Below, in pieces: positions 1 to 64,000 of a DNA stretch of 64,000 nt. Position 1 is the stretch's first letter. Every line of letters starts with the position of its first letter. The notes beneath the pieces are model-generated. The model had not been told where the DNA came from. It ran no database searches and saw nothing but the letters and a program-made list of their open reading frames with translations. Made by a program: the position numbers and the translations under genes. Source of the stretch: Oceanobacter kriegii DSM 6294 (lineage in GTDB: Bacteria > Pseudomonadota > Gammaproteobacteria > Pseudomonadales > Oceanobacteraceae); NCBI RefSeq assembly GCF_000422845.1, contig NZ_AUGV01000007.1:124001-188000 (forward strand). The letters run 5' to 3'.

Positions 1-24
1 CAGGCTAACGTCAGCTTCAGCAAT

Positions 25-62
25 AAAAAACGGCTCCGGCAGCAATGCCCGAGCCGTTTTTT
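25..62. terminator. Bidirectional rho-independent terminator
   Basis: Six A, stem CGGCTC, an inner GGC/GCC pair, stem GAGCCG, then six T. It can end transcription from either side. The 240 bases between it and selD hold no gene I can support and presumably carry the selD promoter. Confidence 0.8.
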
Positions 63-304
63 GTCTGATCGTTCGCCTGAAAGCATAGTTTGGAAACAGA
101 GCCAGAAAACAGAGCTTGGAAAAACGTCCTGAAACCAGAGCTGGCATCCTGAACCTCACACTCTGCCACCCACAAACCACTTTCTAACCACACTTTAGAC
201 GCACTCTAACCACACCTCAGATACACGGCAGGCATGCCGGCACTGACAAGTTCGCCACTTCACCGTATGATTTCGCGCTGAAAAATTCCGCTGGAGCACG
301 TTTG

Positions 305-1360
305 ATGTCTGAATCCCCTATCCGTCTGACCGAGTATTCCCACGGTGCCGGTTGTGGCTGCAAAATTTCTCCCAAAGTATTGGATAAGATTCTGGCATCC
401 CAGCTGAACCTGCCGGATTCGCCCAACCTGCTGGTTGGCAATAGCTCCAAGGACGATGCCGCCGCCTACGACATTGGCAACGATCAGGTGGTCCTGAGCA
501 CCACAGACTTTTTCATGCCGATCGTTGATGATCCATTTGATTTCGGACGTATCGCTGCCACCAACGCCATCAGTGATATCTACGCCATGGGCGGCAAACC
601 GCTGATGGCGATCGCCATTTTAGGCTGGCCAATCGACAAGCTGGCCCCGGAAGTGGCACAGCAAGTGGTAGACGGTGGCCGTCAGGCCTGTGCCGATGCA
701 GGTATTCCGCTGGCGGGCGGGCATTCGATTGATGCACCGGAACCTATTTTTGGCCTCGCCGTCACCGGTCTGACTACCAAATCCGCGCTGAAACAGAATA
801 ATCAGGCCCAGGCAGGCGACCTGCTGTATCTGACCAAGCCACTCGGCATTGGCATTCTGACCACCGCCCAGAAGAAGAAAATTCTCAAGCCCGAGCATAC
901 CCATCTGGCCCGCGACATCATGTGCCAAATGAACACCATAGGCGCACAGGCATCCCAGCTGGATGGTGTAAACGCCATCACTGACGTCACCGGTTTTGGC
1001 CTGATGGGCCATCTGCTTGAAGTGTGTGAAGGCAGTGGCGTTAACGCCGACGTCACACTGGCCAATGTGCCAGTGATTCCGGAAGCGGCCGAGTACCTTG
1101 CTCAGGGTGCGATTCCTGGTGGCACCCTGCGCAATCAGGACAGCTATGGCCACAAACTGGCCGAGATGCCAGAGGGTGTTAAAAACCTGCTGTGTGATCC
1201 GCAAACCTCGGGCGGTTTGTTGATTGCCGTAAGCCCTGCTCAGGCGGCTGCGCTGGAAGCTTTGCTGGCAGACGCAGGCGCTCAAAACTCGGTCATCGGC
1301 CAACTGGTCGAACGCACGGACAGCAGCGCTCCGTTTGTGTCAGTCACTGGAGATTTCTGA
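305..1360 (+). CDS. selD: Selenide, water dikinase (selenophosphate synthetase)
   Basis: Makes selenophosphate from selenide and ATP, the selenium donor for selenocysteine and for 2-selenouridine in tRNA. The N-terminal active site reads GAGCGCK, with Cys17 and Lys20 in the positions known from E. coli SelD, so this is the cysteine form rather than a selenoprotein. The Gly-rich and [10 protein letters not shown] segments of the PurM/SelD fold and a C-terminal [10 protein letters not shown] motif are present; about 351 residues is the usual length. ATG at 305 is preferred to a TTG three bases upstream. Its TGA overlaps the ATG of selU by one base, so the two are translationally coupled. This pairing defines the 2-selenouridine trait; selA and selB are not in the window. 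Confidence 0.97.
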
Positions 1361-2475
1361 TGAGCGACCAGATTGCGCGTCCGGATACCAACGATTTTCT
1401 GAATATCTTTCTTAACGATATTCCGATGATCGACACCCGGGCGCCGATTGAATTCAAAAAAGGCGCTTTCCCTACCAGCGTCAGCCTGCCACTAATGACC
1501 GATCAGGAGCGCGCCAAGGTTGGCACCTGCTACAAGAAATTTGGTCAGGACGAGGCCATCAAGCTGGGCCACCAGCTGGTCAAAGGCGAGGTAAAGGAAG
1601 AGCGCCTAAACAAGTGGCTGCAATTTACCGAAGAAAACCCACAAGGCTATTTGTACTGCTGGCGCGGTGGTTTGCGCAGCCAGACGGTACAGCGCTGGAT
1701 CAGCGAAGCCGGTGTCGACTACCCACGGATCACCGGCGGCTACAAGGCCATGCGGACCTGGATTCTGGGCGAATTTGAACGTCAATGCCGTGACATGCCC
1801 AAGGTCGTGCTGGCCGGCAAAACTGGCTGCAACAAAACCGGCTTGCTGAATTCACTGGCCAACAGCATTGATCTGGAAGGCCTGGCCAACCACTTTGGTT
1901 CCGCCTTTGGTAAACGCCCGGACGGCCAGCCCAGTCAGCTGGATTTCGAAAACGCCCTCGCCGTTGCCATGCTGAAAGCAGAACACAGCGATGCCGGCAA
2001 ACAAGGCCTGCGCACGGTATTTGAAGACGAAAGCATGCTGATTGGCCGCTGCGCCTTGCCGCCGGTATTCCGTGAATCGCTTAACCACAGCCCGGTAGTA
2101 CTGCTGGAAACATCGCTGGAAGAGCGCATTGAGCACAGCTTCAACAACTACATCCTGTCGAAGCTGCAAGATTGGCAAGCCCAGGTCGGCGAAGACGACG
2201 CCTTTACACGCTTCAGCCACGACCTGGTGGATTCTCTGCAACGTGTCAGCAAACGCCTTGGCGGTGTACGCTACAAGCAACTGTCCGAACAACTCGACAG
2301 CGCCCTGCAAGCGCATAAAAACGGCGATTCAGAACAGCACAAAAGCTGGATTACTGCCCTGCTGGTCGATTATTACGACCCCATGTACGAATACCAGCTT
2401 CAGAAAAAGCTCGACCGGGTGGTGTTCAAAGGCAATCGCGAGGAAGTTTCCGCGTTTCTGGCCGCTATGCGCTGA
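1360..2475 (+). CDS. selU: tRNA 2-selenouridine synthase
   Basis: Also called MnmH/YbbB. It replaces sulfur by selenium at the wobble 2-thiouridine of tRNA(Lys, Glu, Gln) using selenophosphate. An N-terminal rhodanese domain (about residues 15-135) carries the catalytic Cys near residue 100 in the context LYCWRGGLRS. A P-loop follows at about 152-160 (AGKTGCNKT), part of the C-terminal nucleotide-binding half. The length, 371 residues, is typical. It overlaps selD by one base, as expected for enzyme and donor in one operon. A strong hairpin follows the stop. Confidence 0.96.
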   Translation: MSDQIARPDTNDFLNIFLNDIPMIDTRAPIEFKKGAFPTSVSLPLMTDQERAKVGTCYKKFGQDEAIKLGHQLVKGEVKEERLNKWLQFTEENPQGYLYCWRGGLRSQTVQRWISEAGVDYPRITGGYKAMRTWILGEFERQCRDMPKVVLAGKTGCNKTGLLNSLANSIDLEGLANHFGSAFGKRPDGQPSQLDFENALAVAMLKAEHSDAGKQGLRTVFEDESMLIGRCALPPVFRESLNHSPVVLLETSLEERIEHSFNNYILSKLQDWQAQVGEDDAFTRFSHDLVDSLQRVSKRLGGVRYKQLSEQLDSALQAHKNGDSEQHKSWITALLVDYYDPMYEYQLQKKLDRVVFKGNREEVSAFLAAMR

Positions 2476-2485
2476 GCCGAACAAC

Positions 2486-2520
2486 GGATGCTGGACCGCC
2501 AACCGGGCAGTCCAGCATCC
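2486..2520. terminator. Hairpin between convergent genes
   Basis: Perfect 11-bp inverted repeat GGATGCTGGAC / GTCCAGCATCC with a 13-base loop, between the stops of selU and of the leftward lipoprotein gene. No T tract follows on either strand, so it is either a weak terminator or an mRNA-end stabiliser. Confidence 0.55.
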
Positions 2521-2533
2521 GGTCTGCCACAGA

Positions 2534-3226
2534 TTACTTCTTCAAGTCTTTCCGCAACTGCTTGGCGAAACCCTCAGCCAGTGGAATCAGAAACACATCA
2601 GCGTCCTCAATACGGTCTGTCGCTATACCCAGAACATAGTCAGTGCCAACGGTAAAACTCTTGCTGGAGCTATAGCGCACCGACTGATCCCAAAACAGGC
2701 GATCCTCATCCAGGTGTCCGCGAATATCCACCGTCATGGCAGGCTCAACCTTGTAGGTTTCGGAACGGGTGCCCAGGCCAAACCCCGTGGATGTGGTCTC
2801 CATGTACGGATAATCGACACTGGCGTGCAAGGTCAGGTAATCCTGATTGTACTCCGGGTACTCTCAGGTGATGTTAATCAGCTCGTTCTGGTCACCATGC
2901 TGCATGGTCACACTGATGGCCTCTTCCTTGACTAAAGGAATACCCGCTGCGTTGCGCACCCCATCAAACATGATTTGCTCAAACTGAGTCAGCTGCTCAA
3001 TCAAACGCGCCGTTTCTTCCTCGTCCATCGCATCTTCGATGGCCTGCACCACGCGTTGAATCTCGCCCAGCTTGGCAAGCAGGCTCTTGTCTTCATCGTT
3101 CGCCCCCGTCAGTGGTTGTAAATCCACAACGATGCGCTGCAAGTGCACATCGCCAGAGTAATTGTGCGTCAACTGCTGACTGGCACAGCCCACCAGCAAG
3201 AGCGGCAGTAACCAAATGAATTTCAT
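2534..3226 (-). pseudogene. Lipoprotein gene interrupted by one in-frame TGA
   Basis: The reading frame runs 230 codons from ATG at 3226 and is broken only by a TGA at codon 121 (2866-2864); sequence on both sides looks coding. The N-terminus is a lipoprotein signal peptide with lipobox LLVGC (Cys15), so the product would be lipidated and exported. A mostly helical acidic middle is followed by a beta-like C-terminal part. I do not recognise the family. The simplest reading is a recent nonsense mutation, for example GGA to TGA. Selenocysteine or read-through is possible but weak: selD is next door, yet there is no redox motif around the codon and selAB are not seen. If stopped, a 120-residue lipoprotein would remain. 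Confidence 0.7.
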
Positions 3227-3459
3227 GATCCCGATTCCTGTTATGAAGAGTTATGTGTCATTGTCGGGCGATTCTCCAACGTCAAGCCCTAAAGCGCCAG
3301 AGAGATGGCTATTTATTGCAGTAAATGGCCGATTCGTGAATTACCTCACAGATCGTTTGATTGTCCGACCATCCTACGAAAAGGTCTGATCTGGATCACA
3401 GTTTCATAGTGACATCGTCCCTATTCTGAACGCTCCTTCATTTTCACAAGGAATAGATA

Positions 3460-4608
3460 ATGAGACTGCCTGCATTGCACCAAGGCATCAGACGCACCCT
3501 GGCGATCACCGCCGCGCTGATGATCACGCCACTGGCGAGCGCCGCCACGGATCTGGACGACACCACGGCGTATCCGGGTGCCCCGACCTTTCCAACCGAC
3601 TATTTGTGGATTGATGCTGACGAGCTGAACAGCCTGCCAACGTCTGGCACAGCGTGGGAAAACATGCTGGAAGCGGCAGAGGAAAAAACCCGCGGTGGCA
3701 ACCTGGCCGATCAGGATGACCAGACCAACACCAACGTTCTGGCCAAGGCACTGATTTATGCCCGCACTGGCGACGAGGATATTCGCAAGGACGTGATCAA
3801 GTCGGTCATGAACATTCGAGGCAGCGAAGACAACGAAGACGGCACCACACTGGCGCTGGGCAAGGAGCTGATTGCCTATGTACTGGCAGCCGATCTGGTG
3901 AAACTGCCAGAAAAGAAAGACGCCAAATTCAAAGCCTGGCTGGAAGAAGTGATGGTGAAAGAATACCCATCCGGCAAGACTCTGGTATCGACCCATGAAG
4001 TGCGTCCGAACAACTGGGGCACGTTTGCCGGCGCCAGCCGCCTGGCTGCTGCGGCTTACCTGCAAGACGAAGCCGAAGTTGCTCGCGCTGCGAAAATTTT
4101 CAAAGCCTGGCTTGGCGACCGCGACCTTTACAGCGACTTCAAATTCAAGGAAGTCGACTGGTGGCAGTACGAACCGGACTACCCGGTAGCCATTAACCCG
4201 GTAGGCGCGACCAAGGAAGGCCATAACATCGATGGCGCACTGCCGGATGACATGCGCCGCGGTGGTGAATTCAGCTGGCCACCACCAAAGGAAAACTACG
4301 TTTACTCAGCCCTGCAAGGCGCTGTTGCTCAAGCCGTACTGCTGGACCGTCTGGGTTACGACGTATGGAACTGGGAAGACCAGGCATTACTGCGGGCCTT
4401 TACCTGGCTGAACGAAGTCGCCGACTACCCGGCCGAAGGTGACGACACCTGGCAGCCATACATCATCAACAAGGTTTACGGCACCGACTTCGAAACCACG
4501 TCACCAACCAAACCGGGTAAAAACGTTGGCTGGGCCGACTGGACACACCCGGGCGAAGAAGAGGCTGACGTCGAAATTCCTGCCGAGTGCATGGTCTACT
4601 TCGAGTAA
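3460..4608 (+). CDS. Secreted alginate-lyase-family protein
   Basis: It has a clear Sec signal peptide of about 28 residues ending PLASA, giving a periplasmic or secreted protein of about 354 residues. The mature part is helix-rich, with the motif RPNNWGTFAGAS near residue 185 and a later HNIDGALPDDMRRGGEFSW segment. Both resemble the (alpha/alpha)-toroid fold of the alginate lyase family (PF05426), in which an Asn-Asn pair lies in the active site. The substrate is not certain: the family includes alginate, mannuronate and other polyuronate lyases. It is a single gene with its own terminator, lying between the selenium genes and the transporter, so it may be a later insertion there. Confidence 0.62.
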   Translation: MRLPALHQGIRRTLAITAALMITPLASAATDLDDTTAYPGAPTFPTDYLWIDADELNSLPTSGTAWENMLEAAEEKTRGGNLADQDDQTNTNVLAKALIYARTGDEDIRKDVIKSVMNIRGSEDNEDGTTLALGKELIAYVLAADLVKLPEKKDAKFKAWLEEVMVKEYPSGKTLVSTHEVRPNNWGTFAGASRLAAAAYLQDEAEVARAAKIFKAWLGDRDLYSDFKFKEVDWWQYEPDYPVAINPVGATKEGHNIDGALPDDMRRGGEFSWPPPKENYVYSALQGAVAQAVLLDRLGYDVWNWEDQALLRAFTWLNEVADYPAEGDDTWQPYIINKVYGTDFETTSPTKPGKNVGWADWTHPGEEEADVEIPAECMVYFE

Positions 4609-4658
4609 TCCCAATCACCCCGGGGTGTTCGACTGAACCCCCGGAAGAACTAACGGCC

Positions 4659-4690
4659 AGCGCCAGCATTTGTTGGCGCTAGCTGTTTTG
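4659..4690 (+). terminator. Rho-independent terminator of the lyase gene
   Basis: Stem AGCGCCA / TGGCGCT with an 8-base loop, followed by a T-rich tail (GTTTTGTTTT), 50 bases after the lyase stop codon. Confidence 0.75.
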
Positions 4691-4735
4691 TTTTATGGCC
4701 CTATTTATTTCAAGCAGGGCTCAAACCAACTCCTG

Positions 4736-5000
4736 GGGACACTCAGAATAACTCGGTGCCCGCTCTGGATGACAGGGCGAAGCTGAGTCACGAAGCTGGT
4801 TTGCAGGCCTGACGGGTCAAGTCAAAAATCAGCGACACAGAATCAGCAATGCCCTGTCATCCCCTTCGGGCGCGGCCTGCAGCTCGCCAGAACAGCGTTG
4901 GCGAACTTGAAAAGGACTCGTCATTTCGCTGCATTCGCCGCCTTGTTCTGACAACCTGCAGGACTCGCGCAGAGCTGTGCAGAGTTATTCAGAGGGTCCC
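4736..5000 (+). repeat. MITE-like dispersed repeat, copy 1
   Basis: 265 bp, starting GGGACACTCAGAATAACTC and ending GAGTTATTCAGAGGGTCCC, which are imperfect terminal inverted repeats. Copies 2 and 3 lie at 47561 and 63530. An internal 11-bp inverted repeat pairs 4768-4778 (GATGACAGGGC) with 4851-4861. A second 7-bp pair (4803-4809 with 4874-4880) interleaves with it, so an RNA copy could fold in a knotted way. It has no transposase. A short reading frame starting at 4849 is out of frame in copy 2, so the repeat is non-coding. No clear target duplication is seen. It ends 110 bases before the binding-protein gene. Confidence 0.88.
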
Positions 5001-5110
5001 TAGCATCGAAAGGCAAGCATTTGGTCCGCTAATTTCATATACTCCGCGCTCCATTTTACGCGCCCTATTGAACGGCGTGATCACATCCATCCCTGTGAGG
5101 AAGCCCGGAG

Positions 5111-5980
5111 ATGACTCTCTTCAAACGTCTGGTAGCGTCTGCTGCCCTGATGGCCGCCGCGGCGGTTGCCCAAGCTGAAACTTTTGTATTTACCGCCATT
5201 CCGGATCAGGACGAAAGCCGCCTGATGGAACGTTTTGGCAAGGTCGCCAACTACCTGTCTGATGAGCTGGGCGTTGAAGTAAAGTACATTCCGGTTAAAT
5301 CCTACGCTGCCGCTATCACTGCATTCCGCAACAACCAGGTACAACTGGCGTGGTTTGGTGGTTTGTCCGGTGTTCAGGCACGTCGTCTGGTGGACGGTTC
5401 TGAAGCTCTGGCCCAGGGCTACGAAGACCAGTTCTTCAAGTCTTACATCATCGCCAACACCGACACTGGCATTGAACAAACTGACGATCTGGCATCACTG
5501 CAAAAGCAATTCGAAGGCAAAACCTTCACCTTCGGTTCCAAAGGCTCTACCTCTGGCCGCCTGATGCCGGAATTCTACCTGCGTGAAACCTTCAATGAAG
5601 CTCCAGATGAGCTGTTCAGCCGCGTTGGTTTCTCTGGCGACCACTCCCGTACCGTGACTCAGGTTGAATCCGGTGCATACCAGATTGGTGCTGTAAACTT
5701 CAGCGTTTGGGACACCATGGTTGCCAGCGGTCGTGTTGACACTGACAAGGTTCGCGTCGTTTGGACCACGCCAACCTACCCGGATTACCAGTGGACCATT
5801 CGCGGTGACGTGAACGACCATTTCGGCAAAGGCTTCAAAGCCAAGGTGACGGAAGCACTGCTGAACATGAAAGACGAAGACCTGCTGGGCAGCTTCCCAC
5901 GCAAGAGCTTTGTACCGGCCAGCAACGCCGACTACCAACCAATTGAAGACACCGCCAAGGCCATTGGCCTGATCGACTGA
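5111..5980 (+). CDS. Periplasmic binding protein of a putative selenate ABC transporter
   Basis: A PhnD-type solute-binding protein with a Sec signal peptide ending VAQA (about 22 residues). The start of the mature chain (FTAIPDQDESRLMERF) and the YIPVKSYAAAITAFRN and LAWFGGLSGVQAR segments match the family I recall as the putative selenate transporter binding protein (TIGR04553), a PhnD relative that travels with selD. The presence of selD-selU 2.6 kb upstream supports oxyanion-of-selenium uptake rather than phosphonate. The ATPase gene follows after 28 bases. Alternatives are phosphonate or phosphite uptake; no phn or ptx enzyme gene is nearby. Confidence 0.82.
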   Translation: MTLFKRLVASAALMAAAAVAQAETFVFTAIPDQDESRLMERFGKVANYLSDELGVEVKYIPVKSYAAAITAFRNNQVQLAWFGGLSGVQARRLVDGSEALAQGYEDQFFKSYIIANTDTGIEQTDDLASLQKQFEGKTFTFGSKGSTSGRLMPEFYLRETFNEAPDELFSRVGFSGDHSRTVTQVESGAYQIGAVNFSVWDTMVASGRVDTDKVRVVWTTPTYPDYQWTIRGDVNDHFGKGFKAKVTEALLNMKDEDLLGSFPRKSFVPASNADYQPIEDTAKAIGLID

Positions 5981-6008
5981 TACGCTGACGGCACAGAGCA
6001 TCAACACC

Positions 6009-6758
6009 GTGAGCTTGTATCAACTGCAAGACCTGACGCTGGGATATGCGGGACAACCGGTATTGCAAAACCTGTCGCTGACCATTGAGTCGGGCGAAAA
6101 GGTGGCACTGGTTGGCCCGTCCGGCGCGGGCAAGTCGACCTTGTTGAACCATTTGTATGGCATCGACCCGGATCGGGCTGCCCTGTGCCCTCAGTCTGAT
6201 GGCCTGGTCGATGTTCTAAGCAGTTACCACAACATTTTCATGGGCGGTTTACACCGTCATGGCCGTCTGACTTCGTTGTGGAATCTGATCAAACCGCTGC
6301 AGCAAGCCAAAGCCGAAGTATCGATGCTGGCGGAGCGACTTGGCCTCAGCGACCAGCTGTGGAAATCCGTCGATCGTTTATCCGGCGGCCAACGTCAGCG
6401 AGTGGCTTTGGGACGGGCCTTGTATCGTCAGCAGCCCATTCTGTTTGGCGACGAGCCGGTCTCTGCCCTCGACCCGCAGCAGGCTCATGATTTGCTGAAG
6501 TGGGTTCTGGAGCGCCATCAAACAGCCGTGGTGTGCATGCACAACCCGCAGCTCACTAGCGCCTTGTTTGATCGCGTTGTGGCACTCAAACAGGGCCAGT
6601 TGGTTTACGATGGTCCGGCCCAGTCTCTCACCGAGCAGGATTACCAAACCCTGTACAGCGACTCGCCTGATACTCCCGCCCCCGTTTTTAGCACATCAAC
6701 CAGCCATTCAGGCTCCCTGCCGCTCAGCTGCGTCAGTCCCGGCAAACCGGCGGACTGA
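6009..6758 (+). CDS. ABC transporter ATP-binding protein, PhnC type
   Basis: Cytoplasmic ATPase that would energise the selenate-type importer. Walker A is GPSGAGKST (about residues 37-45), the signature LSGGQRQRVALGRAL lies near residue 125, Walker B FGDEPVSALDP follows, and a switch His is seen in VCMHNP. The start is GTG. It lies between the binding-protein and permease genes with gaps of 28 and 3 bases, so one transcript is likely. The 30-residue Ser/Pro-rich tail is not part of the ATPase core. Confidence 0.88.
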   Translation: MSLYQLQDLTLGYAGQPVLQNLSLTIESGEKVALVGPSGAGKSTLLNHLYGIDPDRAALCPQSDGLVDVLSSYHNIFMGGLHRHGRLTSLWNLIKPLQQAKAEVSMLAERLGLSDQLWKSVDRLSGGQRQRVALGRALYRQQPILFGDEPVSALDPQQAHDLLKWVLERHQTAVVCMHNPQLTSALFDRVVALKQGQLVYDGPAQSLTEQDYQTLYSDSPDTPAPVFSTSTSHSGSLPLSCVSPGKPAD

Positions 6759-6761
6759 GTC

Positions 6762-8293
6762 ATGTCGGAAACACTCCCAACAGACGCCCGTTACTTTCGC
6801 TCAGCATCCAGCGCCAGACGTCTGACCGCCATTATTGCGTTATTGGCCATCGCCGCCGCCATGGCGTTGCCTTTTGCCGACATCGAGGTCCACGCCACTT
6901 CCCCCTGGCAGGAACTGGGTCGTATTGGCCTGGGAATGATCACACCGCAGGTGGAAGACATCGGTAGTTTGTTGTCTGCCTTGATGCACACCGTCGCCTT
7001 TGCCTTGCTGGCCGTTGTGATCGCAGCCCCCTTGGGGTTGCTTACCGCACTGATGTTTCATTGGTGGCCGGTGCGGGCTTTCTGTGCCGTCATTCGCTCG
7101 GTTCATGAAATTTTCTGGGCACTGATCTTCATGCAGGTGTGGGGCTTAAGCCCAACCACCGGGCTGCTGGCCATTCGCCCTATACCGGCGTCTTTGCCAA
7201 GGTGTTTGCAGAAACCCTGGCGTTGCAGAACGACACGCCGGAACGCAGCCTGCCACAGGCACCTCGCCTGATTCGCTGGGTCTACACCCGCATCCCACAG
7301 GCCTGGCCAGCACTAAGCCAGTACACCCGTTATCGCTTTGAATGTGCGTTGCGCTCCAGCGCGATTCTGGGGTTTATCGGGTTGCCCACGCTTGGGTTCC
7401 ATCTTGAAACTGCCTTCAAACAAGGCCAGTACAGCGAAGCCGCCGCTCTGCTCTGGAGCTTTATGCTGCTGATTGCGACCATTCGCTACTGGCTACGGCC
7501 TCGTGCGCTGCCCTTGTATGTCATCGGTGCTTTTTTCGCCTTACCCGACACCGTTGGATTCACTAACAGCGGCTATTTGTGGCAGTTCATCAGCTGGGAT
7601 ATATGGCCTGCGCCACTGCGACAGGGTGACTGGACCGGTACAATTGACTGGTATTGGCAAATGCTGTCGGGCCAGGCATGGCAAGGGCTTTGGCAAACCC
7701 TGCTAATTTCGCAATTGGCGCTGTTCCTGACGCTATTACTGGTGTTGCTGGTCTACCCACTGGGCACCGCCAAACTGGCTCCAGCCGCTGCCCGCTGGCC
7801 CGGCAAACTGCTGCTTTTGCTGATGCGTTCGACGCCTGAAATGATTCTGGCGTACCTGTTCTTGCTGCTGTTCGGACCTTCCGGGTTACCCGCGGTATTG
7901 GCATTGGCCATCCATAATGGCGGTCTGATTGGTTTTCTGGTGGCTGGTAAAAGTCAGGCCGAGCATCTGCGCGCTCAATCAAGCTCGACTCAAACTGCGG
8001 CCATCGAATCTCCGCTGCTTCGCTATGCCTATCAGGAAACACCCAACCAATTACCCGCCATGCTTGCGTGGCTGTTTTATCGCTGGGAAGTGATTCTGCG
8101 CGAGAGCGCGATTTTGGGGATTCTGGGAATTGCCACTCTGGGCTTTTACATCGATTCCGGCTTTGAAGAGATTCGCTACGACCGGGCGTTCTTTCTGATT
8201 ATGGTAGCCGCCAGCCTCAATATGCTGGTCGACGCCCTGTCGCGCCGACTGCGCAAACTGGCTGAAGCAGGGCCAGCCGGACGCGAAGCCTGA
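6762..8293 (+). pseudogene. Fused PhnE-type permease with a frameshift
   Basis: Two open frames together spell one membrane protein of about 510 residues. Frame 1 begins with ATG at 6762 and runs coherently to about 7172 (ending near FMQVWGLSPTTGLLAI). The match continues in the -1 frame with PYTGVFAKVFAETLAL and on to 8293. The family motif around the joint normally reads GLLAI-A-LPYTGVFAK, so about four bases seem to be missing near 7173-7176. The first half is one PhnE-like permease; the second half (LLRSTPEMILAYLF...ILRESAILGILGIATLGFYID) is another, so the gene was a tandem permease fusion. Unless this is a sequence error or a recoding site, the transporter is inactive. Confidence 0.8.
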
Positions 8294-8320
8294 AATTGGC
8301 TTCGTGCCCGATCACTCTCT

Positions 8321-8363
8321 ATCAAAAGCCCATCAAAAGCCCATCAAAAGCCCATCAAAAACC
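8321..8363. repeat. 11-bp tandem repeat
   Basis: Nearly four copies of ATCAAAAGCCC between the convergent permease and chemoreceptor genes; the last copy is imperfect. It is probably replication slippage. Confidence 0.85.
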
Positions 8364-8374
8364 TGAAGACAGGA

Positions 8375-10780
8375 TCACACGTTAAACGCTGTGGTCAGGT
8401 GCTTCAGGCCACTGGCCTGCTCCGACATCACCTTACAGGATGCCGCCGATTCCTCGGCCACGGCCGCGGTTGCCTGAATGTTGGTTTCGATGGTTTTCAT
8501 GGCGCTGGCCACTTCACCAATGCTTCCCGACTGATCGCGGATGACATTGGCAATTCGCTCAACCCCCTGATTAACCTGATTGAACGACTCAACCACCCGG
8601 CGCAATACATCGCCAGAGCCTTCAGCGACTTCGGTACCAATGGCCACGCGCTCGATGATCTCGTTGACCAACTCCTTGATCTCCCGCGCTGCATCGGTCG
8701 AGCGCCGGGCCAACGTACGCACTTCACCCGCCACTACTGCAAAGCCACGGCCCGATTCTCCAGCCCGTGCGGCCTCTACCGCGGCATTCAATGCCAACAA
8801 GTTGGTTTGGAAGGCAATGCCATCGATGGCCTGAATGATGGAGCCAATCTTGTTGCTGGAATCACTGATATCCTGCACCGAGCCCACCACTTTCTGCATG
8901 GTCGCCTGGCCTTCCAGTGCCGCGCTTTCGGTGGCTTTTGATACCCGTACAACCTGGCCCACTTCTTCAATGTTTTTCACACCGGCTTCGCGAATATGCT
9001 CCAGCGACGCCATGGTTTCCTCAACCGCAGCCGCCTGTTGCTCGGTACGATTACTGATGTCCGAGCTGCCCTGGTCGAGTTGCTGGGAGGCCATCAAGAC
9101 TTCGCCGGACGAATCCTGAATCTGACCAATCATGCTGGTCAGGTTGGCAACGGTGGCATCGATATCCGAACGCAGCGATGCGAAGTCGCCCGGAAAATCC
9201 CCTTCCACCCGCATCGCCAGATTACCTTCCGCCAATTGCGACAGGCTTGCACTGATCAGATGATTGATTCGACGAATCTGATCCAGTGAGCTGTTGATGT
9301 TCACCTTCAAGCGATCCAGATCGCCCTTCATGGTGGATTCCACCCGCGATGACAGCTGGCCCTCTGCAACTTTCGACATCACACCGGCAATGTCCTGAAT
9401 CGCACTATCGAGCTGTGCCATGGCGGCTTCAACGCTTTCGATGATAAGCCCATAACGCCCTGGTAGCTTGCCACCAGCCAGCATTTGGTCGGCATGAGAA
9501 AAATCGCCATCCGCCAAGCAGCCCATCATGGCCTCAATGGCTTTGAAGACGTCATTCAGCGCCACCAGCGTCTGGTTAACACCGGTTTTCAACCCTTGCA
9601 ACTCACCCGGAAAGTTCGCCTCGATGGGCTCGGTGACTTCACCGGCAGCGACTTTTTTCAGCGCCACGTCGGTTGAACGAATCACACCTCGAATCGCCTG
9701 CTTGGCACGATTGGCATTGGTCACCGTGGCGCCAAACTCACCTTTCAGGGAGTCTTCTGAGGTTCTTTCCAGCACCTCAAAATTGCCGTCCGCCAACTCA
9801 TTGGTGATGCAATTAATGTCTTTCATCGCCGCCGACACCGAGTGGCTGGTGCTATTGATCGATACCGCGAGATTTTTCAGATGGCCACGATAGCGCTCGG
9901 CCGACATGGTCTGAAATTCACCTTCAGCCAAATGTTCGACCACATTGGTGCAGTCGCGAATGGATTCTTCCACCGACGTCATCAAACGATTGAAGTGCTC
10001 GGCCAGTGCGCCAATTTCGTCCTTGGTAGTCACCGGTGCCCGACGAGAAAAGTCAGAGCTTTCGGTAACCCCTTTAATAGCTTCCAGCATGGCAACAATC
10101 GGCGCGGTGATGACTGGCGGGAAATGACGCATCACCAGATAACAAACCACCAAACCCAGTGCCAACGTCAACAACTGCTGGCCGCGAGCCAGCCAGGAAA
10201 TCAGGTCTGACGCCTCTGTGTTCTCATAGGCTTGCTTGATCACAGGGCCGGTAATTTCATCAAGAATCACCCGCACGTTTTCAAAACTCTTCAACCCAGA
10301 GCCAAAACTCAATGCCATGGCAGCCTGACGATCGGATTCATAGCCACTGCTGTACAGGGTTTTGATTTGCTCGGCTTCAACCTTCCATTGATCAATCAAG
10401 CGCAGAAACTCGTCACCTTGCGCCTTGATTTCAGGAATCTCCATCAAGTCACGGAACTGTACGATTCGGCTTTGCGCCTGATCGATGTTTTCCAGGTAAT
10501 AGCTGGCCATGTCGTTAAACGCCGCCGTTCCTGGCTCCATGGTCGCCAAACTGCGTTCCGCCATTTGTGCCTGGTACAAGTCACGGTCGGCCTGCAAAAC
10601 GTAATCGAGGCCCGGTAAATCCTCATAAGCCAATGTATGTGTATTGGACGACAACAAGGACACAAACAGAAAGCTGGCGGCAAAGCTGATAACCAGCACC
10701 ACCGCAAGCACCATTAGGGGAAGCTGCAATTTTGATTCAAAGCTGCGGCCATCCAGCATTTGTTTGAGAGAGTCTGGCAT
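8375..10780 (-). CDS. Methyl-accepting chemotaxis protein
   Basis: Inner-membrane chemoreceptor of 801 residues. ATG at 10780 is chosen because GGAG lies nine bases upstream; the longer frame from 10864 has no such site. TM1 is at about 22-45, a 155-residue helical periplasmic sensor follows, and TM2 is at about 205-223. A HAMP domain follows (DEIGALAEHFNRLM), then at least three further HAMP-like units of the form ADGxF...LxxxxN at about 300-560. The C-terminal signalling hairpin carries the conserved tip (TNLLALNAAVEAARAGE) that contacts CheA/CheW. The long poly-HAMP stretch is unusual. No cheA or cheW lies next to it; the ligand is unknown. Confidence 0.93.
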   Translation of the reverse strand: MPDSLKQMLDGRSFESKLQLPLMVLAVVLVISFAASFLFVSLLSSNTHTLAYEDLPGLDYVLQADRDLYQAQMAERSLATMEPGTAAFNDMASYYLENIDQAQSRIVQFRDLMEIPEIKAQGDEFLRLIDQWKVEAEQIKTLYSSGYESDRQAAMALSFGSGLKSFENVRVILDEITGPVIKQAYENTEASDLISWLARGQQLLTLALGLVVCYLVMRHFPPVITAPIVAMLEAIKGVTESSDFSRRAPVTTKDEIGALAEHFNRLMTSVEESIRDCTNVVEHLAEGEFQTMSAERYRGHLKNLAVSINSTSHSVSAAMKDINCITNELADGNFEVLERTSEDSLKGEFGATVTNANRAKQAIRGVIRSTDVALKKVAAGEVTEPIEANFPGELQGLKTGVNQTLVALNDVFKAIEAMMGCLADGDFSHADQMLAGGKLPGRYGLIIESVEAAMAQLDSAIQDIAGVMSKVAEGQLSSRVESTMKGDLDRLKVNINSSLDQIRRINHLISASLSQLAEGNLAMRVEGDFPGDFASLRSDIDATVANLTSMIGQIQDSSGEVLMASQQLDQGSSDISNRTEQQAAAVEETMASLEHIREAGVKNIEEVGQVVRVSKATESAALEGQATMQKVVGSVQDISDSSNKIGSIIQAIDGIAFQTNLLALNAAVEAARAGESGRGFAVVAGEVRTLARRSTDAAREIKELVNEIIERVAIGTEVAEGSGDVLRRVVESFNQVNQGVERIANVIRDQSGSIGEVASAMKTIETNIQATAAVAEESAASCKVMSEQASGLKHLTTAFNV

Positions 10781-11130
10781 CCTGTACTCCACGAATCCGA
10801 CGTATAAATAGAGTGGTAACGGAACGTCACGCGGTTGCGACATTTGGACACCTGACCGCACCAAACACTACACTCGCGCCATTCACACAAAGAGCCTAGT
10901 CGGTTTTTGGAGGATTGCTTTACATATCTAATAATAAGTTCGATTACCATCAAATGCGCCAACCCCATAAACCCGGCATTTTGACGAGATTGCTAATAAC
11001 CACAGGTGATTATTGAACCTTTAGCCAGAATCTTACGTTACATGATCAGATTGTCTTACAAATTGTTGTTGACGGAGTTATACAGACGTATACATTCGTA
11101 GGTCACGGAAGACACAAGACCTGGTGCGGC
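10781..11130. other. Divergent intergenic region
   Basis: 350 bases between the chemoreceptor and the PAS-GGDEF-EAL gene. It is AT-rich from 10910 to 11100 and must hold promoters for both genes. I see no gene, clear operator or RNA. Confidence 0.6.
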
Positions 11131-13926
11131 ATGCGGAACCTGAAACACACGCAAGATGGGGACACATTACAAAGCTCGGATATTGGCGCACCCAGCGGCT
11201 CAATGCCGGCCCTGCAGGACCGTCGTTCGGACCATGGGCTCAGAACTGCCATTTCTGCCGTTGAACGACACCTGATCCGCTTTGAGGGCATTGACCGTTT
11301 TCTATCCTGCTGCATTGAACAGCTGATGGTTTTGCTCGATGCAGAAGTCGGTTACGCCTACCTCAGAACCGGCTACAACGCCGACCAGCGCCGGGTTAAT
11401 AAAGAAGAGCAAGAAGATGGCGATGCACTGGTTTATTGGGATTTTCGCATTTTTCTGCAAACCATCGACGGCAAACCCACCGAGCTACCCAACACCTCCA
11501 ACAGCACCTACATCCCCGAATCTTTAACCACCCCCATGATTCTCGGCCACTGCCTTAATGAGCACGCGCCGTTTAACCATGAGATCCCAATCCCCAAAGA
11601 CTGCCCGGAACTGCACAATTACAGTTTGGTACCCGTGTGCGACCAGACCGGTCTGTATGCCGTTCTGATTATCTGCAACGCTCATTCAGATTGCTCAGCC
11701 AAGCTGGAAGGCCGCATCAAGCCCTTTATCAAAGCAGCATCGGCCGTGATGCGTTTTATTGACAGTTCCAAACGTAAGGGGCTGCCTGCACAAACCCTTC
11801 AAGGCGAACGGGATTTTTTGCTGGATGTCGATGACCTGCTGAACAATACCTTTGACGGTTTGGTCATCATCAATGACGACAACCGGGTGGTATTCTGCAA
11901 TGCGGCAGCCGCCAGCATGGTTGGCATTGGTCAAGACGTTATCAATGGCAGTAGCATTGAATTCTATCTACCCGCAGGCTCTCCGCCACTGACTCGCGAA
12001 TTACGGCCAAGAAAATCCACATTGGATACCTGGCACGGCCTGACCCTGCAACACACCAACGGAACCCTCTCAAGTGTGGATGTGCGCTATTTCGACATTT
12101 ACCGGGGTGCCGTATCGCTGCGAGTGCTGGTGCTTCGGGGAGACGCAGACAACTCCCTCAGCAAAGAAAGCAGCAGCGCCATTCACTACAGTTTCCGGGT
12201 GCTCACCAATGTTGCACCGGTTGGCATTATCCAGTTAAACCGCGACTGGGAATGTACTTATGTTAACGACACCTGGTGTGAATATTCCAAGTTATCGCCT
12301 TCTGAATCGTTGGGTATTGGCTGGATAAACGCGCTCCATGAACTCGATCGTCAAACTGTTCTGGAGTCGATCCGTTCAACGTTGATCAGTCAGGATAAAT
12401 ACGAAGGTGAATTTCGCCTGCAAACGCCCTATGGCTCCACCCGTTGGGTGAAAGCCAACGCCTGCAATCTGTATACAGATACGGGCAGTGTCAGTGGCTT
12501 GATCATGACCTTCAGTGATATCACTGATCACCTTAAAACCGAACAGGCACTGCGCAACCTGGCGGAACGGGACCAGCTTACGGGCCTGACCAATCGTGCG
12601 TTTTTCAGCAACCGGATGGAGGAGTCGCTAAAAAATATTCAGCGCCTGGAAGACGTTTCCCTGATGTTCCTGGACCTTGATGACTTCAAACACATTAACG
12701 ACACCCTGGGACATGATGCTGGAGACGAGCTGCTAAAAGCCGTGGCGACCCGACTGCAAGAAAACCTTCGTAAAGTCGACACCATTGCCCGTCTGGGGGG
12801 CGACGAATTTGTGGTACTGGTGTGCTCGCTAACCAATCAGAACCACTTGCACTTGATTGCTGACAAAATCATCGAAATATTCAAACAGCCGTTCAGGATA
12901 CTCGAGCGTAGCCTCTATATTACCTGTTCCATGGGTATTGCCAGCGCCAGTGGCCTGAGTACCAGCAGCACTCAATTAATGAAACAAGCCGACGTTGCGC
13001 TCTACAAAGCCAAAGCCGCCGGCCGTAACCAATACCGGTTTTACACTCGCGAGATGGACAAATACGCCGACCTTCATATTCATCTGCGACAGTCATTAAA
13101 AGAAGTAGGCCGCAACGATTTCTCGGTGGTGTATCAACCACAAGTGGACATCCGCACGGGCCGCATTGTTGGCATGGAAGCCCTGACACGCTGGAACTGC
13201 GAGGCTGCCCCGCACATCGGCCCGGATATTTTCATGAAAATGATTGAGCAGTCCGGCTTGATTGAATACTTCTCCAGATGGCTACTGGACAACGTGCTGG
13301 CCACTGCGGCCCGCCTGCAAAAATACCTGGGTAAAAACCTGCGTTTGTCGATGAACCTGTCTGGCCGGCAGTTTCACAATGAGTTTCTGGCCGATGAACT
13401 GATTGGTGAGTGCAAAAACCGTGGTATCGAGCCGTCAGTGATTGAACTGGAAGTCACTGAAACAGCCCTGATCGATGACACCGAGCTGGCCCAGAGAACC
13501 CTGGGGCAGCTGCGCAGCGCCGGTTTTCATATCGCACTGGACGACTTCGGTACCGGCTATTCTTCGCTTGCTTACCTTCGAAAAATGCCTATCGACACCC
13601 TCAAAATCGACAGCTCGTTTGTACAGGATGTATTGGAAGATCAGGAAGATGCTCAAATCGTCGAGGCCATTCTGGCGTTGGCGAAAACCCTGCGGCTCAA
13701 CATTATTGCCGAAGGTGTCGAAGATACCCGCACAAGTCACTGGCTAAAGGTAAGAAATTGTTACATCCATCAAGGTTTCTTATATCATCGGCCCATGACA
13801 GAAGCCGAGCTGACCCAAAAGCTCAAGCACCAACACTCTTTACCCAATCTGGTATCGGATTCACATCCCGGTACCCAGTTGTCCATTTTGCAGGACGACC
13901 ATTGGGAACCTGGCCAGGAGGCTTGA
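11131..13926 (+). CDS. GAF/PAS-PAS-GGDEF-EAL cyclic-di-GMP enzyme
   Basis: 931 residues, cytoplasmic, with no membrane segment. An N-terminal GAF-like region (about 50-200) is followed by PAS 1 (about 228-335), PAS 2 (about 350-470), GGDEF (about 480-645) and EAL (about 665-905). The cyclase motif GGDEF is intact with the inhibitory-site RKVD eight residues before it. The phosphodiesterase shows EALTRW, MNLSGRQF, LEVTETAL, DDFGTGYSS and IAEGVED, so both activities look possible. The chemotaxis hybrid gene begins three bases after the stop, which implies co-transcription. The ATG at 11131 has no strong ribosome site. Confidence 0.93.
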   Translation: MRNLKHTQDGDTLQSSDIGAPSGSMPALQDRRSDHGLRTAISAVERHLIRFEGIDRFLSCCIEQLMVLLDAEVGYAYLRTGYNADQRRVNKEEQEDGDALVYWDFRIFLQTIDGKPTELPNTSNSTYIPESLTTPMILGHCLNEHAPFNHEIPIPKDCPELHNYSLVPVCDQTGLYAVLIICNAHSDCSAKLEGRIKPFIKAASAVMRFIDSSKRKGLPAQTLQGERDFLLDVDDLLNNTFDGLVIINDDNRVVFCNAAAASMVGIGQDVINGSSIEFYLPAGSPPLTRELRPRKSTLDTWHGLTLQHTNGTLSSVDVRYFDIYRGAVSLRVLVLRGDADNSLSKESSSAIHYSFRVLTNVAPVGIIQLNRDWECTYVNDTWCEYSKLSPSESLGIGWINALHELDRQTVLESIRSTLISQDKYEGEFRLQTPYGSTRWVKANACNLYTDTGSVSGLIMTFSDITDHLKTEQALRNLAERDQLTGLTNRAFFSNRMEESLKNIQRLEDVSLMFLDLDDFKHINDTLGHDAGDELLKAVATRLQENLRKVDTIARLGGDEFVVLVCSLTNQNHLHLIADKIIEIFKQPFRILERSLYITCSMGIASASGLSTSSTQLMKQADVALYKAKAAGRNQYRFYTREMDKYADLHIHLRQSLKEVGRNDFSVVYQPQVDIRTGRIVGMEALTRWNCEAAPHIGPDIFMKMIEQSGLIEYFSRWLLDNVLATAARLQKYLGKNLRLSMNLSGRQFHNEFLADELIGECKNRGIEPSVIELEVTETALIDDTELAQRTLGQLRSAGFHIALDDFGTGYSSLAYLRKMPIDTLKIDSSFVQDVLEDQEDAQIVEAILALAKTLRLNIIAEGVEDTRTSHWLKVRNCYIHQGFLYHRPMTEAELTQKLKHQHSLPNLVSDSHPGTQLSILQDDHWEPGQEA

Positions 13927-13929
13927 TTC

Positions 13930-16900
13930 GTGAACGACGAAAACGGTAACGCACCGTCCCACTACATTGGCATAGGTGCATCTGCCGGCGGCTTGGAGGC
14001 GTTGCAGGAGTTCTTCAAGCACGTCCCGTCTGACACCGGCGCGGCATACATCATTGCCCAGCATCTGTCCCCCGACTTCAAAAGCATGATGCCCGAGCTA
14101 TTGGCCAAACACACTGATATGCCAATCCATCAGGTGTCCGATGGCATCACCGTCGAAGCGAACAGCATTTACCTGATGCCGCCGCGTACCAACATGCTGA
14201 TGGCCGAAGGCTGCTTGCTGTTGTCCGAACAGATGAAAGACGCCAATGTCCACCACCCTATAGACATTTTCTTACGCTCGTTAGCCAAAGATCAGCATCA
14301 CAACGCCATTGCGATTGTGCTGTCGGGCACCGGTAGTGACGGCACCAAAGGCATTCAGGCCATGAAAGAGTCGGATGGCATGGTGATCATCCAGGAACCC
14401 GGCTCGGCCAAATTCGACGGCATGCCCACCAGCGCCTATCGCACAGGCCTCGCCGACCTCGTTCTGACCCCACAGGAAATGGGTCCGAACCTGGTCAACT
14501 ACATCAACATGGCACGCAGCACCGATCAGGGTAAATCCATCCGCTTCCATTTGAATGAGGCGGAAGAAACCATGTCGGAAATATTCCGACTGCTGAAAGA
14601 TCAGTCCTCGATCAACTTCAGCCAGTACAAGGCTTCTACCGTTGCCCGCCGTATTGAGCGCCGCCTGACCATCAATCAGCTGTCATCACTGGATGCGTAC
14701 CTGCGCTTCCTGTTGGAGTCGCCGAAGGAAATCCAGATCCTTAACAAGGAACTGCTGATTGGTGTTACCCGCTTCTTCCGCGACAAGGAAGCCTACGACC
14801 TGATTGAACGGGACGTAGTACCCAAAATTGTTGAACGGGCGGTAAAAGACAAGGACAACGTCCGTTTGTGGATTGCAGGCTGTTCCACTGGCGAAGAAGC
14901 CTACTCGTTAGCCATGCTGGTCGACGAACACATTCGTAACAAGGGTTACACTTGTGATGTGAAGGTGTTCGCCACCGACGTCGACGAGCAAGCCATCGTC
15001 GAAGCCAGTGCTGGCCGCTACCATCAGGACATCGTTCAGGACATCCCGGAAGAACGCCTGCACTATTATTTTGAACCCAAAGGCGACACCTGGGTGGTCA
15101 GCTCGCGCTTGCGCCAGATGGTGATCTTTGCGGCTCACAATATGATTGAGGACCCCCCGTTCTCAAACATCGACCTGATTTCGTGCCGCAATGTGCTGAT
15201 CTATTTCCAGCATGCGGCACAGAAGAAGGTTCTGGCGTCGTTGTATTTCTCGCTGAAGAAAGACGGCTATCTGTTCCTGGGGTCATCGGAGTCGCTGGGC
15301 GAACTCAGCACACACTTTGATACCCTGAACGAACGCGCCAAGATTTTCGCCAAGGTCAGCAACAAGCGCGTGCCTATTGGCAGTGCACCGCCGCGGCGTG
15401 CCGATGGCATTGCCTACACTCAGGCCAATCAGGCCATGGCTCCGGTATCGACCATTTTCCGGCCCAATCGCAGCAACGGAAAAAATCAGATGTCAGCCAT
15501 TCTTGAGCGTATTCTCGAGCAATATGCGCCAAACTGCGTGGTATTGAACGACCTGTTTGAAGCCATTCATTTGTACGGTGATGTATCTCCGTACCTAAAA
15601 GGCATTCGTCCGGGCCGAGTGAGCCATAACATCAAGGAAATGGTGAACGACGAGCTGAGTATTGCCATCTCAACCGCACTATATCGCTGCGAAAAAGACG
15701 GCGAAGACGTGTTTTACAAAGACGTTGTGATGGGTGCTGACACCGAACACCAGCACAGCATCGATATTTCCGTGCTCAACGTACGCGATCCCGAGCACAG
15801 CAACAGCCCTACGTTCTACGTATTGCAGTTCTTGCCTCAAAGCGCCGACATGACCGCCAACACCAATCAGGTGAAGGTGTCGTTTGACGCTACCGAGCAG
15901 AGCCGTCAGCGTATTCGTGACCTTGAGCAGGAATTGGTCAAGAAGCAGGAGCACCTGCAAGTCACCATTGAAGAGTTGGAAACCACCAACGAAGAACTGC
16001 AATCGGCCAACGAAGAATTGATGTCGGCCAACGAGGAGCTGCAAAGCACCAACGAAGAATTGCAGTCAGTGAACGAAGAACTGTACACGGTTAACAGCGA
16101 ATATCAGGAAAAGATTTCCGAACTGACCGAGGTGAACAGCGACCTCGACAGCGTCATGAACGCCACTGACATCGGCATTGCCTTCCTCGATGAGCATCTG
16201 ACCATCCGTAAGTTCACGCCGCCAACCGCTCGTTACATTCACCTGCGCGGTACCGATATTGGTCGTCCGTTCCACCACATTTCCCATGAACTGGATTACC
16301 CGGACTTCCTCAACGACATTGCCAAGGTCAGCAAGGGTGAAGGCGCTATTGTCAAAAGCACCAGCGCCCACAACGGCCACGCTGTACTGGTTCGTATCCT
16401 GCCGTACTACAAAGGGCACCCTCAGGTTGTTTCCGGCGTATTGGTAACCATCACCAACATTTCCCGTCAGCAGTTCATCGAGTCAGAATTGCGGCGCACT
16501 CAGGAAACCCTGCGCAAGGCCATGGGTGACCGCATGATCGCCGCTGGTAAAGAACCGGCATCGCCGATTCGGGTGAAGGTATTGTTGGTGGATGACGACC
16601 TGGTCGACCGCAAACTGGTACGTCGTTTACTGAACGAAACGGACAATCGTGAGTTCATTATTGATGACTTCGAAACCGCCGAGGACGCGCTGGACGCCGC
16701 CAAGCGCGAAGACTTTGACGTCTTCCTGCTCGACTATCGTTTGGCAGACACCACCGCCGCCGACTTTGCTGCACAGCTGCGCAATCAGGGCATTCGCACA
16801 CCGATCATTGTGCTGTCTGGCTTATCTGACGTATGGCAGGACTTCGATTTTGGCGTCGGAGGTATTTACGATTTCCTCAGCAAGGATCAGTTATCTGCCC

Positions 16901-16974
16901 CACTGCTGGTGCGCAGTATCGACTATGTGATTGAGCGTCATCGTATGACCGAAGTGATCGAGGGACTGAGCTAG
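13930..16974 (+). CDS. CheB-CheR fusion with PAS and C-terminal receiver
   Basis: 1014 residues starting at GTG. The order is CheB methylesterase (about 10-190; Ser of GASAGG, His of AQHLS and Asp of GTGSDG complete the triad), then CheR methyltransferase (about 210-480; GCSTGEEAYSLA binds S-adenosylmethionine, and SCRNVLIYF is present). Next is a coiled coil of repeated NEEL heptads (about 660-740), a PAS domain (about 740-850) and a receiver domain (about 875-1005) with VDDD and phospho-acceptor Asp in LLDYRLAD. A kinase domain is absent, although PAS plus coiled coil usually leads to one in this family. It would set receptor methylation or signal sideways, and its pairing with a c-di-GMP enzyme suggests linked control. 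Confidence 0.93.
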   Translation: MNDENGNAPSHYIGIGASAGGLEALQEFFKHVPSDTGAAYIIAQHLSPDFKSMMPELLAKHTDMPIHQVSDGITVEANSIYLMPPRTNMLMAEGCLLLSEQMKDANVHHPIDIFLRSLAKDQHHNAIAIVLSGTGSDGTKGIQAMKESDGMVIIQEPGSAKFDGMPTSAYRTGLADLVLTPQEMGPNLVNYINMARSTDQGKSIRFHLNEAEETMSEIFRLLKDQSSINFSQYKASTVARRIERRLTINQLSSLDAYLRFLLESPKEIQILNKELLIGVTRFFRDKEAYDLIERDVVPKIVERAVKDKDNVRLWIAGCSTGEEAYSLAMLVDEHIRNKGYTCDVKVFATDVDEQAIVEASAGRYHQDIVQDIPEERLHYYFEPKGDTWVVSSRLRQMVIFAAHNMIEDPPFSNIDLISCRNVLIYFQHAAQKKVLASLYFSLKKDGYLFLGSSESLGELSTHFDTLNERAKIFAKVSNKRVPIGSAPPRRADGIAYTQANQAMAPVSTIFRPNRSNGKNQMSAILERILEQYAPNCVVLNDLFEAIHLYGDVSPYLKGIRPGRVSHNIKEMVNDELSIAISTALYRCEKDGEDVFYKDVVMGADTEHQHSIDISVLNVRDPEHSNSPTFYVLQFLPQSADMTANTNQVKVSFDATEQSRQRIRDLEQELVKKQEHLQVTIEELETTNEELQSANEELMSANEELQSTNEELQSVNEELYTVNSEYQEKISELTEVNSDLDSVMNATDIGIAFLDEHLTIRKFTPPTARYIHLRGTDIGRPFHHISHELDYPDFLNDIAKVSKGEGAIVKSTSAHNGHAVLVRILPYYKGHPQVVSGVLVTITNISRQQFIESELRRTQETLRKAMGDRMIAAGKEPASPIRVKVLLVDDDLVDRKLVRRLLNETDNREFIIDDFETAEDALDAAKREDFDVFLLDYRLADTTAADFAAQLRNQGIRTPIIVLSGLSDVWQDFDFGVGGIYDFLSKDQLSAPLLVRSIDYVIERHRMTEVIEGLS

Positions 16975-18084
16975 TCACCACCCCGGTGACTTCATTTCCA
17001 CCAGCCGACTGATCAGTCGGCTGGTGTCTTCCTCAAGCGCCGGGTTCTCCAGCAGTTCCAGGATCGGCACCTCTGAACTGATAAACAGCCGGCGCCGGTA
17101 TTCATAAGCCACATCCACCAGCCAGATAAACCGACGCAGTGCATTCGGGTTTTCCAGCTGTTTATGAAAGATGCCCGTCAGCACCAGCGTATCGAAAGCT
17201 TCTACAAGCTGCAGGTAATCAAGGTGACTTCTTGGCCCTACGCAGGTTTCTTCAAAATCGAGCCAAACCAGCCCTTCGTTGTTACTGATTTCTTCCGTCT
17301 CGTTTGCGCCAGACTCAACCGATTGATATTCATCCGTTCTTGGGCGACACAAGCGAACAGGCATAGTGCGATTACGAAGCGGTATTTCCTGGGATGTTGA
17401 CTCATCTGGCAACGAGCAGCCCAGTGTATTGGCAATGGCTTGATCGGCCGTCAGGGAGACTGGCGCCAAATGAAATTCCGGCCAATCGTCAATCGCGCAT
17501 CCCAAATTACGGTAACGGTAATCGCGTTCTCCGTTCAGCGTCATCACTTCAAAGTGGTGGTGAATCATGGCGATGCAATTCAGTGCTCGATGGTGCACAT
17601 CCGGGTCTGGCAGCAAGTCATCGGGGGTGTAATTTGACGTCAGAACCACAAACACCTGGCGCTCAAGCAATACTTTCAGGAATCGCTCGAACAGAATTAC
17701 ATCGGCAACGTCGTGCAGGTGAAATTCATCCAGGCAAAACACCTCGCAGCTGTCTGCCAGCTCATACGCCATCATGGTCAGATAGTCGGTTTGACCGATG
17801 TTGGCGTTCATGCCCTCGTGCAAATCACGCAGAAAATTATGATAGTGAACACGACGTGCCTGCGGACCCGATGTGGCCACCAAGGCATCCATCAGCATGG
17901 TTTTTCCGCGCCCGGGGCGCCCCCACACATAGGCGCTTTTCATGCGTTTCGACAGCAGACGTCCGATGCCGCCAGCGCGCTGGCTGGACGCCCGTTTCAT
18001 CAACATGGACAAGCTGTCGCAGACCTGCTGCTGAGCAGAATCGGGCTGGATATTGTGGCGTTGGAAATATTCGGTGATTGGCAT
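16975..18084 (-). CDS. zapE: Cell division protein ZapE (AFG1-like ATPase)
   Basis: 369 residues, AFG1/ZapE family AAA-like ATPase that acts on FtsZ rings during stress or late division. Walker A is WGRPGRGKT (about 54-62) and Walker B is VFCLDEFHLHD. The VVLTSNYTPDDL sensor segment and the MIHHHFEV stretch are typical of the family. It lies head-to-head in stop codons with the CheB-CheR gene and is a single gene. Confidence 0.93.
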   Translation of the reverse strand: MPITEYFQRHNIQPDSAQQQVCDSLSMLMKRASSQRAGGIGRLLSKRMKSAYVWGRPGRGKTMLMDALVATSGPQARRVHYHNFLRDLHEGMNANIGQTDYLTMMAYELADSCEVFCLDEFHLHDVADVILFERFLKVLLERQVFVVLTSNYTPDDLLPDPDVHHRALNCIAMIHHHFEVMTLNGERDYRYRNLGCAIDDWPEFHLAPVSLTADQAIANTLGCSLPDESTSQEIPLRNRTMPVRLCRPRTDEYQSVESGANETEEISNNEGLVWLDFEETCVGPRSHLDYLQLVEAFDTLVLTGIFHKQLENPNALRRFIWLVDVAYEYRRRLFISSEVPILELLENPALEEDTSRLISRLVEMKSPGW

Positions 18085-18119
18085 CAGGCAGAAAACAAAA
18101 TCAGCAACAAACAGATAAT

Positions 18120-18150
18120 AAAAAGCCCCGCAATCAGAAGATGACGGGGA
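18120..18150 (-). terminator. Terminator after the amidotransferase gene
   Basis: Read leftward: CCCCG, 14-base loop, CGGGG, C, five T. It lies about 120 bases after the stop of the amidotransferase gene and just before zapE. Confidence 0.6.
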
Positions 18151-18269
18151 AAACAGGCGGGATTGTAGAACACCAAAAAAACACTGACAGCCAAAGCAGC
18201 GGGAAAAAGATTATCCCGCCCACAAATCGAATACGATCGTTTGACTCCAAACCAACACCCAGCCGGATC

Positions 18270-18995
18270 TCAATCAGACCCAATCAGGTCCAGCCAGCGC
18301 CCAACGACGGTTTTGGCGAACTCGGTTTGAGCGCGCTGATACATGCTGAAATCACCGTCCAGCTGTTGAATCAAGCGGGCAATGACCGATTGTGGCTGGT
18401 TCGGATTGCCAATTAACTCGCGTCGATTCCAGGCATCGACAATGGCAGGCGTCACTTCAAAATGGCACTGAAAGCCCCACACCTGCTCACCAATCCGAAA
18501 TGCCTGATTCTGCACCCGACTTCCGGTCATCAAGCTGACTGCTGCTGGCGGCAGATCGAAGGTATCCGAGTGCATTTCAAACAGCATCTGCTGCTGTTCC
18601 AAACCTGCCAACAGCGGATCATTCGCTGCGGCCTTGGTCAATTCGAGCGCCGTAAAGCCGTATTCCAGAAACCCCTGCGGCCGCACTTTGCCACCGTAGG
18701 CATAAGCAATCGACTGGCATCCAAGACACGAACCCAGCACCGGCTTCTGTGCCTGGTCAAACGCACGTATGCACTCAGCCAACTCGTCGAAATAGGGTTT
18801 CAGCATTGGGTCATGCACACTGTGCTCACCGCCAAAGACGATCATGGCGTCGAAATCGCTTACTATCGGTAATCCATGATGACGGCGTCGGTAAAACCAA
18901 TGCAGTTCACCGCCACGAGATTCAATCACCTCACCATACCGGCCACACTCAACAGGGCCGTCCATACCACCGGCCATAATGGCTGCAATTTTCAC
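18270..18995 (-). CDS. Class I glutamine amidotransferase / gamma-glutamyl hydrolase-like protein
   Basis: 241 residues, GuaA-N type. The triad is complete: Cys90 in GSCLGCQ, His178 and Glu180 in FQCHFE. Such stand-alone proteins either feed ammonia to a partner or hydrolyse gamma-glutamyl amides; the PuuD and AtdA2 proteins are known examples in gamma-glutamylation pathways. It is the third gene leftward of a glutamine-synthetase-like ligase and a dioxygenase, which favours hydrolysis of a gamma-glutamyl intermediate. A strong terminator-like hairpin separates it from the dioxygenase, so it may be expressed at a lower level. Substrate not known. Confidence 0.82.
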   Translation of the reverse strand: MKIAAIMAGGMDGPVECGRYGEVIESRGGELHWFYRRRHHGLPIVSDFDAMIVFGGEHSVHDPMLKPYFDELAECIRAFDQAQKPVLGSCLGCQSIAYAYGGKVRPQGFLEYGFTALELTKAAANDPLLAGLEQQQMLFEMHSDTFDLPPAAVSLMTGSRVQNQAFRIGEQVWGFQCHFEVTPAIVDAWNRRELIGNPNQPQSVIARLIQQLDGDFSMYQRAQTEFAKTVVGRWLDLIGSD

Positions 18996-19015
18996 AAGCC
19001 AGCTCCTTAACGTAT

Positions 19016-19061
19016 AAAAAGGCCTTCCAAGGGGGCAGATTCAGAATGAATCAGGAAGGCC
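19016..19061 (-). terminator. Terminator or attenuator between dioxygenase and amidotransferase
   Basis: Read leftward: GGCCTTCC, a loop holding an inner GATTCA/TGAATC stem, then GGAAGGCC and five T. It starts 18 bases after the dioxygenase stop and ends 20 bases before the amidotransferase start. Confidence 0.75.
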
Positions 19062-19078
19062 GTAAACCGGATTGGGCC

Positions 19079-19933
19079 TCAGCCCTTCAGAAATTTGTCC
19101 AAACCCGGGCTGCGGTAGCCGGATTTGGTCCAGGTAATCGGGAAATAGGATTCATCCACCTCGTTGGAATCGAGCTTTTTGTACTTGCCATAGATTGGCC
19201 CGTTGCCCACGTCCATCTTGTCCGGGTTGAACTGGATGTCGTGCTGGAAGAAATGCATCGCCATGGCTCGGCGTGGCACATCCGCACGATTCACTCGCGA
19301 GCCGTGCCAGGTCCAGCCGTCATGGAAAGCACAGCCACCTTTCGGCACAACCACAGGCACCAGCTCCAATTCCAGATCATTGGCCTCGGCCCATTCCCGT
19401 GCCTCTTTAAGGTCATCCTCCGGGCCGTGGAACTGCATGATGGGTTTGGCCTCACCCCACTTGTGGGAGCCTTTGATATATACCAGCGTGCCACCTTCAG
19501 CAGTGGTGTCGTCGAGCGCCAGCCAGCAACTGACCAGCTCCGGCTTGTCGATCCAGAGGCTGTACATGCTGTCCTGATGAAAACCAATCGAACGGCCAGC
19601 CGGTGGCTTCCACAACAGGTTATCGACCATCAGCCGACTGCCTTCCCAACCGCCCAGCTGTGCGCACAAACGGCCGATATTTTCAGACAAGCCGGTGCGG
19701 GCAACGGTTAAATCCGACTTCCAGGCATTACAAATCTGCTTGGTATACGGCGGGTTACCTTCCGGTAGGTTGACTTCATCTGGCTTGATACCAGTTTCAA
19801 ATTCGCCATTCACAAACAGTGGTTCAAAGCGTTCGCGAATGGCATCGGCCACATCCGCCTCAACCAGCTTTTCGACGATCAGAAAACCGTCGCGGCGAAA
19901 TTGTTCGACCTGTTGTTGACTGAGTTCAATCAT
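19079..19933 (-). CDS. Phytanoyl-CoA dioxygenase family Fe(II)/2-oxoglutarate oxygenase
   Basis: 284 residues from ATG 19933, chosen because AGGAG lies eight bases upstream. The double-stranded beta-helix iron site is visible: His119-x-Asp121 (GFHQDS) and His210 (WTWHGS), with Arg/Asn residues following that usually bind 2-oxoglutarate. PhyH-family members hydroxylate small molecules such as phytanoyl-CoA, ectoine or phosphonates. Its place between a glutamine-synthetase-like ligase and a gamma-glutamyl hydrolase-like gene suggests that it oxidises a gamma-glutamyl amide or the free amine; this is inference. Cytoplasmic, no signal peptide. Confidence 0.85.
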   Translation of the reverse strand: MIELSQQQVEQFRRDGFLIVEKLVEADVADAIRERFEPLFVNGEFETGIKPDEVNLPEGNPPYTKQICNAWKSDLTVARTGLSENIGRLCAQLGGWEGSRLMVDNLLWKPPAGRSIGFHQDSMYSLWIDKPELVSCWLALDDTTAEGGTLVYIKGSHKWGEAKPIMQFHGPEDDLKEAREWAEANDLELELVPVVVPKGGCAFHDGWTWHGSRVNRADVPRRAMAMHFFQHDIQFNPDKMDVGNGPIYGKYKKLDSNEVDESYFPITWTKSGYRSPGLDKFLKG

Positions 19934-20056
19934 GGGATCTCCTCGCTCGTCCTCTTCCTTTCTTCGATAGGCACGACGAGCCGTACTCTGAATTGGGTTA
20001 AATACGTCCTGGTTTTGAAGCTGATACGTCGGTGACGCGGTTGTCGTCGGCACAAG

Positions 20057-20088
20057 GTCGTATCAGTAAAAAGTCGTATCAGTAAAAA
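20057..20088. repeat. 16-bp tandem duplication at the ligase stop codon
   Basis: GTCGTATCAGTAAAAA occurs twice without a gap and overlaps the last codons of the ligase gene. Loss or gain of a unit would only move the 3' end, so it looks like slippage. Confidence 0.85.
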
Positions 20089-21449
20089 GTCAGATAGCGT
20101 TCGATTTCCCACTCGGAAACCGCCCGGTGGTATTCATGCCATTCGTGACGCTTGAGTTTGATAAAGCTGTTGACGAGATCAGGCCCCAGCGCATCTTTTA
20201 ATACGCTGTCGGCATCCAGCTCATCGAGGGCGTCGTTGAGGTTTTCTGGCAGGCGTTCGACGCCCATGTCAGCGATGGCCTGCAATGACAAATCGTAGAA
20301 ATTGAGAGACTGGGGCTCTGGCGCTGCCAGTTCACGGTCTACCCCATCCAGCCCGGCGGCGATGATTGCCGCGGTGGCGAGGTACGGATTCATGGCGCTG
20401 TCGCCAATACGAACTTCCAAACGTCCATAAGGAATACGAACCATGGCTGAGCGGTTGTTATCGCCATAGGCAATAAACACCGGCGCCCAGCTTGGCCGCT
20501 CAGCCGTACCGACCATCAAACGCTTGTAGGAATTAACCGACGGACACAGCAAAGCGCACAGTGCCTTGGCGTGCTGCATCACACCGGCAATAAAGTGATA
20601 GGCCAATTTTGACAGCCCCATACCGGACGGGTCTGAGTCGTCCTGAAACAGGTTGGTACCGCTGCCATCAACCATCGAGCAGTGAACATGCATGCCATTA
20701 CCGGTGGTGTCGGCATTAAGCTTTGGCAGGAAGCTGGCAATGGCGCCCATGTTATTGGCTATTTCACGGGCCGCCATTTTGAAGAACAGTATGTTGTCGG
20801 CCGACTGCATCGCTTCGTCATATTTGAAATTCATTTCAAACTGACCGTTAGCGTCTTCGTGGTCGATCTGATAGACCTCCAGCCCGACTTTTTTCAAAGA
20901 CTGGTGCATACCTTCCAGAAACTCAGTGTTGCGGGTGATGCCACGGTAGTCGTATGCAGGGTGCTTCATAACGTCTGTGCTATCGAACGGCACGACCGCC
21001 CCGTTTTCATCACGGCGCAGCAAATACAACTCAGGCTCCAGACCAGTCATCATGCGCCAGCCTCGACGCTGCAAACGCTCGGTCTGTGCCGCAAGTACAT
21101 TGCGCGAATCCATATGGCAAATTTCACCGGCCACAGTGCCTTCGCCTCGCAGGGATGCATACCCTGGCATCCACGGGAGCAATCGCAGTGTTTTCAGGTC
21201 CGCAATCAACATGTATTCAGGGTCCTGCGGTGACATATCAAAGCCCTGCACCGCCGCTCCCGCGAAACCAGCTCCTTCGATGGTCAGGCCCTCAAGGCAC
21301 TCAACGGGTACCGATTTGCTTTTGACACTGCCGTGCATGTCCACAAACTGCACCAGCAAGTAAGACACCTGGTGCGCAGTCAGAAAGTTTTGTGCCGCCT
21401 CAAGGGCGTTGTTTTCCGGGCAAACCCAGATACCGGATACTTCAGACAT
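20079..21449 (-). CDS. Type III glutamine synthetase-like ligase
   Basis: 456 residues from ATG 21449 (GAGAGGATGGA upstream). Beta-grasp N-terminus with VDMHGSVKSKSVPVE, then the GS catalytic barrel: GLEPELYLLRR, the GQFEMNF glutamate loop, GNGMHVHCS, the RLMVG/RPSWAP nucleotide and glutamate loop, and VRIPYGRLEVRIGD. It resembles GlnT (type III GS) and the gamma-glutamylmethylamide/gamma-glutamylputrescine synthetases, not housekeeping GlnA: it lacks the adenylylation-site region. It could make glutamine or join glutamate to an amine. Context with an oxygenase, an amidotransferase and an AraC regulator favours amine ligation. 140 bases separate it from the regulator gene. Confidence 0.87.
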   Translation of the reverse strand: MSEVSGIWVCPENNALEAAQNFLTAHQVSYLLVQFVDMHGSVKSKSVPVECLEGLTIEGAGFAGAAVQGFDMSPQDPEYMLIADLKTLRLLPWMPGYASLRGEGTVAGEICHMDSRNVLAAQTERLQRRGWRMMTGLEPELYLLRRDENGAVVPFDSTDVMKHPAYDYRGITRNTEFLEGMHQSLKKVGLEVYQIDHEDANGQFEMNFKYDEAMQSADNILFFKMAAREIANNMGAIASFLPKLNADTTGNGMHVHCSMVDGSGTNLFQDDSDPSGMGLSKLAYHFIAGVMQHAKALCALLCPSVNSYKRLMVGTAERPSWAPVFIAYGDNNRSAMVRIPYGRLEVRIGDSAMNPYLATAAIIAAGLDGVDRELAAPEPQSLNFYDLSLQAIADMGVERLPENLNDALDELDADSVLKDALGPDLVNSFIKLKRHEWHEYHRAVSEWEIERYLTFY

Positions 21450-21588
21450 GATTCCATCCTCTCTTGTCGGGATGGATTCAGTGTCGTGGAAAGTGAGGGA
21501 AAAGCCTTTGACCGCAGAAACCACATAGTTGGCATCTGGTGCCAACAGCTGTTTAAAACGCCAAAGGCTGCTTAAGAAATGAAAAATG

Positions 21589-22680
21589 CTACTGCAACCG
21601 TCTCCAATCCGACGGATTAAGTTTCTTCCAGCGCACAAAGGCACGGGTAAAAGCGCTGATTTCGGAATAGCCCAACCGGAATGCCACCTCTGAAATACTC
21701 AGCTGATCGTATTGCAGATAATACTCCGCCAGGGCCTCACGCACTTCCTCAACCAGCGACGAAAAGGAATAACCTTCCAGGGCCAACTGGCGCTGCAACG
21801 AGCGTCGTGACAGCAGCACCCTACCCGCCACTTCATCAATTGTGGCGCCACCGTCTGCCAACAGCTCAATCACTTCACTTTTGACTCGCTGACTCAGCGA
21901 CAAGATTTGCGGCTGTTTTGAGGCCAATTCGAGCATCGATCCGAGAGCAATGTTGTGCAGCATACTGTTGGCATTGGGCATCGGCTGTTCAAGGCACTGG
22001 CGTTTAAAGACGATCACATTGCGCTGTTCGTTAAAGCGGATATCGCACTGAAACGCATCCCGGTGCGGTGATCTTTGCACCAGCGCCGGATGCTGAAAAT
22101 GCACTTCCAGCGGGTTCCAGTGTTGCCCCATGCCCCGTTTCAGCACATTGGCGAACATGCCGACCGTCAGCTCAGCATCCTGACGTCGATCCATGATTTC
22201 GCCGTCCAGCAGCTTGTATTCAAGAAAACAAAGATCATCCTGCTGATCGAATGTCAGCAAGCTATTGCGCTGGAAGACATGAAAATTCTGCACCATGCCA
22301 GCAATGGCATCCTTAAGGGTTGGTGCACTGATGGCGTGATAGCCATACAAGCCCAGCCCTTCCGGTTGAAACTGGTTACCGAACCAGAGGCCGAAATGCT
22401 CATTGCCCGTCGCCCGCGCCGCTTCGTGAATAGAACCACAGTAGTGTTTCAGGGATATATGCCGATTGGGCTGGTTGTACAAACCACTGTCCAGACCTGC
22501 ACGACTTAATACGCTGGCACTGCTGGCACCCTGCGAGTCAATAAAATCTTCAAGCCCCACCGTGACCGATGCCAGCACACCAGAACCGACCAGTGAAGAG
22601 GAGCCAGAACGTGCGCGACAGACTTTTTCCGCCAGACCATGGGAGTTGTTGTTTTGGAGATTGGAAGACGATAGCGACAT
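21589..22680 (-). CDS. AraC-family transcriptional regulator
   Basis: 363 residues. The N-terminal part (about 40-240) resembles the arabinose-binding-type domain of OruR/QhpR-like regulators; the C-terminal 100 residues hold the two HTH motifs, ending in the typical RLGYSEISAFTRAFVRWKKLNPSDWRR. It is encoded upstream of, and in the same direction as, the ligase-dioxygenase-amidotransferase genes and is the likely local activator. The inducer is unknown; OruR and QhpR respond to ornithine and amines, which fits the context. An inverted repeat abuts its start codon. Confidence 0.9.
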   Translation of the reverse strand: MSLSSSNLQNNNSHGLAEKVCRARSGSSSLVGSGVLASVTVGLEDFIDSQGASSASVLSRAGLDSGLYNQPNRHISLKHYCGSIHEAARATGNEHFGLWFGNQFQPEGLGLYGYHAISAPTLKDAIAGMVQNFHVFQRNSLLTFDQQDDLCFLEYKLLDGEIMDRRQDAELTVGMFANVLKRGMGQHWNPLEVHFQHPALVQRSPHRDAFQCDIRFNEQRNVIVFKRQCLEQPMPNANSMLHNIALGSMLELASKQPQILSLSQRVKSEVIELLADGGATIDEVAGRVLLSRRSLQRQLALEGYSFSSLVEEVREALAEYYLQYDQLSISEVAFRLGYSEISAFTRAFVRWKKLNPSDWRRLQ

Positions 22681-22681
22681 G

Positions 22682-22720
22682 GCTTCACCAAAGGGAATCT
22701 TTATTTACCCTTGGTGAAGC
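22682..22720. promoter_or_regulatory. Inverted repeat at the AraC-regulator start
   Basis: GCTTCACCAAAGGG (22682-22695) faces CCCTTGGTGAAGC (22708-22720), one bulged base in the stem. It begins one base before the regulator ATG. It could be an autoregulatory operator or an mRNA hairpin hiding the ribosome site; no other purine-rich site is visible there. It may also end the FKBP transcript, though no T tract follows. Confidence 0.65.
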
Positions 22721-22765
22721 AATATTCAAACCAGCGACTGGGTTTGAACAGGAGGTTTGAGTGTA

Positions 22766-23248
22766 TCAGGATTCAAAATCGAGCAGTTCAACATCAAAAA
22801 CCAGCGTACTGCCCGGCTTAATCTTGCCCGCACGCTGTTTGCCGTACGCCAGTTGCGCCGGGATGAAGAGTCGGTTCTTCTGGCCTTTGGTCATCAGCTG
22901 AACGCCCTCAGTCCAACCAGGAATCACCTGATTCAAACGAAAGCTGATTGGCTCGTTGCGCTCTACTGAGCTATCGAACACGGTGCCATCAATCAGTGTG
23001 CCGTGGTAATGCACGGTAACCTTGTTTTTTGCACCTGGGCGCTCACCTTCTCCACCCGTGCCTTCGTTCAAGACTTCGTATTGCAAACCCGATTCGGTGG
23101 TCACCACACCGTCCCGCTGTCCGTTTTCTGCCAGAAAGGCATTGCCGGCTTCCATGTTTTCTTCTGCGCCCTTGCTGCCAACGCCGGCTTTTCTCAGCGC
23201 GTAGCCAAACAGTACGGCGATGATGGCGACTGCAATAATTTCAACCAT
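22766..23248 (-). CDS. FKBP-type peptidyl-prolyl isomerase, membrane-anchored
   Basis: 160 residues. An N-terminal hydrophobic segment (EIIAVAIIAVLFGYAL) acts as an anchor or uncleaved signal, then the FKBP domain at about 50-158 with VHYHGTLIDGTVFDSS, VIPGWTEGVQLM and PAQLAYG. Folding helper that accelerates prolyl isomerisation in the cell envelope. It follows the DUF599 gene by 11 bases, so the two are probably co-transcribed. Confidence 0.92.
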   Translation of the reverse strand: MVEIIAVAIIAVLFGYALRKAGVGSKGAEENMEAGNAFLAENGQRDGVVTTESGLQYEVLNEGTGGEGERPGAKNKVTVHYHGTLIDGTVFDSSVERNEPISFRLNQVIPGWTEGVQLMTKGQKNRLFIPAQLAYGKQRAGKIKPGSTLVFDVELLDFES

Positions 23249-23259
23249 AGGGGTTCCGT

Positions 23260-24015
23260 TCAGTATTTGGAGAGTTCTTTGTCGTCACGGGTGAGTTTAT
23301 CACCGACGTTTTCGATCATTTTGAGAGATTTCAGCGACCGGGACAAAAACTCCCGCTCATACAATACGCCAACGACCACAGCGGTTCCGACCATAAAGAA
23401 CCAGGTGTTCACAAACCACATCAGCAATGCCAATGAAAAGTAGAAAGTTCGAAGTCCGTTGTTGTAACTGTGGCTGGCCTGATCGATCACTTTGGCGCCG
23501 TAGATCGCATAACTGCGGCGGTCGCTGGCCGTGGCATCCTTATCGTCCGGCATCGGGGCCGCACCCAGAATCACCGAAGCAAAGCCAAACTGACGCATTG
23601 ACCAGGTGAAGGTAAAAAAGGCGTAGATGAACACACAAATCATCACTACGATTTTTAACTCCATCGCCAGAATGGAGTCGATGGTGGCAAACGACACCTT
23701 GGCCAGCAGGTCTCGCACTTCGTGTACCGCCGTCAGGGCCGTCAGCAAACCCGCCAGCACCAGCACGCAGGAGGATGCAAAGAAGTTGGCGTTACGCTCG
23801 ACGTTGGCCATCAGGGTGGCATCAGCCACACGGATCTCACGGGTAAGCACCCGTCGCATCCAGTTGATTCGATGCACATGCATCACAGACGACAGCGACG
23901 CCGTTTTGCGCGCCATGTATTTGGCAAAGGTGCTGTAAGCAATCCAACAAAACAAGAACCAGCCAAGGCTGGCCCAGTTAAGCAGACCAATGACTTCTTC
24001 GTTGGTGGTTTCCAA
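23260..24015 (-). CDS. DUF599 membrane protein
   Basis: 251 residues with about four hydrophobic segments (near 12-28, 78-98, 124-146, 198-224). WASLGWFLFCWIAYS, the SVMHVHRINWMRRVL stretch and FTWSMRQFGFA match the DUF599 family as I recall it. No function is established for this family. It is the upstream gene of a pair with the FKBP. Confidence 0.8.
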   Translation of the reverse strand: METTNEEVIGLLNWASLGWFLFCWIAYSTFAKYMARKTASLSSVMHVHRINWMRRVLTREIRVADATLMANVERNANFFASSCVLVLAGLLTALTAVHEVRDLLAKVSFATIDSILAMELKIVVMICVFIYAFFTFTWSMRQFGFASVILGAAPMPDDKDATASDRRSYAIYGAKVIDQASHSYNNGLRTFYFSLALLMWFVNTWFFMVGTAVVVGVLYEREFLSRSLKSLKMIENVGDKLTRDDKELSKY

Positions 24016-24085
24016 GGTCCGTATCTCGCAATCAGACGGTTCAATTTACAATCATTGAAGCAAAGAAGACGCCAGCCCACCAGTG

Positions 24086-24113
24086 CCCGGAGGTGCCAAT
24101 TATCCCCTCCGGG
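24086..24113. terminator. Hairpin after the ars operon
   Basis: CCCGGAGG / CCTCCGGG, 8 bp with a 12-base loop, about 40 bases after the arsH stop. There is no T tract, so termination is unproven. Confidence 0.45.
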
Positions 24114-24149
24114 ATGTCTCTTTTAGGAGAGATAGGCCAGCATAAAGTA

Positions 24150-24872
24150 TCAGCTGTCGTCCGAACGTACGTTGACACGCTTCATCAGTTCTTCCGCAGT
24201 TTCCTTGCGCTCAGAATAACGGTCGACCAGAAAATCACTTCTGTCACGGGTCAGATAGGTGAACTTGACCAGTTCTTCCATCACATCGACGATACGGTCG
24301 TAGTAGCCAGACGGCTTCATGCGGTCGTTGTCGTCGAACTCCGCCCAGGCCTTGGCCACAGACGATTGATTCGGAATGGTGACCATGCGCATCCAGCGCC
24401 CTAATACGCGAAGTTGGTTCACCACGTTGAACGACTGCGAGCCACCGCACACCTGCATCACCGCCAGCGTTTTGCCCTGAGTGGGCCGCACCGCACCAAG
24501 GCTCAGTGGAATCCAGTCGATCTGGGCTTTCATAACACCCGTCATGGCGCCGTGTCGCTCCGGCGAGCACCACACCATGCCTTCTGACCACTGCACCAGA
24601 TCCCGCAGCTCCTGCACTTTCGGGTGCTCAGCATCGGCATCGTCTGGCAGCGGTAAGCCGGACGGATTAAAGGTTCTGGTTTCACACCCCATGGCTTCCA
24701 ACAAACGCGCACATTCCTCGGTCACCAGACGGCTGAATGAACGCTGACGCAATGATCCATACAGCAGCAGAATGCGTGGTTTATGGGTCGACGCCGGGTT
24801 CTGGAACAACACCTCTGGCGTGGGTACATGAAACAGGTTGTCTTCAATGTTTGGCATTTCGTGTTCAGACAT
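24150..24872 (-). CDS. arsH: Arsenical resistance protein ArsH (NADPH-dependent FMN reductase)
   Basis: 240 residues, flavodoxin-like. [10 protein letters not shown] binds the FMN phosphate, and [21 protein letters not shown] is the ArsH hallmark. Members oxidise trivalent methylarsenicals and reduce oxygen or other acceptors. Last gene of arsR-arsC-acr3-arsH with an 11-base gap to acr3. Confidence 0.95.
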
Positions 24873-24883
24873 ACTCTACTCCC

Positions 24884-25903
24884 TTATCCGTTGAACCAAT
24901 GACGGGTACGATTAGCAAAGGCCACCAGCGACAACATAACAGGCACTTCCACTAGCACACCCACAACGGTTGCCAACGCTGCACCGGATTGCAGGCCAAA
25001 CAACGCAATGGCGACGGCAACGGCCAATTCAAAAAAGTTACTGGTGCCAATCATGCAGGCTGGCGCGGCCACGTCGTGGCTAAGCTTCAGGCGCTTGGCG
25101 GCCCAATACGCGATGGCAAAAATGCCGTAGGTTTGCAGCATCAGCGGAATGGCGATCAACAGAATATCGAACGGTTTTTCTACAATGACAGGCGCTTGCA
25201 AGCCAAACAGAATCACTACGGTGGCGATCAGGCCAATGATGGAAAAGGGTTTAATGGTCGCAATCAGGCTATCCAGCTTGCTGGTATCCTGACCTTTCAC
25301 CAACGCTTTGCGCGTGAAATAACCGGCGACCAGTGGCAATACCACGTACAGGACGGTCGACAGCAACAGGGTTTCCCACGGCACAGTGACGTCGGATATT
25401 CCCAGTAGCAGCGCCGCAATCGGCGCGAAGGCAAACACCATGATGATGTCATTGATGGAAACCTGCACCAGAGTGTAGTTAGGGTCGCCTTTGGTCAGCT
25501 GACTCCAGACAAACACCATGGCGGTACACGGAGCAACGCCCAGCAAAATCATACCGGCGATGTATTCTGACGCCGTCTCGGGATCGACCCAGCCAGCAAA
25601 GAACACTTTGAAGAACAGCCAACCCAAAGCGGCCATGGTGAAGGGCTTGATCAACCAGTTGATTACCAGCGTCAGCAACAAACCCTTGGGCTTTTTACCC
25701 ACATCCTTGATGGAGGCGAAGTCGACCTGCACCATCATGGGGTAAATCATTAGCCAGATAAGAACTGCCACCACCAGATTGACACTGGCCACTTCCAGCG
25801 CGGCAATGGCTTCAAACAGTCCCGGTAACATCAGACCGAGGCCGATGCCCGCGAGAATACCGGCACCGACCCAAACGGTAAGAAAACGCTCAAAAATACC
25901 CAT
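24884..25903 (-). CDS. acr3: Arsenite efflux transporter Acr3
   Basis: Inner-membrane arsenite exporter of the BART superfamily, 339 residues and ten predicted membrane helices. The Acr3 motif [15 protein letters not shown] holds the conserved Cys, and [23 protein letters not shown] follows near the C-terminus. ATG at 25903 gives the normal family length; the longer frame upstream overlaps arsC. Gaps of 10 and 11 bases to its neighbours show a tight operon. It exports the arsenite made by ArsC. Confidence 0.95.
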
Positions 25904-25913
25904 TCGCCAGCCC

Positions 25914-26387
25914 TCAGTAGACGTCAGCCAGAGATTGCAGCTGCGCGCGAATCTCATCAGCAGTCAGCGACGTATCCAACGTTTTAACGGCTTCCAGGCG
26001 CTTGGTCAGAGTCTGGATCAGCTCGGCAAACGCCGCATCCTGGGCTTCGCCCTCTGGCATTTTGGAAGGGTCTTTCAGGCCCCAATGCACTTTCTTGCCT
26101 TCACCAATCCACAGCGGACAGGCTTCATTGGCCGCGCTGTCGCATACCGTCACCACATAATCCGGGGCGAATTCTTCAAACTCATCCCAGGACTGACTTT
26201 GCAGATTGGCAGTATCAATGCCGTGCTGTTGCAACGCGGCAATGGAGCCCGGATAGACAACACCGGCAGGCTGGCTACCCGCACTGCGCACTTCAAAGCC
26301 GCCACCCAGCACATGGCGGGCAACGGCCTCAGCGCAAATACTGCGACAACGGTTATGGGTACATACAAACAGGAATTTCATGGGCAT
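25914..26387 (-). CDS. arsC: Arsenate reductase, low-molecular-weight phosphatase type
   Basis: 157 residues. The N-terminal loop [10 protein letters not shown] is the C-x5-R phosphatase signature that binds arsenate; further Cys residues ([13 protein letters not shown]) would complete the disulfide relay, as in thioredoxin-linked ArsC. ATG at 26387 is preferred because AGGA precedes it and the upstream frame runs into arsR. Reduces arsenate to arsenite for Acr3. Confidence 0.94.
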
Positions 26388-26427
26388 GTTCCTATAAGAA
26401 AGAGATGGAAATAGCGAATTGTCTGAA

Positions 26428-26793
26428 TTAAAAGTTGGCGCTTTCACGCGGCTGACAGCAGCCGGGGGCCTTGGCTTTCGGGGCACAATCACCCAGCCGC
26501 TCTACCGCTGACTGAATGTAGCTGCCATAGGCCGATGCCAGGCTGGCAAGCACCGCATTAGCCGCAGCATCCAGCGTCGGGCTAACCCGGTAGTACACCC
26601 ATTGGCCACGCTTTTCACCGGTAAGCAGTTCTGCCGTTCGCAATTGCGCCAAATGACGGGACACCTTCGGCTGGCTAAGGTCCAGCGCTTCGGTCAGTTC
26701 ACAAACGCACAGCTCGCCGTAGCGTTTCACCAGCAAGACGGTTGCCAGACGCGTTTCGTCGGCAAGCAGCTTGAGTAATTCAACAGGTTGCAT
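26428..26793 (-). CDS. arsR: ArsR-family arsenic-responsive repressor
   Basis: 121 residues, winged HTH. ELCVCELTEALDLSQPKVSRHLAQL carries the metalloid-binding Cys-Val-Cys on the recognition-helix side, as in E. coli ArsR, so it should release DNA on binding arsenite. A second Cys pair lies at the C-terminus (PGCCQP). First gene of the operon and its likely repressor. Confidence 0.95.
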   Translation of the reverse strand: MQPVELLKLLADETRLATVLLVKRYGELCVCELTEALDLSQPKVSRHLAQLRTAELLTGEKRGQWVYYRVSPTLDAAANAVLASLASAYGSYIQSAVERLGDCAPKAKAPGCCQPRESANF

Positions 26794-26825
26794 CGTGGCT
26801 CCGGAGCAGTTCTATATACGGGCAA

Positions 26826-26849
26826 CCATATATTCGTTTTTCCATATAT
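26826..26849 (-). promoter_or_regulatory. Candidate ArsR operator
   Basis: CCATATAT occurs twice, 16 bases apart, in an AT-rich stretch 33-56 bases upstream of arsR; together they have partial dyad symmetry. The position suits repression of the ars promoter. Inference only. Confidence 0.45.
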
Positions 26850-26916
26850 ACAAGTCCCGACCCAGCCCGCCGAAATCGGGTACAATCCGCGTTTTCGCAA
26901 CGACTGATTAACCGCC

Positions 26917-28218
26917 ATGCCTGCCCCGACTTCTTCTGTTTCCCCTACCCGCATTGCTGTAATTGGCGCAGGCCCCGCCGGCTTGATGGCCGCCGAGCAA
27001 ATCGCAAACGCCGGGCTGGCGGTGGAAGTGTTCGACGCCATGCCTTCGGTGGCCCGCAAATTTCTGCTGGCCGGTATTGGTGGCATGAACATCACTCACT
27101 CTGAAGGCTACGAGCAATTTGTTACCCGCTACGGGGCGGAGCAAGCGCAGCTGAAACCCCTGCTTGATCGTTTTACGCCAGACCAATTGCGCAATTGGAT
27201 TCATGAGCTTGGCATCGAAACCTTTGTCGGCACCTCTGGCCGGGTATTTCCCACCGACATGAAAGCGGCTCCCCTGCTGCGCGCCTGGCTAACTCGCCTA
27301 AAGCAACATGGGGTGGTTTTTCACCAGCGCCACCGTTGGACTGGCTGGGCTGACTGCAGCAACTCACAACCTGATGCGCAACCACCCGCAGATTGCAGTG
27401 ATTTGACCTGGCAGTTTGAGACCCGCGACGGCAGCCTGCAACGCCAGTTCGATGCCGTGGTGCTGGCACTTGGTGGCGCCAGCTGGAAACGTTTGGGCTC
27501 AGACGGCGCCTGGCGGCCCTGGTTGGATGCCAGCGGCATCAACAGCAAGCCTCTGGTCGCTGCCAACTGTGGTTTCGAGGTTAACTGGAGTGATTATCTG
27601 AAGAAGAATTTTGCCGGCGCACCACTGAAACAAGTAGCGTTAAGCGTGCGCGGCCCTGATGGTAAGACCGTCAAACGCACCGGCGAATTTATCATTAGCG
27701 AATACGGCATTGAGGGCAGCCTGGTCTACGCGCTGAGCCGTCCGATACGGGAACAACTGATGGCGGGCAATGACCCACACCTGTGTCTCGACTGGCTACC
27801 GAATCTGTCGATGGATGAACTGCAAAAGAAACTTAGCCAACCACGGGGCAAGCTATCGTTCAGCAACTGGCTGCGAAAAAAACTCAAACTGCCAGCCATT
27901 GCCAACACCCTGTTGCGCGACTGTGTTGAAAAATTCGATCCCAACAACTTCCAGCAGCTGGCCCAAGCACTCAAAGCCATGCCAATACAGCCGACCTCAA
28001 CCCGCCCGGTAGACGAAGCCATTTCTTCAGCCGGAGGTTTGTGCTGGGATGAAGTGAACGAACAACTGATGCTCAAGCAGCTGCCAGGTGTATTTGTCGC
28101 TGGGGAAATGATCGACTGGGAAGCGCCCACCGGAGGCTATTTGCTGACAGCCTGCTTCGCCACCGGCAAAGCCGCTGGACTGGGCGTTGTTGAACAAAGC
28201 AAAGCGACTTTGGGTTGA
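26917..28218 (+). CDS. BaiN/HI0933-like flavoprotein (TIGR03862-type)
   Basis: 433 residues, FAD-binding. GAGPAGLMAAEQIANAG is the N-terminal dinucleotide fold; GGMNITHSE and the C-terminal PTGGYLLTACFATGKAAG are hallmarks of the HI0933 family, and the overall form fits the PP_4765-type subgroup. A flavin oxidoreductase of unassigned substrate. Single gene, divergent from the ars operon. Confidence 0.85.
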   Translation: MPAPTSSVSPTRIAVIGAGPAGLMAAEQIANAGLAVEVFDAMPSVARKFLLAGIGGMNITHSEGYEQFVTRYGAEQAQLKPLLDRFTPDQLRNWIHELGIETFVGTSGRVFPTDMKAAPLLRAWLTRLKQHGVVFHQRHRWTGWADCSNSQPDAQPPADCSDLTWQFETRDGSLQRQFDAVVLALGGASWKRLGSDGAWRPWLDASGINSKPLVAANCGFEVNWSDYLKKNFAGAPLKQVALSVRGPDGKTVKRTGEFIISEYGIEGSLVYALSRPIREQLMAGNDPHLCLDWLPNLSMDELQKKLSQPRGKLSFSNWLRKKLKLPAIANTLLRDCVEKFDPNNFQQLAQALKAMPIQPTSTRPVDEAISSAGGLCWDEVNEQLMLKQLPGVFVAGEMIDWEAPTGGYLLTACFATGKAAGLGVVEQSKATLG

Positions 28219-28240
28219 TTTATACGGTTTTAGCAGGCAC

Positions 28241-28265
28241 AAAAAAGCCGTCCACTTGGACGGCT
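28241..28265. terminator. Bidirectional terminator
   Basis: AGCCGTCC / GGACGGCT with a 4-base loop; six T on the leftward transcript. It serves the zinc-ribbon gene and the flavoprotein gene. The 23 bases from 28228 are identical to those at 31167, so both terminators share their tail. Confidence 0.8.
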
Positions 28266-28292
28266 ATTTCGGCAAACTGATAACTGACTGAA

Positions 28293-28622
28293 TCAGACCG
28301 TCGCGCCGCAATACAGGCAGCGAACGTGGCGCATGGCGAGAACCCTGGAGCAATCCTGACACGTCTTTGTTTGCTCCAGCTTGCCATCCAATTTGCCATC
28401 ACGAAGATCAATTTCACGAATTTTAGCTTCCAGCATCGATTGGTCAAAACCGATTTCCGCCAACAACTCACACATCGCCTTGGACACCAGAGACAGATGG
28501 TCAATCTGGTCTCTCATTGCCCTGATATCGATCTCGTTATTAACGGCCTTTCCCTTTGCCTCGCCGCTCAGCCTTTCAGATTCACTGATACGGAAGTTCT
28601 GGAAAATATCAAAAACGTCCAT
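28293..28622 (-). CDS. Small zinc-ribbon protein, unknown function
   Basis: 109 residues from ATG 28622 (AAGGAA upstream). The first 80 residues are acidic and helical (MDVFDIFQNFRISESE...). The C-terminus carries CQDC-x10-CLYC, a two-knuckle zinc ribbon. I do not recognise a family. It follows the next gene upstream by 25 bases and is probably co-transcribed with it. Confidence 0.75.
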   Translation of the reverse strand: MDVFDIFQNFRISESERLSGEAKGKAVNNEIDIRAMRDQIDHLSLVSKAMCELLAEIGFDQSMLEAKIREIDLRDGKLDGKLEQTKTCQDCSRVLAMRHVRCLYCGATV

Positions 28623-28647
28623 TAGCGGCAGTTCCTTCTTTGAAAAA

Positions 28648-29022
28648 TCAGTGATCGTGGCCACAGCCTTCGTGGTGATCACAGTCATCAAAGTCGATGG
28701 CCATGAACAGCTGGCTGTTCGGGTAGTCTGCCGGATAGGCCATGAAGTACGCGGTGTTCTCTTCCACTGGCCACCAGCAAGAAGCGCTGCGTGGCACATC
28801 GGCGTATTCGATACGTTCGATGCAATAGTGCAGATTCAGGCCTTCCGCTTCCGGAAACGCCTTGAAGAAATCGGCCGGGAAACCGTCAACAGCGGTGTCG
28901 ACCTTGTTTTCTTCAGCCAGTGATTTCAGTTTGCCTTCCCATTCTTTGTCCTGAATACACTCGACAAAGAAATCAGCGATAAAACGAGTGTGGTGCTTTT
29001 TGGTGATACGGGCGTTAGCCAT
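28648..29022 (-). CDS. Conserved hypothetical protein with a His-rich C-terminus
   Basis: 124 residues, soluble and acidic. The last residues (DDCDHHEGCGHDH) look like a metal-binding tail. The body has Trp-Trp and CIERIEY motifs that I cannot assign. It precedes the zinc-ribbon gene, so both may handle or sense zinc; that is inference. Confidence 0.7.
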   Translation of the reverse strand: MANARITKKHHTRFIADFFVECIQDKEWEGKLKSLAEENKVDTAVDGFPADFFKAFPEAEGLNLHYCIERIEYADVPRSASCWWPVEENTAYFMAYPADYPNSQLFMAIDFDDCDHHEGCGHDH

Positions 29023-29053
29023 TATGTATTCCTGTAATTTTCAAAGATTGGGA

Positions 29054-29725
29054 TTACCACGGCAGTTGCTGGCCATTGGAGTGCCAGAAACCACCGGTGT
29101 TTTCCAATGTCAGCTCATCAATTCGAGCGATCAAGCCACTGGCTGCCTGCTGCGGTGAAATATCACCCGCGAAGTTAACCATACGGGTTTGCACAAACCC
29201 CGGATGTAACTGCGCCACTGCGATACCGCGTGGCTTGAGGTCTACCGCCAGGCTTTTGCCAATGGCGTTGAGAGCAGCCTTGGAAGCACGATAGCCATAG
29301 TAACTGCCAGAGCCGTTATCTTCCATCGATCCCATACGACTGGTGATGTTAGCGACCTTGCCGCCTTCCGCCATCAAAGGCAGCAGCGCATGAGTCACAC
29401 ACAAGGGCGCCAGAGCGTTAACTTCAAACTGCTCACGAATCTGGTCGAAGTCCATGTCGTCGAGGGTTTCGTTTTTGAAGATACCAGCGTTGTTGATCAG
29501 GATGTCCAATGGTGCATCCAACAGCTGGGCTGCAATCGCCTGCAAGGCAGCAACAGACTCTTCGCTGGTCACATCAATGCCTGAAATGGTGGCATCTGCC
29601 AGTTCGTCCAGCTCATCAGAAGATTCCCGACAAGCCGCAAACACCTGATAACCCCGTTCGCTGTAGGCCCGGGCCAGCTCCAAACCGATGCCGCGATTGG
29701 CACCCGTAATCAGTACGGTAGGCAT
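29054..29725 (-). CDS. Short-chain dehydrogenase/reductase
   Basis: 223 residues from ATG 29725 (GGAG upstream). The cofactor motif GANRGIG, the NNAGIF motif, catalytic Ser region ITSRMGS and YRASK (Tyr-x3-Lys) are all present. NAD(P)-dependent cytoplasmic enzyme, related to C-factor/carbonyl-reductase-type SDRs; substrate unknown. Confidence 0.88.
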   Translation of the reverse strand: MPTVLITGANRGIGLELARAYSERGYQVFAACRESSDELDELADATISGIDVTSEESVAALQAIAAQLLDAPLDILINNAGIFKNETLDDMDFDQIREQFEVNALAPLCVTHALLPLMAEGGKVANITSRMGSMEDNGSGSYYGYRASKAALNAIGKSLAVDLKPRGIAVAQLHPGFVQTRMVNFAGDISPQQAASGLIARIDELTLENTGGFWHSNGQQLPW

Positions 29726-29819
29726 AATATGCTCCATTGCAAATTCGCTGGCCATACTAGCGGAGTCAATGACTCCCCTGCAACGCCAGGGCCCATCCAC
29801 ATGAGGCCTAGAAACGAAT

Positions 29820-29843
29820 AAACCGCCCGAAGGCGGTTTATTG
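29820..29843. terminator. Hairpin with CGAA/TTCG loop after the desaturase
   Basis: Ten-base-pair stem (core TAAACCGCC / GGCGGTTTA) around a tetraloop, read on the leftward strand as TTCG. It starts 10 bases after the desaturase stop. Confidence 0.65.
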
Positions 29844-29852
29844 CGAGATAAA

Positions 29853-31031
29853 TCAGGCCGGTGCCAGCTCTGAAGCCAGCATGCTCAGGCGCTTGTGTTG
29901 CATTTGCAGCTTGTACTCAATTTCTTTAAATCGGGTACGAATGGCCGCAGCCTCCCACTTGTCGGCCAGGCTTTGCTTGGTCGCAACATAGCGTTCAGCC
30001 TGCAAGTGTTTCCAATCGTTGAGCATGGTCTTGTAGTGCTCATACTCTTGTTCCAGCACGTCACTCCAGCGCTGGTGCTCTTCTTCCTGCAATTGACGAG
30101 CGGCCAGATTTTCCTTGGCCCGTTTGAATTGCATCTGAACTTTGGCACGCTGAATTTTGAAGTCTGACACGGTGCGCAGATTCGACGCCAAACCTACCCA
30201 TGAACACGCCTTGATAAACCACTTGGTCGGGTCCCAGTGATACCAGCGAATGCCGTTACGGTAGTCAGTCTGAAAAATGTGGTGGTAGTTATGGTAACCC
30301 TCACCATGAGTCAGAATGGAAAAGAACCAATTGTCACGAGCAGTGTTTTCGTCCGTGTACGGCTGGGAGCCCCATTTGTGCGCAATGGAGTTAATAAAGA
30401 AAGTCACGTGATGGGTACTCACCATGCGCAGCAAGCCGGCCAACAGCAGCATGCCCCACACATCACCGAAGATCAGACCCAGCACCACTGGCAAACCAAT
30501 GTTCATGGCAGCAACAATCCAGATGTAATATTTGGCTTGCCACATCACCACCGGATCTCTCATCAGGTTTTTGACGTTCTTGTGGTTCGTTTTGCCCGAT
30601 GGATACTGGCGCAGCATCCAGCCAATATGGGAAAACCACAAACCGCGTTTGGCCGAGTACGGGTCCTTGTCGACATCATCCACATGCTTGTGATGCACGC
30701 GGTGGCCGGAAGACCATTCCAGAATGGTGTTTTGCAACGCCGATGCACCCCACAAGGCGTACCAGACACGCAGCAACCAATGGGCTTCGTAGGCGCTGTG
30801 GGCCCACAAACGGTGGTAGCCACCGGTAATGGCCATGCCCGTCAACCAGGTGATCACCAGATAAGCGACCCAGGCGGACGTCTCGTAACCATAGGTAAAG
30901 CCATACCAGGGCACCAGCGTCAAAACGCCCAGCGTACTGGCAGAAAACATAATGGCCGGCACCCAATGAATGGGCGGCTTTTCAGATTTTGCGGCACTCT
31001 CGCCAGCGTCAGGGTTTGTGTGCTCTTTCAT
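29853..31031 (-). CDS. Acyl-CoA/fatty acid delta-9 desaturase
   Basis: Integral membrane di-iron enzyme that puts a cis double bond into acyl chains. The three histidine boxes are HRLWAH, HRVHHKH and HNYHH, and four membrane segments lie at about 25-85 and 160-205. 392 residues, of which the last 100 or so form a charged, helical coiled-coil-like tail (QRAKVQMQFKRAKENLAARQ...) beyond the catalytic core. Single gene. Useful for membrane fluidity in the cold. Confidence 0.93.
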   Translation of the reverse strand: MKEHTNPDAGESAAKSEKPPIHWVPAIMFSASTLGVLTLVPWYGFTYGYETSAWVAYLVITWLTGMAITGGYHRLWAHSAYEAHWLLRVWYALWGASALQNTILEWSSGHRVHHKHVDDVDKDPYSAKRGLWFSHIGWMLRQYPSGKTNHKNVKNLMRDPVVMWQAKYYIWIVAAMNIGLPVVLGLIFGDVWGMLLLAGLLRMVSTHHVTFFINSIAHKWGSQPYTDENTARDNWFFSILTHGEGYHNYHHIFQTDYRNGIRWYHWDPTKWFIKACSWVGLASNLRTVSDFKIQRAKVQMQFKRAKENLAARQLQEEEHQRWSDVLEQEYEHYKTMLNDWKHLQAERYVATKQSLADKWEAAAIRTRFKEIEYKLQMQHKRLSMLASELAPA

Positions 31032-31179
31032 AAATCGTCACTGTTTTTGTTTATTATCGGTTGATGGCCGTTTTACCAGCATTACTTATAAAACGATAGC
31101 AGAACCAATGATCAGCCGAGCCATCAGGCGCTAACAATACGTGGGACAGTCAGACACTTCCATGATTTTTAGCAGGCAC

Positions 31180-31203
31180 AAAAAAGCCGCGCATTGCGCG
31201 GCT
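31180..31203 (-). terminator. Terminator of the nqr operon
   Basis: Read leftward: AGCCGCGC, loop AAT, GCGCGGCT, then a T tract. It lies 30 bases after the nqrF stop. Confidence 0.85.
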
Positions 31204-31232
31204 CTTTCACTTCATATTGAAGACTTCAGGGA

Positions 31233-32456
31233 TTAACCGCCGAAGTCATCCAGCATGATGTTTTCCGGTTCAACACCCAGGCTCAGCAGCATGTTGATCA
31301 CGGATTGGTTCATGATTGGAGGCCCACACATGTAGTACTCACAATCTTCCGGCGCTTCGTGATCACGCAGGTACTGCTCGTACAGTACGTTGTGAATGAA
31401 GCCGGTCAAACCGTCCCAGTTATCTTCTGGCTGAGGGTCCGACATGGCAACGTGCCACTCGAAGTTCTCGTTTTCAGCCGCCAGTTTATCGTACTCATCC
31501 TGGTAGAACAGCTCACGCAGGGAACGTGCGCCGTACCAGAAGCTGATCTTACGGGTGGAGTTCAAACGCTTCAGCTGGTCGAAGATGTGAGAGCGCATAG
31601 GCGCCATACCCGCACCACCACCGATGAATACCATTTCGGCATCGGTGTCGCGTGCGAAGAACTCACCAAACGGACCGTATACAGTCACCTTGTCGCCCGG
31701 CTTCAGATTGAAGACGTAGGAAGACATGATGCCTGGCGGAATGTCCTTGGCACCTGGAGGCGGAGTCGCGATACGGATGTTGAACTTAACAACACCCTTC
31801 TCTTCCGGGTAGTTGGCCATGGAATACGCACGAATGGTGGTTTCCTTGTTAATGGCCTTCAGGTCGAAGAAGCCAAAGCGCTCCCAGTCACCACGGTACT
31901 CTTCCTCGATATCGAAATCAGAGTAGTTGATTTCGTATGGAGGACATTCCAGCTGCACGTAACCACCAGCACGGAAGTCTACGTTTTCGCCTTCTGGCAG
32001 AGCCAGAGTCAGCTCTTTAATGAAGGTTGCCATGTTCGGGTTGGAAACAACGGTGGTTTCCCACTTCTTAACACCAAACACTTCTTCTGGCACTTCTACT
32101 ACCATGTCCTGCTTAACAGGAGTCTGGCAGGACAGACGCCAGCCTTCACGAGCTTCACCCTTGGTGAAGTGAGAAGCTTCTGTTGGCAGCATTTCACCGC
32201 CACCATCAGTTACCTTGCACTTACACTGAGCACAGGTACCACCACCACCGCAAGCGGAGGACAGGAAGATACCGTTGGCTGCCATGGTTTGCAGCAGCTT
32301 GCCGCCAGCTTCAGTTTCAACGGTACGCTCACCGTTGATCAGGATTTTTACGTTACCAGAGCTAACCAGCTTGGCACGGGCGCCCAGAATGATGAATACC
32401 AGTGACAGTACGATCACGGTAAACATCACAACGCCGAGAATAATTTCTACGTTCAT
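31233..32456 (-). CDS. nqrF: Na+-translocating NADH:quinone reductase subunit F
   Basis: 407 residues. An N-terminal membrane helix is followed by a [2Fe-2S] domain with the Cys cluster [12 protein letters not shown] plus a later Cys (LSCQTP), then the FAD domain (RAYSMANYP) and the NADH domain ([21 protein letters not shown]). Entry point for electrons from NADH. Last of the six nqr genes. In Pseudomonas, as I recall, apbE and nqrM genes follow nqrF; here a terminator and a desaturase follow. Confidence 0.98.
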
Positions 32457-32468
32457 AATCCGCTCTCC

Positions 32469-33083
32469 TTACAGTGATACGCCAGAGAAGGACATGAAGC
32501 CCAGAGACATCAAGCCAACGGTCATAAAGGTAATACCCAGACCTTGCAGACCCGCTGGAACATCGCTGTACTTCAGCTTTTCACGAATACCGGCCAGAGC
32601 AGCAATCGCCAGGGCCCAGCCCAGACCAGCGCCCACACCGAATACCGCACTTTCACCGAAATTGTAGTCACGCTCTACCATGAACAGGGAAGCACCCATG
32701 ATGGCGCAGTTCACGGTAATCAGAGGCAGGAATACACCCAACGCGTTGTACAGAGCCGGTACGTACTTATCCAGAACCATTTCCAGAATCTGAACCATCG
32801 CCGCAATAACGCCGATGTAGGTCAGCAGACCCAGGAAGCTCAGGTCAACGGTAGCGTAGTCCGGGCTGATCCAGGTCAGCGCGCCTTCTTTCAGTAGGCC
32901 GGTGTAGATCAGGTTGTTTACCGGAGTGGTAATACCCAGTACTACGATTACCGCAACACCCAGACCAATAGCAGTCTCGATCTTCTTGGAAATCGCCAGG
33001 AAGGTACACATCCCCAGGAAGAATGCGAGGGCCATGTTTTCAACGAACACGGCCTTAATGAACAGGCTGATATAGTGTTCCAT
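32469..33083 (-). CDS. nqrE: Na+-NQR subunit E
   Basis: 204 residues, six membrane helices. Carries the conserved Cys near FLGMCTF and NCAIMG which, with NqrD, bind an iron centre in the membrane. Overlaps nqrD by one base. Confidence 0.97.
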
Positions 33084-33745
33084 CAGTGGCCTCCAGAGTG
33101 TTCAGTGTTCGGCAGAATCTTGAAGTCTGGTGCTTCAACCTGTTCTTTTTTCCAGGTACGCAGCAGCCAGATGAAACCACCAATAATGAAGAATGCAGAC
33201 GGCGGCAGCAGCAGCAGACCGTTAGCCTGATACCAGCCACCATCGGTAACCAGCGGCAGGATCTCGATACCGAACAGCTTGCCTGCACCGAACAGCTCAC
33301 GGAAGAAAGCAACAAAGATCAGCAACACAGAGTAGCCCAGACCGTTACCAATACCGTCGAAGAAGCTCAGTACCGGACCGTTCTTCATCGCAAACGCTTC
33401 CGCACGGCCCATTACGATACAGTTGGTAATAATCAGACCAACGAATACCGACAGCTGCTTGGAAATGTCATAGGCATAGGCTTTCAGGATCTGGTCAACC
33501 ACGATCACCAACGAGGCAATAATGATCATCTGTACGATGATTCGAATATTGTTCGGGATGTGGTTACGGATCAGCGCAACACCAAAGTTGGAGAACGCAG
33601 TTACCGAGGTCAGTGCCAGACACATAACCAGGGTTACGTTCATGCTGGTTGTTACCGCCAGAGCAGAACAAATACCCAGGATCTGTACAGCAATCGGGTT
33701 TTTGCTGAAAAGCGGTTCAGTTAAAACTTGCTTGATAGATGACAT
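33083..33745 (-). CDS. nqrD: Na+-NQR subunit D
   Basis: 220 residues, six membrane helices, inverted-topology partner of NqrE. Conserved Cys in LGICSALAV and in [13 protein letters not shown]. Two bases from nqrC, one-base overlap with nqrE. Confidence 0.97.
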
Positions 33746-33747
33746 GA

Positions 33748-34554
33748 TCAGGCCCCCTGTCCTTTCAGATTATCCAGCAGGCCGCCAAAGCCCTTGCTGC
33801 CAACCCAGAAACGAACCAGGTTGTCAACACCACGGCTGGTCAGTGTTGCACCAGACAGGCCGTCTACCTGATATGGGTTACCAGGCTGAGCACCGCCCTT
33901 CACTACAGTAATGGCAATGTCGCCGTCTTTATCGAAGACTTCCTTGCCAACCCACTGTGCTTTCCACTTAGGATTGTCTACTTCACCACCCAGTCCTGGT
34001 GTTTCTGCATGAGAGTAGAAACCCAGACCAACGATGGTATCCATGTCGCCTTCCAGAGCCAGGAAGCCGTACAGGGTAGACCACAGACCGTAGCCGTGAA
34101 CCGGCAGGATGATCTTGTCGATGTTGTTTTCGTCACCAACGATGTAAACCGCAGCGAAATCTTCCAGACGCTTGATGCTGGCGATGTCTTCATCACCTGG
34201 CAGCGCGTTGGAGAATTCCGGCATTTTGGCCGACTTCTGCTGGTTGAAAACGCCGTACTGGTCAATCAGACCCGCAGTTTTCAGTTCCGCCATCTCGGCG
34301 TCAGTGGCAAAGCGGTTCTCTTTGACATTAACGATACGAGTGGTGATTTTGTCTTCAAACTGGGAAGCGATGGACTGTGACGCATCGTACAAGCCAGCAG
34401 CTTGCAGAACAGCGGCACGTTTGTCGTTCGCCTTGTTTTCATTCTGCTGAGGACGCAGACCTACCGCGGCGCCGGCTACGATAACCGAACACACCAGACA
34501 CAGCAGTACAGCGACCAGCAGGGTTTTTTGAATGCTGTCGTTATTAGCTGACAC
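33748..34554 (-). CDS. nqrC: Na+-NQR subunit C
   Basis: 268 residues. One N-terminal membrane helix, then a periplasmic FMN-binding domain. The [10 protein letters not shown] motif holds the Thr that carries covalent FMN, attached by ApbE. Overlaps nqrB by 11 bases. Confidence 0.97.
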
Positions 34555-35755
34555 GTGCGATCCTCCGCTTGATGTTTGCCTGTACTACGAAGTGGTCGAT
34601 CAGCGGCGAGAACAGGTTGGCGAACAGAATTGCCAGCATCATGCCCTCTGGGAATGCCGGGTTGATCACACGAATCATGATCACCATAAAGCCGATCAGA
34701 GCACCGAATACGAACTTGCCCTTGTTGGTCATGGAAGCAGATACCGGATCGGTCGCCATGAAGATCATGCCGAACGCGAAACCGCCTACGACCAGGTGCC
34801 AGTACCAAGGCATCGCAAACATCGGGTTAGTGTCAGAGCCAACGGCGTTCAACAGCAGACTGGTAGCAACCATACCGCCGAAAACACCAGCAACAATGCG
34901 CCAGGAAGCAATGTTCATGGTCATCAGTACAGCACCACCAATCAGGATTGCCAGCGTGCTGGTTTCACCCATGGAGCCTTGTACAGTACCCAGGAACGCA
35001 TCCATCCACTGAACACCGCCGTCGATGATGGCTTGTACGCCACCTTCGGCTGCGTTACCCAGAGCGGTAGCACCAGTGTAACCATCAGCTGCAGTCCATA
35101 CTGCGTTACCAGACATGTTGGCCGGGTAAGCGAAGAACAGGAAGGCACGACCAGTCAGAGCCGGGTTAAGGAAGTTCTTACCGGTACCACCGAAGATTTC
35201 CTTACCAACAACCACACCGAAGGAAATACCCAGAGCAACCTGCCACAGCGGGATGCTTGGCGGCAGCGTCAGTGAGAACAGGATCGAGGTAACGAAGAAG
35301 CCTTCGTTCACTTCGTGGCGACGAATGGTGGCAAACAGCACTTCCCAGAAACCACCCACAATAAAGGTAGTGGCATACACAGGCAGGAAGTAGGCAGCAC
35401 CAAAGACAAAGTTATCCCATAGACTGGAAGCATCGTGGCCAGCACCACCCAACAGGGCGATCAGCCATTCACGCCAGCCTTCAATCGCCGTACCAGCACC
35501 GGCTGCAATGGCTTCGTTCGCCTGCAGACCAATGTTGTACATACCGAAGAACATGGCCGGGAAAGTACACAACCACACAGTGATCATGATGCGTTTCAGG
35601 TCGATGCCGTCACGCACGTGAGCTGTGTTGTTGGTTACGCTTGGCGGGGAATACAAGCCGGTATCAATGGCTTCGTACAGTGGGTACATTTTTTCCCACT
35701 TACCGCCTTTCACAAAATGTGGTTCGAGATTATCAAGAACAGTACGCAAACCCAT
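34544..35755 (-). CDS. nqrB: Na+-NQR subunit B
   Basis: 403 residues, about ten membrane helices. The Na+-channel subunit; it binds quinone and riboflavin. [10 protein letters not shown] holds the Thr for covalent FMN. Two bases after nqrA. Confidence 0.97.
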
Positions 35756-35757
35756 GA

Positions 35758-37480
<1,723 letters not shown>

Positions 37481-38935
37481 TTAACCGCGAGCCGGATAAG
37501 TCGGGTACTCAACGCCACAAAGCTGGTGTGCAATGCGGACTACCTGACGGCTGTAGCCGTACTCGTTGTCGTACCAGACATACAGGTTGACGTGCTCGCC
37601 ATTTACAATTGTTGCCTTGGCATCAACGATACCCGCATGGCTGTTGCCAACGAAATCGGTAGATACCACTTCCGGGCTGTTAACCCAGTCGATCTGACGC
37701 TGAACATCCGAGTTCAGGGACATGTTGCGCAGATAGTCGTTAACTTCTTCAACAGAAACGTCACGGGACAGATTCAGAGACAGAATCGCCATGGAAACGT
37801 TTGGAGTTGGAACACGGATGGCGTTACCGGTCAGCTTGCCTTTCAGTTCTGGCAGAGCCTTGGCTACTGCTTTGGCAGCACCAGTCTCGGTAATAACCAT
37901 GTTCAGCGGCGCAGAACGGCCACGACGGTCACCATTGTGGTAGTTGTCGATCAGGTTCTGGTCGTTGGTGTAAGAGTGAACAGTCTCAACATGACCATTC
38001 TTGATACCGTACTCATCGTTCATCACTTTCAGAACTGGAGTGATGGCGTTGGTAGTACAGGACGCCGCAGACAGGATAGTGTCAGCCGCATCGATATCGT
38101 TGTGGTTGATGCCGTATACGATGTTCTTGATGTCGCCCTTGCCAGGTGCAGTCAGCAACACCTTGGAAACACCCTTGCTCTTCAGGTGCTGGCCCAGGCC
38201 ATCTTCGTCACGCCATACGCCGGTGTTGTCAATCACCAGAGCGTTGTTAATGCCGTACTGGCTGTAGTCAATCTCGGCCGGGTTGTTGGCGTAGATGATC
38301 TTGATGTAGTTACCGTTAGCGATCAGCGCTTCGTTTTCTTCATCAATGGTCACGGTGCCACGGAAAGTGCCGTGAATGGAATCACGACGCAGCAGGCTGG
38401 CACGCTTCTCCAGATCGTTGCCTTTACCACGACGAACCACAATGGCGCGCAGGTTCAGGGCTTTACCAGCACCGGATTTTTCAACCAGGATACGAGCCAG
38501 CAGACGACCGATACGACCGAAGCCGTACAGAACTACGTCGCGGTTCTCGCCAAAGTTTTCTGGCTGGCCAACTGCATCACCCAGTTCGTCAATAACGAAC
38601 TGACGCAGCTCACGGCCTTCGCCTTGCTTGCGGAATTTAACAGCCAGACGGCCGATATCCACGTGAATGCTGTTAACGTCCAGTTCAGACAGCACCTGCA
38701 GGATCGGGAACGTATCCTGTACAGAGATTTCTTCGTTCTCGATATGACGAACAAAACGGTGCGCTTTCATGATCTCGATAACAGAGCGATTGATAATCGC
38801 ACGGCCATACAGAGAAGTGATCACGTTACGGTTACGGTACAAACCGCCAATAACAGGGATCATGGATTCAGCAATCGCTTCGCGTTCTGTCCAATCGTGC
38901 AAACAGGTGTCACGCATATCTTGGGTCACGGGCAA
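37481..38935 (-). CDS. gap: Glyceraldehyde-3-phosphate dehydrogenase, long form
   Basis: 484 residues, about 150 more than the common enzyme because of an N-terminal helical extension (about 1-125), a form known from gammaproteobacteria. The NAD fold starts at GFGRIGRLLARIL, the catalytic Cys is in SAASCTTNAITPVL, and the C-terminal WYDNEYGYSRQVV is present. Interconverts glyceraldehyde-3-phosphate and 1,3-bisphosphoglycerate. Its place between nqr and mfd matches the Pseudomonas order. Confidence 0.95.
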   Translation of the reverse strand: MPVTQDMRDTCLHDWTEREAIAESMIPVIGGLYRNRNVITSLYGRAIINRSVIEIMKAHRFVRHIENEEISVQDTFPILQVLSELDVNSIHVDIGRLAVKFRKQGEGRELRQFVIDELGDAVGQPENFGENRDVVLYGFGRIGRLLARILVEKSGAGKALNLRAIVVRRGKGNDLEKRASLLRRDSIHGTFRGTVTIDEENEALIANGNYIKIIYANNPAEIDYSQYGINNALVIDNTGVWRDEDGLGQHLKSKGVSKVLLTAPGKGDIKNIVYGINHNDIDAADTILSAASCTTNAITPVLKVMNDEYGIKNGHVETVHSYTNDQNLIDNYHNGDRRGRSAPLNMVITETGAAKAVAKALPELKGKLTGNAIRVPTPNVSMAILSLNLSRDVSVEEVNDYLRNMSLNSDVQRQIDWVNSPEVVSTDFVGNSHAGIVDAKATIVNGEHVNLYVWYDNEYGYSRQVVRIAHQLCGVEYPTYPARG

Positions 38936-39739
38936 ACCTTCCTAAAATTTTCGCTCTTGGTCACGAGGCGTGGATTATGCACGGATGACCCTCTAATCAC
39001 AAACAGCATAAATTGCAAGCCTGAAAGGTAAGAAAATCACGACTTTCTCAGCCATAAATATGAAACATTACGTACATTTGTCACATCTTGTGCATTCGAT
39101 CCGTTATGCCAAAACCACATTCACAAGCAGAAAAACCGAACAAGTCCGAAGCAACCAATACCCTCAAAAACGCAACAATAAAAACCAGGACGGTAGAACA
39201 ATCGATCAAAGCACAGCCAGCACTGTTTGGTAATCACCCAAATACAACGAGAAAAAAGAAACATATGCTCAGCGAATCCGCTTGAATCGTGCTGTTTTAT
39301 CCACACCACAGAGCAATCACAAAAAATCAATCCGAGCCCATTAATACCCAACGCCACAACAAACAATCCATCGCCGCAAAAGCCTCGCTATTTACGATTT
39401 CCACCTCAACGCCCCACTGTCTTGAATTGTTGTAAATTTCCAACCTCGAAATCAGTGAGTTTCAAAAACTTACCCAGTTGTCACATCATTTCCTGACCGA
39501 CTTTCAGTTGTCCTTCGACGAAAGTCAGCAAAAAACCAATAAAAGTGGCAAGAATCCCATGCAAAACCGGAATACGTGTCCACTCAAGCAACCGCAATTT
39601 CGAGCAACCTCTGAAAATCTTCACGAAAACCAAACACCAGCTATTAACTGCGCGCTTTAACTACCCCCTGCCCTTGTGACAGTTGCGCTGGCATTGATTA
39701 CACTGCTCGCCCTACGGATTTATCCAATACGGAGCATGA
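38936..39739. other. Long gene-free region, poor in G on the + strand
   Basis: 804 bases between divergent gap and mfd. From about 39080 to 39660 the + strand is rich in A and C and very poor in G. A small hairpin GACTTTC / GAAAGTC lies near 39500-39527. Short open frames (for example 39088-39285) have low-complexity Lys/Thr/Asn translations and no clear ribosome site, so I do not call them. It must contain the gap and mfd promoters. Confidence 0.6.
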
Positions 39740-42700
39740 ATGATCAGTCCCATCACCCCGGAACTCCCTGTTAAAGCCGCTGAACGACGCTTTTGGGGAA
39801 ACCTCAACGGCAGCAGTCTGGCGATGGCCATTGCCGCGGCAGCGCAAACCCACTCCGGCCTGACCCTGATCATCACCACCGACACCAGCGCGGCATTGCA
39901 ACTGGAAGAAGAGCTCGGCTTTTTTGCCGAACAAACGCAGGTAATGTTATTCCCTGACTGGGAAACACTGCCCTACGATGTGTTCTCTCCCCACCAGGAC
40001 ATCATCTCCCAGCGCATTGCGACCCTTAACCAGCTACAGGAAAGCCGCGACGGCATTCTGATTATTCCGATCGCCACCCTGCTGCAAAAACTGCCACCAG
40101 ACAGCTTTTTTGATGGTCAGAGCTTCGCACTGGATATCGGCCAAAACTTCGACGTTGATAAAACCCGTTTGAAGCTCGAAGCAGCCGGCTACCACTGTGT
40201 CGATACTGTGTATGAACACGGTGAATTTGCCGTACGCGGCGCGATTGTCGATATTTTCCCGATGGGCCAGGAGCAACCGTTTCGTATTGACCTGTTCGAC
40301 GACGAAATCGAAACCCTACGTACCTTTGATCCCGATACTCAGCGCACATTGGAAAAGACCGACAGCATTCGGATCTTGCCCGCCCGGGAATTCCCGCTGA
40401 ATACCACCGCCATCAAGCTGTTTAAAAACCGCTGGTTTGACTTCTTCGAGCAAAACCCGAACGACTGCTCCATTTATATGGATATATCCCAGGGCATCGC
40501 ACCTGCGGGTATCGAATATTACCTGCCGCTGTTCTTTGCCGAAGAGCTGGGCAACTTCTTTGATCACCTGCCAGCCAACACACTCATCTTTAACGACGAA
40601 CGCATGGAGCTGGCGGCTAAACAATTCCGCAAGGACGTCGAAGAGCGGTATGAAAGTCGTCGTTACGACCGCACCCGGCCCATCTTGGCGCCCGGCGAAT
40701 TGTTTCTGGCCAACGAGCAGCTGTTCAGTAAGTTAAATGAATACCCTCGCGTACAGTGGCACAGCAATGAACTGCCCGACCGCGCTGGCGCCATGGCATT
40801 TGATACCGAAGCCTTGCCAGATATCAGCACCGACTCCCGTCTGGAACAGCCACTGCAACGACTGAAAACCTGGCTCGACCAGAACCCGAACACCCGTACG
40901 GTATTCTGCGCCGAGTCTGCCGGTCGCCGTGAAGCCCTGCGCGAGTTGCTTGGTCGCATCAAGGTTATTCCGCAAGAAGTCGCAGGCTGGAGCGAAGCCC
41001 AAACCGCCCAAAAGACCTTGCTACTGACCATTGCGCCACTGTCGCAAGGCGTACAGATTAACGGCGACCAGCCACTGGCACTGATCACCGAAAACGAGTT
41101 GTTTGGCCAGCGCATCCGACAGACCCGTCGTCGCGCCAAACAAAAGACTGACGCCGATAACGTCATTCGTGACCTGACCGAATTAAAAGAAGGCGCACCG
41201 GTGGTCCACCTCGACCACGGCATCGGCCGTTACATGGGCTTGCAAGCGCTGGACGCTGGCGGTCAAACCAACGAATTCCTGGTGCTGGAATACGCCAGCG
41301 CCAGCAAACTTTACGTGCCAGTATCGTCGCTGCACCTGATTTCCCGTTACGGCGGTGCCGAGGACGGCGCAGTCCCCATCAGCAAACTCGGTACCGACAA
41401 GTGGGAACAGGCGAAACGCAAAGCCGCTGAGAAAATCCGCGACACCGCCGCTGAGTTGCTCGACATCTATGCCCGCCGCGAGGCCCGCAAAGGCTTTGCC
41501 TTCAATGGCCCGGACGAAGAATACGAGCGTTTTGCGGCGGGATTCCCGTACGAAGAAACTCCGGATCAGCAGGCCGCCATTGACGCTGTCATTGAGGATA
41601 TGACCTCACCGCGGCCGATGGACCGTCTGGTATGTGGTGATGTGGGCTTTGGCAAAACCGAAGTGGCCATGCGTGCAGCCTTTATGGCCGTACAAAGCGG
41701 CAAGCAAGTGGCCGTGCTGGTGCCAACCACCCTGTTGGCTCAACAGCATTACCAGAACTTTGCCGACCGCTTCGCTGAATGGCCGGTAAAAGTGGATGTC
41801 CTATCGCGCTTTAAATCCGCCAAGGAAACCCAGCAAGCCCTTGATCGAATGATCGAAGGCAAAACCGATATCGTGGTCGGCACCCACAAGCTGCTGCAGA
41901 AAGACGTCAAGTTTGAGCACCTGGGATTACTGATCATCGACGAAGAACACCGCTTTGGTGTGCAACAGAAAGAACGTATCAAGTCACTGCGTGCCGAGGT
42001 CGACATCCTTACCCTCACCGCCACGCCAATTCCACGTACGCTCAACATGGCCATGGCCAGCATTCGCGACCTGTCGATCATTGCCACGCCGCCAGCAAAA
42101 CGCCTGAGCGTGAAAACCTTCGTACGCCAATACGACGATGCCGCCATCAAGGAAGCCATGCTGCGGGAAATTCTTCGTGGCGGTCAGTTGTACTACCTGC
42201 ACAACGAAGTCAAAACCATCGAGAAAGTTGCTCGTGATCTGGATGAACTGGTGCCAGAGGCCCGTGTGGTTGTCGCCCACGGCCAGATGTCTGAACGCGA
42301 GCTGGAAAGCGTGATGAGCGATTTCTACCACAAGCGTTTTAATGTACTGGTATGTACCACCATCATTGAGACCGGCATCGACATTCCATCAGCCAACACC
42401 ATCATCATTAACCGCGCTGATAAATTTGGCCTGGCTCAGCTGCACCAGCTGCGTGGCCGTGTTGGTCGATCCCACCACCAGGCCTACGCCTACCTTCTGA
42501 CACCACCGCCGAAGACCATGACCAAAGACGCCGAAAAGCGTCTGGAAGCCATTTCAGCCTCTCAAGACCTGGGTGCCGGATTTATGCTGGCCACCCACGA
42601 TCTGGAAATTCGAGGTGCCGGTGAACTGCTTGGCGACGAGCAAAGCGGTCAGATTGAGACCATTGGCTTTACCCTGTATATGGAAATGCTGGACCAGGCG

Positions 42701-43195
42701 GTGAAAGCCATGCGTTCGGGTAAAATGCCATCCGACAATCTGACACCAAGGCAAACCGCAGACGTCAACCTGCACATGCCCGCGTTGATTCCGGACGACT
42801 ATCTGCCAGATGTAAACAGCCGCCTGACGCTCTACAAGCGCATGGCCAACTGTGAAACCGACAACGAACTGCGCGAGCTGCAAGTCGAAATGATCGACCG
42901 CTTCGGGCTGCTGCCGGATCAGGTCAAGAACCTGTTCCGACAAACCTCACTGAAATTGAAACTCACGCCAATGGGCATTGCCAAACTCGACGCCGGTACC
43001 GAGTCTGGCAAGCTGGATTTCAGCGCCGACACCAACATCAACCCATTCACACTGGTGAAACTGGTACAAACCAAACCGGCCAGCTACAAACTGGAAGGCG
43101 GACACACCTTGCGTTTCTACTTCAATATGGACACCATCGACCGCCGATTTACTGTTATCGAACAGGTTTTGACCGAACTGCAAAAGGAACTCTAA
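39740..43195 (+). CDS. mfd: Transcription-repair coupling factor
   Basis: 1151 residues, the usual length. It removes RNA polymerase stalled at DNA damage and recruits UvrAB. The UvrB-like N-terminus is followed by the RNA-polymerase-interaction domain (LDHGIGRYMGL near 495) and the RecG-like translocase with Walker A GDVGFGKTEVA (about 633), DEEH box (IIDEEHRFG), TATPIPRT and the TRG region QLRGRVGRSHHQAYAY. The C-terminal UvrA-binding autoinhibitory domain is present. The csiV gene starts three bases later. Confidence 0.98.
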   Translation: MISPITPELPVKAAERRFWGNLNGSSLAMAIAAAAQTHSGLTLIITTDTSAALQLEEELGFFAEQTQVMLFPDWETLPYDVFSPHQDIISQRIATLNQLQESRDGILIIPIATLLQKLPPDSFFDGQSFALDIGQNFDVDKTRLKLEAAGYHCVDTVYEHGEFAVRGAIVDIFPMGQEQPFRIDLFDDEIETLRTFDPDTQRTLEKTDSIRILPAREFPLNTTAIKLFKNRWFDFFEQNPNDCSIYMDISQGIAPAGIEYYLPLFFAEELGNFFDHLPANTLIFNDERMELAAKQFRKDVEERYESRRYDRTRPILAPGELFLANEQLFSKLNEYPRVQWHSNELPDRAGAMAFDTEALPDISTDSRLEQPLQRLKTWLDQNPNTRTVFCAESAGRREALRELLGRIKVIPQEVAGWSEAQTAQKTLLLTIAPLSQGVQINGDQPLALITENELFGQRIRQTRRRAKQKTDADNVIRDLTELKEGAPVVHLDHGIGRYMGLQALDAGGQTNEFLVLEYASASKLYVPVSSLHLISRYGGAEDGAVPISKLGTDKWEQAKRKAAEKIRDTAAELLDIYARREARKGFAFNGPDEEYERFAAGFPYEETPDQQAAIDAVIEDMTSPRPMDRLVCGDVGFGKTEVAMRAAFMAVQSGKQVAVLVPTTLLAQQHYQNFADRFAEWPVKVDVLSRFKSAKETQQALDRMIEGKTDIVVGTHKLLQKDVKFEHLGLLIIDEEHRFGVQQKERIKSLRAEVDILTLTATPIPRTLNMAMASIRDLSIIATPPAKRLSVKTFVRQYDDAAIKEAMLREILRGGQLYYLHNEVKTIEKVARDLDELVPEARVVVAHGQMSERELESVMSDFYHKRFNVLVCTTIIETGIDIPSANTIIINRADKFGLAQLHQLRGRVGRSHHQAYAYLLTPPPKTMTKDAEKRLEAISASQDLGAGFMLATHDLEIRGAGELLGDEQSGQIETIGFTLYMEMLDQAVKAMRSGKMPSDNLTPRQTADVNLHMPALIPDDYLPDVNSRLTLYKRMANCETDNELRELQVEMIDRFGLLPDQVKNLFRQTSLKLKLTPMGIAKLDAGTESGKLDFSADTNINPFTLVKLVQTKPASYKLEGGHTLRFYFNMDTIDRRFTVIEQVLTELQKEL

Positions 43196-43198
43196 TCC

Positions 43199-44269
43199 GT
43201 GAAGCCCCTTTCCCGCCTGCTCAGCCGTGGCTGCCTGACTTTGGCCGCCGGAGTGCTCGGTAATCAACTGCTGATGAATCAGGCAGAGGCCCAAAACGCC
43301 TTGTTCGGCGACCATTGGTACGAAGTCGAAATGATGTTGGTTGCCTACAAGAACACCACATCCATTGACGGCGAACACTGGGAGCAATGGATTGACCCTG
43401 CTTCCACGCCCATGCATTTGATCAGTCAGCCATCCCGTCAGCCCGATGCATTACAACAGCTGTACCGACAGCAGCAGTGGCTCGACGCCTGGCTAGGCAG
43501 CTTGCCGCTTGGCTATCAAGCCGCCGAGAGCCACTACCTGCCCTACGGCGTACTGAGTGAACGCATGCTGGAACGCGAAGCCAGCCGTATCGACCCGCAA
43601 GGCGATATGAGTGTTATCTGGCATCAGCGCTGGATCGAAGCCGTGCAACCGGAAGCTGGAGAAATCCGCCACCCTGTCAGCATCTCTCTGCCGGGCGAGA
43701 CGGAAATCAAGGTTGAAGGTACTTTTAGCCTGTACCTGAGCCGCTACCTGCACATCACCACCGACCTGTATGTACAACACCTCAGCGAGCAAATGCCTGA
43801 AGAGCCGGTGTTGCAGCAAATCGAATCCGCCAATGGTGACGTCATCCCACTCAGCAGCGAAAACAGTCTTATTGCCAACGCCGCCGGTGAATTGCCAACG
43901 CAAAACACCACCACGCAAGCACTGGGCATCAATGCCACGACGGTTCCGCAGCCGTCCGCCAACCCCACTCAGCAGCCCAGCGAGCTGGAATTGTCCCTGT
44001 TAGCCAACCAACCGACACTGCAACAGGCGCTAAAAATTGATGGCCGCTATCCGGTTCGCGCAGCACACGTCAAACTGGCGCGCCGTATGCGATCCAACGA
44101 GCTGCACTACCTCGATCATCCAATGCTGGGCGTCGTGATTCAGCTGACGCCAATCGACGTGCCGGAGGTAGAAATGCCTGAACCAGCAACCGAGTCTCTG
44201 TCTACATCAGCCACCTCAACAACTACCATTACGACGGCTAATACAGCGACAGCAAAGCAGACGAACTGA
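43199..44269 (+). CDS. csiV: CsiV-family periplasmic protein
   Basis: 356 residues from GTG. It has a signal peptide of about 30 residues ending NQAEA, then DHWYEVEMMLVAY, the typical start of the CsiV family (PF10972), and MRSNELHYLDHPMLGVVIQLTP near the end. Family members bind peptidoglycan and support wall integrity in some Vibrio. The last 35 residues are a Thr/Ser-rich low-complexity tail. The mfd-csiV order is common in this class of bacteria. Confidence 0.85.
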   Translation: MKPLSRLLSRGCLTLAAGVLGNQLLMNQAEAQNALFGDHWYEVEMMLVAYKNTTSIDGEHWEQWIDPASTPMHLISQPSRQPDALQQLYRQQQWLDAWLGSLPLGYQAAESHYLPYGVLSERMLEREASRIDPQGDMSVIWHQRWIEAVQPEAGEIRHPVSISLPGETEIKVEGTFSLYLSRYLHITTDLYVQHLSEQMPEEPVLQQIESANGDVIPLSSENSLIANAAGELPTQNTTTQALGINATTVPQPSANPTQQPSELELSLLANQPTLQQALKIDGRYPVRAAHVKLARRMRSNELHYLDHPMLGVVIQLTPIDVPEVEMPEPATESLSTSATSTTTITTANTATAKQTN

Positions 44270-44295
44270 TTCGCGCCGATTACGACCCGGAAACG

Positions 44296-44335
44296 AAAAA
44301 GCCCCGGTTATTCACTTGAATAACCGGGGCTTTTT
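44296..44335. terminator. Strong bidirectional terminator
   Basis: Perfect 14-bp stem (GCCCCGGTTATTCA and its complement) around a 2-base loop, with A5 before and T5 after. It lies between convergent csiV and mtnP and should stop both. Confidence 0.95.
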
Positions 44336-44363
44336 GTTCAGAGCTCTTGAGCGCCTGGTCAGA

Positions 44364-45110
44364 TCAAAGACGCGGCAACACCGCCGCAATCAGGTCACGC
44401 ACTTGCCCCATTCCACCATCCAGCACACGCTGAATGTCTTCCATGGTGATCTCTGCATCACTGCGACCGGCAGCTGGGTTAACCACCAAACAAATACTCG
44501 CATATGGAATACCCAGCTCTCTGGCCAGCACTGCTTCAGGCATACTGGTCATACCCACCAGATCACACCCGATGCGCTCCATGTGGTTGATTTCCGCCGT
44601 GGTTTCCAAACGAGGCCCCTGAGTGACACCCACCACACCAAAATCCAGTACATCGAGCGCAATATCCTTGGCCGCTGCAAGCAAGGCTTTGCGCAGTGTG
44701 CCATCGAAAGGATCGGTAAAATCGATGTGTTCCAGCGGCTTGTAGGCACCGTCAAAGAAGGTGCTTTCTCGGCCCCAGGTCAGATCAACCAACTGGTCCG
44801 GAATCACAATGGCACCCGCCCCCATGTCCGCGTGAATACCGCCCACCGCGTTCACAGCAATAATGGCCTCCGCACCGGTTTCCTGCAGTGCCAGCAGATT
44901 GGCCCGGTAGTTAACCTTGTGGGGCGGCACCGCATGCGGGTGCCCATGGCGAGCCATAAACAACACCGGCTTGCCTTGCCAGGTGCCTTCCTGCACCGCG
45001 CTGGAAGGCGTGCCGAGAACGGTATTGATGTCATGGGATTGGGTGATGTGCGGGCCTTCCAAACGAGTCAGACCAGTACCACCAATAATGCCAATGCGAT
45101 TAAACGCCAT
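44364..45110 (-). CDS. mtnP: S-methyl-5'-thioinosine phosphorylase
   Basis: 248 residues from ATG 45110; a TTG 15 bases upstream is the alternative. Family-2 purine nucleoside phosphorylase of the MTAP group: GIIGGTGLTRLEG, ARHGHPHAVPPHKVNYRAN, NAVGGI and GMTSMPEAVLARELGIPYASICLVVNPAAG. Its position beside nagZ matches Pseudomonas, where the enzyme was shown to act on methylthioinosine. Salvages purine and methylthioribose after polyamine synthesis. Seven bases follow the nagZ stop. Confidence 0.88.
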   Translation of the reverse strand: MAFNRIGIIGGTGLTRLEGPHITQSHDINTVLGTPSSAVQEGTWQGKPVLFMARHGHPHAVPPHKVNYRANLLALQETGAEAIIAVNAVGGIHADMGAGAIVIPDQLVDLTWGRESTFFDGAYKPLEHIDFTDPFDGTLRKALLAAAKDIALDVLDFGVVGVTQGPRLETTAEINHMERIGCDLVGMTSMPEAVLARELGIPYASICLVVNPAAGRSDAEITMEDIQRVLDGGMGQVRDLIAAVLPRL

Positions 45111-45117
45111 GCTTGTG

Positions 45118-46209
45118 TTACTCAAAATCGTGTTGAATCAGACCGGCTTTCACCAGCCATTGAATATGTTGTTGCAGATCGGCTTCTATCTGCTGTCGCT
45201 GCTCTCCGGTATAGCGAATACGCCAATCAGAGAGATCGAGCTTGCGATAAGGCGAATCCGCGGATGCCGTTGCATCAACGACAGCTTGCAGCACCGCCTC
45301 AGCGCCTTCCGGCACATTACACACCACCAATGCGTTACATCCCGCTGCCATCGCCAACTCAGCCCGCTTGCGGTAGTCACCGTATTTGGCCGCCCCTTCC
45401 ATGGTCAGATCATCACTGAAAACCACGCCGTCAAAACCCACCCGCTGACGCAGCAACTGCATCCAACGCTGAGAAAAACCAGCGGTTGATACCGGGTCGA
45501 CCGCCGGGTAAACCACATGGGCAGGCATGACGCCGTCCAACAGCCCACTTGCCGACAACTGCTTGAAAGGACGCATATCGTACATCAGTTGGGCGTAACT
45601 GCGATCATCCAGCGGCAACTCCTTGTGGGAATCGGCTTCAACAGCGCCATGTCCGGGGAAATGCTTACCTACGGCTTTCATACCCGCCGCTCGCATACCC
45701 TGAATAAACGCCGACGCCAGCTGGGCAACCACCACAGCACTGGTACCAAAAGCGCGATCACCGATGACCCGGGAGCACCCTCGCTCAATATCCAGTACTG
45801 GCGCGAAACTGGTATCAACACCCATCAAACCCAGTTCAGCGGCCATTACAAAGCCCAGCTTTTCAGCCGCCTCGACAGCCTGCTCCGGGCCAGCCTGTTC
45901 CGTGTCAGCCGCAAAACATTCACCCAACCGCATCATGGCTGGCAGACGAATAAAACCGTCTCGAAAACGCTGTACCCGACCGCCTTCCTGATCAACAAAC
46001 ACCGGCAACTCCGGGCGTTCGCGGCGTACCGCATCCAGCAATTGGGTTAGCTGGCTGCGACTCTGGTAATTACGAGCAAACAATATCAACCCGCTCAATG
46101 CGGGTGAGTCCAGTACAACACGGTCTTGCGGAACCAGTTCGGTACCGATCAAATCGGCAATCACACCCACCGACAGGCGGGATTCAGAGGAGATCAGATC
46201 AAACGACAT
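45118..46209 (-). CDS. nagZ: Beta-N-acetylhexosaminidase NagZ (GH3)
   Basis: 363 residues, cytoplasmic, no signal peptide. KHFPGHGAVEADSHKELP contains the His/Asp loop specific to NagZ, and VVFSDDLTMEGA holds the nucleophile Asp. Removes N-acetylglucosamine from anhydromuropeptides in cell-wall recycling. It overlaps the L,D-transpeptidase gene upstream by 16 bases, so they are co-transcribed. Confidence 0.96.
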   Translation of the reverse strand: MSFDLISSESRLSVGVIADLIGTELVPQDRVVLDSPALSGLILFARNYQSRSQLTQLLDAVRRERPELPVFVDQEGGRVQRFRDGFIRLPAMMRLGECFAADTEQAGPEQAVEAAEKLGFVMAAELGLMGVDTSFAPVLDIERGCSRVIGDRAFGTSAVVVAQLASAFIQGMRAAGMKAVGKHFPGHGAVEADSHKELPLDDRSYAQLMYDMRPFKQLSASGLLDGVMPAHVVYPAVDPVSTAGFSQRWMQLLRQRVGFDGVVFSDDLTMEGAAKYGDYRKRAELAMAAGCNALVVCNVPEGAEAVLQAVVDATASADSPYRKLDLSDWRIRYTGEQRQQIEADLQQHIQWLVKAGLIQHDFE

Positions 46210-46733
46210 GGGATTCTCGAAAAGCTGTGTTCCTGTATCCAGACCCGGGTGCCAGCAGGCACCAAATCAAATAACCTCAGCAGGTCTTCATTGCGCATTC
46301 GCACACAGCCATGAGACTCCGGTCGCCCCATAGGTTCCGTATCCGGAGTGCCATGGATATAAATATATCGTCGCATCGAGTCGACATTGCCCATGCGATT
46401 GCGGCCAATCTCCAACCCTTGCAGCCATAGGATACGGCTCAGAATCCAATCCCGGCTGGGGTGCTGTTCGGCCAACGCTGGGGAATATATTTCGCCGGTA
46501 AAACGACGTCCAACAAACACGGCATTGATCGGCAGGCCGTCGCCAATACGGGCGACGACACGATGCCAACCGCGTGGCGTGCAGCCACTACCATTGCGCT
46601 CACCAACGCCATTCAGCGCGGTAGACACATCAAACAGATAGCAACGATCTTCAGCGCTGAAACGCAGCGCCTGATCAGCAATGGAAATTTCAATCGTGGG
46701 CGCATCCTGCAGCCCAATGGTGTCGACAATCAT
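46194..46733 (-). CDS. L,D-transpeptidase-like YkuD protein without signal peptide
   Basis: 179 residues from ATG 46733. The YkuD core is clear: IYIHGTPD and SHGCVRMRNEDLLRLFDLVPAGTRVWI, with the catalytic His and Cys of HGCVR. No signal peptide or membrane segment is seen, unlike most wall cross-linkers, so it may work on cytoplasmic muropeptides (compare LdcA-like roles) or be exported in another way. It sits between psrA (19 bases) and nagZ (16-base overlap), which ties it to peptidoglycan recycling. Confidence 0.85.
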   Translation of the reverse strand: MIVDTIGLQDAPTIEISIADQALRFSAEDRCYLFDVSTALNGVGERNGSGCTPRGWHRVVARIGDGLPINAVFVGRRFTGEIYSPALAEQHPSRDWILSRILWLQGLEIGRNRMGNVDSMRRYIYIHGTPDTEPMGRPESHGCVRMRNEDLLRLFDLVPAGTRVWIQEHSFSRIPCRLI

Positions 46734-46752
46734 ACGTTCTCTGTATCGAAGG

Positions 46753-47394
46753 TCAGTCTTGGTGTGGAGCCTGAAAGCCCGACGACAGGAACGGCACCAG
46801 GTGGTCAATCACCTGCTCGATACCGCTGCTGACGCCGAGGTCGTGTTCTGCCATGGCGGTTAATGACTCAACCCCGGACAGGGTAAACACCGTCGCCCCC
46901 AACATAAAGTGAATACGCCAGAATCGCTCCTGATCGTCCAGCCCGGGCGACGCAGCGGTTACCAGTGTCATAAAGCGGCTGAATACCTGGCCGTATTCAT
47001 TGCGCAGGAATTTTCTCAAATGGCCCTGCTCTTGTGAGTAGGCCAGGCCCAGCAAGCGCATGAAAATCCCCACCCGACGGGTGCTGCCTTTGCCTGCAGC
47101 CAGCGCGGTGCCCGACAGCAAACGCAGCAACTTGCCAAAATCCGGAGTATCGCCATTCAGCTCGGCTTCGTACTGCGCCAGCGCCTCGTCCAGACTGGCG
47201 CAAAATGGCGTCAGGAAGCGGGCGAATACTGCTTGAATCAGTTCTTTCTTGGAACCGAAATGGTAATTCACCGCAGCCAGATTCACATTGGCTTTGCTGG
47301 TAATGTTACGCAGCGAGGTTTCGGCAAACCCGCGCTCGGAAAACAATTCTTCAGCGGCATTAAGAATACTTTTGGCGGTGTCTTTCTGGGCCAT
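46753..47394 (-). CDS. psrA: TetR-family regulator PsrA
   Basis: 213 residues. N-terminal HTH with ERGFAETSLRNITSKANVNLAAVNYHFGSKKELIQAVF, very close to Pseudomonas PsrA, and the C-terminal FWRIHFMLGATVFTLSG and GIEQVIDHLVPFL stretches also align from memory. PsrA senses long-chain fatty acids and controls beta-oxidation and rpoS. A consensus PsrA site lies 32 bases upstream of its start. Place between nagZ and lexA matches Pseudomonas. Confidence 0.92.
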   Translation of the reverse strand: MAQKDTAKSILNAAEELFSERGFAETSLRNITSKANVNLAAVNYHFGSKKELIQAVFARFLTPFCASLDEALAQYEAELNGDTPDFGKLLRLLSGTALAAGKGSTRRVGIFMRLLGLAYSQEQGHLRKFLRNEYGQVFSRFMTLVTAASPGLDDQERFWRIHFMLGATVFTLSGVESLTAMAEHDLGVSSGIEQVIDHLVPFLSSGFQAPHQD

Positions 47395-47425
47395 GGGGCT
47401 GAGGTTCCATGCATTATTGTTGTTT

Positions 47426-47439
47426 GAAACATACGTTTG
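47426..47439. promoter_or_regulatory. PsrA operator
   Basis: GAAAC-ATAC-GTTTG fits the known consensus G/C-AAAC-N2-4-GTTT-G/C exactly. It lies 32 bases upstream of the psrA start, as expected for autorepression. Confidence 0.85.
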
Positions 47440-47560
47440 AAACGCAACTGAATCAAACCTATTTAATAAAAACGGCGCTAAAGTACTGGAAACACTGTCG
47501 TTACCGCGTAGAAAAGCGTCAACCCGGTTACGTATTCAAACAAACTGGCAAATAAAATTA

Positions 47561-47839
47561 GGGACCCTCTGAATAACTCGGTGCCCGCTCTGGATGACAG
47601 GGCGAAGCTGAATCACGAAGCTGATTTGCAGGCCTGACGGGTCAAGTCAAAAATCAGCGACATAGAGTCAGCAATGCCCTGCCATCCCCGCAGGGCGCCG
47701 CGTGCAGCCCGCCAGAACGGTGTTGGCGAATTTGGAAAGGACTCGTCATTCCGCTGCATTCGCCGCGGGGTTGTTGTAGAGAGCCAATGACAACCTGCAG
47801 GACTCGCGCAGAGCTGTGCAGAGTTATTCAGAGGGTCCC
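47561..47839 (+). repeat. MITE-like dispersed repeat, copy 2
   Basis: 279 bp. It has perfect 19-bp terminal inverted repeats (GGGACCCTCTGAATAACTC and complement). About 14 bases longer than the other copies because of extra sequence near 47770-47790. Same orientation as copies 1 and 3. It lies between divergent psrA and lexA, 130 bases before the first LexA box, and separates genes that are adjacent in Pseudomonas. Confidence 0.92.
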
Positions 47840-47969
47840 TGTAGCCCCTTAAACCGCTCCCACAGATAACAGTCAGGCAAATCCGTAACTTATCCCCCAG
47901 CCCTACGATTTCTCCCCAACCAGTCCAGCCCAACAAATCCAATGGGCAATAAACCAACAAAAATAAACA

Positions 47970-47985
47970 CTGTGGGTTTACACAG
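47970..47985. promoter_or_regulatory. LexA box 1
   Basis: CTGT-GGGTTTAC-ACAG, an exact CTGT-N8-ACAG, 59 bases upstream of the lexA start. Confidence 0.85.
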
Positions 47986-48013
47986 TATTTTTTACTGTAT
48001 ATATTTCCAACCA

Positions 48014-48029
48014 CTGTACAGATAAACAG
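48014..48029. promoter_or_regulatory. LexA box 2
   Basis: CTGT-ACAGATAA-ACAG, 14 bases before the lexA start. A half site (TACTGTATATAT) lies between the two boxes at 47993. Dual boxes are typical of lexA autoregulation. Confidence 0.88.
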
Positions 48030-48043
48030 ATATGGAAAGACAC

Positions 48044-48643
48044 ATGATCAAGCTCACCGCAAGACAACAGCAGGTGTTGAATCTGATTCGTAGCCGAATC
48101 GAGGAAACCGGATTTCCGCCAACCCGTGCGGAGATTGCCAAAGAGCTTGGGTTTAAGTCTCCCAATGCCGCCGAAGAACATTTGAAAGCACTGGCGCGCA
48201 AAGGGGCCATTGAGATCATGCCAGGTGCCTCACGCGGAATTCGTGTGATTGAAACCCAACAGCCAGGTTTGCCTATCGTCGGCCGTGTGGCCGCTGGTGA
48301 ACCCATTCTGGCGCAAGAACACATTGAAGATTACTGCAACCTGCCGACCGGTTTTTTCAAACCAGATGCCAACTACCTGTTGGAAGTACACGGCGACAGT
48401 ATGAAGAACATCGGCATTATGGACGGCGACCTGATTGCAGTTCACAAGTGCGATACCGCTCGTAATGGTCAGGTGGTGGTTGCCCGGGTTGAAAACGAAG
48501 TGACCGTCAAACGCCTGGAAAAGAACCGCAACAAGGTTCTGTTGCACGCCGAAAACGAAGCATACGCGCCGATCGAAGTCGATCTGCGCGAACAGGAATT
48601 TAACATCGAAGGACTGTACGTCGGCGTCATTCGCCGTCACTAA
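48044..48643 (+). CDS. lexA: SOS repressor LexA
   Basis: 199 residues from ATG 48044, preceded by GGAAAGACAC; an ATG at 48032 is the alternative. Winged HTH ([27 protein letters not shown]), the self-cleavage bond in VAAGEP, the Ser of [13 protein letters not shown] and the Lys of TVKRLEK. Represses the SOS genes until RecA triggers its cleavage. Two LexA boxes precede it and sulA follows after 32 bases. Confidence 0.97.
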
Positions 48644-48675
48644 GTTCTCAGCCAGTTATCACGAGGTCAGCCGCC

Positions 48676-49122
48676 ATGCGCCAGATGAGTTTGCAAGTCG
48701 ATCACCAGCCTGATTTGTCTCTCAGCAGCCGGATTCAGGATCGCAAGACCCTGAATATCCAGCCAGCCAAAGGCAGTCTGACCGAAATGATTCTGAGTGA
48801 CGACAGCGCTATCCAGCCGATGCAGCTGTTACCGATGCTGGCGCAGTGTAATTCCAGCAACCGCTGGCTGATGTGGCTTAGCCCGAATCGGACCCTGAAC
48901 AAGCAGTGGTTGGAGAGCATTGGCCTGGGCACCGCTCCGGTAGTTCATATTGATCTTTGCCAGGACACCCAGTTGGCGCTGTGCGAGCGTATTATGGCAA
49001 GTGCCAACAGCCATTTGATCATTGAATGGCAAGGCGACCTCAGTAGCGAGGCCCGCAAGAGTCTGCGCCAAACAGCCGCCCAAAGTGGTACTCATGTGGT
49101 GCTGGTTCACAGCAGCCTCTGA
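48676..49122 (+). CDS. sulA: SulA-like SOS cell division inhibitor
   Basis: 148 residues. The RecA-like core region LLPMLAQCNSSNRWLMWLSPNRTLNKQWLESIGL matches SulA; the family binds FtsZ and blocks ring formation during SOS. Co-transcribed with lexA, as in Pseudomonas, so induced by the same boxes. GAGG lies about eight bases before the start. Confidence 0.87.
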   Translation: MRQMSLQVDHQPDLSLSSRIQDRKTLNIQPAKGSLTEMILSDDSAIQPMQLLPMLAQCNSSNRWLMWLSPNRTLNKQWLESIGLGTAPVVHIDLCQDTQLALCERIMASANSHLIIEWQGDLSSEARKSLRQTAAQSGTHVVLVHSSL

Positions 49123-49162
49123 CAGCACTGCGATCTCATTCCACAATTCAAAATCGAAGCAC

Positions 49163-49191
49163 AAAAAAAGCAGCCATTGGCTGCTTTTTTT
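49163..49191. terminator. Bidirectional terminator after sulA
   Basis: A7, GCAGCC, loop ATT, GGCTGC, T7, between convergent sulA and the next gene. Confidence 0.92.
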
Positions 49192-49273
49192 GTTGCTGGG
49201 TATCTTATCCACGCTTTGGGCTGATGCGTTACAGGTAATTAGCCATCAAACATGGAGCGCGATACCAGAAAGA

Positions 49274-49528
49274 TCAATGCACCTTGTGAGACGGCGCATC
49301 AATATCAAATTCTTCGTCGTCCATATCAAAGCCAGACAACTCACCCACTTTACGCACACCGGCTTCCAGCATGACGCGGGCAATATCTACATGATGCTCA
49401 CTCAAACTGGCTTTGGCGTCGGCTGAAAAATGAATACGCACCAGCGCATCGCCGTCTTCTTCGTCATCAACCCGACGAAGCGCCACGTCACCATTGGTAA
49501 GCTCTACAATCTCAAAGAAGCGTGCCAT
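49274..49528 (-). CDS. Conserved hypothetical protein (PA3009-like position)
   Basis: 84 residues from ATG 49528 (MARFFEIVELTNGDVALRR). Acidic, soluble, with a short beta-rich start and DEEFDIDAP near the end. It lies where Pseudomonas has a similar-sized hypothetical gene next to sulA. Function unknown. Confidence 0.75.
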   Translation of the reverse strand: MARFFEIVELTNGDVALRRVDDEEDGDALVRIHFSADAKASLSEHHVDIARVMLEAGVRKVGELSGFDMDDEEFDIDAPSHKVH

Positions 49529-49700
49529 AGAAGGTCTCACGAAAATTGGATGGCGAGTGTAACATAAAGATAACAAGAGTAACGGCCAGCATTGCCGACC
49601 ACAGGGAAATCCAGCTGTTCAGTACCTGCCAAAATAGCCGCAAGTGCCGATTCTTACTGAACGTGTTTAAACGACAAACCCGAGTATCCGCAGTATTTAC

Positions 49701-49729
49701 AAAAACACCCGCCATGTGGCGGGTGTTTT
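49701..49729. terminator. Terminator of the yfaZ-DUF6586 pair
   Basis: Ten-base-pair stem ACACCCGCCA / TGGCGGGTGT, T5 on the leftward strand, 28 bases after the DUF6586 stop. Confidence 0.85.
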
Positions 49730-49757
49730 GAGTAACTGGACATCATGGATCGCAGGT

Positions 49758-50246
49758 TCAGCTTTCCTTGTGATTCCCTCGCTGGCATTCAATCAGAGCC
49801 TGTAATTCACCTAATATGCCCTGCAAGATTTCCGCACGGCTTTGTTCAGCCGGTGCGCTGGCAATCAGATTACCACTCGGCTCAACCTGTTCGACGCTGC
49901 TCGGCTTGCTGACCGCCGCCAGTTGTTGAGCATCACGCAGCATCTGCTGCAGTTGCCCCAGCCAACCATAAATATCGGCTTCCAACTGTTGCAGCTCTTG
50001 CATATCGGCAATGGCAAACGCAGCCTTGGCGAACAGTTCAGACAGGTCGTTGACCTTGCCATTCACATTCACCAATCCAGCCAGTTCATTGAGGTAGCAG
50101 CGATAGGCGGCGCCCAACTGCAATACGGCACCGTCTTCCAATGCCGTTGCCAGCGCATGATTGTCAGCCAGCTCAACCTGCTCCAGCATCAGTCGACACT
50201 GGTACAAACGCTGATTGGTCTGGCCTACCCAGTTAATTGCTGCCAT
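49758..50246 (-). CDS. DUF6586 family protein
   Basis: 162 residues, helical (NQRLYQCRLMLEQVELADNHALATALEDGAVLQLGAAY...). The position next to sulA matches the Pseudomonas gene of this family. No function is known. Its start overlaps the yfaZ stop by one base. Confidence 0.75.
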   Translation of the reverse strand: MAAINWVGQTNQRLYQCRLMLEQVELADNHALATALEDGAVLQLGAAYRCYLNELAGLVNVNGKVNDLSELFAKAAFAIADMQELQQLEADIYGWLGQLQQMLRDAQQLAAVSKPSSVEQVEPSGNLIASAPAEQSRAEILQGILGELQALIECQRGNHKES

Positions 50247-50824
50247 CAGAAGTCCAGCGTCACACCGAAGTGAACGCCTTCGCCCAGCTCATAACGATCG
50301 CTAACGTCTTCCAGACGCACGCCGTTGTAGCGGTAACCCATGTAAACGCGGGCTGTCGGGATCACAGCGTATTGGGCGCGAATATCGGTGCTCAGCAGGC
50401 TTTCGGCATCACCGAAGGAAACCACTTTGGGTGCATAGTAAGCGTAACCGGCCAGGCTGAAGTCCGGGTGCGTTGGCAAGTTGGCGCGGAAGAAACCACC
50501 CACACCAACGGCACCACCCTGGGCGTCGATATCGGTATCAAACAGGAAGGCTTTACCGCCGACACCGAAGTACAGGTTCTTGTTGCGGTTCTTCAAATCA
50601 ACCACATGCAGGCCTGCACCCAGCAGGTCGCCGTCGTCCATGTCGTGCAAACCAGACAGGTTGATGTGCAGGCCGGAGTCGGCCTGGGTGGCGTCGTAGG
50701 CCAGTCGAACGGATTCGTTGGCCAAACTGAAGTCCAAGGTACCTCCCGCCTGTGCGGAAACAGCAGCAACAGACAACAGGGTTCCCGTAATTGCACTACG
50801 AGTGGCCACAGCAATACCTTTCAT
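50246..50824 (-). CDS. YfaZ-family outer membrane protein
   Basis: 192 residues from ATG 50824 (GGGGGA upstream). Signal peptide of about 26 residues ending VSAQA, then amphipathic beta strands ending in Phe (GVTLDF), as in small outer membrane barrels. NLYFGVGGKAF and ARVYMGYRYNGV fit the YfaZ family. Role unknown. Confidence 0.82.
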   Translation of the reverse strand: MKGIAVATRSAITGTLLSVAAVSAQAGGTLDFSLANESVRLAYDATQADSGLHINLSGLHDMDDGDLLGAGLHVVDLKNRNKNLYFGVGGKAFLFDTDIDAQGGAVGVGGFFRANLPTHPDFSLAGYAYYAPKVVSFGDAESLLSTDIRAQYAVIPTARVYMGYRYNGVRLEDVSDRYELGEGVHFGVTLDF

Positions 50825-50894
50825 ATTTCCCCCAAGGAAGATCTTTTTGCCGAAGCTCCGCTCCGGCACACAAAATTAACGTAAGCGCATCATA

Positions 50895-50966
50895 GCAGCG
50901 CCCCGACACTCTATAAACGCACATCAACCCACGTGGTTGACATGGCTTACAGAGCCGGGGCGCTGC
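50895..50966. repeat. 11-bp inverted repeat after htpG
   Basis: GCAGCGCCCCG (50895-50905) and its exact complement (50956-50966) enclose 50 bases downstream of htpG and upstream of yfaZ. It could be a large transcript-end stem; no T tract. Confidence 0.6.
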
Positions 50967-51004
50967 GCTGAGTAACAGTAGTTAGGACTGAATCCCGCTA
51001 CCGA

Positions 51005-52903
51005 TTACTTCATCAGATCCAGCAACAGTTTGTTCAGCTTACCAACGTATTCCGCCGGGTTTTTCAGCTGAGAGCCTTCAGCCAACTGCGCCTGGGCATG
51101 AATCAGACCCGCCAGTTCCTTGAAGCGATCTTCGTCTTGCTCTTGATCCAAACGGGCAATCAGTGGATGAGTCGGGTTGATTTCCAGTGTCACATCAGAT
51201 TCAGGAACGTCCTGACCCGCAGCTTCCAGCATACGGCGCATGTGGCCACCCATGTCGAACTGACCAACCACCAGACAGGCCGGTGAATCGGTCAGACGAG
51301 AGGTAACACGTACGGTCTTGACGTCTTCCAAAGCGTCCTGAACACGTTCGATCAATGCCTTGTGGGTTTCTTGCAGTTCTTCCTGCTGTTTCTTCTCTTC
51401 TTCGTCCGCCAGATCATCCAGATCCAGTTCACCTTTGGTGATGTCCTGGAACTGCTTGCCATCGAACTCGGACAGGTGGCCAACCATCCATTCATCAACA
51501 CGGTCAGTCAGCAGCAGTACTTCAACGCCTTTCTTCTTGAAGTATTCAATGTGCGGGCTGCCCAGTGCGCCTTCTACGCTTTCAGCGGTGATGTAGTAGA
51601 TCTTCTTCTGACCTTCACGCATGCGCGCAACGTAGTCAGCCAGACCGACGTTTTCAACAGTGCCTTCCGACTTGGTGGTGCAGAAACGGAACAGACCGGC
51701 GATTTTTTCCTTGTTGGCGAAATCTTCAGCCGGGCCTTCTTTCAGCACTTCACCGAATTGATCCCAGAACTGCTGGTACTTGTCAGAATCGTTCTTGGCC
51801 AGTTTGGTCAGCGTATCCAACACACGCTTCACCAGCGCGGAACGCAGGCTGTCGACTTGCTTATCCTGCTGCAGGATTTCACGGGATACGTTAAGGGACA
51901 GGTCGTTGGAATCCAGCACACCCTTCACAAAACGCAGGTACAGCGGCAAGAACTGCTCGGCGTCATCCATGATGAACACACGCTGAACGTACAGTTTCAG
52001 GCCACGGGCGCTTTCACGGTTCCACAGATCAAATGGTGCCTTGGACGGGATGTACAGCAGGCTGGTGTAATCCAGTTTGCCTTCCACCTTGTTGTGCATC
52101 CAGGTCAGTGGTTCCTGCCAGTCGTGGGAAATATGCTTGTAGAACTCGGTGTATTCTTCGTCGCTAACGTCCGACTTCTGACGAGTCCACAGCGCCTTGG
52201 CTTCGTTCACTGCCTCGGCAGGCTGCTGGGTCTCATTGCCTTCTTCATCAGTGGTGGTTTCCTGCGGCAGGAATACCGGAATGGCGATGTGATCGGAATA
52301 TTTCTTGATCAGGGAACGCAGACGGAAGCTGTCGGCAAAATCTTCTTCACCTTCTTTCAGGTGCAGGGTAATGCTGGTACCGCGATCGGCTTTCTCAACA
52401 CCTTCAATCGAGAACTCGCCTTCACCGGCAGATTCCCAACGCACGCCCGCATCAGCGGCTTCGCCGGCACGGCGGGTTTCAACCACAACCTTGTCGGCCA
52501 CGATAAATGCGGAGTAGAAGCCCACACCAAACTGACCAATCAGTTGGGAATCGGCTTTCTGGTCGCCAGTCAGCTTGCTCAGGAAGTCAGCGGTACCGGA
52601 TTTAGCGATGGTGCCCAGATTGTTCACCACGTCATCGCGGTCCATACCAATGCCGTTATCAGCAATGGTCAGAGTGCGCGCTTCGGCATCAAAGTCGATG
52701 TGCACTGCCAGCTCGCTCTGGCCTTCGTACAGCGCGTCGTTTTTCAAAGCTTCGAAGCGCAGCTTGTCGCAGGCGTCGGAAGCATTGGAAATCAGCTCCC
52801 GCAAAAAGATTTCCTTGTTGGAATACAAGGAATGAATCATCAGATGCAGCAGCTGTTTGACTTCGGTTTTAAAGCCAAGTGTTTCTTTGCTGGCCACGGT
52901 CAT
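51005..52903 (-). CDS. htpG: Chaperone HtpG (Hsp90)
   Basis: 632 residues. The GHKL ATPase domain shows [30 protein letters not shown] and GTSITLHL; a middle client domain and a C-terminal dimer domain follow. ATP-dependent folding helper, cytoplasmic. AGGAG precedes the ATG. A heat-shock promoter lies about 100 bases upstream. Confidence 0.98.
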
Positions 52904-53002
52904 GAGTTTCTCCTGTTACAAGACGCAAATCCACGCGTCGTTATTTCACCTCAATGCCTGCCAGACGCCGTAACTACCCGATCGTCTGGCCGTTGAATGC
53001 AA

Positions 53003-53030
53003 AGATGGGGACGGCCTGTTTCATTTCAAG
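53003..53030 (-). promoter_or_regulatory. Sigma-32 heat-shock promoter of htpG
   Basis: Read leftward: CTTGAAA, 13 bases, CCCCATCT. This fits the sigma-32 consensus CTTGAAA-N11-16-CCCCATnT at every fixed position. The remaining bases up to 53258 hold nothing else I can support. Confidence 0.9.
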
Positions 53031-53258
53031 GCACAAAGATGCAGAAAACAAAAAAATTAACTATTTCAGCGGCTTGGAGGCCTCTAATCCGCTCTTAATA
53101 TAAGAAAATTGGCGAGTCGCTGTTCTTCCTAGCTGAACTGACAATCGAGGGCAGCTCGGCTCAACGAGCGATTTCATACGTGCATATCACCGCCCGATTG
53201 CGTTACATTTCAACCAAGTCAGCGCATACCGCGCACCATCAGCCTTGAAGACCCTTGT

Positions 53259-53882
53259 ATGCTCAACACCGCAGCCTTGATGGCGTTTGTTCCAACCTTT
53301 TTCTTCGTTTCCATTACGCCAGGCATGTGCATGACCCTGTCGATGTCACTGGGCATGACGATTGGCGTTAAACGAGCGTTGTGGATGATGGCAGGCGAAC
53401 TTGTGGGCGTGGGCATTGTGGCAACGTCGGCGGTCATTGGTGTCGCTGCGATCATGCTGAACTTCCCGGCGCTGTTCATTGCGTTCAAGGTCGCTGGCGG
53501 CCTGTACCTGGGCTATCTGGGCGTTCAGCTATGGCGCTCACGAGGTAAGCTGGCGCTGTCGCAACAACCCGAGCAACAGCGTCAGGCCAGCTGGAAGGAA
53601 CTGGCGTGGCAAGGCTTTATTACGGCCATCGCCAACCCCAAGGGGTGGGCATTTTTCATTGCGCTGTTGCCGCCATTTCTGGACCCGGATATCAGCATGA
53701 GCCACCAGCTGCCTGCCCTGCTGGGCATCATTTTGCTGCTGGAATTTGTCTGTTTGCTGATATACGCCAGTGGCGGCAAAAGCCTGAGCCTGCTGTTGAA
53801 AACCCAGAGCAACGTCCGGGTGATCAATCGCTGTGCAGGCACGCTGATGTTGGGTGTGGGCGTGTGGCTGGTAGCAAGCTAA
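53259..53882 (+). CDS. LysE/RhtB-family amino acid exporter
   Basis: 207 residues, six membrane helices. FFFVSITPGMCMTLSMSLGMTIGVKRAL is the family's N-terminal signature and ANPKGWAFFIALLPPF the second. Exports an amino acid or derivative; substrate not predictable. Single gene converging on the thi operon. Confidence 0.92.
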   Translation: MLNTAALMAFVPTFFFVSITPGMCMTLSMSLGMTIGVKRALWMMAGELVGVGIVATSAVIGVAAIMLNFPALFIAFKVAGGLYLGYLGVQLWRSRGKLALSQQPEQQRQASWKELAWQGFITAIANPKGWAFFIALLPPFLDPDISMSHQLPALLGIILLLEFVCLLIYASGGKSLSLLLKTQSNVRVINRCAGTLMLGVGVWLVAS

Positions 53883-53901
53883 CAGCACCACTTCATGTCG
53901 A

Positions 53902-55647
53902 CTAAATTGCCTGACGGATACGCTCAAACCGCTTGGCCAGCCCCTCATCGTTGGCCAGCGCCGTCACAATGGCCACCGACGACATGCCCGTCGCCACAAC
54001 ATCGGCGACGTTGTCTTCCGTGATACCGCCAATGCAGGTTAGCGGGAAGTCGCTGTTTTCTTCGCACCACTTCGATAACTGTTCCAAACCCAGCGGCGGG
54101 TATTTCAGCTTTTTCGACAACGGCGGAAATACCGGTCCAAACGCAATGTAAGAAGGCTTGATGGCTCTGGCTCGGGCAATTTCCCATTTGGTATGGGTAC
54201 TCACCCCCAAACACAAACCGGCTTGCGCCAACGCCGTCAGATCCGCCGTGCACAAGTCCTCCTGGCCCAAATGCACTCCCCAGGCCTCCAGTTCCAGCGC
54301 CAATGGCCAGTCGTCATTAATATAGAGCGGCACACCAGCCTCCCGGCACAGTGCAATGGCTTCGGCAGTTTCCTGTCGGTAATTCACTGATTGGTGTTTT
54401 ACTCGCCACTGCAAGGTATCCACACCAAGAGTCAGCAGTCGTTTTAGCCACTCCAAATTGTCGACCAATCCATAAAGTCCCAAAGGCTTATCCAATACCG
54501 GAAATGCCAGTGTCATCGCCGACAGATCGACGCCTCCATCAAGTGGGTATAGGGAATCGACAGAGGCATGGTCACCACTAGCCCCGAAAGCAGCCTCCTG
54601 GCTGACCGAAGCCAAATCCGGAGCCGATGCAGTAACGACAACCGAAACCCGATGGTCGGCCGCTGACTGCTGTGCCGCGGCGAAACAATTGTGATACCCG
54701 CTGTTTCTTTCCGACGCAGACTCCAGGCACTGCAAGGCGTATTCACTGGCTTTCAAAATGGCATCATACAGACGGCTACCGGATGCCAGCCCTGCGGCCA
54801 AGGCCGCGGCAAAATGGCAACCGGTGCCATGAGCCTGATGCATAATTCGCTCGCTCAACAGCTGAAACGCTGGCATACCGATTTGCTCGGGAGACTGCTC
54901 TTCGGGTATGGAGCCCTGCTCCTCGGGTATAGCGCCCTGCTCTTCAGAAACAGCACGGTGAAATACCTCGGTGATCACCTGCAACGGGTGTTCGTTTAGC
55001 GAACTGTCGCCACCCGTGATGATGACGGTCGAAGGCCCCATGTAAGAAAGCGCTCGGGCCATCTGTTGGCTGCTCGGCCGATTATCCGATGGATCAGCAA
55101 CATCGCCTTTCAACGAGTCAGGCAGCCCCAAAAGCAAGCGCGCCTCAGCGTTGTTGGGAGTGATCACATCGACGCAGGCAAGCAAGGCACGATAGCGCTC
55201 CAAGTCGGCTGAGAACATCGCAGATTTCTTGCTCTCAGGTTCAGAATAAGAGTCAGGCGACACATCCGTGGCACTGATCACCGGGTCCCAGATAACCGGG
55301 CATGGTGCCTGATCGAGGGCATCCGCCAGCCATTGCCATAGATCGTCATCATTTGGCAGCCAACCGACCCGTATTGCCGCAGGCCAACCGTCGGCCTTCA
55401 GTGCCTGCCATTGAGCCTGCACCTGCGATAACGGCAAGGCAAACCCTTGCTGAAAGCCCGCGGAGTTCTGAACAGTGATGGCCGTTACCACACACTGAAC
55501 CTGAGCGCCCCATTGGTTGCACACCGCAACATCCGCCTGCATACCCGCACCTGCGGCGCTGTCGGAGGCGGTAATGGACCACACCACCGGGCGCTTTACC
55601 GGACCCGAATTGTTTAGACCGTGACTTCCGGCCTCAAGAATGATCAT
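53902..55647 (-). CDS. thiDE: Fused HMP-P kinase / thiamine phosphate synthase
   Basis: 581 residues from ATG 55647 (AGGA upstream). The ThiD part (about 18-330) shows ASDSAAGAGMQADV, a DPVISATD segment and the anion-hole HGTGCHFAAALAAG. The ThiE part (about 385-580) shows YINDDWPLALELEAWGVHLGQEDL, FGPVFPPLSKK and CIGGITEDNV. Phosphorylates the pyrimidine and joins it to the thiazole. Residues 235-251 hold a threefold EEQ repeat (EEQGAIPEEQGSIPEEQ) inserted in the kinase part. Last gene of the thi operon, 43 bases after thiG. Confidence 0.95.
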   Translation of the reverse strand: MIILEAGSHGLNNSGPVKRPVVWSITASDSAAGAGMQADVAVCNQWGAQVQCVVTAITVQNSAGFQQGFALPLSQVQAQWQALKADGWPAAIRVGWLPNDDDLWQWLADALDQAPCPVIWDPVISATDVSPDSYSEPESKKSAMFSADLERYRALLACVDVITPNNAEARLLLGLPDSLKGDVADPSDNRPSSQQMARALSYMGPSTVIITGGDSSLNEHPLQVITEVFHRAVSEEQGAIPEEQGSIPEEQSPEQIGMPAFQLLSERIMHQAHGTGCHFAAALAAGLASGSRLYDAILKASEYALQCLESASERNSGYHNCFAAAQQSAADHRVSVVVTASAPDLASVSQEAAFGASGDHASVDSLYPLDGGVDLSAMTLAFPVLDKPLGLYGLVDNLEWLKRLLTLGVDTLQWRVKHQSVNYRQETAEAIALCREAGVPLYINDDWPLALELEAWGVHLGQEDLCTADLTALAQAGLCLGVSTHTKWEIARARAIKPSYIAFGPVFPPLSKKLKYPPLGLEQLSKWCEENSDFPLTCIGGITEDNVADVVATGMSSVAIVTALANDEGLAKRFERIRQAI

Positions 55648-55690
55648 AGAATTCCTACCAAGATTTACCCGGCGCATAGGCCGCTATTCA

Positions 55691-56503
55691 CTACTGGTGC
55701 CAGAACGGCATTCCCAGCGTTGGCGTAGAAGCGCTGGCCTGTTCTCGCTCGACCATAGTGCCAGCCTGCCAGGCCTGACGACCGCCCGTTACGGCGTTGC
55801 GAAATGCCCCGGCCATGGCCACCGGGTCCAACGCCTTGGCCACGGCAGTGTTCATCAACACAGCGTCGAACCCCATTTCCATCGCCTGCATGGCTTGTGA
55901 TGGTTTACCAATGCCCGCATCAATCACGATCACCGCATCAGGCAGGCGCTCCCTCAGCATGCGCAGCCCGTGGGGGTTTTGCAGTCCACGGCCGGTACCA
56001 ATAGGTGCCGCCCAGGGCATTACTGCCTTGCAGCCGACATCCAGCAGTTTCTGACACAGCACCAGATCTTCGGTGCAGTATGGCAGCACCTTGAAGCCCT
56101 GCTGGACCAGTGTTTCTGCGGCCGAGAGTAGCTCGAAGGCGTTGGGTTGCAAGCTATAATCATCACCAATGACTTCCAGTTTGATCCAGTCTGTTGTGAA
56201 CAACTGACGGGCCATATTCGCCATCAGAATGGCTTCACTGGCACTGTGGCACCCAGCCGTATTGGGAAGCAGTAGCGAACCACTCTTTTTCAGCCACTGG
56301 TCGATCAGCTGCCAGTGGCCGTTGTCCTCTACTTGTCGGGCGGTCTGACGACGCACCGACACCGTCACAAACCCCGGGCCTGCCGCTTGCAGTGACTGCC
56401 CCATAATATCGGGGGACGGATACATCGAGGTGCCCAGCCATAAACGGCCGGGAATGGTTTCCCCGCCGATCACCAAGGCGTCTTGTGCGGTTGAATCAGC
56501 CAC
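55691..56503 (-). CDS. thiG: Thiazole synthase
   Basis: 270 residues, TIM barrel. LGTSMYPSPDIM, KLEVIGDD with the Schiff-base Lys, and GTGRGLQNPHGL are visible. Forms the thiazole from deoxyxylulose phosphate, dehydroglycine and the ThiS thiocarboxylate. Overlaps thiS by eight bases. Confidence 0.96.
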   Translation of the reverse strand: MADSTAQDALVIGGETIPGRLWLGTSMYPSPDIMGQSLQAAGPGFVTVSVRRQTARQVEDNGHWQLIDQWLKKSGSLLLPNTAGCHSASEAILMANMARQLFTTDWIKLEVIGDDYSLQPNAFELLSAAETLVQQGFKVLPYCTEDLVLCQKLLDVGCKAVMPWAAPIGTGRGLQNPHGLRMLRERLPDAVIVIDAGIGKPSQAMQAMEMGFDAVLMNTAVAKALDPVAMAGAFRNAVTGGRQAWQAGTMVEREQASASTPTLGMPFWHQ

Positions 56504-56782
56504 CGGTAATTGCTCCTACAACGTCGATTTTGCTGTCTGGCTTTACCACCGAGGCAGCCCAGTCCGCGGCAGCGACGATGCTCTGATTCAGCGCTACTAT
56601 GAACCTTCCTGTCGCCTGGGCTTGAAACCGTCCTGTCGCCTGGGTTTGGGACTCGCCTGCGGCCTGTTCGTCGCCCACCGGGTTTTCATCCAGATACCCT
56701 TCTGACACCAGCACATCCACCAGCGTTAATGGCGACTGCGACGAACGGATTTCGCCGTTGATCCAATAATTGAATGAATCAC

Positions 56783-56786
<4 letters not shown>
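56496..56786 (-). CDS. thiS: Sulfur carrier protein ThiS with an inserted repeat
   Basis: 96 residues; the family is normally about 66. Beta-grasp parts FNYWINGE, LVDVLVSEGYL, FIVALNQSIV and the C-terminal Gly-Gly needed for thiocarboxylation are intact. About 25 extra residues (37-61) sit in the loop after the first helix and contain two QATGRF units, mirrored by a 24-base near-repeat at about 56607-56654. The insert is a surface loop, so function may survive. Overlaps thiO by four bases. Confidence 0.9.
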
Positions 56787-59975
<3,189 letters not shown>

Positions 59976-60106
59976 TCAAACGGTTGAAAGGATCAGGCAG
60001 GCAGCGATTCAGAAAGAAAGCGGGATTGGCAGCGAGGCTGGAGCCCGTCGGCGTGAGCCGATGCTGACCGTCATCCGAAGCCGGAGCGAACGCCCCGACA
60101 AATCGT

Positions 60107-60194
60107 CTCTGTTTCCTACGCTGGCACTAACCAGATCAGGTTCAACGGGACCCGCTATTGCGATCTCAGCCTCTTGTTCGAGGCACCCCGACAG
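60107..60194 (-). ncRNA. TPP riboswitch (THI element)
   Basis: Read leftward: GGGGTGCC, GGCTGAGAT, GAACCTGATCTGGTTAGTGC and CAGCGTAGGAAA, the thi-box core in order, closed by TCTGT/ACAGA. It ends about 150 bases before thiC and represses the operon when TPP is high. The rest of the 59961-60399 gap contains only leader and promoter sequence. Confidence 0.96.
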
Positions 60195-60399
60195 AATGTT
60201 TTTTTATGCTAGGGGATAAATTCCCCCAGAGCAATAGCCTATTTTTGGCCTGCTAACTAATAACTTTTAGGCAACAGTGGCCCCGTAATCAAGCTCAATA
60301 TCAAATGGCAATACGGTTCAATAACGCTTAATAAATTGAATAATTGAACCGCTTATGCGGACGCCAGAACGCTTAGAATCAACCCAGAGAATGGCAACC

Positions 60400-60849
60400 T
60401 CAGTCGCCACTTTGCAGCAGAAAATGCGCTCTGGCAGTCGCAATTGGACTGTCGCGTCGGGTTTGCCAGGCCGTGATCGCCACATTGGCTACCCGATTGC
60501 CCTGACGCCATACCTGACACTCAGCCCAGGTATCGCGATCTTTGCCCGCTCGTAAATAATCCAACGAAAAATCAATCACCTTCGGCATAGTAACGGGCTG
60601 ATTTTTTATCAGCAGTTGCAGCGCCGCTGCCAATTCCATAAAGCCACCGATCACTCCGCCATGAATGGCGGGCAGCAACGGGTTGCCAATGTTGTCCGGG
60701 TTACGAGGCAGATGAAACAGCAGCTCATCGCCAACACCCTGTACTTTCATACCAATGGTTCTGGAGTACGGAATGGCATCGGCCAGCTTCTGGAAGTCGT
60801 TGTCTTGCTGCACCTGTTGCACCAATTCGGCCATGGATACACGTGTCAT
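60400..60849 (-). CDS. Hotdog-fold thioesterase, PaaI-like
   Basis: 149 residues. HGGVIGGFMELAAALQLL is the hotdog active-site helix; VIDFSLDYLRAGKDRDTWAECQVWRQGNRVANVAI is the usual strand region. Probable acyl-CoA thioesterase. Its ATG overlaps the stop of the paralogue upstream by four bases. Confidence 0.85.
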   Translation of the reverse strand: MTRVSMAELVQQVQQDNDFQKLADAIPYSRTIGMKVQGVGDELLFHLPRNPDNIGNPLLPAIHGGVIGGFMELAAALQLLIKNQPVTMPKVIDFSLDYLRAGKDRDTWAECQVWRQGNRVANVAITAWQTRRDSPIATARAHFLLQSGD

Positions 60850-61385
60850 GCCTTACCTCCCTGTTGATCCAATTTGGGCGCTGGCGATTGCGCACTGGCC
60901 AGGGTTTCCCGGGCCTGAGCCACCAGGTGGTCGATGTGCACGTCAATTCGCATAAACGATGCGGTTGCTTTAGCCACCAGCAGGCCATCGCCACTCTGCT
61001 TCACTTCGCAATCAACAAATACGACGTTGTCTGTTACACGAGTCACCCGCGCCTCAGCCAGCAGATCGTGGCCTGCCTGGGCAGAACGCATGTAGTCGAC
61101 TCGTAAATCCAGTGTTGGACAGAGTTCATAACCCGGCAGCGCATTAAACACCGCACCGCCGCAGCAGGTATCCATCAAGGTGGTCAGGCAGCCACCATGC
61201 ACAACACCGGTATCCGGGTTGCCAACAATGGCATCGCTGTAGGGCAAACGCAGGGAAGCGAAATCCGGCTCAGCGGCTTCAACGGTGATGCCCAGTTTGC
61301 GGCAGTGCGGTAACACACCCACAAACTGCTGACTGGCCCAAAATCGCTCTTCAGGGGTTTTCTGACTGTTTTTATTATTTCCCAT
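60846..61385 (-). CDS. Hotdog-fold thioesterase, PaaI-like (paralogue)
   Basis: 179 residues. GVVHGGCLTTLMDTCCGGAVF and LDLRVDYMRSAQAGHDLLAEARVTR match PaaI-type thioesterases. Forms a two-gene operon with the next thioesterase; the two may make a hetero-oligomer. Substrate unknown. Confidence 0.88.
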   Translation of the reverse strand: MGNNKNSQKTPEERFWASQQFVGVLPHCRKLGITVEAAEPDFASLRLPYSDAIVGNPDTGVVHGGCLTTLMDTCCGGAVFNALPGYELCPTLDLRVDYMRSAQAGHDLLAEARVTRVTDNVVFVDCEVKQSGDGLLVAKATASFMRIDVHIDHLVAQARETLASAQSPAPKLDQQGGKA

Positions 61386-61613
61386 AAATACACACGGACA
61401 TCTTATTAATGAGTATCAGGCACAATACGCCTGCGGTGTTATCGGCGCAAGCGCTTAACTCCCTGCCCATCAACGCCCACCTCTCACCGCTCAGAGCAAC
61501 CGTGTGATTCGTTAACCATACGTTACTTCAGACAGCTGGGGGAATCTTGCAAAATTGGCTTGGCCAGCTACTACTTAAGGTACTACCTATGACCTGATCC
61601 AGACGAAAAACCT

Positions 61614-61988
61614 ATGGCAACCAACATACTCATTTGCGATGACTCCAGCTTTGCCCGCAAACAGATGGCCAGAGCGATCCCGACGGGTTGGGACGTTGAA
61701 GTGCATTTTGCGACGGACGGCGTGGAAGGCGTCCAGGCCATCCGCGAAGGCAGAGGCGAAGTGGTGTTTCTGGATTTGACCATGCCCAACATGGACGGCT
61801 ACGGCGTACTCGAGACCATTCGCAAGGAAGACCTCCCGGCCATGGTGATCGTGGTCTCTGGCGACATCCAGCCAGACGCACAGGAACGTGTGATGGGGCT
61901 CGGCGCCATGGCGTTTGTTAAGAAGCCGATTGATGCTGCCAAGGCAGAAGCGGTACTCACCGAATACGGCATTATGACCCGGGCCTGA
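61614..61988 (+). CDS. Single-domain response regulator (CheY-like)
   Basis: 124 residues, receiver only. The acidic pair in ICDDSSFARK, phospho-acceptor Asp in VFLDLTMPNMDG, the Ser in VIVVSGD and Lys in FVKKPI are all present. The cheC gene starts one base after its stop, so its phosphoryl group is probably removed by that protein. Confidence 0.92.
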   Translation: MATNILICDDSSFARKQMARAIPTGWDVEVHFATDGVEGVQAIREGRGEVVFLDLTMPNMDGYGVLETIRKEDLPAMVIVVSGDIQPDAQERVMGLGAMAFVKKPIDAAKAEAVLTEYGIMTRA

Positions 61989-61989
61989 T

Positions 61990-62607
61990 ATGACGACTCC
62001 TCCTATTGTCACACTCAGCGACGACCAGCGAGATTGCTACCAGGAGCTGACCAACGTTGCCATGGGCCAGGCGGCTGATCGCCTTGCCCGCTTGCTCGAC
62101 AGCTATGTGGTGCTTCCGATCCCGAAAGTAAACCTGATTGAAATCAGCGATTTACGCATGGCCATTGAAGGGGCCCAGGAAGAAGATGCGGTATCAGCGG
62201 TGTGTCAGGGCTTTATTGGCTCAGGCATCGCTGGTGAAGCCTTGATGCTGTTCAACGACACCAGCTTTACCGACCTCGCCCGCCTCACCAACTACCCCGG
62301 CGAACTGACGCATCAGGCGCAGCTGGAAATTCTGATGGACGTCAGTTCCCTGTTGATTGGCGCCTGTATTCAGGGCATTGGTGAGCAGCTGGAAATTCAT
62401 TTTAACCAGGGCCACCCGGTGGTGCTTGGGCAGCACTGCAACGTCAATGACATTCTCAACGTCAGCAATCAAAAATGGCGGCGGACGTTGGCCATCGAAA
62501 TTCACTACACCATGGAAGCGGTGAATGTTGACTGCGACCTGTTGCTGCTGTTCACCGAAGACTCCGTACTGCGACTAAATCACGTAATCGACTTCTTGCT
62601 GGATTAA
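61990..62607 (+). CDS. cheC: CheC-type phosphatase
   Basis: 205 residues. The first active-site motif is perfect: D-x3-E-x2-N-x22-P (DCYQELTN ... IP). The second copy is degenerate (QLEILMDV has no Asn), so only one site should work. CheC/CheX/FliY proteins dephosphorylate CheY-type regulators. It is placed directly between a CheY-like gene and a PAS-GGDEF-like gene; cheD is not seen. Confidence 0.87.
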   Translation: MTTPPIVTLSDDQRDCYQELTNVAMGQAADRLARLLDSYVVLPIPKVNLIEISDLRMAIEGAQEEDAVSAVCQGFIGSGIAGEALMLFNDTSFTDLARLTNYPGELTHQAQLEILMDVSSLLIGACIQGIGEQLEIHFNQGHPVVLGQHCNVNDILNVSNQKWRRTLAIEIHYTMEAVNVDCDLLLLFTEDSVLRLNHVIDFLLD

Positions 62608-62609
62608 CT

Positions 62610-63530
62610 ATGACGAATCCCAACATTGATCTGGGCGACATCCATTGGTTGATGGATATTCTTCAGAATATCGACGTTGGCCTGGTGGTTCTCGACAAGG
62701 AATACAACATCCAGCTTTGGAATGGCTTTATGGACAGCCACAGTGGCATCAGTCCCCAAAATGCCAAGGGCGAGAATCTGTTTACGCTGTTTCCCGACAT
62801 CCCGGAAGCCTGGTTTCGCAAGAAAGCCGAGCCCGTGTTTCAGCTGAAAACACGCACCTTCACGATCTGGGAACAGCGCCCTTACCTGTTCCATTTCAAG
62901 AATTACCGCCCCATCACCGGTCGCGCAACTTTCATGTACCAGAACACCGCCATCATTCCTCTGGAGTCGATCGACCGTCAGATCCATCACATTTGCGTGA
63001 TCATCTATGACGTTACCGACGCGGCACTGGGCAAGGAAGAAGCCCATAAGCTGGGCGTTGAAATCAACAAGCTGACTCGGGTTGACCCGGAGACCGGACT
63101 GATGACCACGGATGCCTGGCACGAAGAAATCAGCCGTGAACTGGCGCGAGTACATCGCTCCGAAATGCCAAGCTGCATCGCCCTACTCGATCATTCTCAG
63201 CTGGCGATTGATGCCGATGCCCTGAAAAAAGCCTATGCCCTGCTGGCAAGATCACTGCGCCAGACCGATCTGGCCTGCGTGCCTCAGTCGGGTCAGGTAG
63301 CCGTTTTGCTGCCCGCCAGCGACGAAGGGGATGTACGCTTTTTCGCTGAACGTATTCGCAAGACCATTGGCCGTCAAATCCCCGAATTCCGTAACCATAC
63401 CCGTATTGGCATCGCCCGGGCGCTGGACACCTTCAACAACGCTAATGAGTGGCTGCAAGCGGTTGATGCCGCCTGCACTGCTGCGGCCAATACCGACGAC
63501 CATTTGCAAATTCATACACCCGATAGCTAG
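62610..63530 (+). CDS. PAS protein with a degenerate GGDEF domain
   Basis: 306 residues. A PAS domain (about 12-135, ILQNIDVGLVVLDKEYNIQLWNG) is followed by a GGDEF-fold region (about 155-295). Where the cyclase motif should be, the chain reads LRQTD-LACVP-QSGQV, so catalysis is lost but the RxxD product-binding site (RQTD) is kept. That suggests a c-di-GMP receptor. Third gene of the cheY-cheC set, two bases after cheC. Its TAG stop uses the first G of repeat copy 3, so the original C-terminus may have differed by a few residues. Confidence 0.85.
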   Translation: MTNPNIDLGDIHWLMDILQNIDVGLVVLDKEYNIQLWNGFMDSHSGISPQNAKGENLFTLFPDIPEAWFRKKAEPVFQLKTRTFTIWEQRPYLFHFKNYRPITGRATFMYQNTAIIPLESIDRQIHHICVIIYDVTDAALGKEEAHKLGVEINKLTRVDPETGLMTTDAWHEEISRELARVHRSEMPSCIALLDHSQLAIDADALKKAYALLARSLRQTDLACVPQSGQVAVLLPASDEGDVRFFAERIRKTIGRQIPEFRNHTRIGIARALDTFNNANEWLQAVDAACTAAANTDDHLQIHTPDS

Positions 63531-63794
63531 GGACACTCTGAATAACTCGGTGCCCGCTCTGGATGACAGGGCGAAGCTGAGTCACGAAGCTGGTTTGCAG
63601 GCCTGACGGGTCAAGTCAAAAATCAGCGACACAGAGTCAGCAATGCCCTGCCATCCCCTTCGGGCGCGGCCTGCAGCCCGCCAGAACGGTGTTGGCGAAT
63701 TTGGAAAGGGCCAGCCATTACGCTGTATTCACCGCTTTGTCCTGACAACCTGCAGGACTCGCGCAGAGCTGTGCAGAGTTATCCAGAGGGTCCC
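63530..63794 (+). repeat. MITE-like dispersed repeat, copy 3
   Basis: 265 bp, the closest match to copy 1, with GGGACACTCTGAATAACTC at the left and a near-complement at the right. It shares its first base with the stop codon of the PAS protein and lies 103 bases before the GH13 gene. The small open frame at 63643 is part of the repeat, not a gene. Confidence 0.92.
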
Positions 63795-63828
63795 CGGAGA
63801 CCTTCCAGGTCCCCAGTCGCATAACTGA

Positions 63829-64000
<172 letters not shown>

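Follow-up and report, generated by a model that had tools for sequence, protein, structure and literature searches.

The window analysed here is a stretch of 64,000 nucleotides from the genome of Oceanobacter kriegii DSM 6294. Four genes lie in one direction on its minus strand, between positions 22680 and 18270: a QhpR-like AraC-family regulator (21589..22680), a gamma-glutamylmethylamide-synthetase-like ligase of 456 amino acids (20079..21449), a PhyH-type Fe(II)/2-oxoglutarate (2OG) dioxygenase of 284 amino acids (19079..19933), which we propose to be a gamma-glutamylmethylamide N-methyl hydroxylase, and a stand-alone class I glutamine amidotransferase-like hydrolase of 241 amino acids with a GTG start (18270..18995). 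An earlier sequence-only reading had described four leftward genes of these families, and profile matches bore this out for all four. For the ligase, the ATG at 21449 is the most likely start, rather than 21644 as in the longest open reading frame, and for the dioxygenase the ATG at 19933 rather than 20053, since alignments of five PhyH relatives begin at position 19933 and those of five ligase relatives at position 21449 or no more than 6 residues away. Profile searches found no flavin or Rieske oxidation gene among the four cluster genes. The mgsABC genes do not stand next to the ligase at this locus; the window genome carries them elsewhere, together with a second ligase.

The ligase scored 582 bits against the TIGR03105 model (cut-off, 469.6). 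It had previously been called a type III glutamine synthetase; the family match holds, but the label misleads, because this model, named "glutamate--ammonia ligase," also captures gamma-glutamylmethylamide synthetases (GMAS). Its score for gamma-glutamylputrescine synthetase was only 268.8 bits (cut-off, 650). The excerpted text of PMC7948447 gives seven methylamine-pocket residues for RhGmaS (K30, Y147, Q175, D177, E179, E186, and N188), and with an offset of 20 in numbering, read by eye from the alignment, all seven are kept in 17/17 cluster ligases and in 19/19 ligases of the clade to which the gmaS-mgs ligase of the window genome belongs. In the same 17 and 19 sequences, the ammonia-binding Asp50' of glutamine synthetase (GS) is replaced by Ala. 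The cluster ligase is best read as a GMAS, since its best solved relative is the Methylovorus enzyme MmGMAS (9QUR; 559 bits), its pocket retains all seven residues, and it lacks the ammonia-binding Asp. The cluster ligases (the window's and those of 16 species) group as a single clade (SH-aLRT, 100) and fall with the ligases of this order's gmaS-mgs operons into one group of 37 rows (SH-aLRT, 99), in a tree that left out duplicate, short, and stop-bearing ligases as well as MmGMAS and RhGmaS themselves. At eight positions, the cluster clade and the gmaS-mgs clade each have a different fixed residue, whereas the pocket residues are identical in both.

The dioxygenase scored 95.6 bits against PF05721 (cut-off, 22), and this match, together with the corresponding fold, an HxD...H motif, and a distal Arg, places it among the Fe(II)/2OG dioxygenases. 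Its AF2 model has a pLDDT of 95, with MysH, SnoK, and SnoN as the nearest solved structures. Of 117 confirmed relatives, 80 were covered; 35 of the 62 loci with PhyH below 65% identity were put forward for alignment, and 34 remained once L037 had been removed for a stop. H119, D121, H210, and R221 are invariant in 53/53 aligned sequences and, as read from the alignment with MysH and from general knowledge of the family, would be the three iron ligands and the 2OG ligand, respectively. MysH, a mycosporine-like amino acid dioxygenase, oxidatively cleaves a C-N substituent of a secondary-metabolism substrate. It is the closest solved relative both by sequence and by Foldseek E-value (9C9N), at only ∼24% identity. 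Identification as ectoine hydroxylase or methylphosphonate hydroxylase was rejected, with scores of 21.2 and 23.4 bits lying under the NCBIfam equivalog cut-offs of 336.5 and 500. A search of the plasmid collection at E 1e-30 returned no plasmid-borne copies.

The AraC-family protein contains Arabinose_bd and HTH_18 domains and scored 316.9 bits against the QhpR model NF049968 (cut-off, 250). The hydrolase matched PF00117 (49.2 bits; cut-off, 22.8) and stayed under the cut-off of every one of the 14 NCBIfam families listed. The full Cys-His-Glu triad previously claimed for it was confirmed, C90, H178, and E180 being invariant in 17/17 aligned sequences; with this triad and without a synthase partner domain, the protein corresponds to a class I gamma-glutamyl hydrolase, for which hydrolysis is the predicted activity. 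Its AF2 model (pLDDT, 93.6) has the stand-alone glutamine amidotransferases, DnfC (8KHS; 31% identity) among them, as its nearest folds, and also lies close to Arabidopsis gamma-glutamyl peptidase 1 (9K7I; ∼20% identity), although both of these proteins have other partners and substrates.

The neighborhoods of homologues were compared in 18 other species with a PhyH protein of at least 65% identity among the matches listed. The complete AraC-ligase-PhyH-amidotransferase arrangement was found in 14 of them, with the AraC gene as the first of the cluster, and two more have all three enzymes with a divergent amidotransferase. Conservation of the trio was the test set beforehand for the sequence-only reading, and it came out in its favor: ligase, PhyH, and amidotransferase genes are neighbors in 16/18 species. 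Because these species span the Gamma- and Alphaproteobacteria and the surroundings of the trio vary, the ligase-dioxygenase-hydrolase pathway is well supported as a unit by this genomic comparison. The PhyH gene directly follows the ligase gene in all 16 species having a cluster ligase, and in 11 of the 14 four-gene clusters it shares 1 or 4 bases with the amidotransferase gene. The other two species belong to Methyloligella, where PhyH (65 to 66% identity) lies without an AraC gene, an amidotransferase, or a cluster-type ligase nearby; the nearest candidate in L029 is only a 32% identical glutamine-synthetase-like gene ∼5 kb away. Elsewhere, locus L032 has a ligase-PhyH pair in a genome without MgsC at E 1e-30, and PhyH at L040 adjoins only a ligase fragment at the contig edge, in a genome without a TIGR03105 match at E 1e-120.

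Genes for methylated amines recur in these genomes. MgsC was found at 71 to 96% identity in 15/18 close genomes, compared to a background of 30/369 Gammaproteobacteria at E 1e-140 and 23/369 at ≥69% identity (the window genome is in both counts), and a TMAO demethylase (Tdm)-like protein was found in the same 15, although 11/16 Tdm-like proteins, including that of the window genome, lie under the family cut-off. The genomes in such counts are related, and Fisher values calculated on them are not true probabilities. The MgsC search also took in L032, L040, L041, and L045, and the Tdm and TIGR03105 searches took in L040 and L045. In the three MgsC-free cluster genomes, there are only 33 to 37% identical matches to MgsC and no Tdm match at E 1e-150; the cluster ligase is their sole TIGR03105 protein, and an Amt-type transporter gene lies directly downstream. 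Physical linkage was also seen. In Marinobacterium lacunae (L018), MgsC (92%), FolD, and one further gene precede the cluster; in a Hydrogenophaga MAG (L031), the cluster adjoins a TMAO demethylase gene (1182 bits; cut-off, 1100); and in L045, a 47% identical PhyH lies between a trimethylamine monooxygenase (846 bits; cut-off, 675) and a TIGR03105 ligase, an Amt, and a TMAO demethylase (1245 bits; cut-off, 1100). What the sequences themselves display are the families of the genes, the catalytic residues, a conserved order of genes, and co-occurrence with methylated-amine genes. Methylamine dehydrogenase (PF02975) was detected in 0/19 genomes, but this is not evidence of absence, since 14 controls also gave nothing.

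The type of ligase, its pocket residues, the linkage to MgsC and to trimethylamine and TMAO genes, and the Amt-type transporter in some relatives together point to methylamine as the amine of the cluster. The sequence-only reading, which had proposed a single gamma-glutamylation pathway for an unknown amine, is partly supported: the trio is together in 16/18 species, and the amine may now be named, while the substrate of PhyH, the role of the amidotransferase, and a preference of the ligase for methylamine over ammonia are predictions. We lean, by a narrow balance, towards a compact methylamine-oxidizing pathway that does without N-methylglutamate. We infer its substrates and products, the order of its second and third steps, transport, and regulation as follows. 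The ligase would use ATP to join methylamine to glutamate, giving gamma-glutamylmethylamide; the N-methyl carbon would be hydroxylated in a PhyH reaction that requires Fe(II), O2, and 2-oxoglutarate and gives succinate and CO2 as by-products, and the resulting carbinolamide would collapse to glutamine and formaldehyde. The amidotransferase-like hydrolase would split the glutamine, or the hydroxylated amide, into glutamate and ammonia and so return the carrier. The AraC-family protein would switch the operon, and in some relatives the Amt-type channel would import methylammonium.

The MgsC finding can also be turned against methylamine. Having MgsC, 15/18 cluster genomes and the window genome probably possess the N-methylglutamate route, so that a second methylamine route looks redundant, and the cluster of such genomes could handle another amine. 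With another short alkylamine, such as ethylamine, the chemistry would be the same: PhyH would hydroxylate the carbon adjacent to the nitrogen, yielding an aldehyde and glutamine. The eight differently fixed ligase positions would fit such a change of substrate, as would the acceptance of ethylamine and propylamine by RhGmaS (excerpted text of PMC7948447) and the use of MmGMAS with ethylamine and its broader scope (likewise in excerpt, PMC12588301). We nevertheless consider another alkylamine rather unlikely, given that linkage to mgsC-folD, TMAO demethylase, and trimethylamine monooxygenase is one-carbon specific and that the pocket is the same in both ligase clades. It is less probable still that PhyH branches off the N-methylglutamate route by demethylating N-methylglutamate, or dimethylamine, instead of gamma-glutamylmethylamide. 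Amine demethylation is common among 2OG oxygenases, and PhyH of the wider family described below coexists with an MgsC-like protein in 29/31 genomes, but PhyH stands directly behind the ligase in 16/16 species with a cluster ligase, which argues against such a branch. Moreover, N-methylglutamate is not expected in the three cluster genomes with only 33 to 37% MgsC matches, nor is internal dimethylamine from TMAO, since these genomes lack a Tdm match at E 1e-150.

Acetylpolyamine hydrolases belong to the Hist_deacetyl fold, and in Acidocella L027 genes for an SBP_bac-type solute-binding protein and a Hist_deacetyl-family protein follow PhyH, as might be expected if PhyH oxidized a gamma-glutamylated polyamine or acetylpolyamine and the amidotransferase then released it. 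We set this reading low, because the gamma-glutamylputrescine synthetase score is far under its cut-off and such neighbors, read by eye, occur in L027 only among the 18 close loci; both Acidocella genomes, in addition, carry MgsC and Tdm-like proteins. Equally improbable in our estimate is an assembly of mere neighbors, in which the ligase would be an ammonia-type glutamine synthetase and PhyH would act on an unrelated metabolite. The name of the TIGR03105 model and the partnerless PhyH of Methyloligella would agree with this, but the order conserved across two classes, the overlapping genes, the missing ammonia-binding Asp, and the tendency of PhyH family members and TIGR03105 ligases to occur together all argue against it.

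The methylamine pathway that we favor resembles known systems in part. The isopropylamine (ipu), putrescine (puu), and aniline (tdn/atd) routes proceed by ligation to glutamate, oxidation, and hydrolysis of the gamma-glutamyl amide by a class I amidotransferase-type enzyme, with flavin or Rieske enzymes for the oxidation. The cluster shares this logic but has a non-haem Fe(II)/2OG enzyme at the oxidation step. Like the N-methylglutamate pathway (gmaS-mgsABC-mgdABCD), it begins with a GMAS-type ligase of the same phylogenetic group, and amt and folD genes occur near the loci of both; unlike that pathway, it has PhyH and a class I amidotransferase in place of N-methylglutamate synthase and dehydrogenase. 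In its excerpted text, a paper of June 2026 about the catabolism of trimethylamine in the sea still divides methylamine routes into two kinds, namely direct oxidation and the route through gamma-glutamylmethylamide and N-methylglutamate (PMC13390433). A PhyH-type iron enzyme lies outside the described routes that we found, and the cluster would give bacteria a third route for methylamine; no prior link of a 2OG dioxygenase to gamma-glutamylmethylamide was found among the matches listed from the open-licence PMC literature, which is not proof of novelty. If our reading is correct, the operon would explain how methylamine is used by genomes that have a GMAS gene on its own, without mgs, and gmaS would have to be read differently as a marker gene.

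The wider PhyH family (44 to 52% identity) was searched in 31 of the 62 genomes with PhyH below 65%; L041 (G133) entered both the close-set and the wider-set searches. A TIGR03105 ligase was present in 27/31 of these genomes, compared to 50/398 of the phylum, and an MgsC-like protein in 29/31, at ≥69% identity in 19 and only as a 51 to 56% type, which may be a paralogue, in 10. The family occurs in Pelagibacteraceae (SAR11) genomes and other marine bacteria. It is conceivable, if doubtful, that the whole subfamily, including its Pelagibacteraceae members, consists of gamma-glutamylmethylamide oxygenases that demethylate straight to glutamine and formaldehyde, forming a third and widespread methylamine route. 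Methylamine nitrogen would then pass directly into glutamine, and surveys with mgs/mgd or methylamine dehydrogenase markers would miss the route; given the Pelagibacteraceae genomes, the carbon and nitrogen cycles of the ocean would be affected if the function is shared.

The Amts of the relatives were also compared, and the assumption that all are of one kind was rejected, as their identities and TIGR00836 scores differ. That of L018 is 83 to 85% identical to Amts adjoining two gmaS-mgs operons (L126 and L128), and L031 has an Amt of ordinary type that exceeds the TIGR00836 cut-off. Those of L024, L025, and L028 are divergent, lying under the cut-off and being 52 to 54% identical to the L045 Amt. 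A short transporter remnant lies near the cluster of Acidocella L026.

Four genes in a row on the minus strand, running from 22680 down to 18270 of the window, itself part of contig 5 of the 4.5-Mb genome, encode an AraC regulator, a ligase, a PhyH dioxygenase and a class I amidotransferase-like protein. The sequence-only reading had named these four leftward genes, and all of them matched family models above the respective cut-offs: the AraC regulator, the first gene (from 22680), scored 316.9 bits against the QhpR model (cut-off, 250), the ligase (assumed start, 21449) 582 bits against TIGR03105 (cut-off, 469.6), the PhyH protein (assumed start, 19933) 95.6 bits against PF05721 (cut-off, 22), and the amidotransferase-like protein (assumed start, 18995; end, 18270) 49.2 bits against PF00117 (cut-off, 22.8). 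With these starts, the intergenic gaps are 139, 145 and 83 bases. QhpR is a regulator of quinohemoprotein amine dehydrogenase genes, and from the match to its model we read the AraC protein only as "amine-type." The family models of the flanking genes, encoding ZapE (16975 to 18084) and an FKBP isomerase (22766 to 23248), gave no evident link to the cluster. By eye, translations of 24150 to 26793, adjoining the four genes, resemble an arsenic cluster (ArsH-like NADPH-FMN reductase, Acr3/ArsB-like permease, ArsC-like phosphatase and ArsR-type regulator), and those of 11131 to 16974 a large GGDEF/EAL-type protein and, after it, a CheB-CheR-PAS fusion with a terminal receiver domain.

PhyH was found in 6 of 113 related genomes, including the window genome, and the other five all carried the four genes together, two of them without the ZapE/FKBP flanks within the 16 to 18 kb fetched. 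Of 369 Gammaproteobacteria drawn evenly, only three carried a PhyH at E 1e-40, namely, the window genome and two with 44 to 50% identity. A scan of 84,980 species gave 117 confirmed relatives, of which the 80 loci listed comprise 18 at 65 to 90% identity and 62 at 44 to 52%; the closest named relative among the matches listed was from Oceanobacter. The 18 close loci belong to Oceanobacter, Marinobacterium, Amphritea, Neptuniibacter, Vreelandella, Hydrogenophaga, Acidocella, Methyloligella and less precisely named MAGs. Fourteen have all four genes in line, with PhyH and amidotransferase genes overlapping in 11. Both Acidocella loci keep ligase and PhyH, the amidotransferase gene being divergent rather than in line, and AraC was not found there, so that the trio earlier suspected of forming one pathway stays together in 14 plus 2 of the 18. 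At the two Methyloligella loci, PhyH stands without AraC, ligase or amidotransferase partners; at one (L030), it adjoins an XRE-cupin regulator 37 to 44% identical to those at two gmaS-mgs (N-methylglutamate route) operons.

Since a ligase, a dioxygenase and a gamma-glutamyl hydrolase lie in a row, we propose, on comparative grounds throughout, a route from methylamine to glutamate and ammonia. The ligase would convert methylamine to gamma-glutamylmethylamide, which the dioxygenase would hydroxylate to N-hydroxymethylglutamine; this would yield glutamine and formaldehyde, carbinolamide breakdown being general chemistry, and the hydrolase would release glutamate and ammonia from glutamine. Among the matches listed from open-licence PMC papers, none linked a 2OG dioxygenase to gamma-glutamylmethylamide.

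The best solved relative of the ligase was the gamma-glutamylmethylamide synthetase (GMAS) of Methylovorus mays (9QUR), at 559 bits; Rhodovulum GmaS (7CQL) reached 288 bits. A JBC paper places Lys30', Tyr147, Gln175, Asp177, Glu179, Glu186 and Asn188 in the methylamine pocket of RhGmaS, with Ala48' at the position of the ammonia-binding Asp50' of glutamine synthetase (PMC7948447). In the alignment, the window ligase keeps all seven residues and the Ala, which are invariant both in 17/17 cluster ligases (window plus 16 species) and in 19/19 ligases of the clade of the window genome's gmaS-mgs ligase. A quick maximum-likelihood tree covered 62 ligases, with long branches flagged and the 9QUR and 7CQL enzymes left out. 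In it, the 17 cluster ligases formed one clade (SH-aLRT, 100), which grouped with the gmaS-mgs clade (19 rows) and a single Hydrogenophaga sequence, 37 rows in all (SH-aLRT, 99), with weak internal branching (SH-aLRT, 49). MgsC-adjacent ligases (MgsC being our marker of the N-methylglutamate route) also occurred in a further branch (Acidocella, L172).

PhyH residues H119, D121, H210 and R221 were invariant in 53/53 aligned relatives (45 to 90% identity), and its AlphaFold2 model (mean pLDDT, 95) was closest to MysH, SnoK and SnoN among solved structures. Ectoine hydroxylase and methylphosphonate hydroxylase were rejected as identities, PhyH scoring below both family cut-offs. In the amidotransferase-like protein, C90, H178 and E180 were invariant in 17/17, and its model (pLDDT, 93.6) most resembled DnfC and other stand-alone amidotransferases, with a further fold likeness to Arabidopsis gamma-glutamyl peptidase 1.

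The sequence and genomic company of the cluster suggest methylamine, via gamma-glutamylmethylamide; less probably, it acts on ethylamine or another small amine. In Marinobacterium lacunae (L018), MgsC (92% identical to that of the window genome), FolD and one further gene precede the cluster, and the contig also carries a second GMAS and a TMAO-demethylase-like (Tdm-like) gene, all within about 26 kb. Next to the cluster of a Hydrogenophaga MAG (L031) lies a TMAO demethylase gene (1182 bits; cut-off, 1100). Genome-wide, MgsC at 71 to 96% identity was present in 15/18 close genomes, as were Tdm-like proteins in the same 15 (five above the cut-off of 1100, ten at 1009 to 1077 bits; window genome, 993). 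MgsC is defined here by homology to its counterpart in the gmaS-mgs operon of the window genome, recognized by order and sequence, rather than by a named model; L018 MgsC gave a sub-threshold glutamate synthase match alone in the NCBIfam scan. By eye, contig 10 of the window genome (L124) holds a complete-looking gmaS-mgsABC operon, folD and a sarcosine-oxidase-type gene.

Genomes with the cluster and without MgsC argue against the idea that PhyH acts on N-methylglutamate: Neptuniibacter sp. CAU 1671, Vreelandella boliviensis LC1 (cluster copy on a 6.2-kb scaffold, possibly contamination) and an Alteromonadales MAG. In all three, the sole TIGR03105 protein at E 1e-120 is the cluster's own ligase, and directly downstream lies a divergent Amt-type transporter below the TIGR00836 cut-off (L024, 8622 to 9974; L025, 8610 to 9962; L028, 4485 to 5837), a candidate methylammonium transporter. 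As to why most genomes with the cluster retain the N-methylglutamate route too, our guess is that the oxygenase route may deliver nitrogen directly as glutamine. On a MAG contig (L045), a 47% identical PhyH lies between a trimethylamine monooxygenase (846 bits; cut-off, 675) on one side and, on the other, a TIGR03105 ligase, an Amt 52 to 54% identical to the divergent transporters and a TMAO demethylase (1245 bits; cut-off, 1100). Glutamate-synthase-like genes and a cupin also lie amid these genes (1877 to 13783).

From the 62 genomes with 44 to 52% identical PhyH, 31 were chosen. TIGR03105 ligases were present in 27 (26 above cut-off), against a background of 50/398 genomes of the phylum. MgsC-like proteins occurred in 29/31 at E 1e-130 (19 at at least 69% identity, 10 only at 51 to 56%) and, at the not quite equal limit of E 1e-140, in 30/369 Gammaproteobacteria (23 at at least 69%, window genome included). 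Many of the 31 are MAGs or single-cell genomes, several from Pelagibacteraceae; kinship inflates the contrast, and Fisher values are descriptive only. The L045 genome had one TIGR03105 match at E 1e-120; that of L040 had none, with only part of a ligase gene at the edge of a contig. Both encode a TMAO demethylase above cut-off. In 23 alphaproteobacterial loci (L052, 5962 to 7831, and 22 similar ones, including Pelagibacteraceae L054, L074, L085 and L086), PhyH adjoins a divergent class I amidotransferase (26 to 29% identical), and the flanking sequence fetched showed no ligase. At L032 (4131 to 7864; no MgsC in the genome at E 1e-30) and L035, which come from MAGs of two phyla, two adjacent glutamine-synthetase-like genes directly precede a 50 to 51% identical PhyH. 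Both L032 genes score below the TIGR03105 cut-off, and these pairs with PhyH perhaps follow the same logic for another amine.
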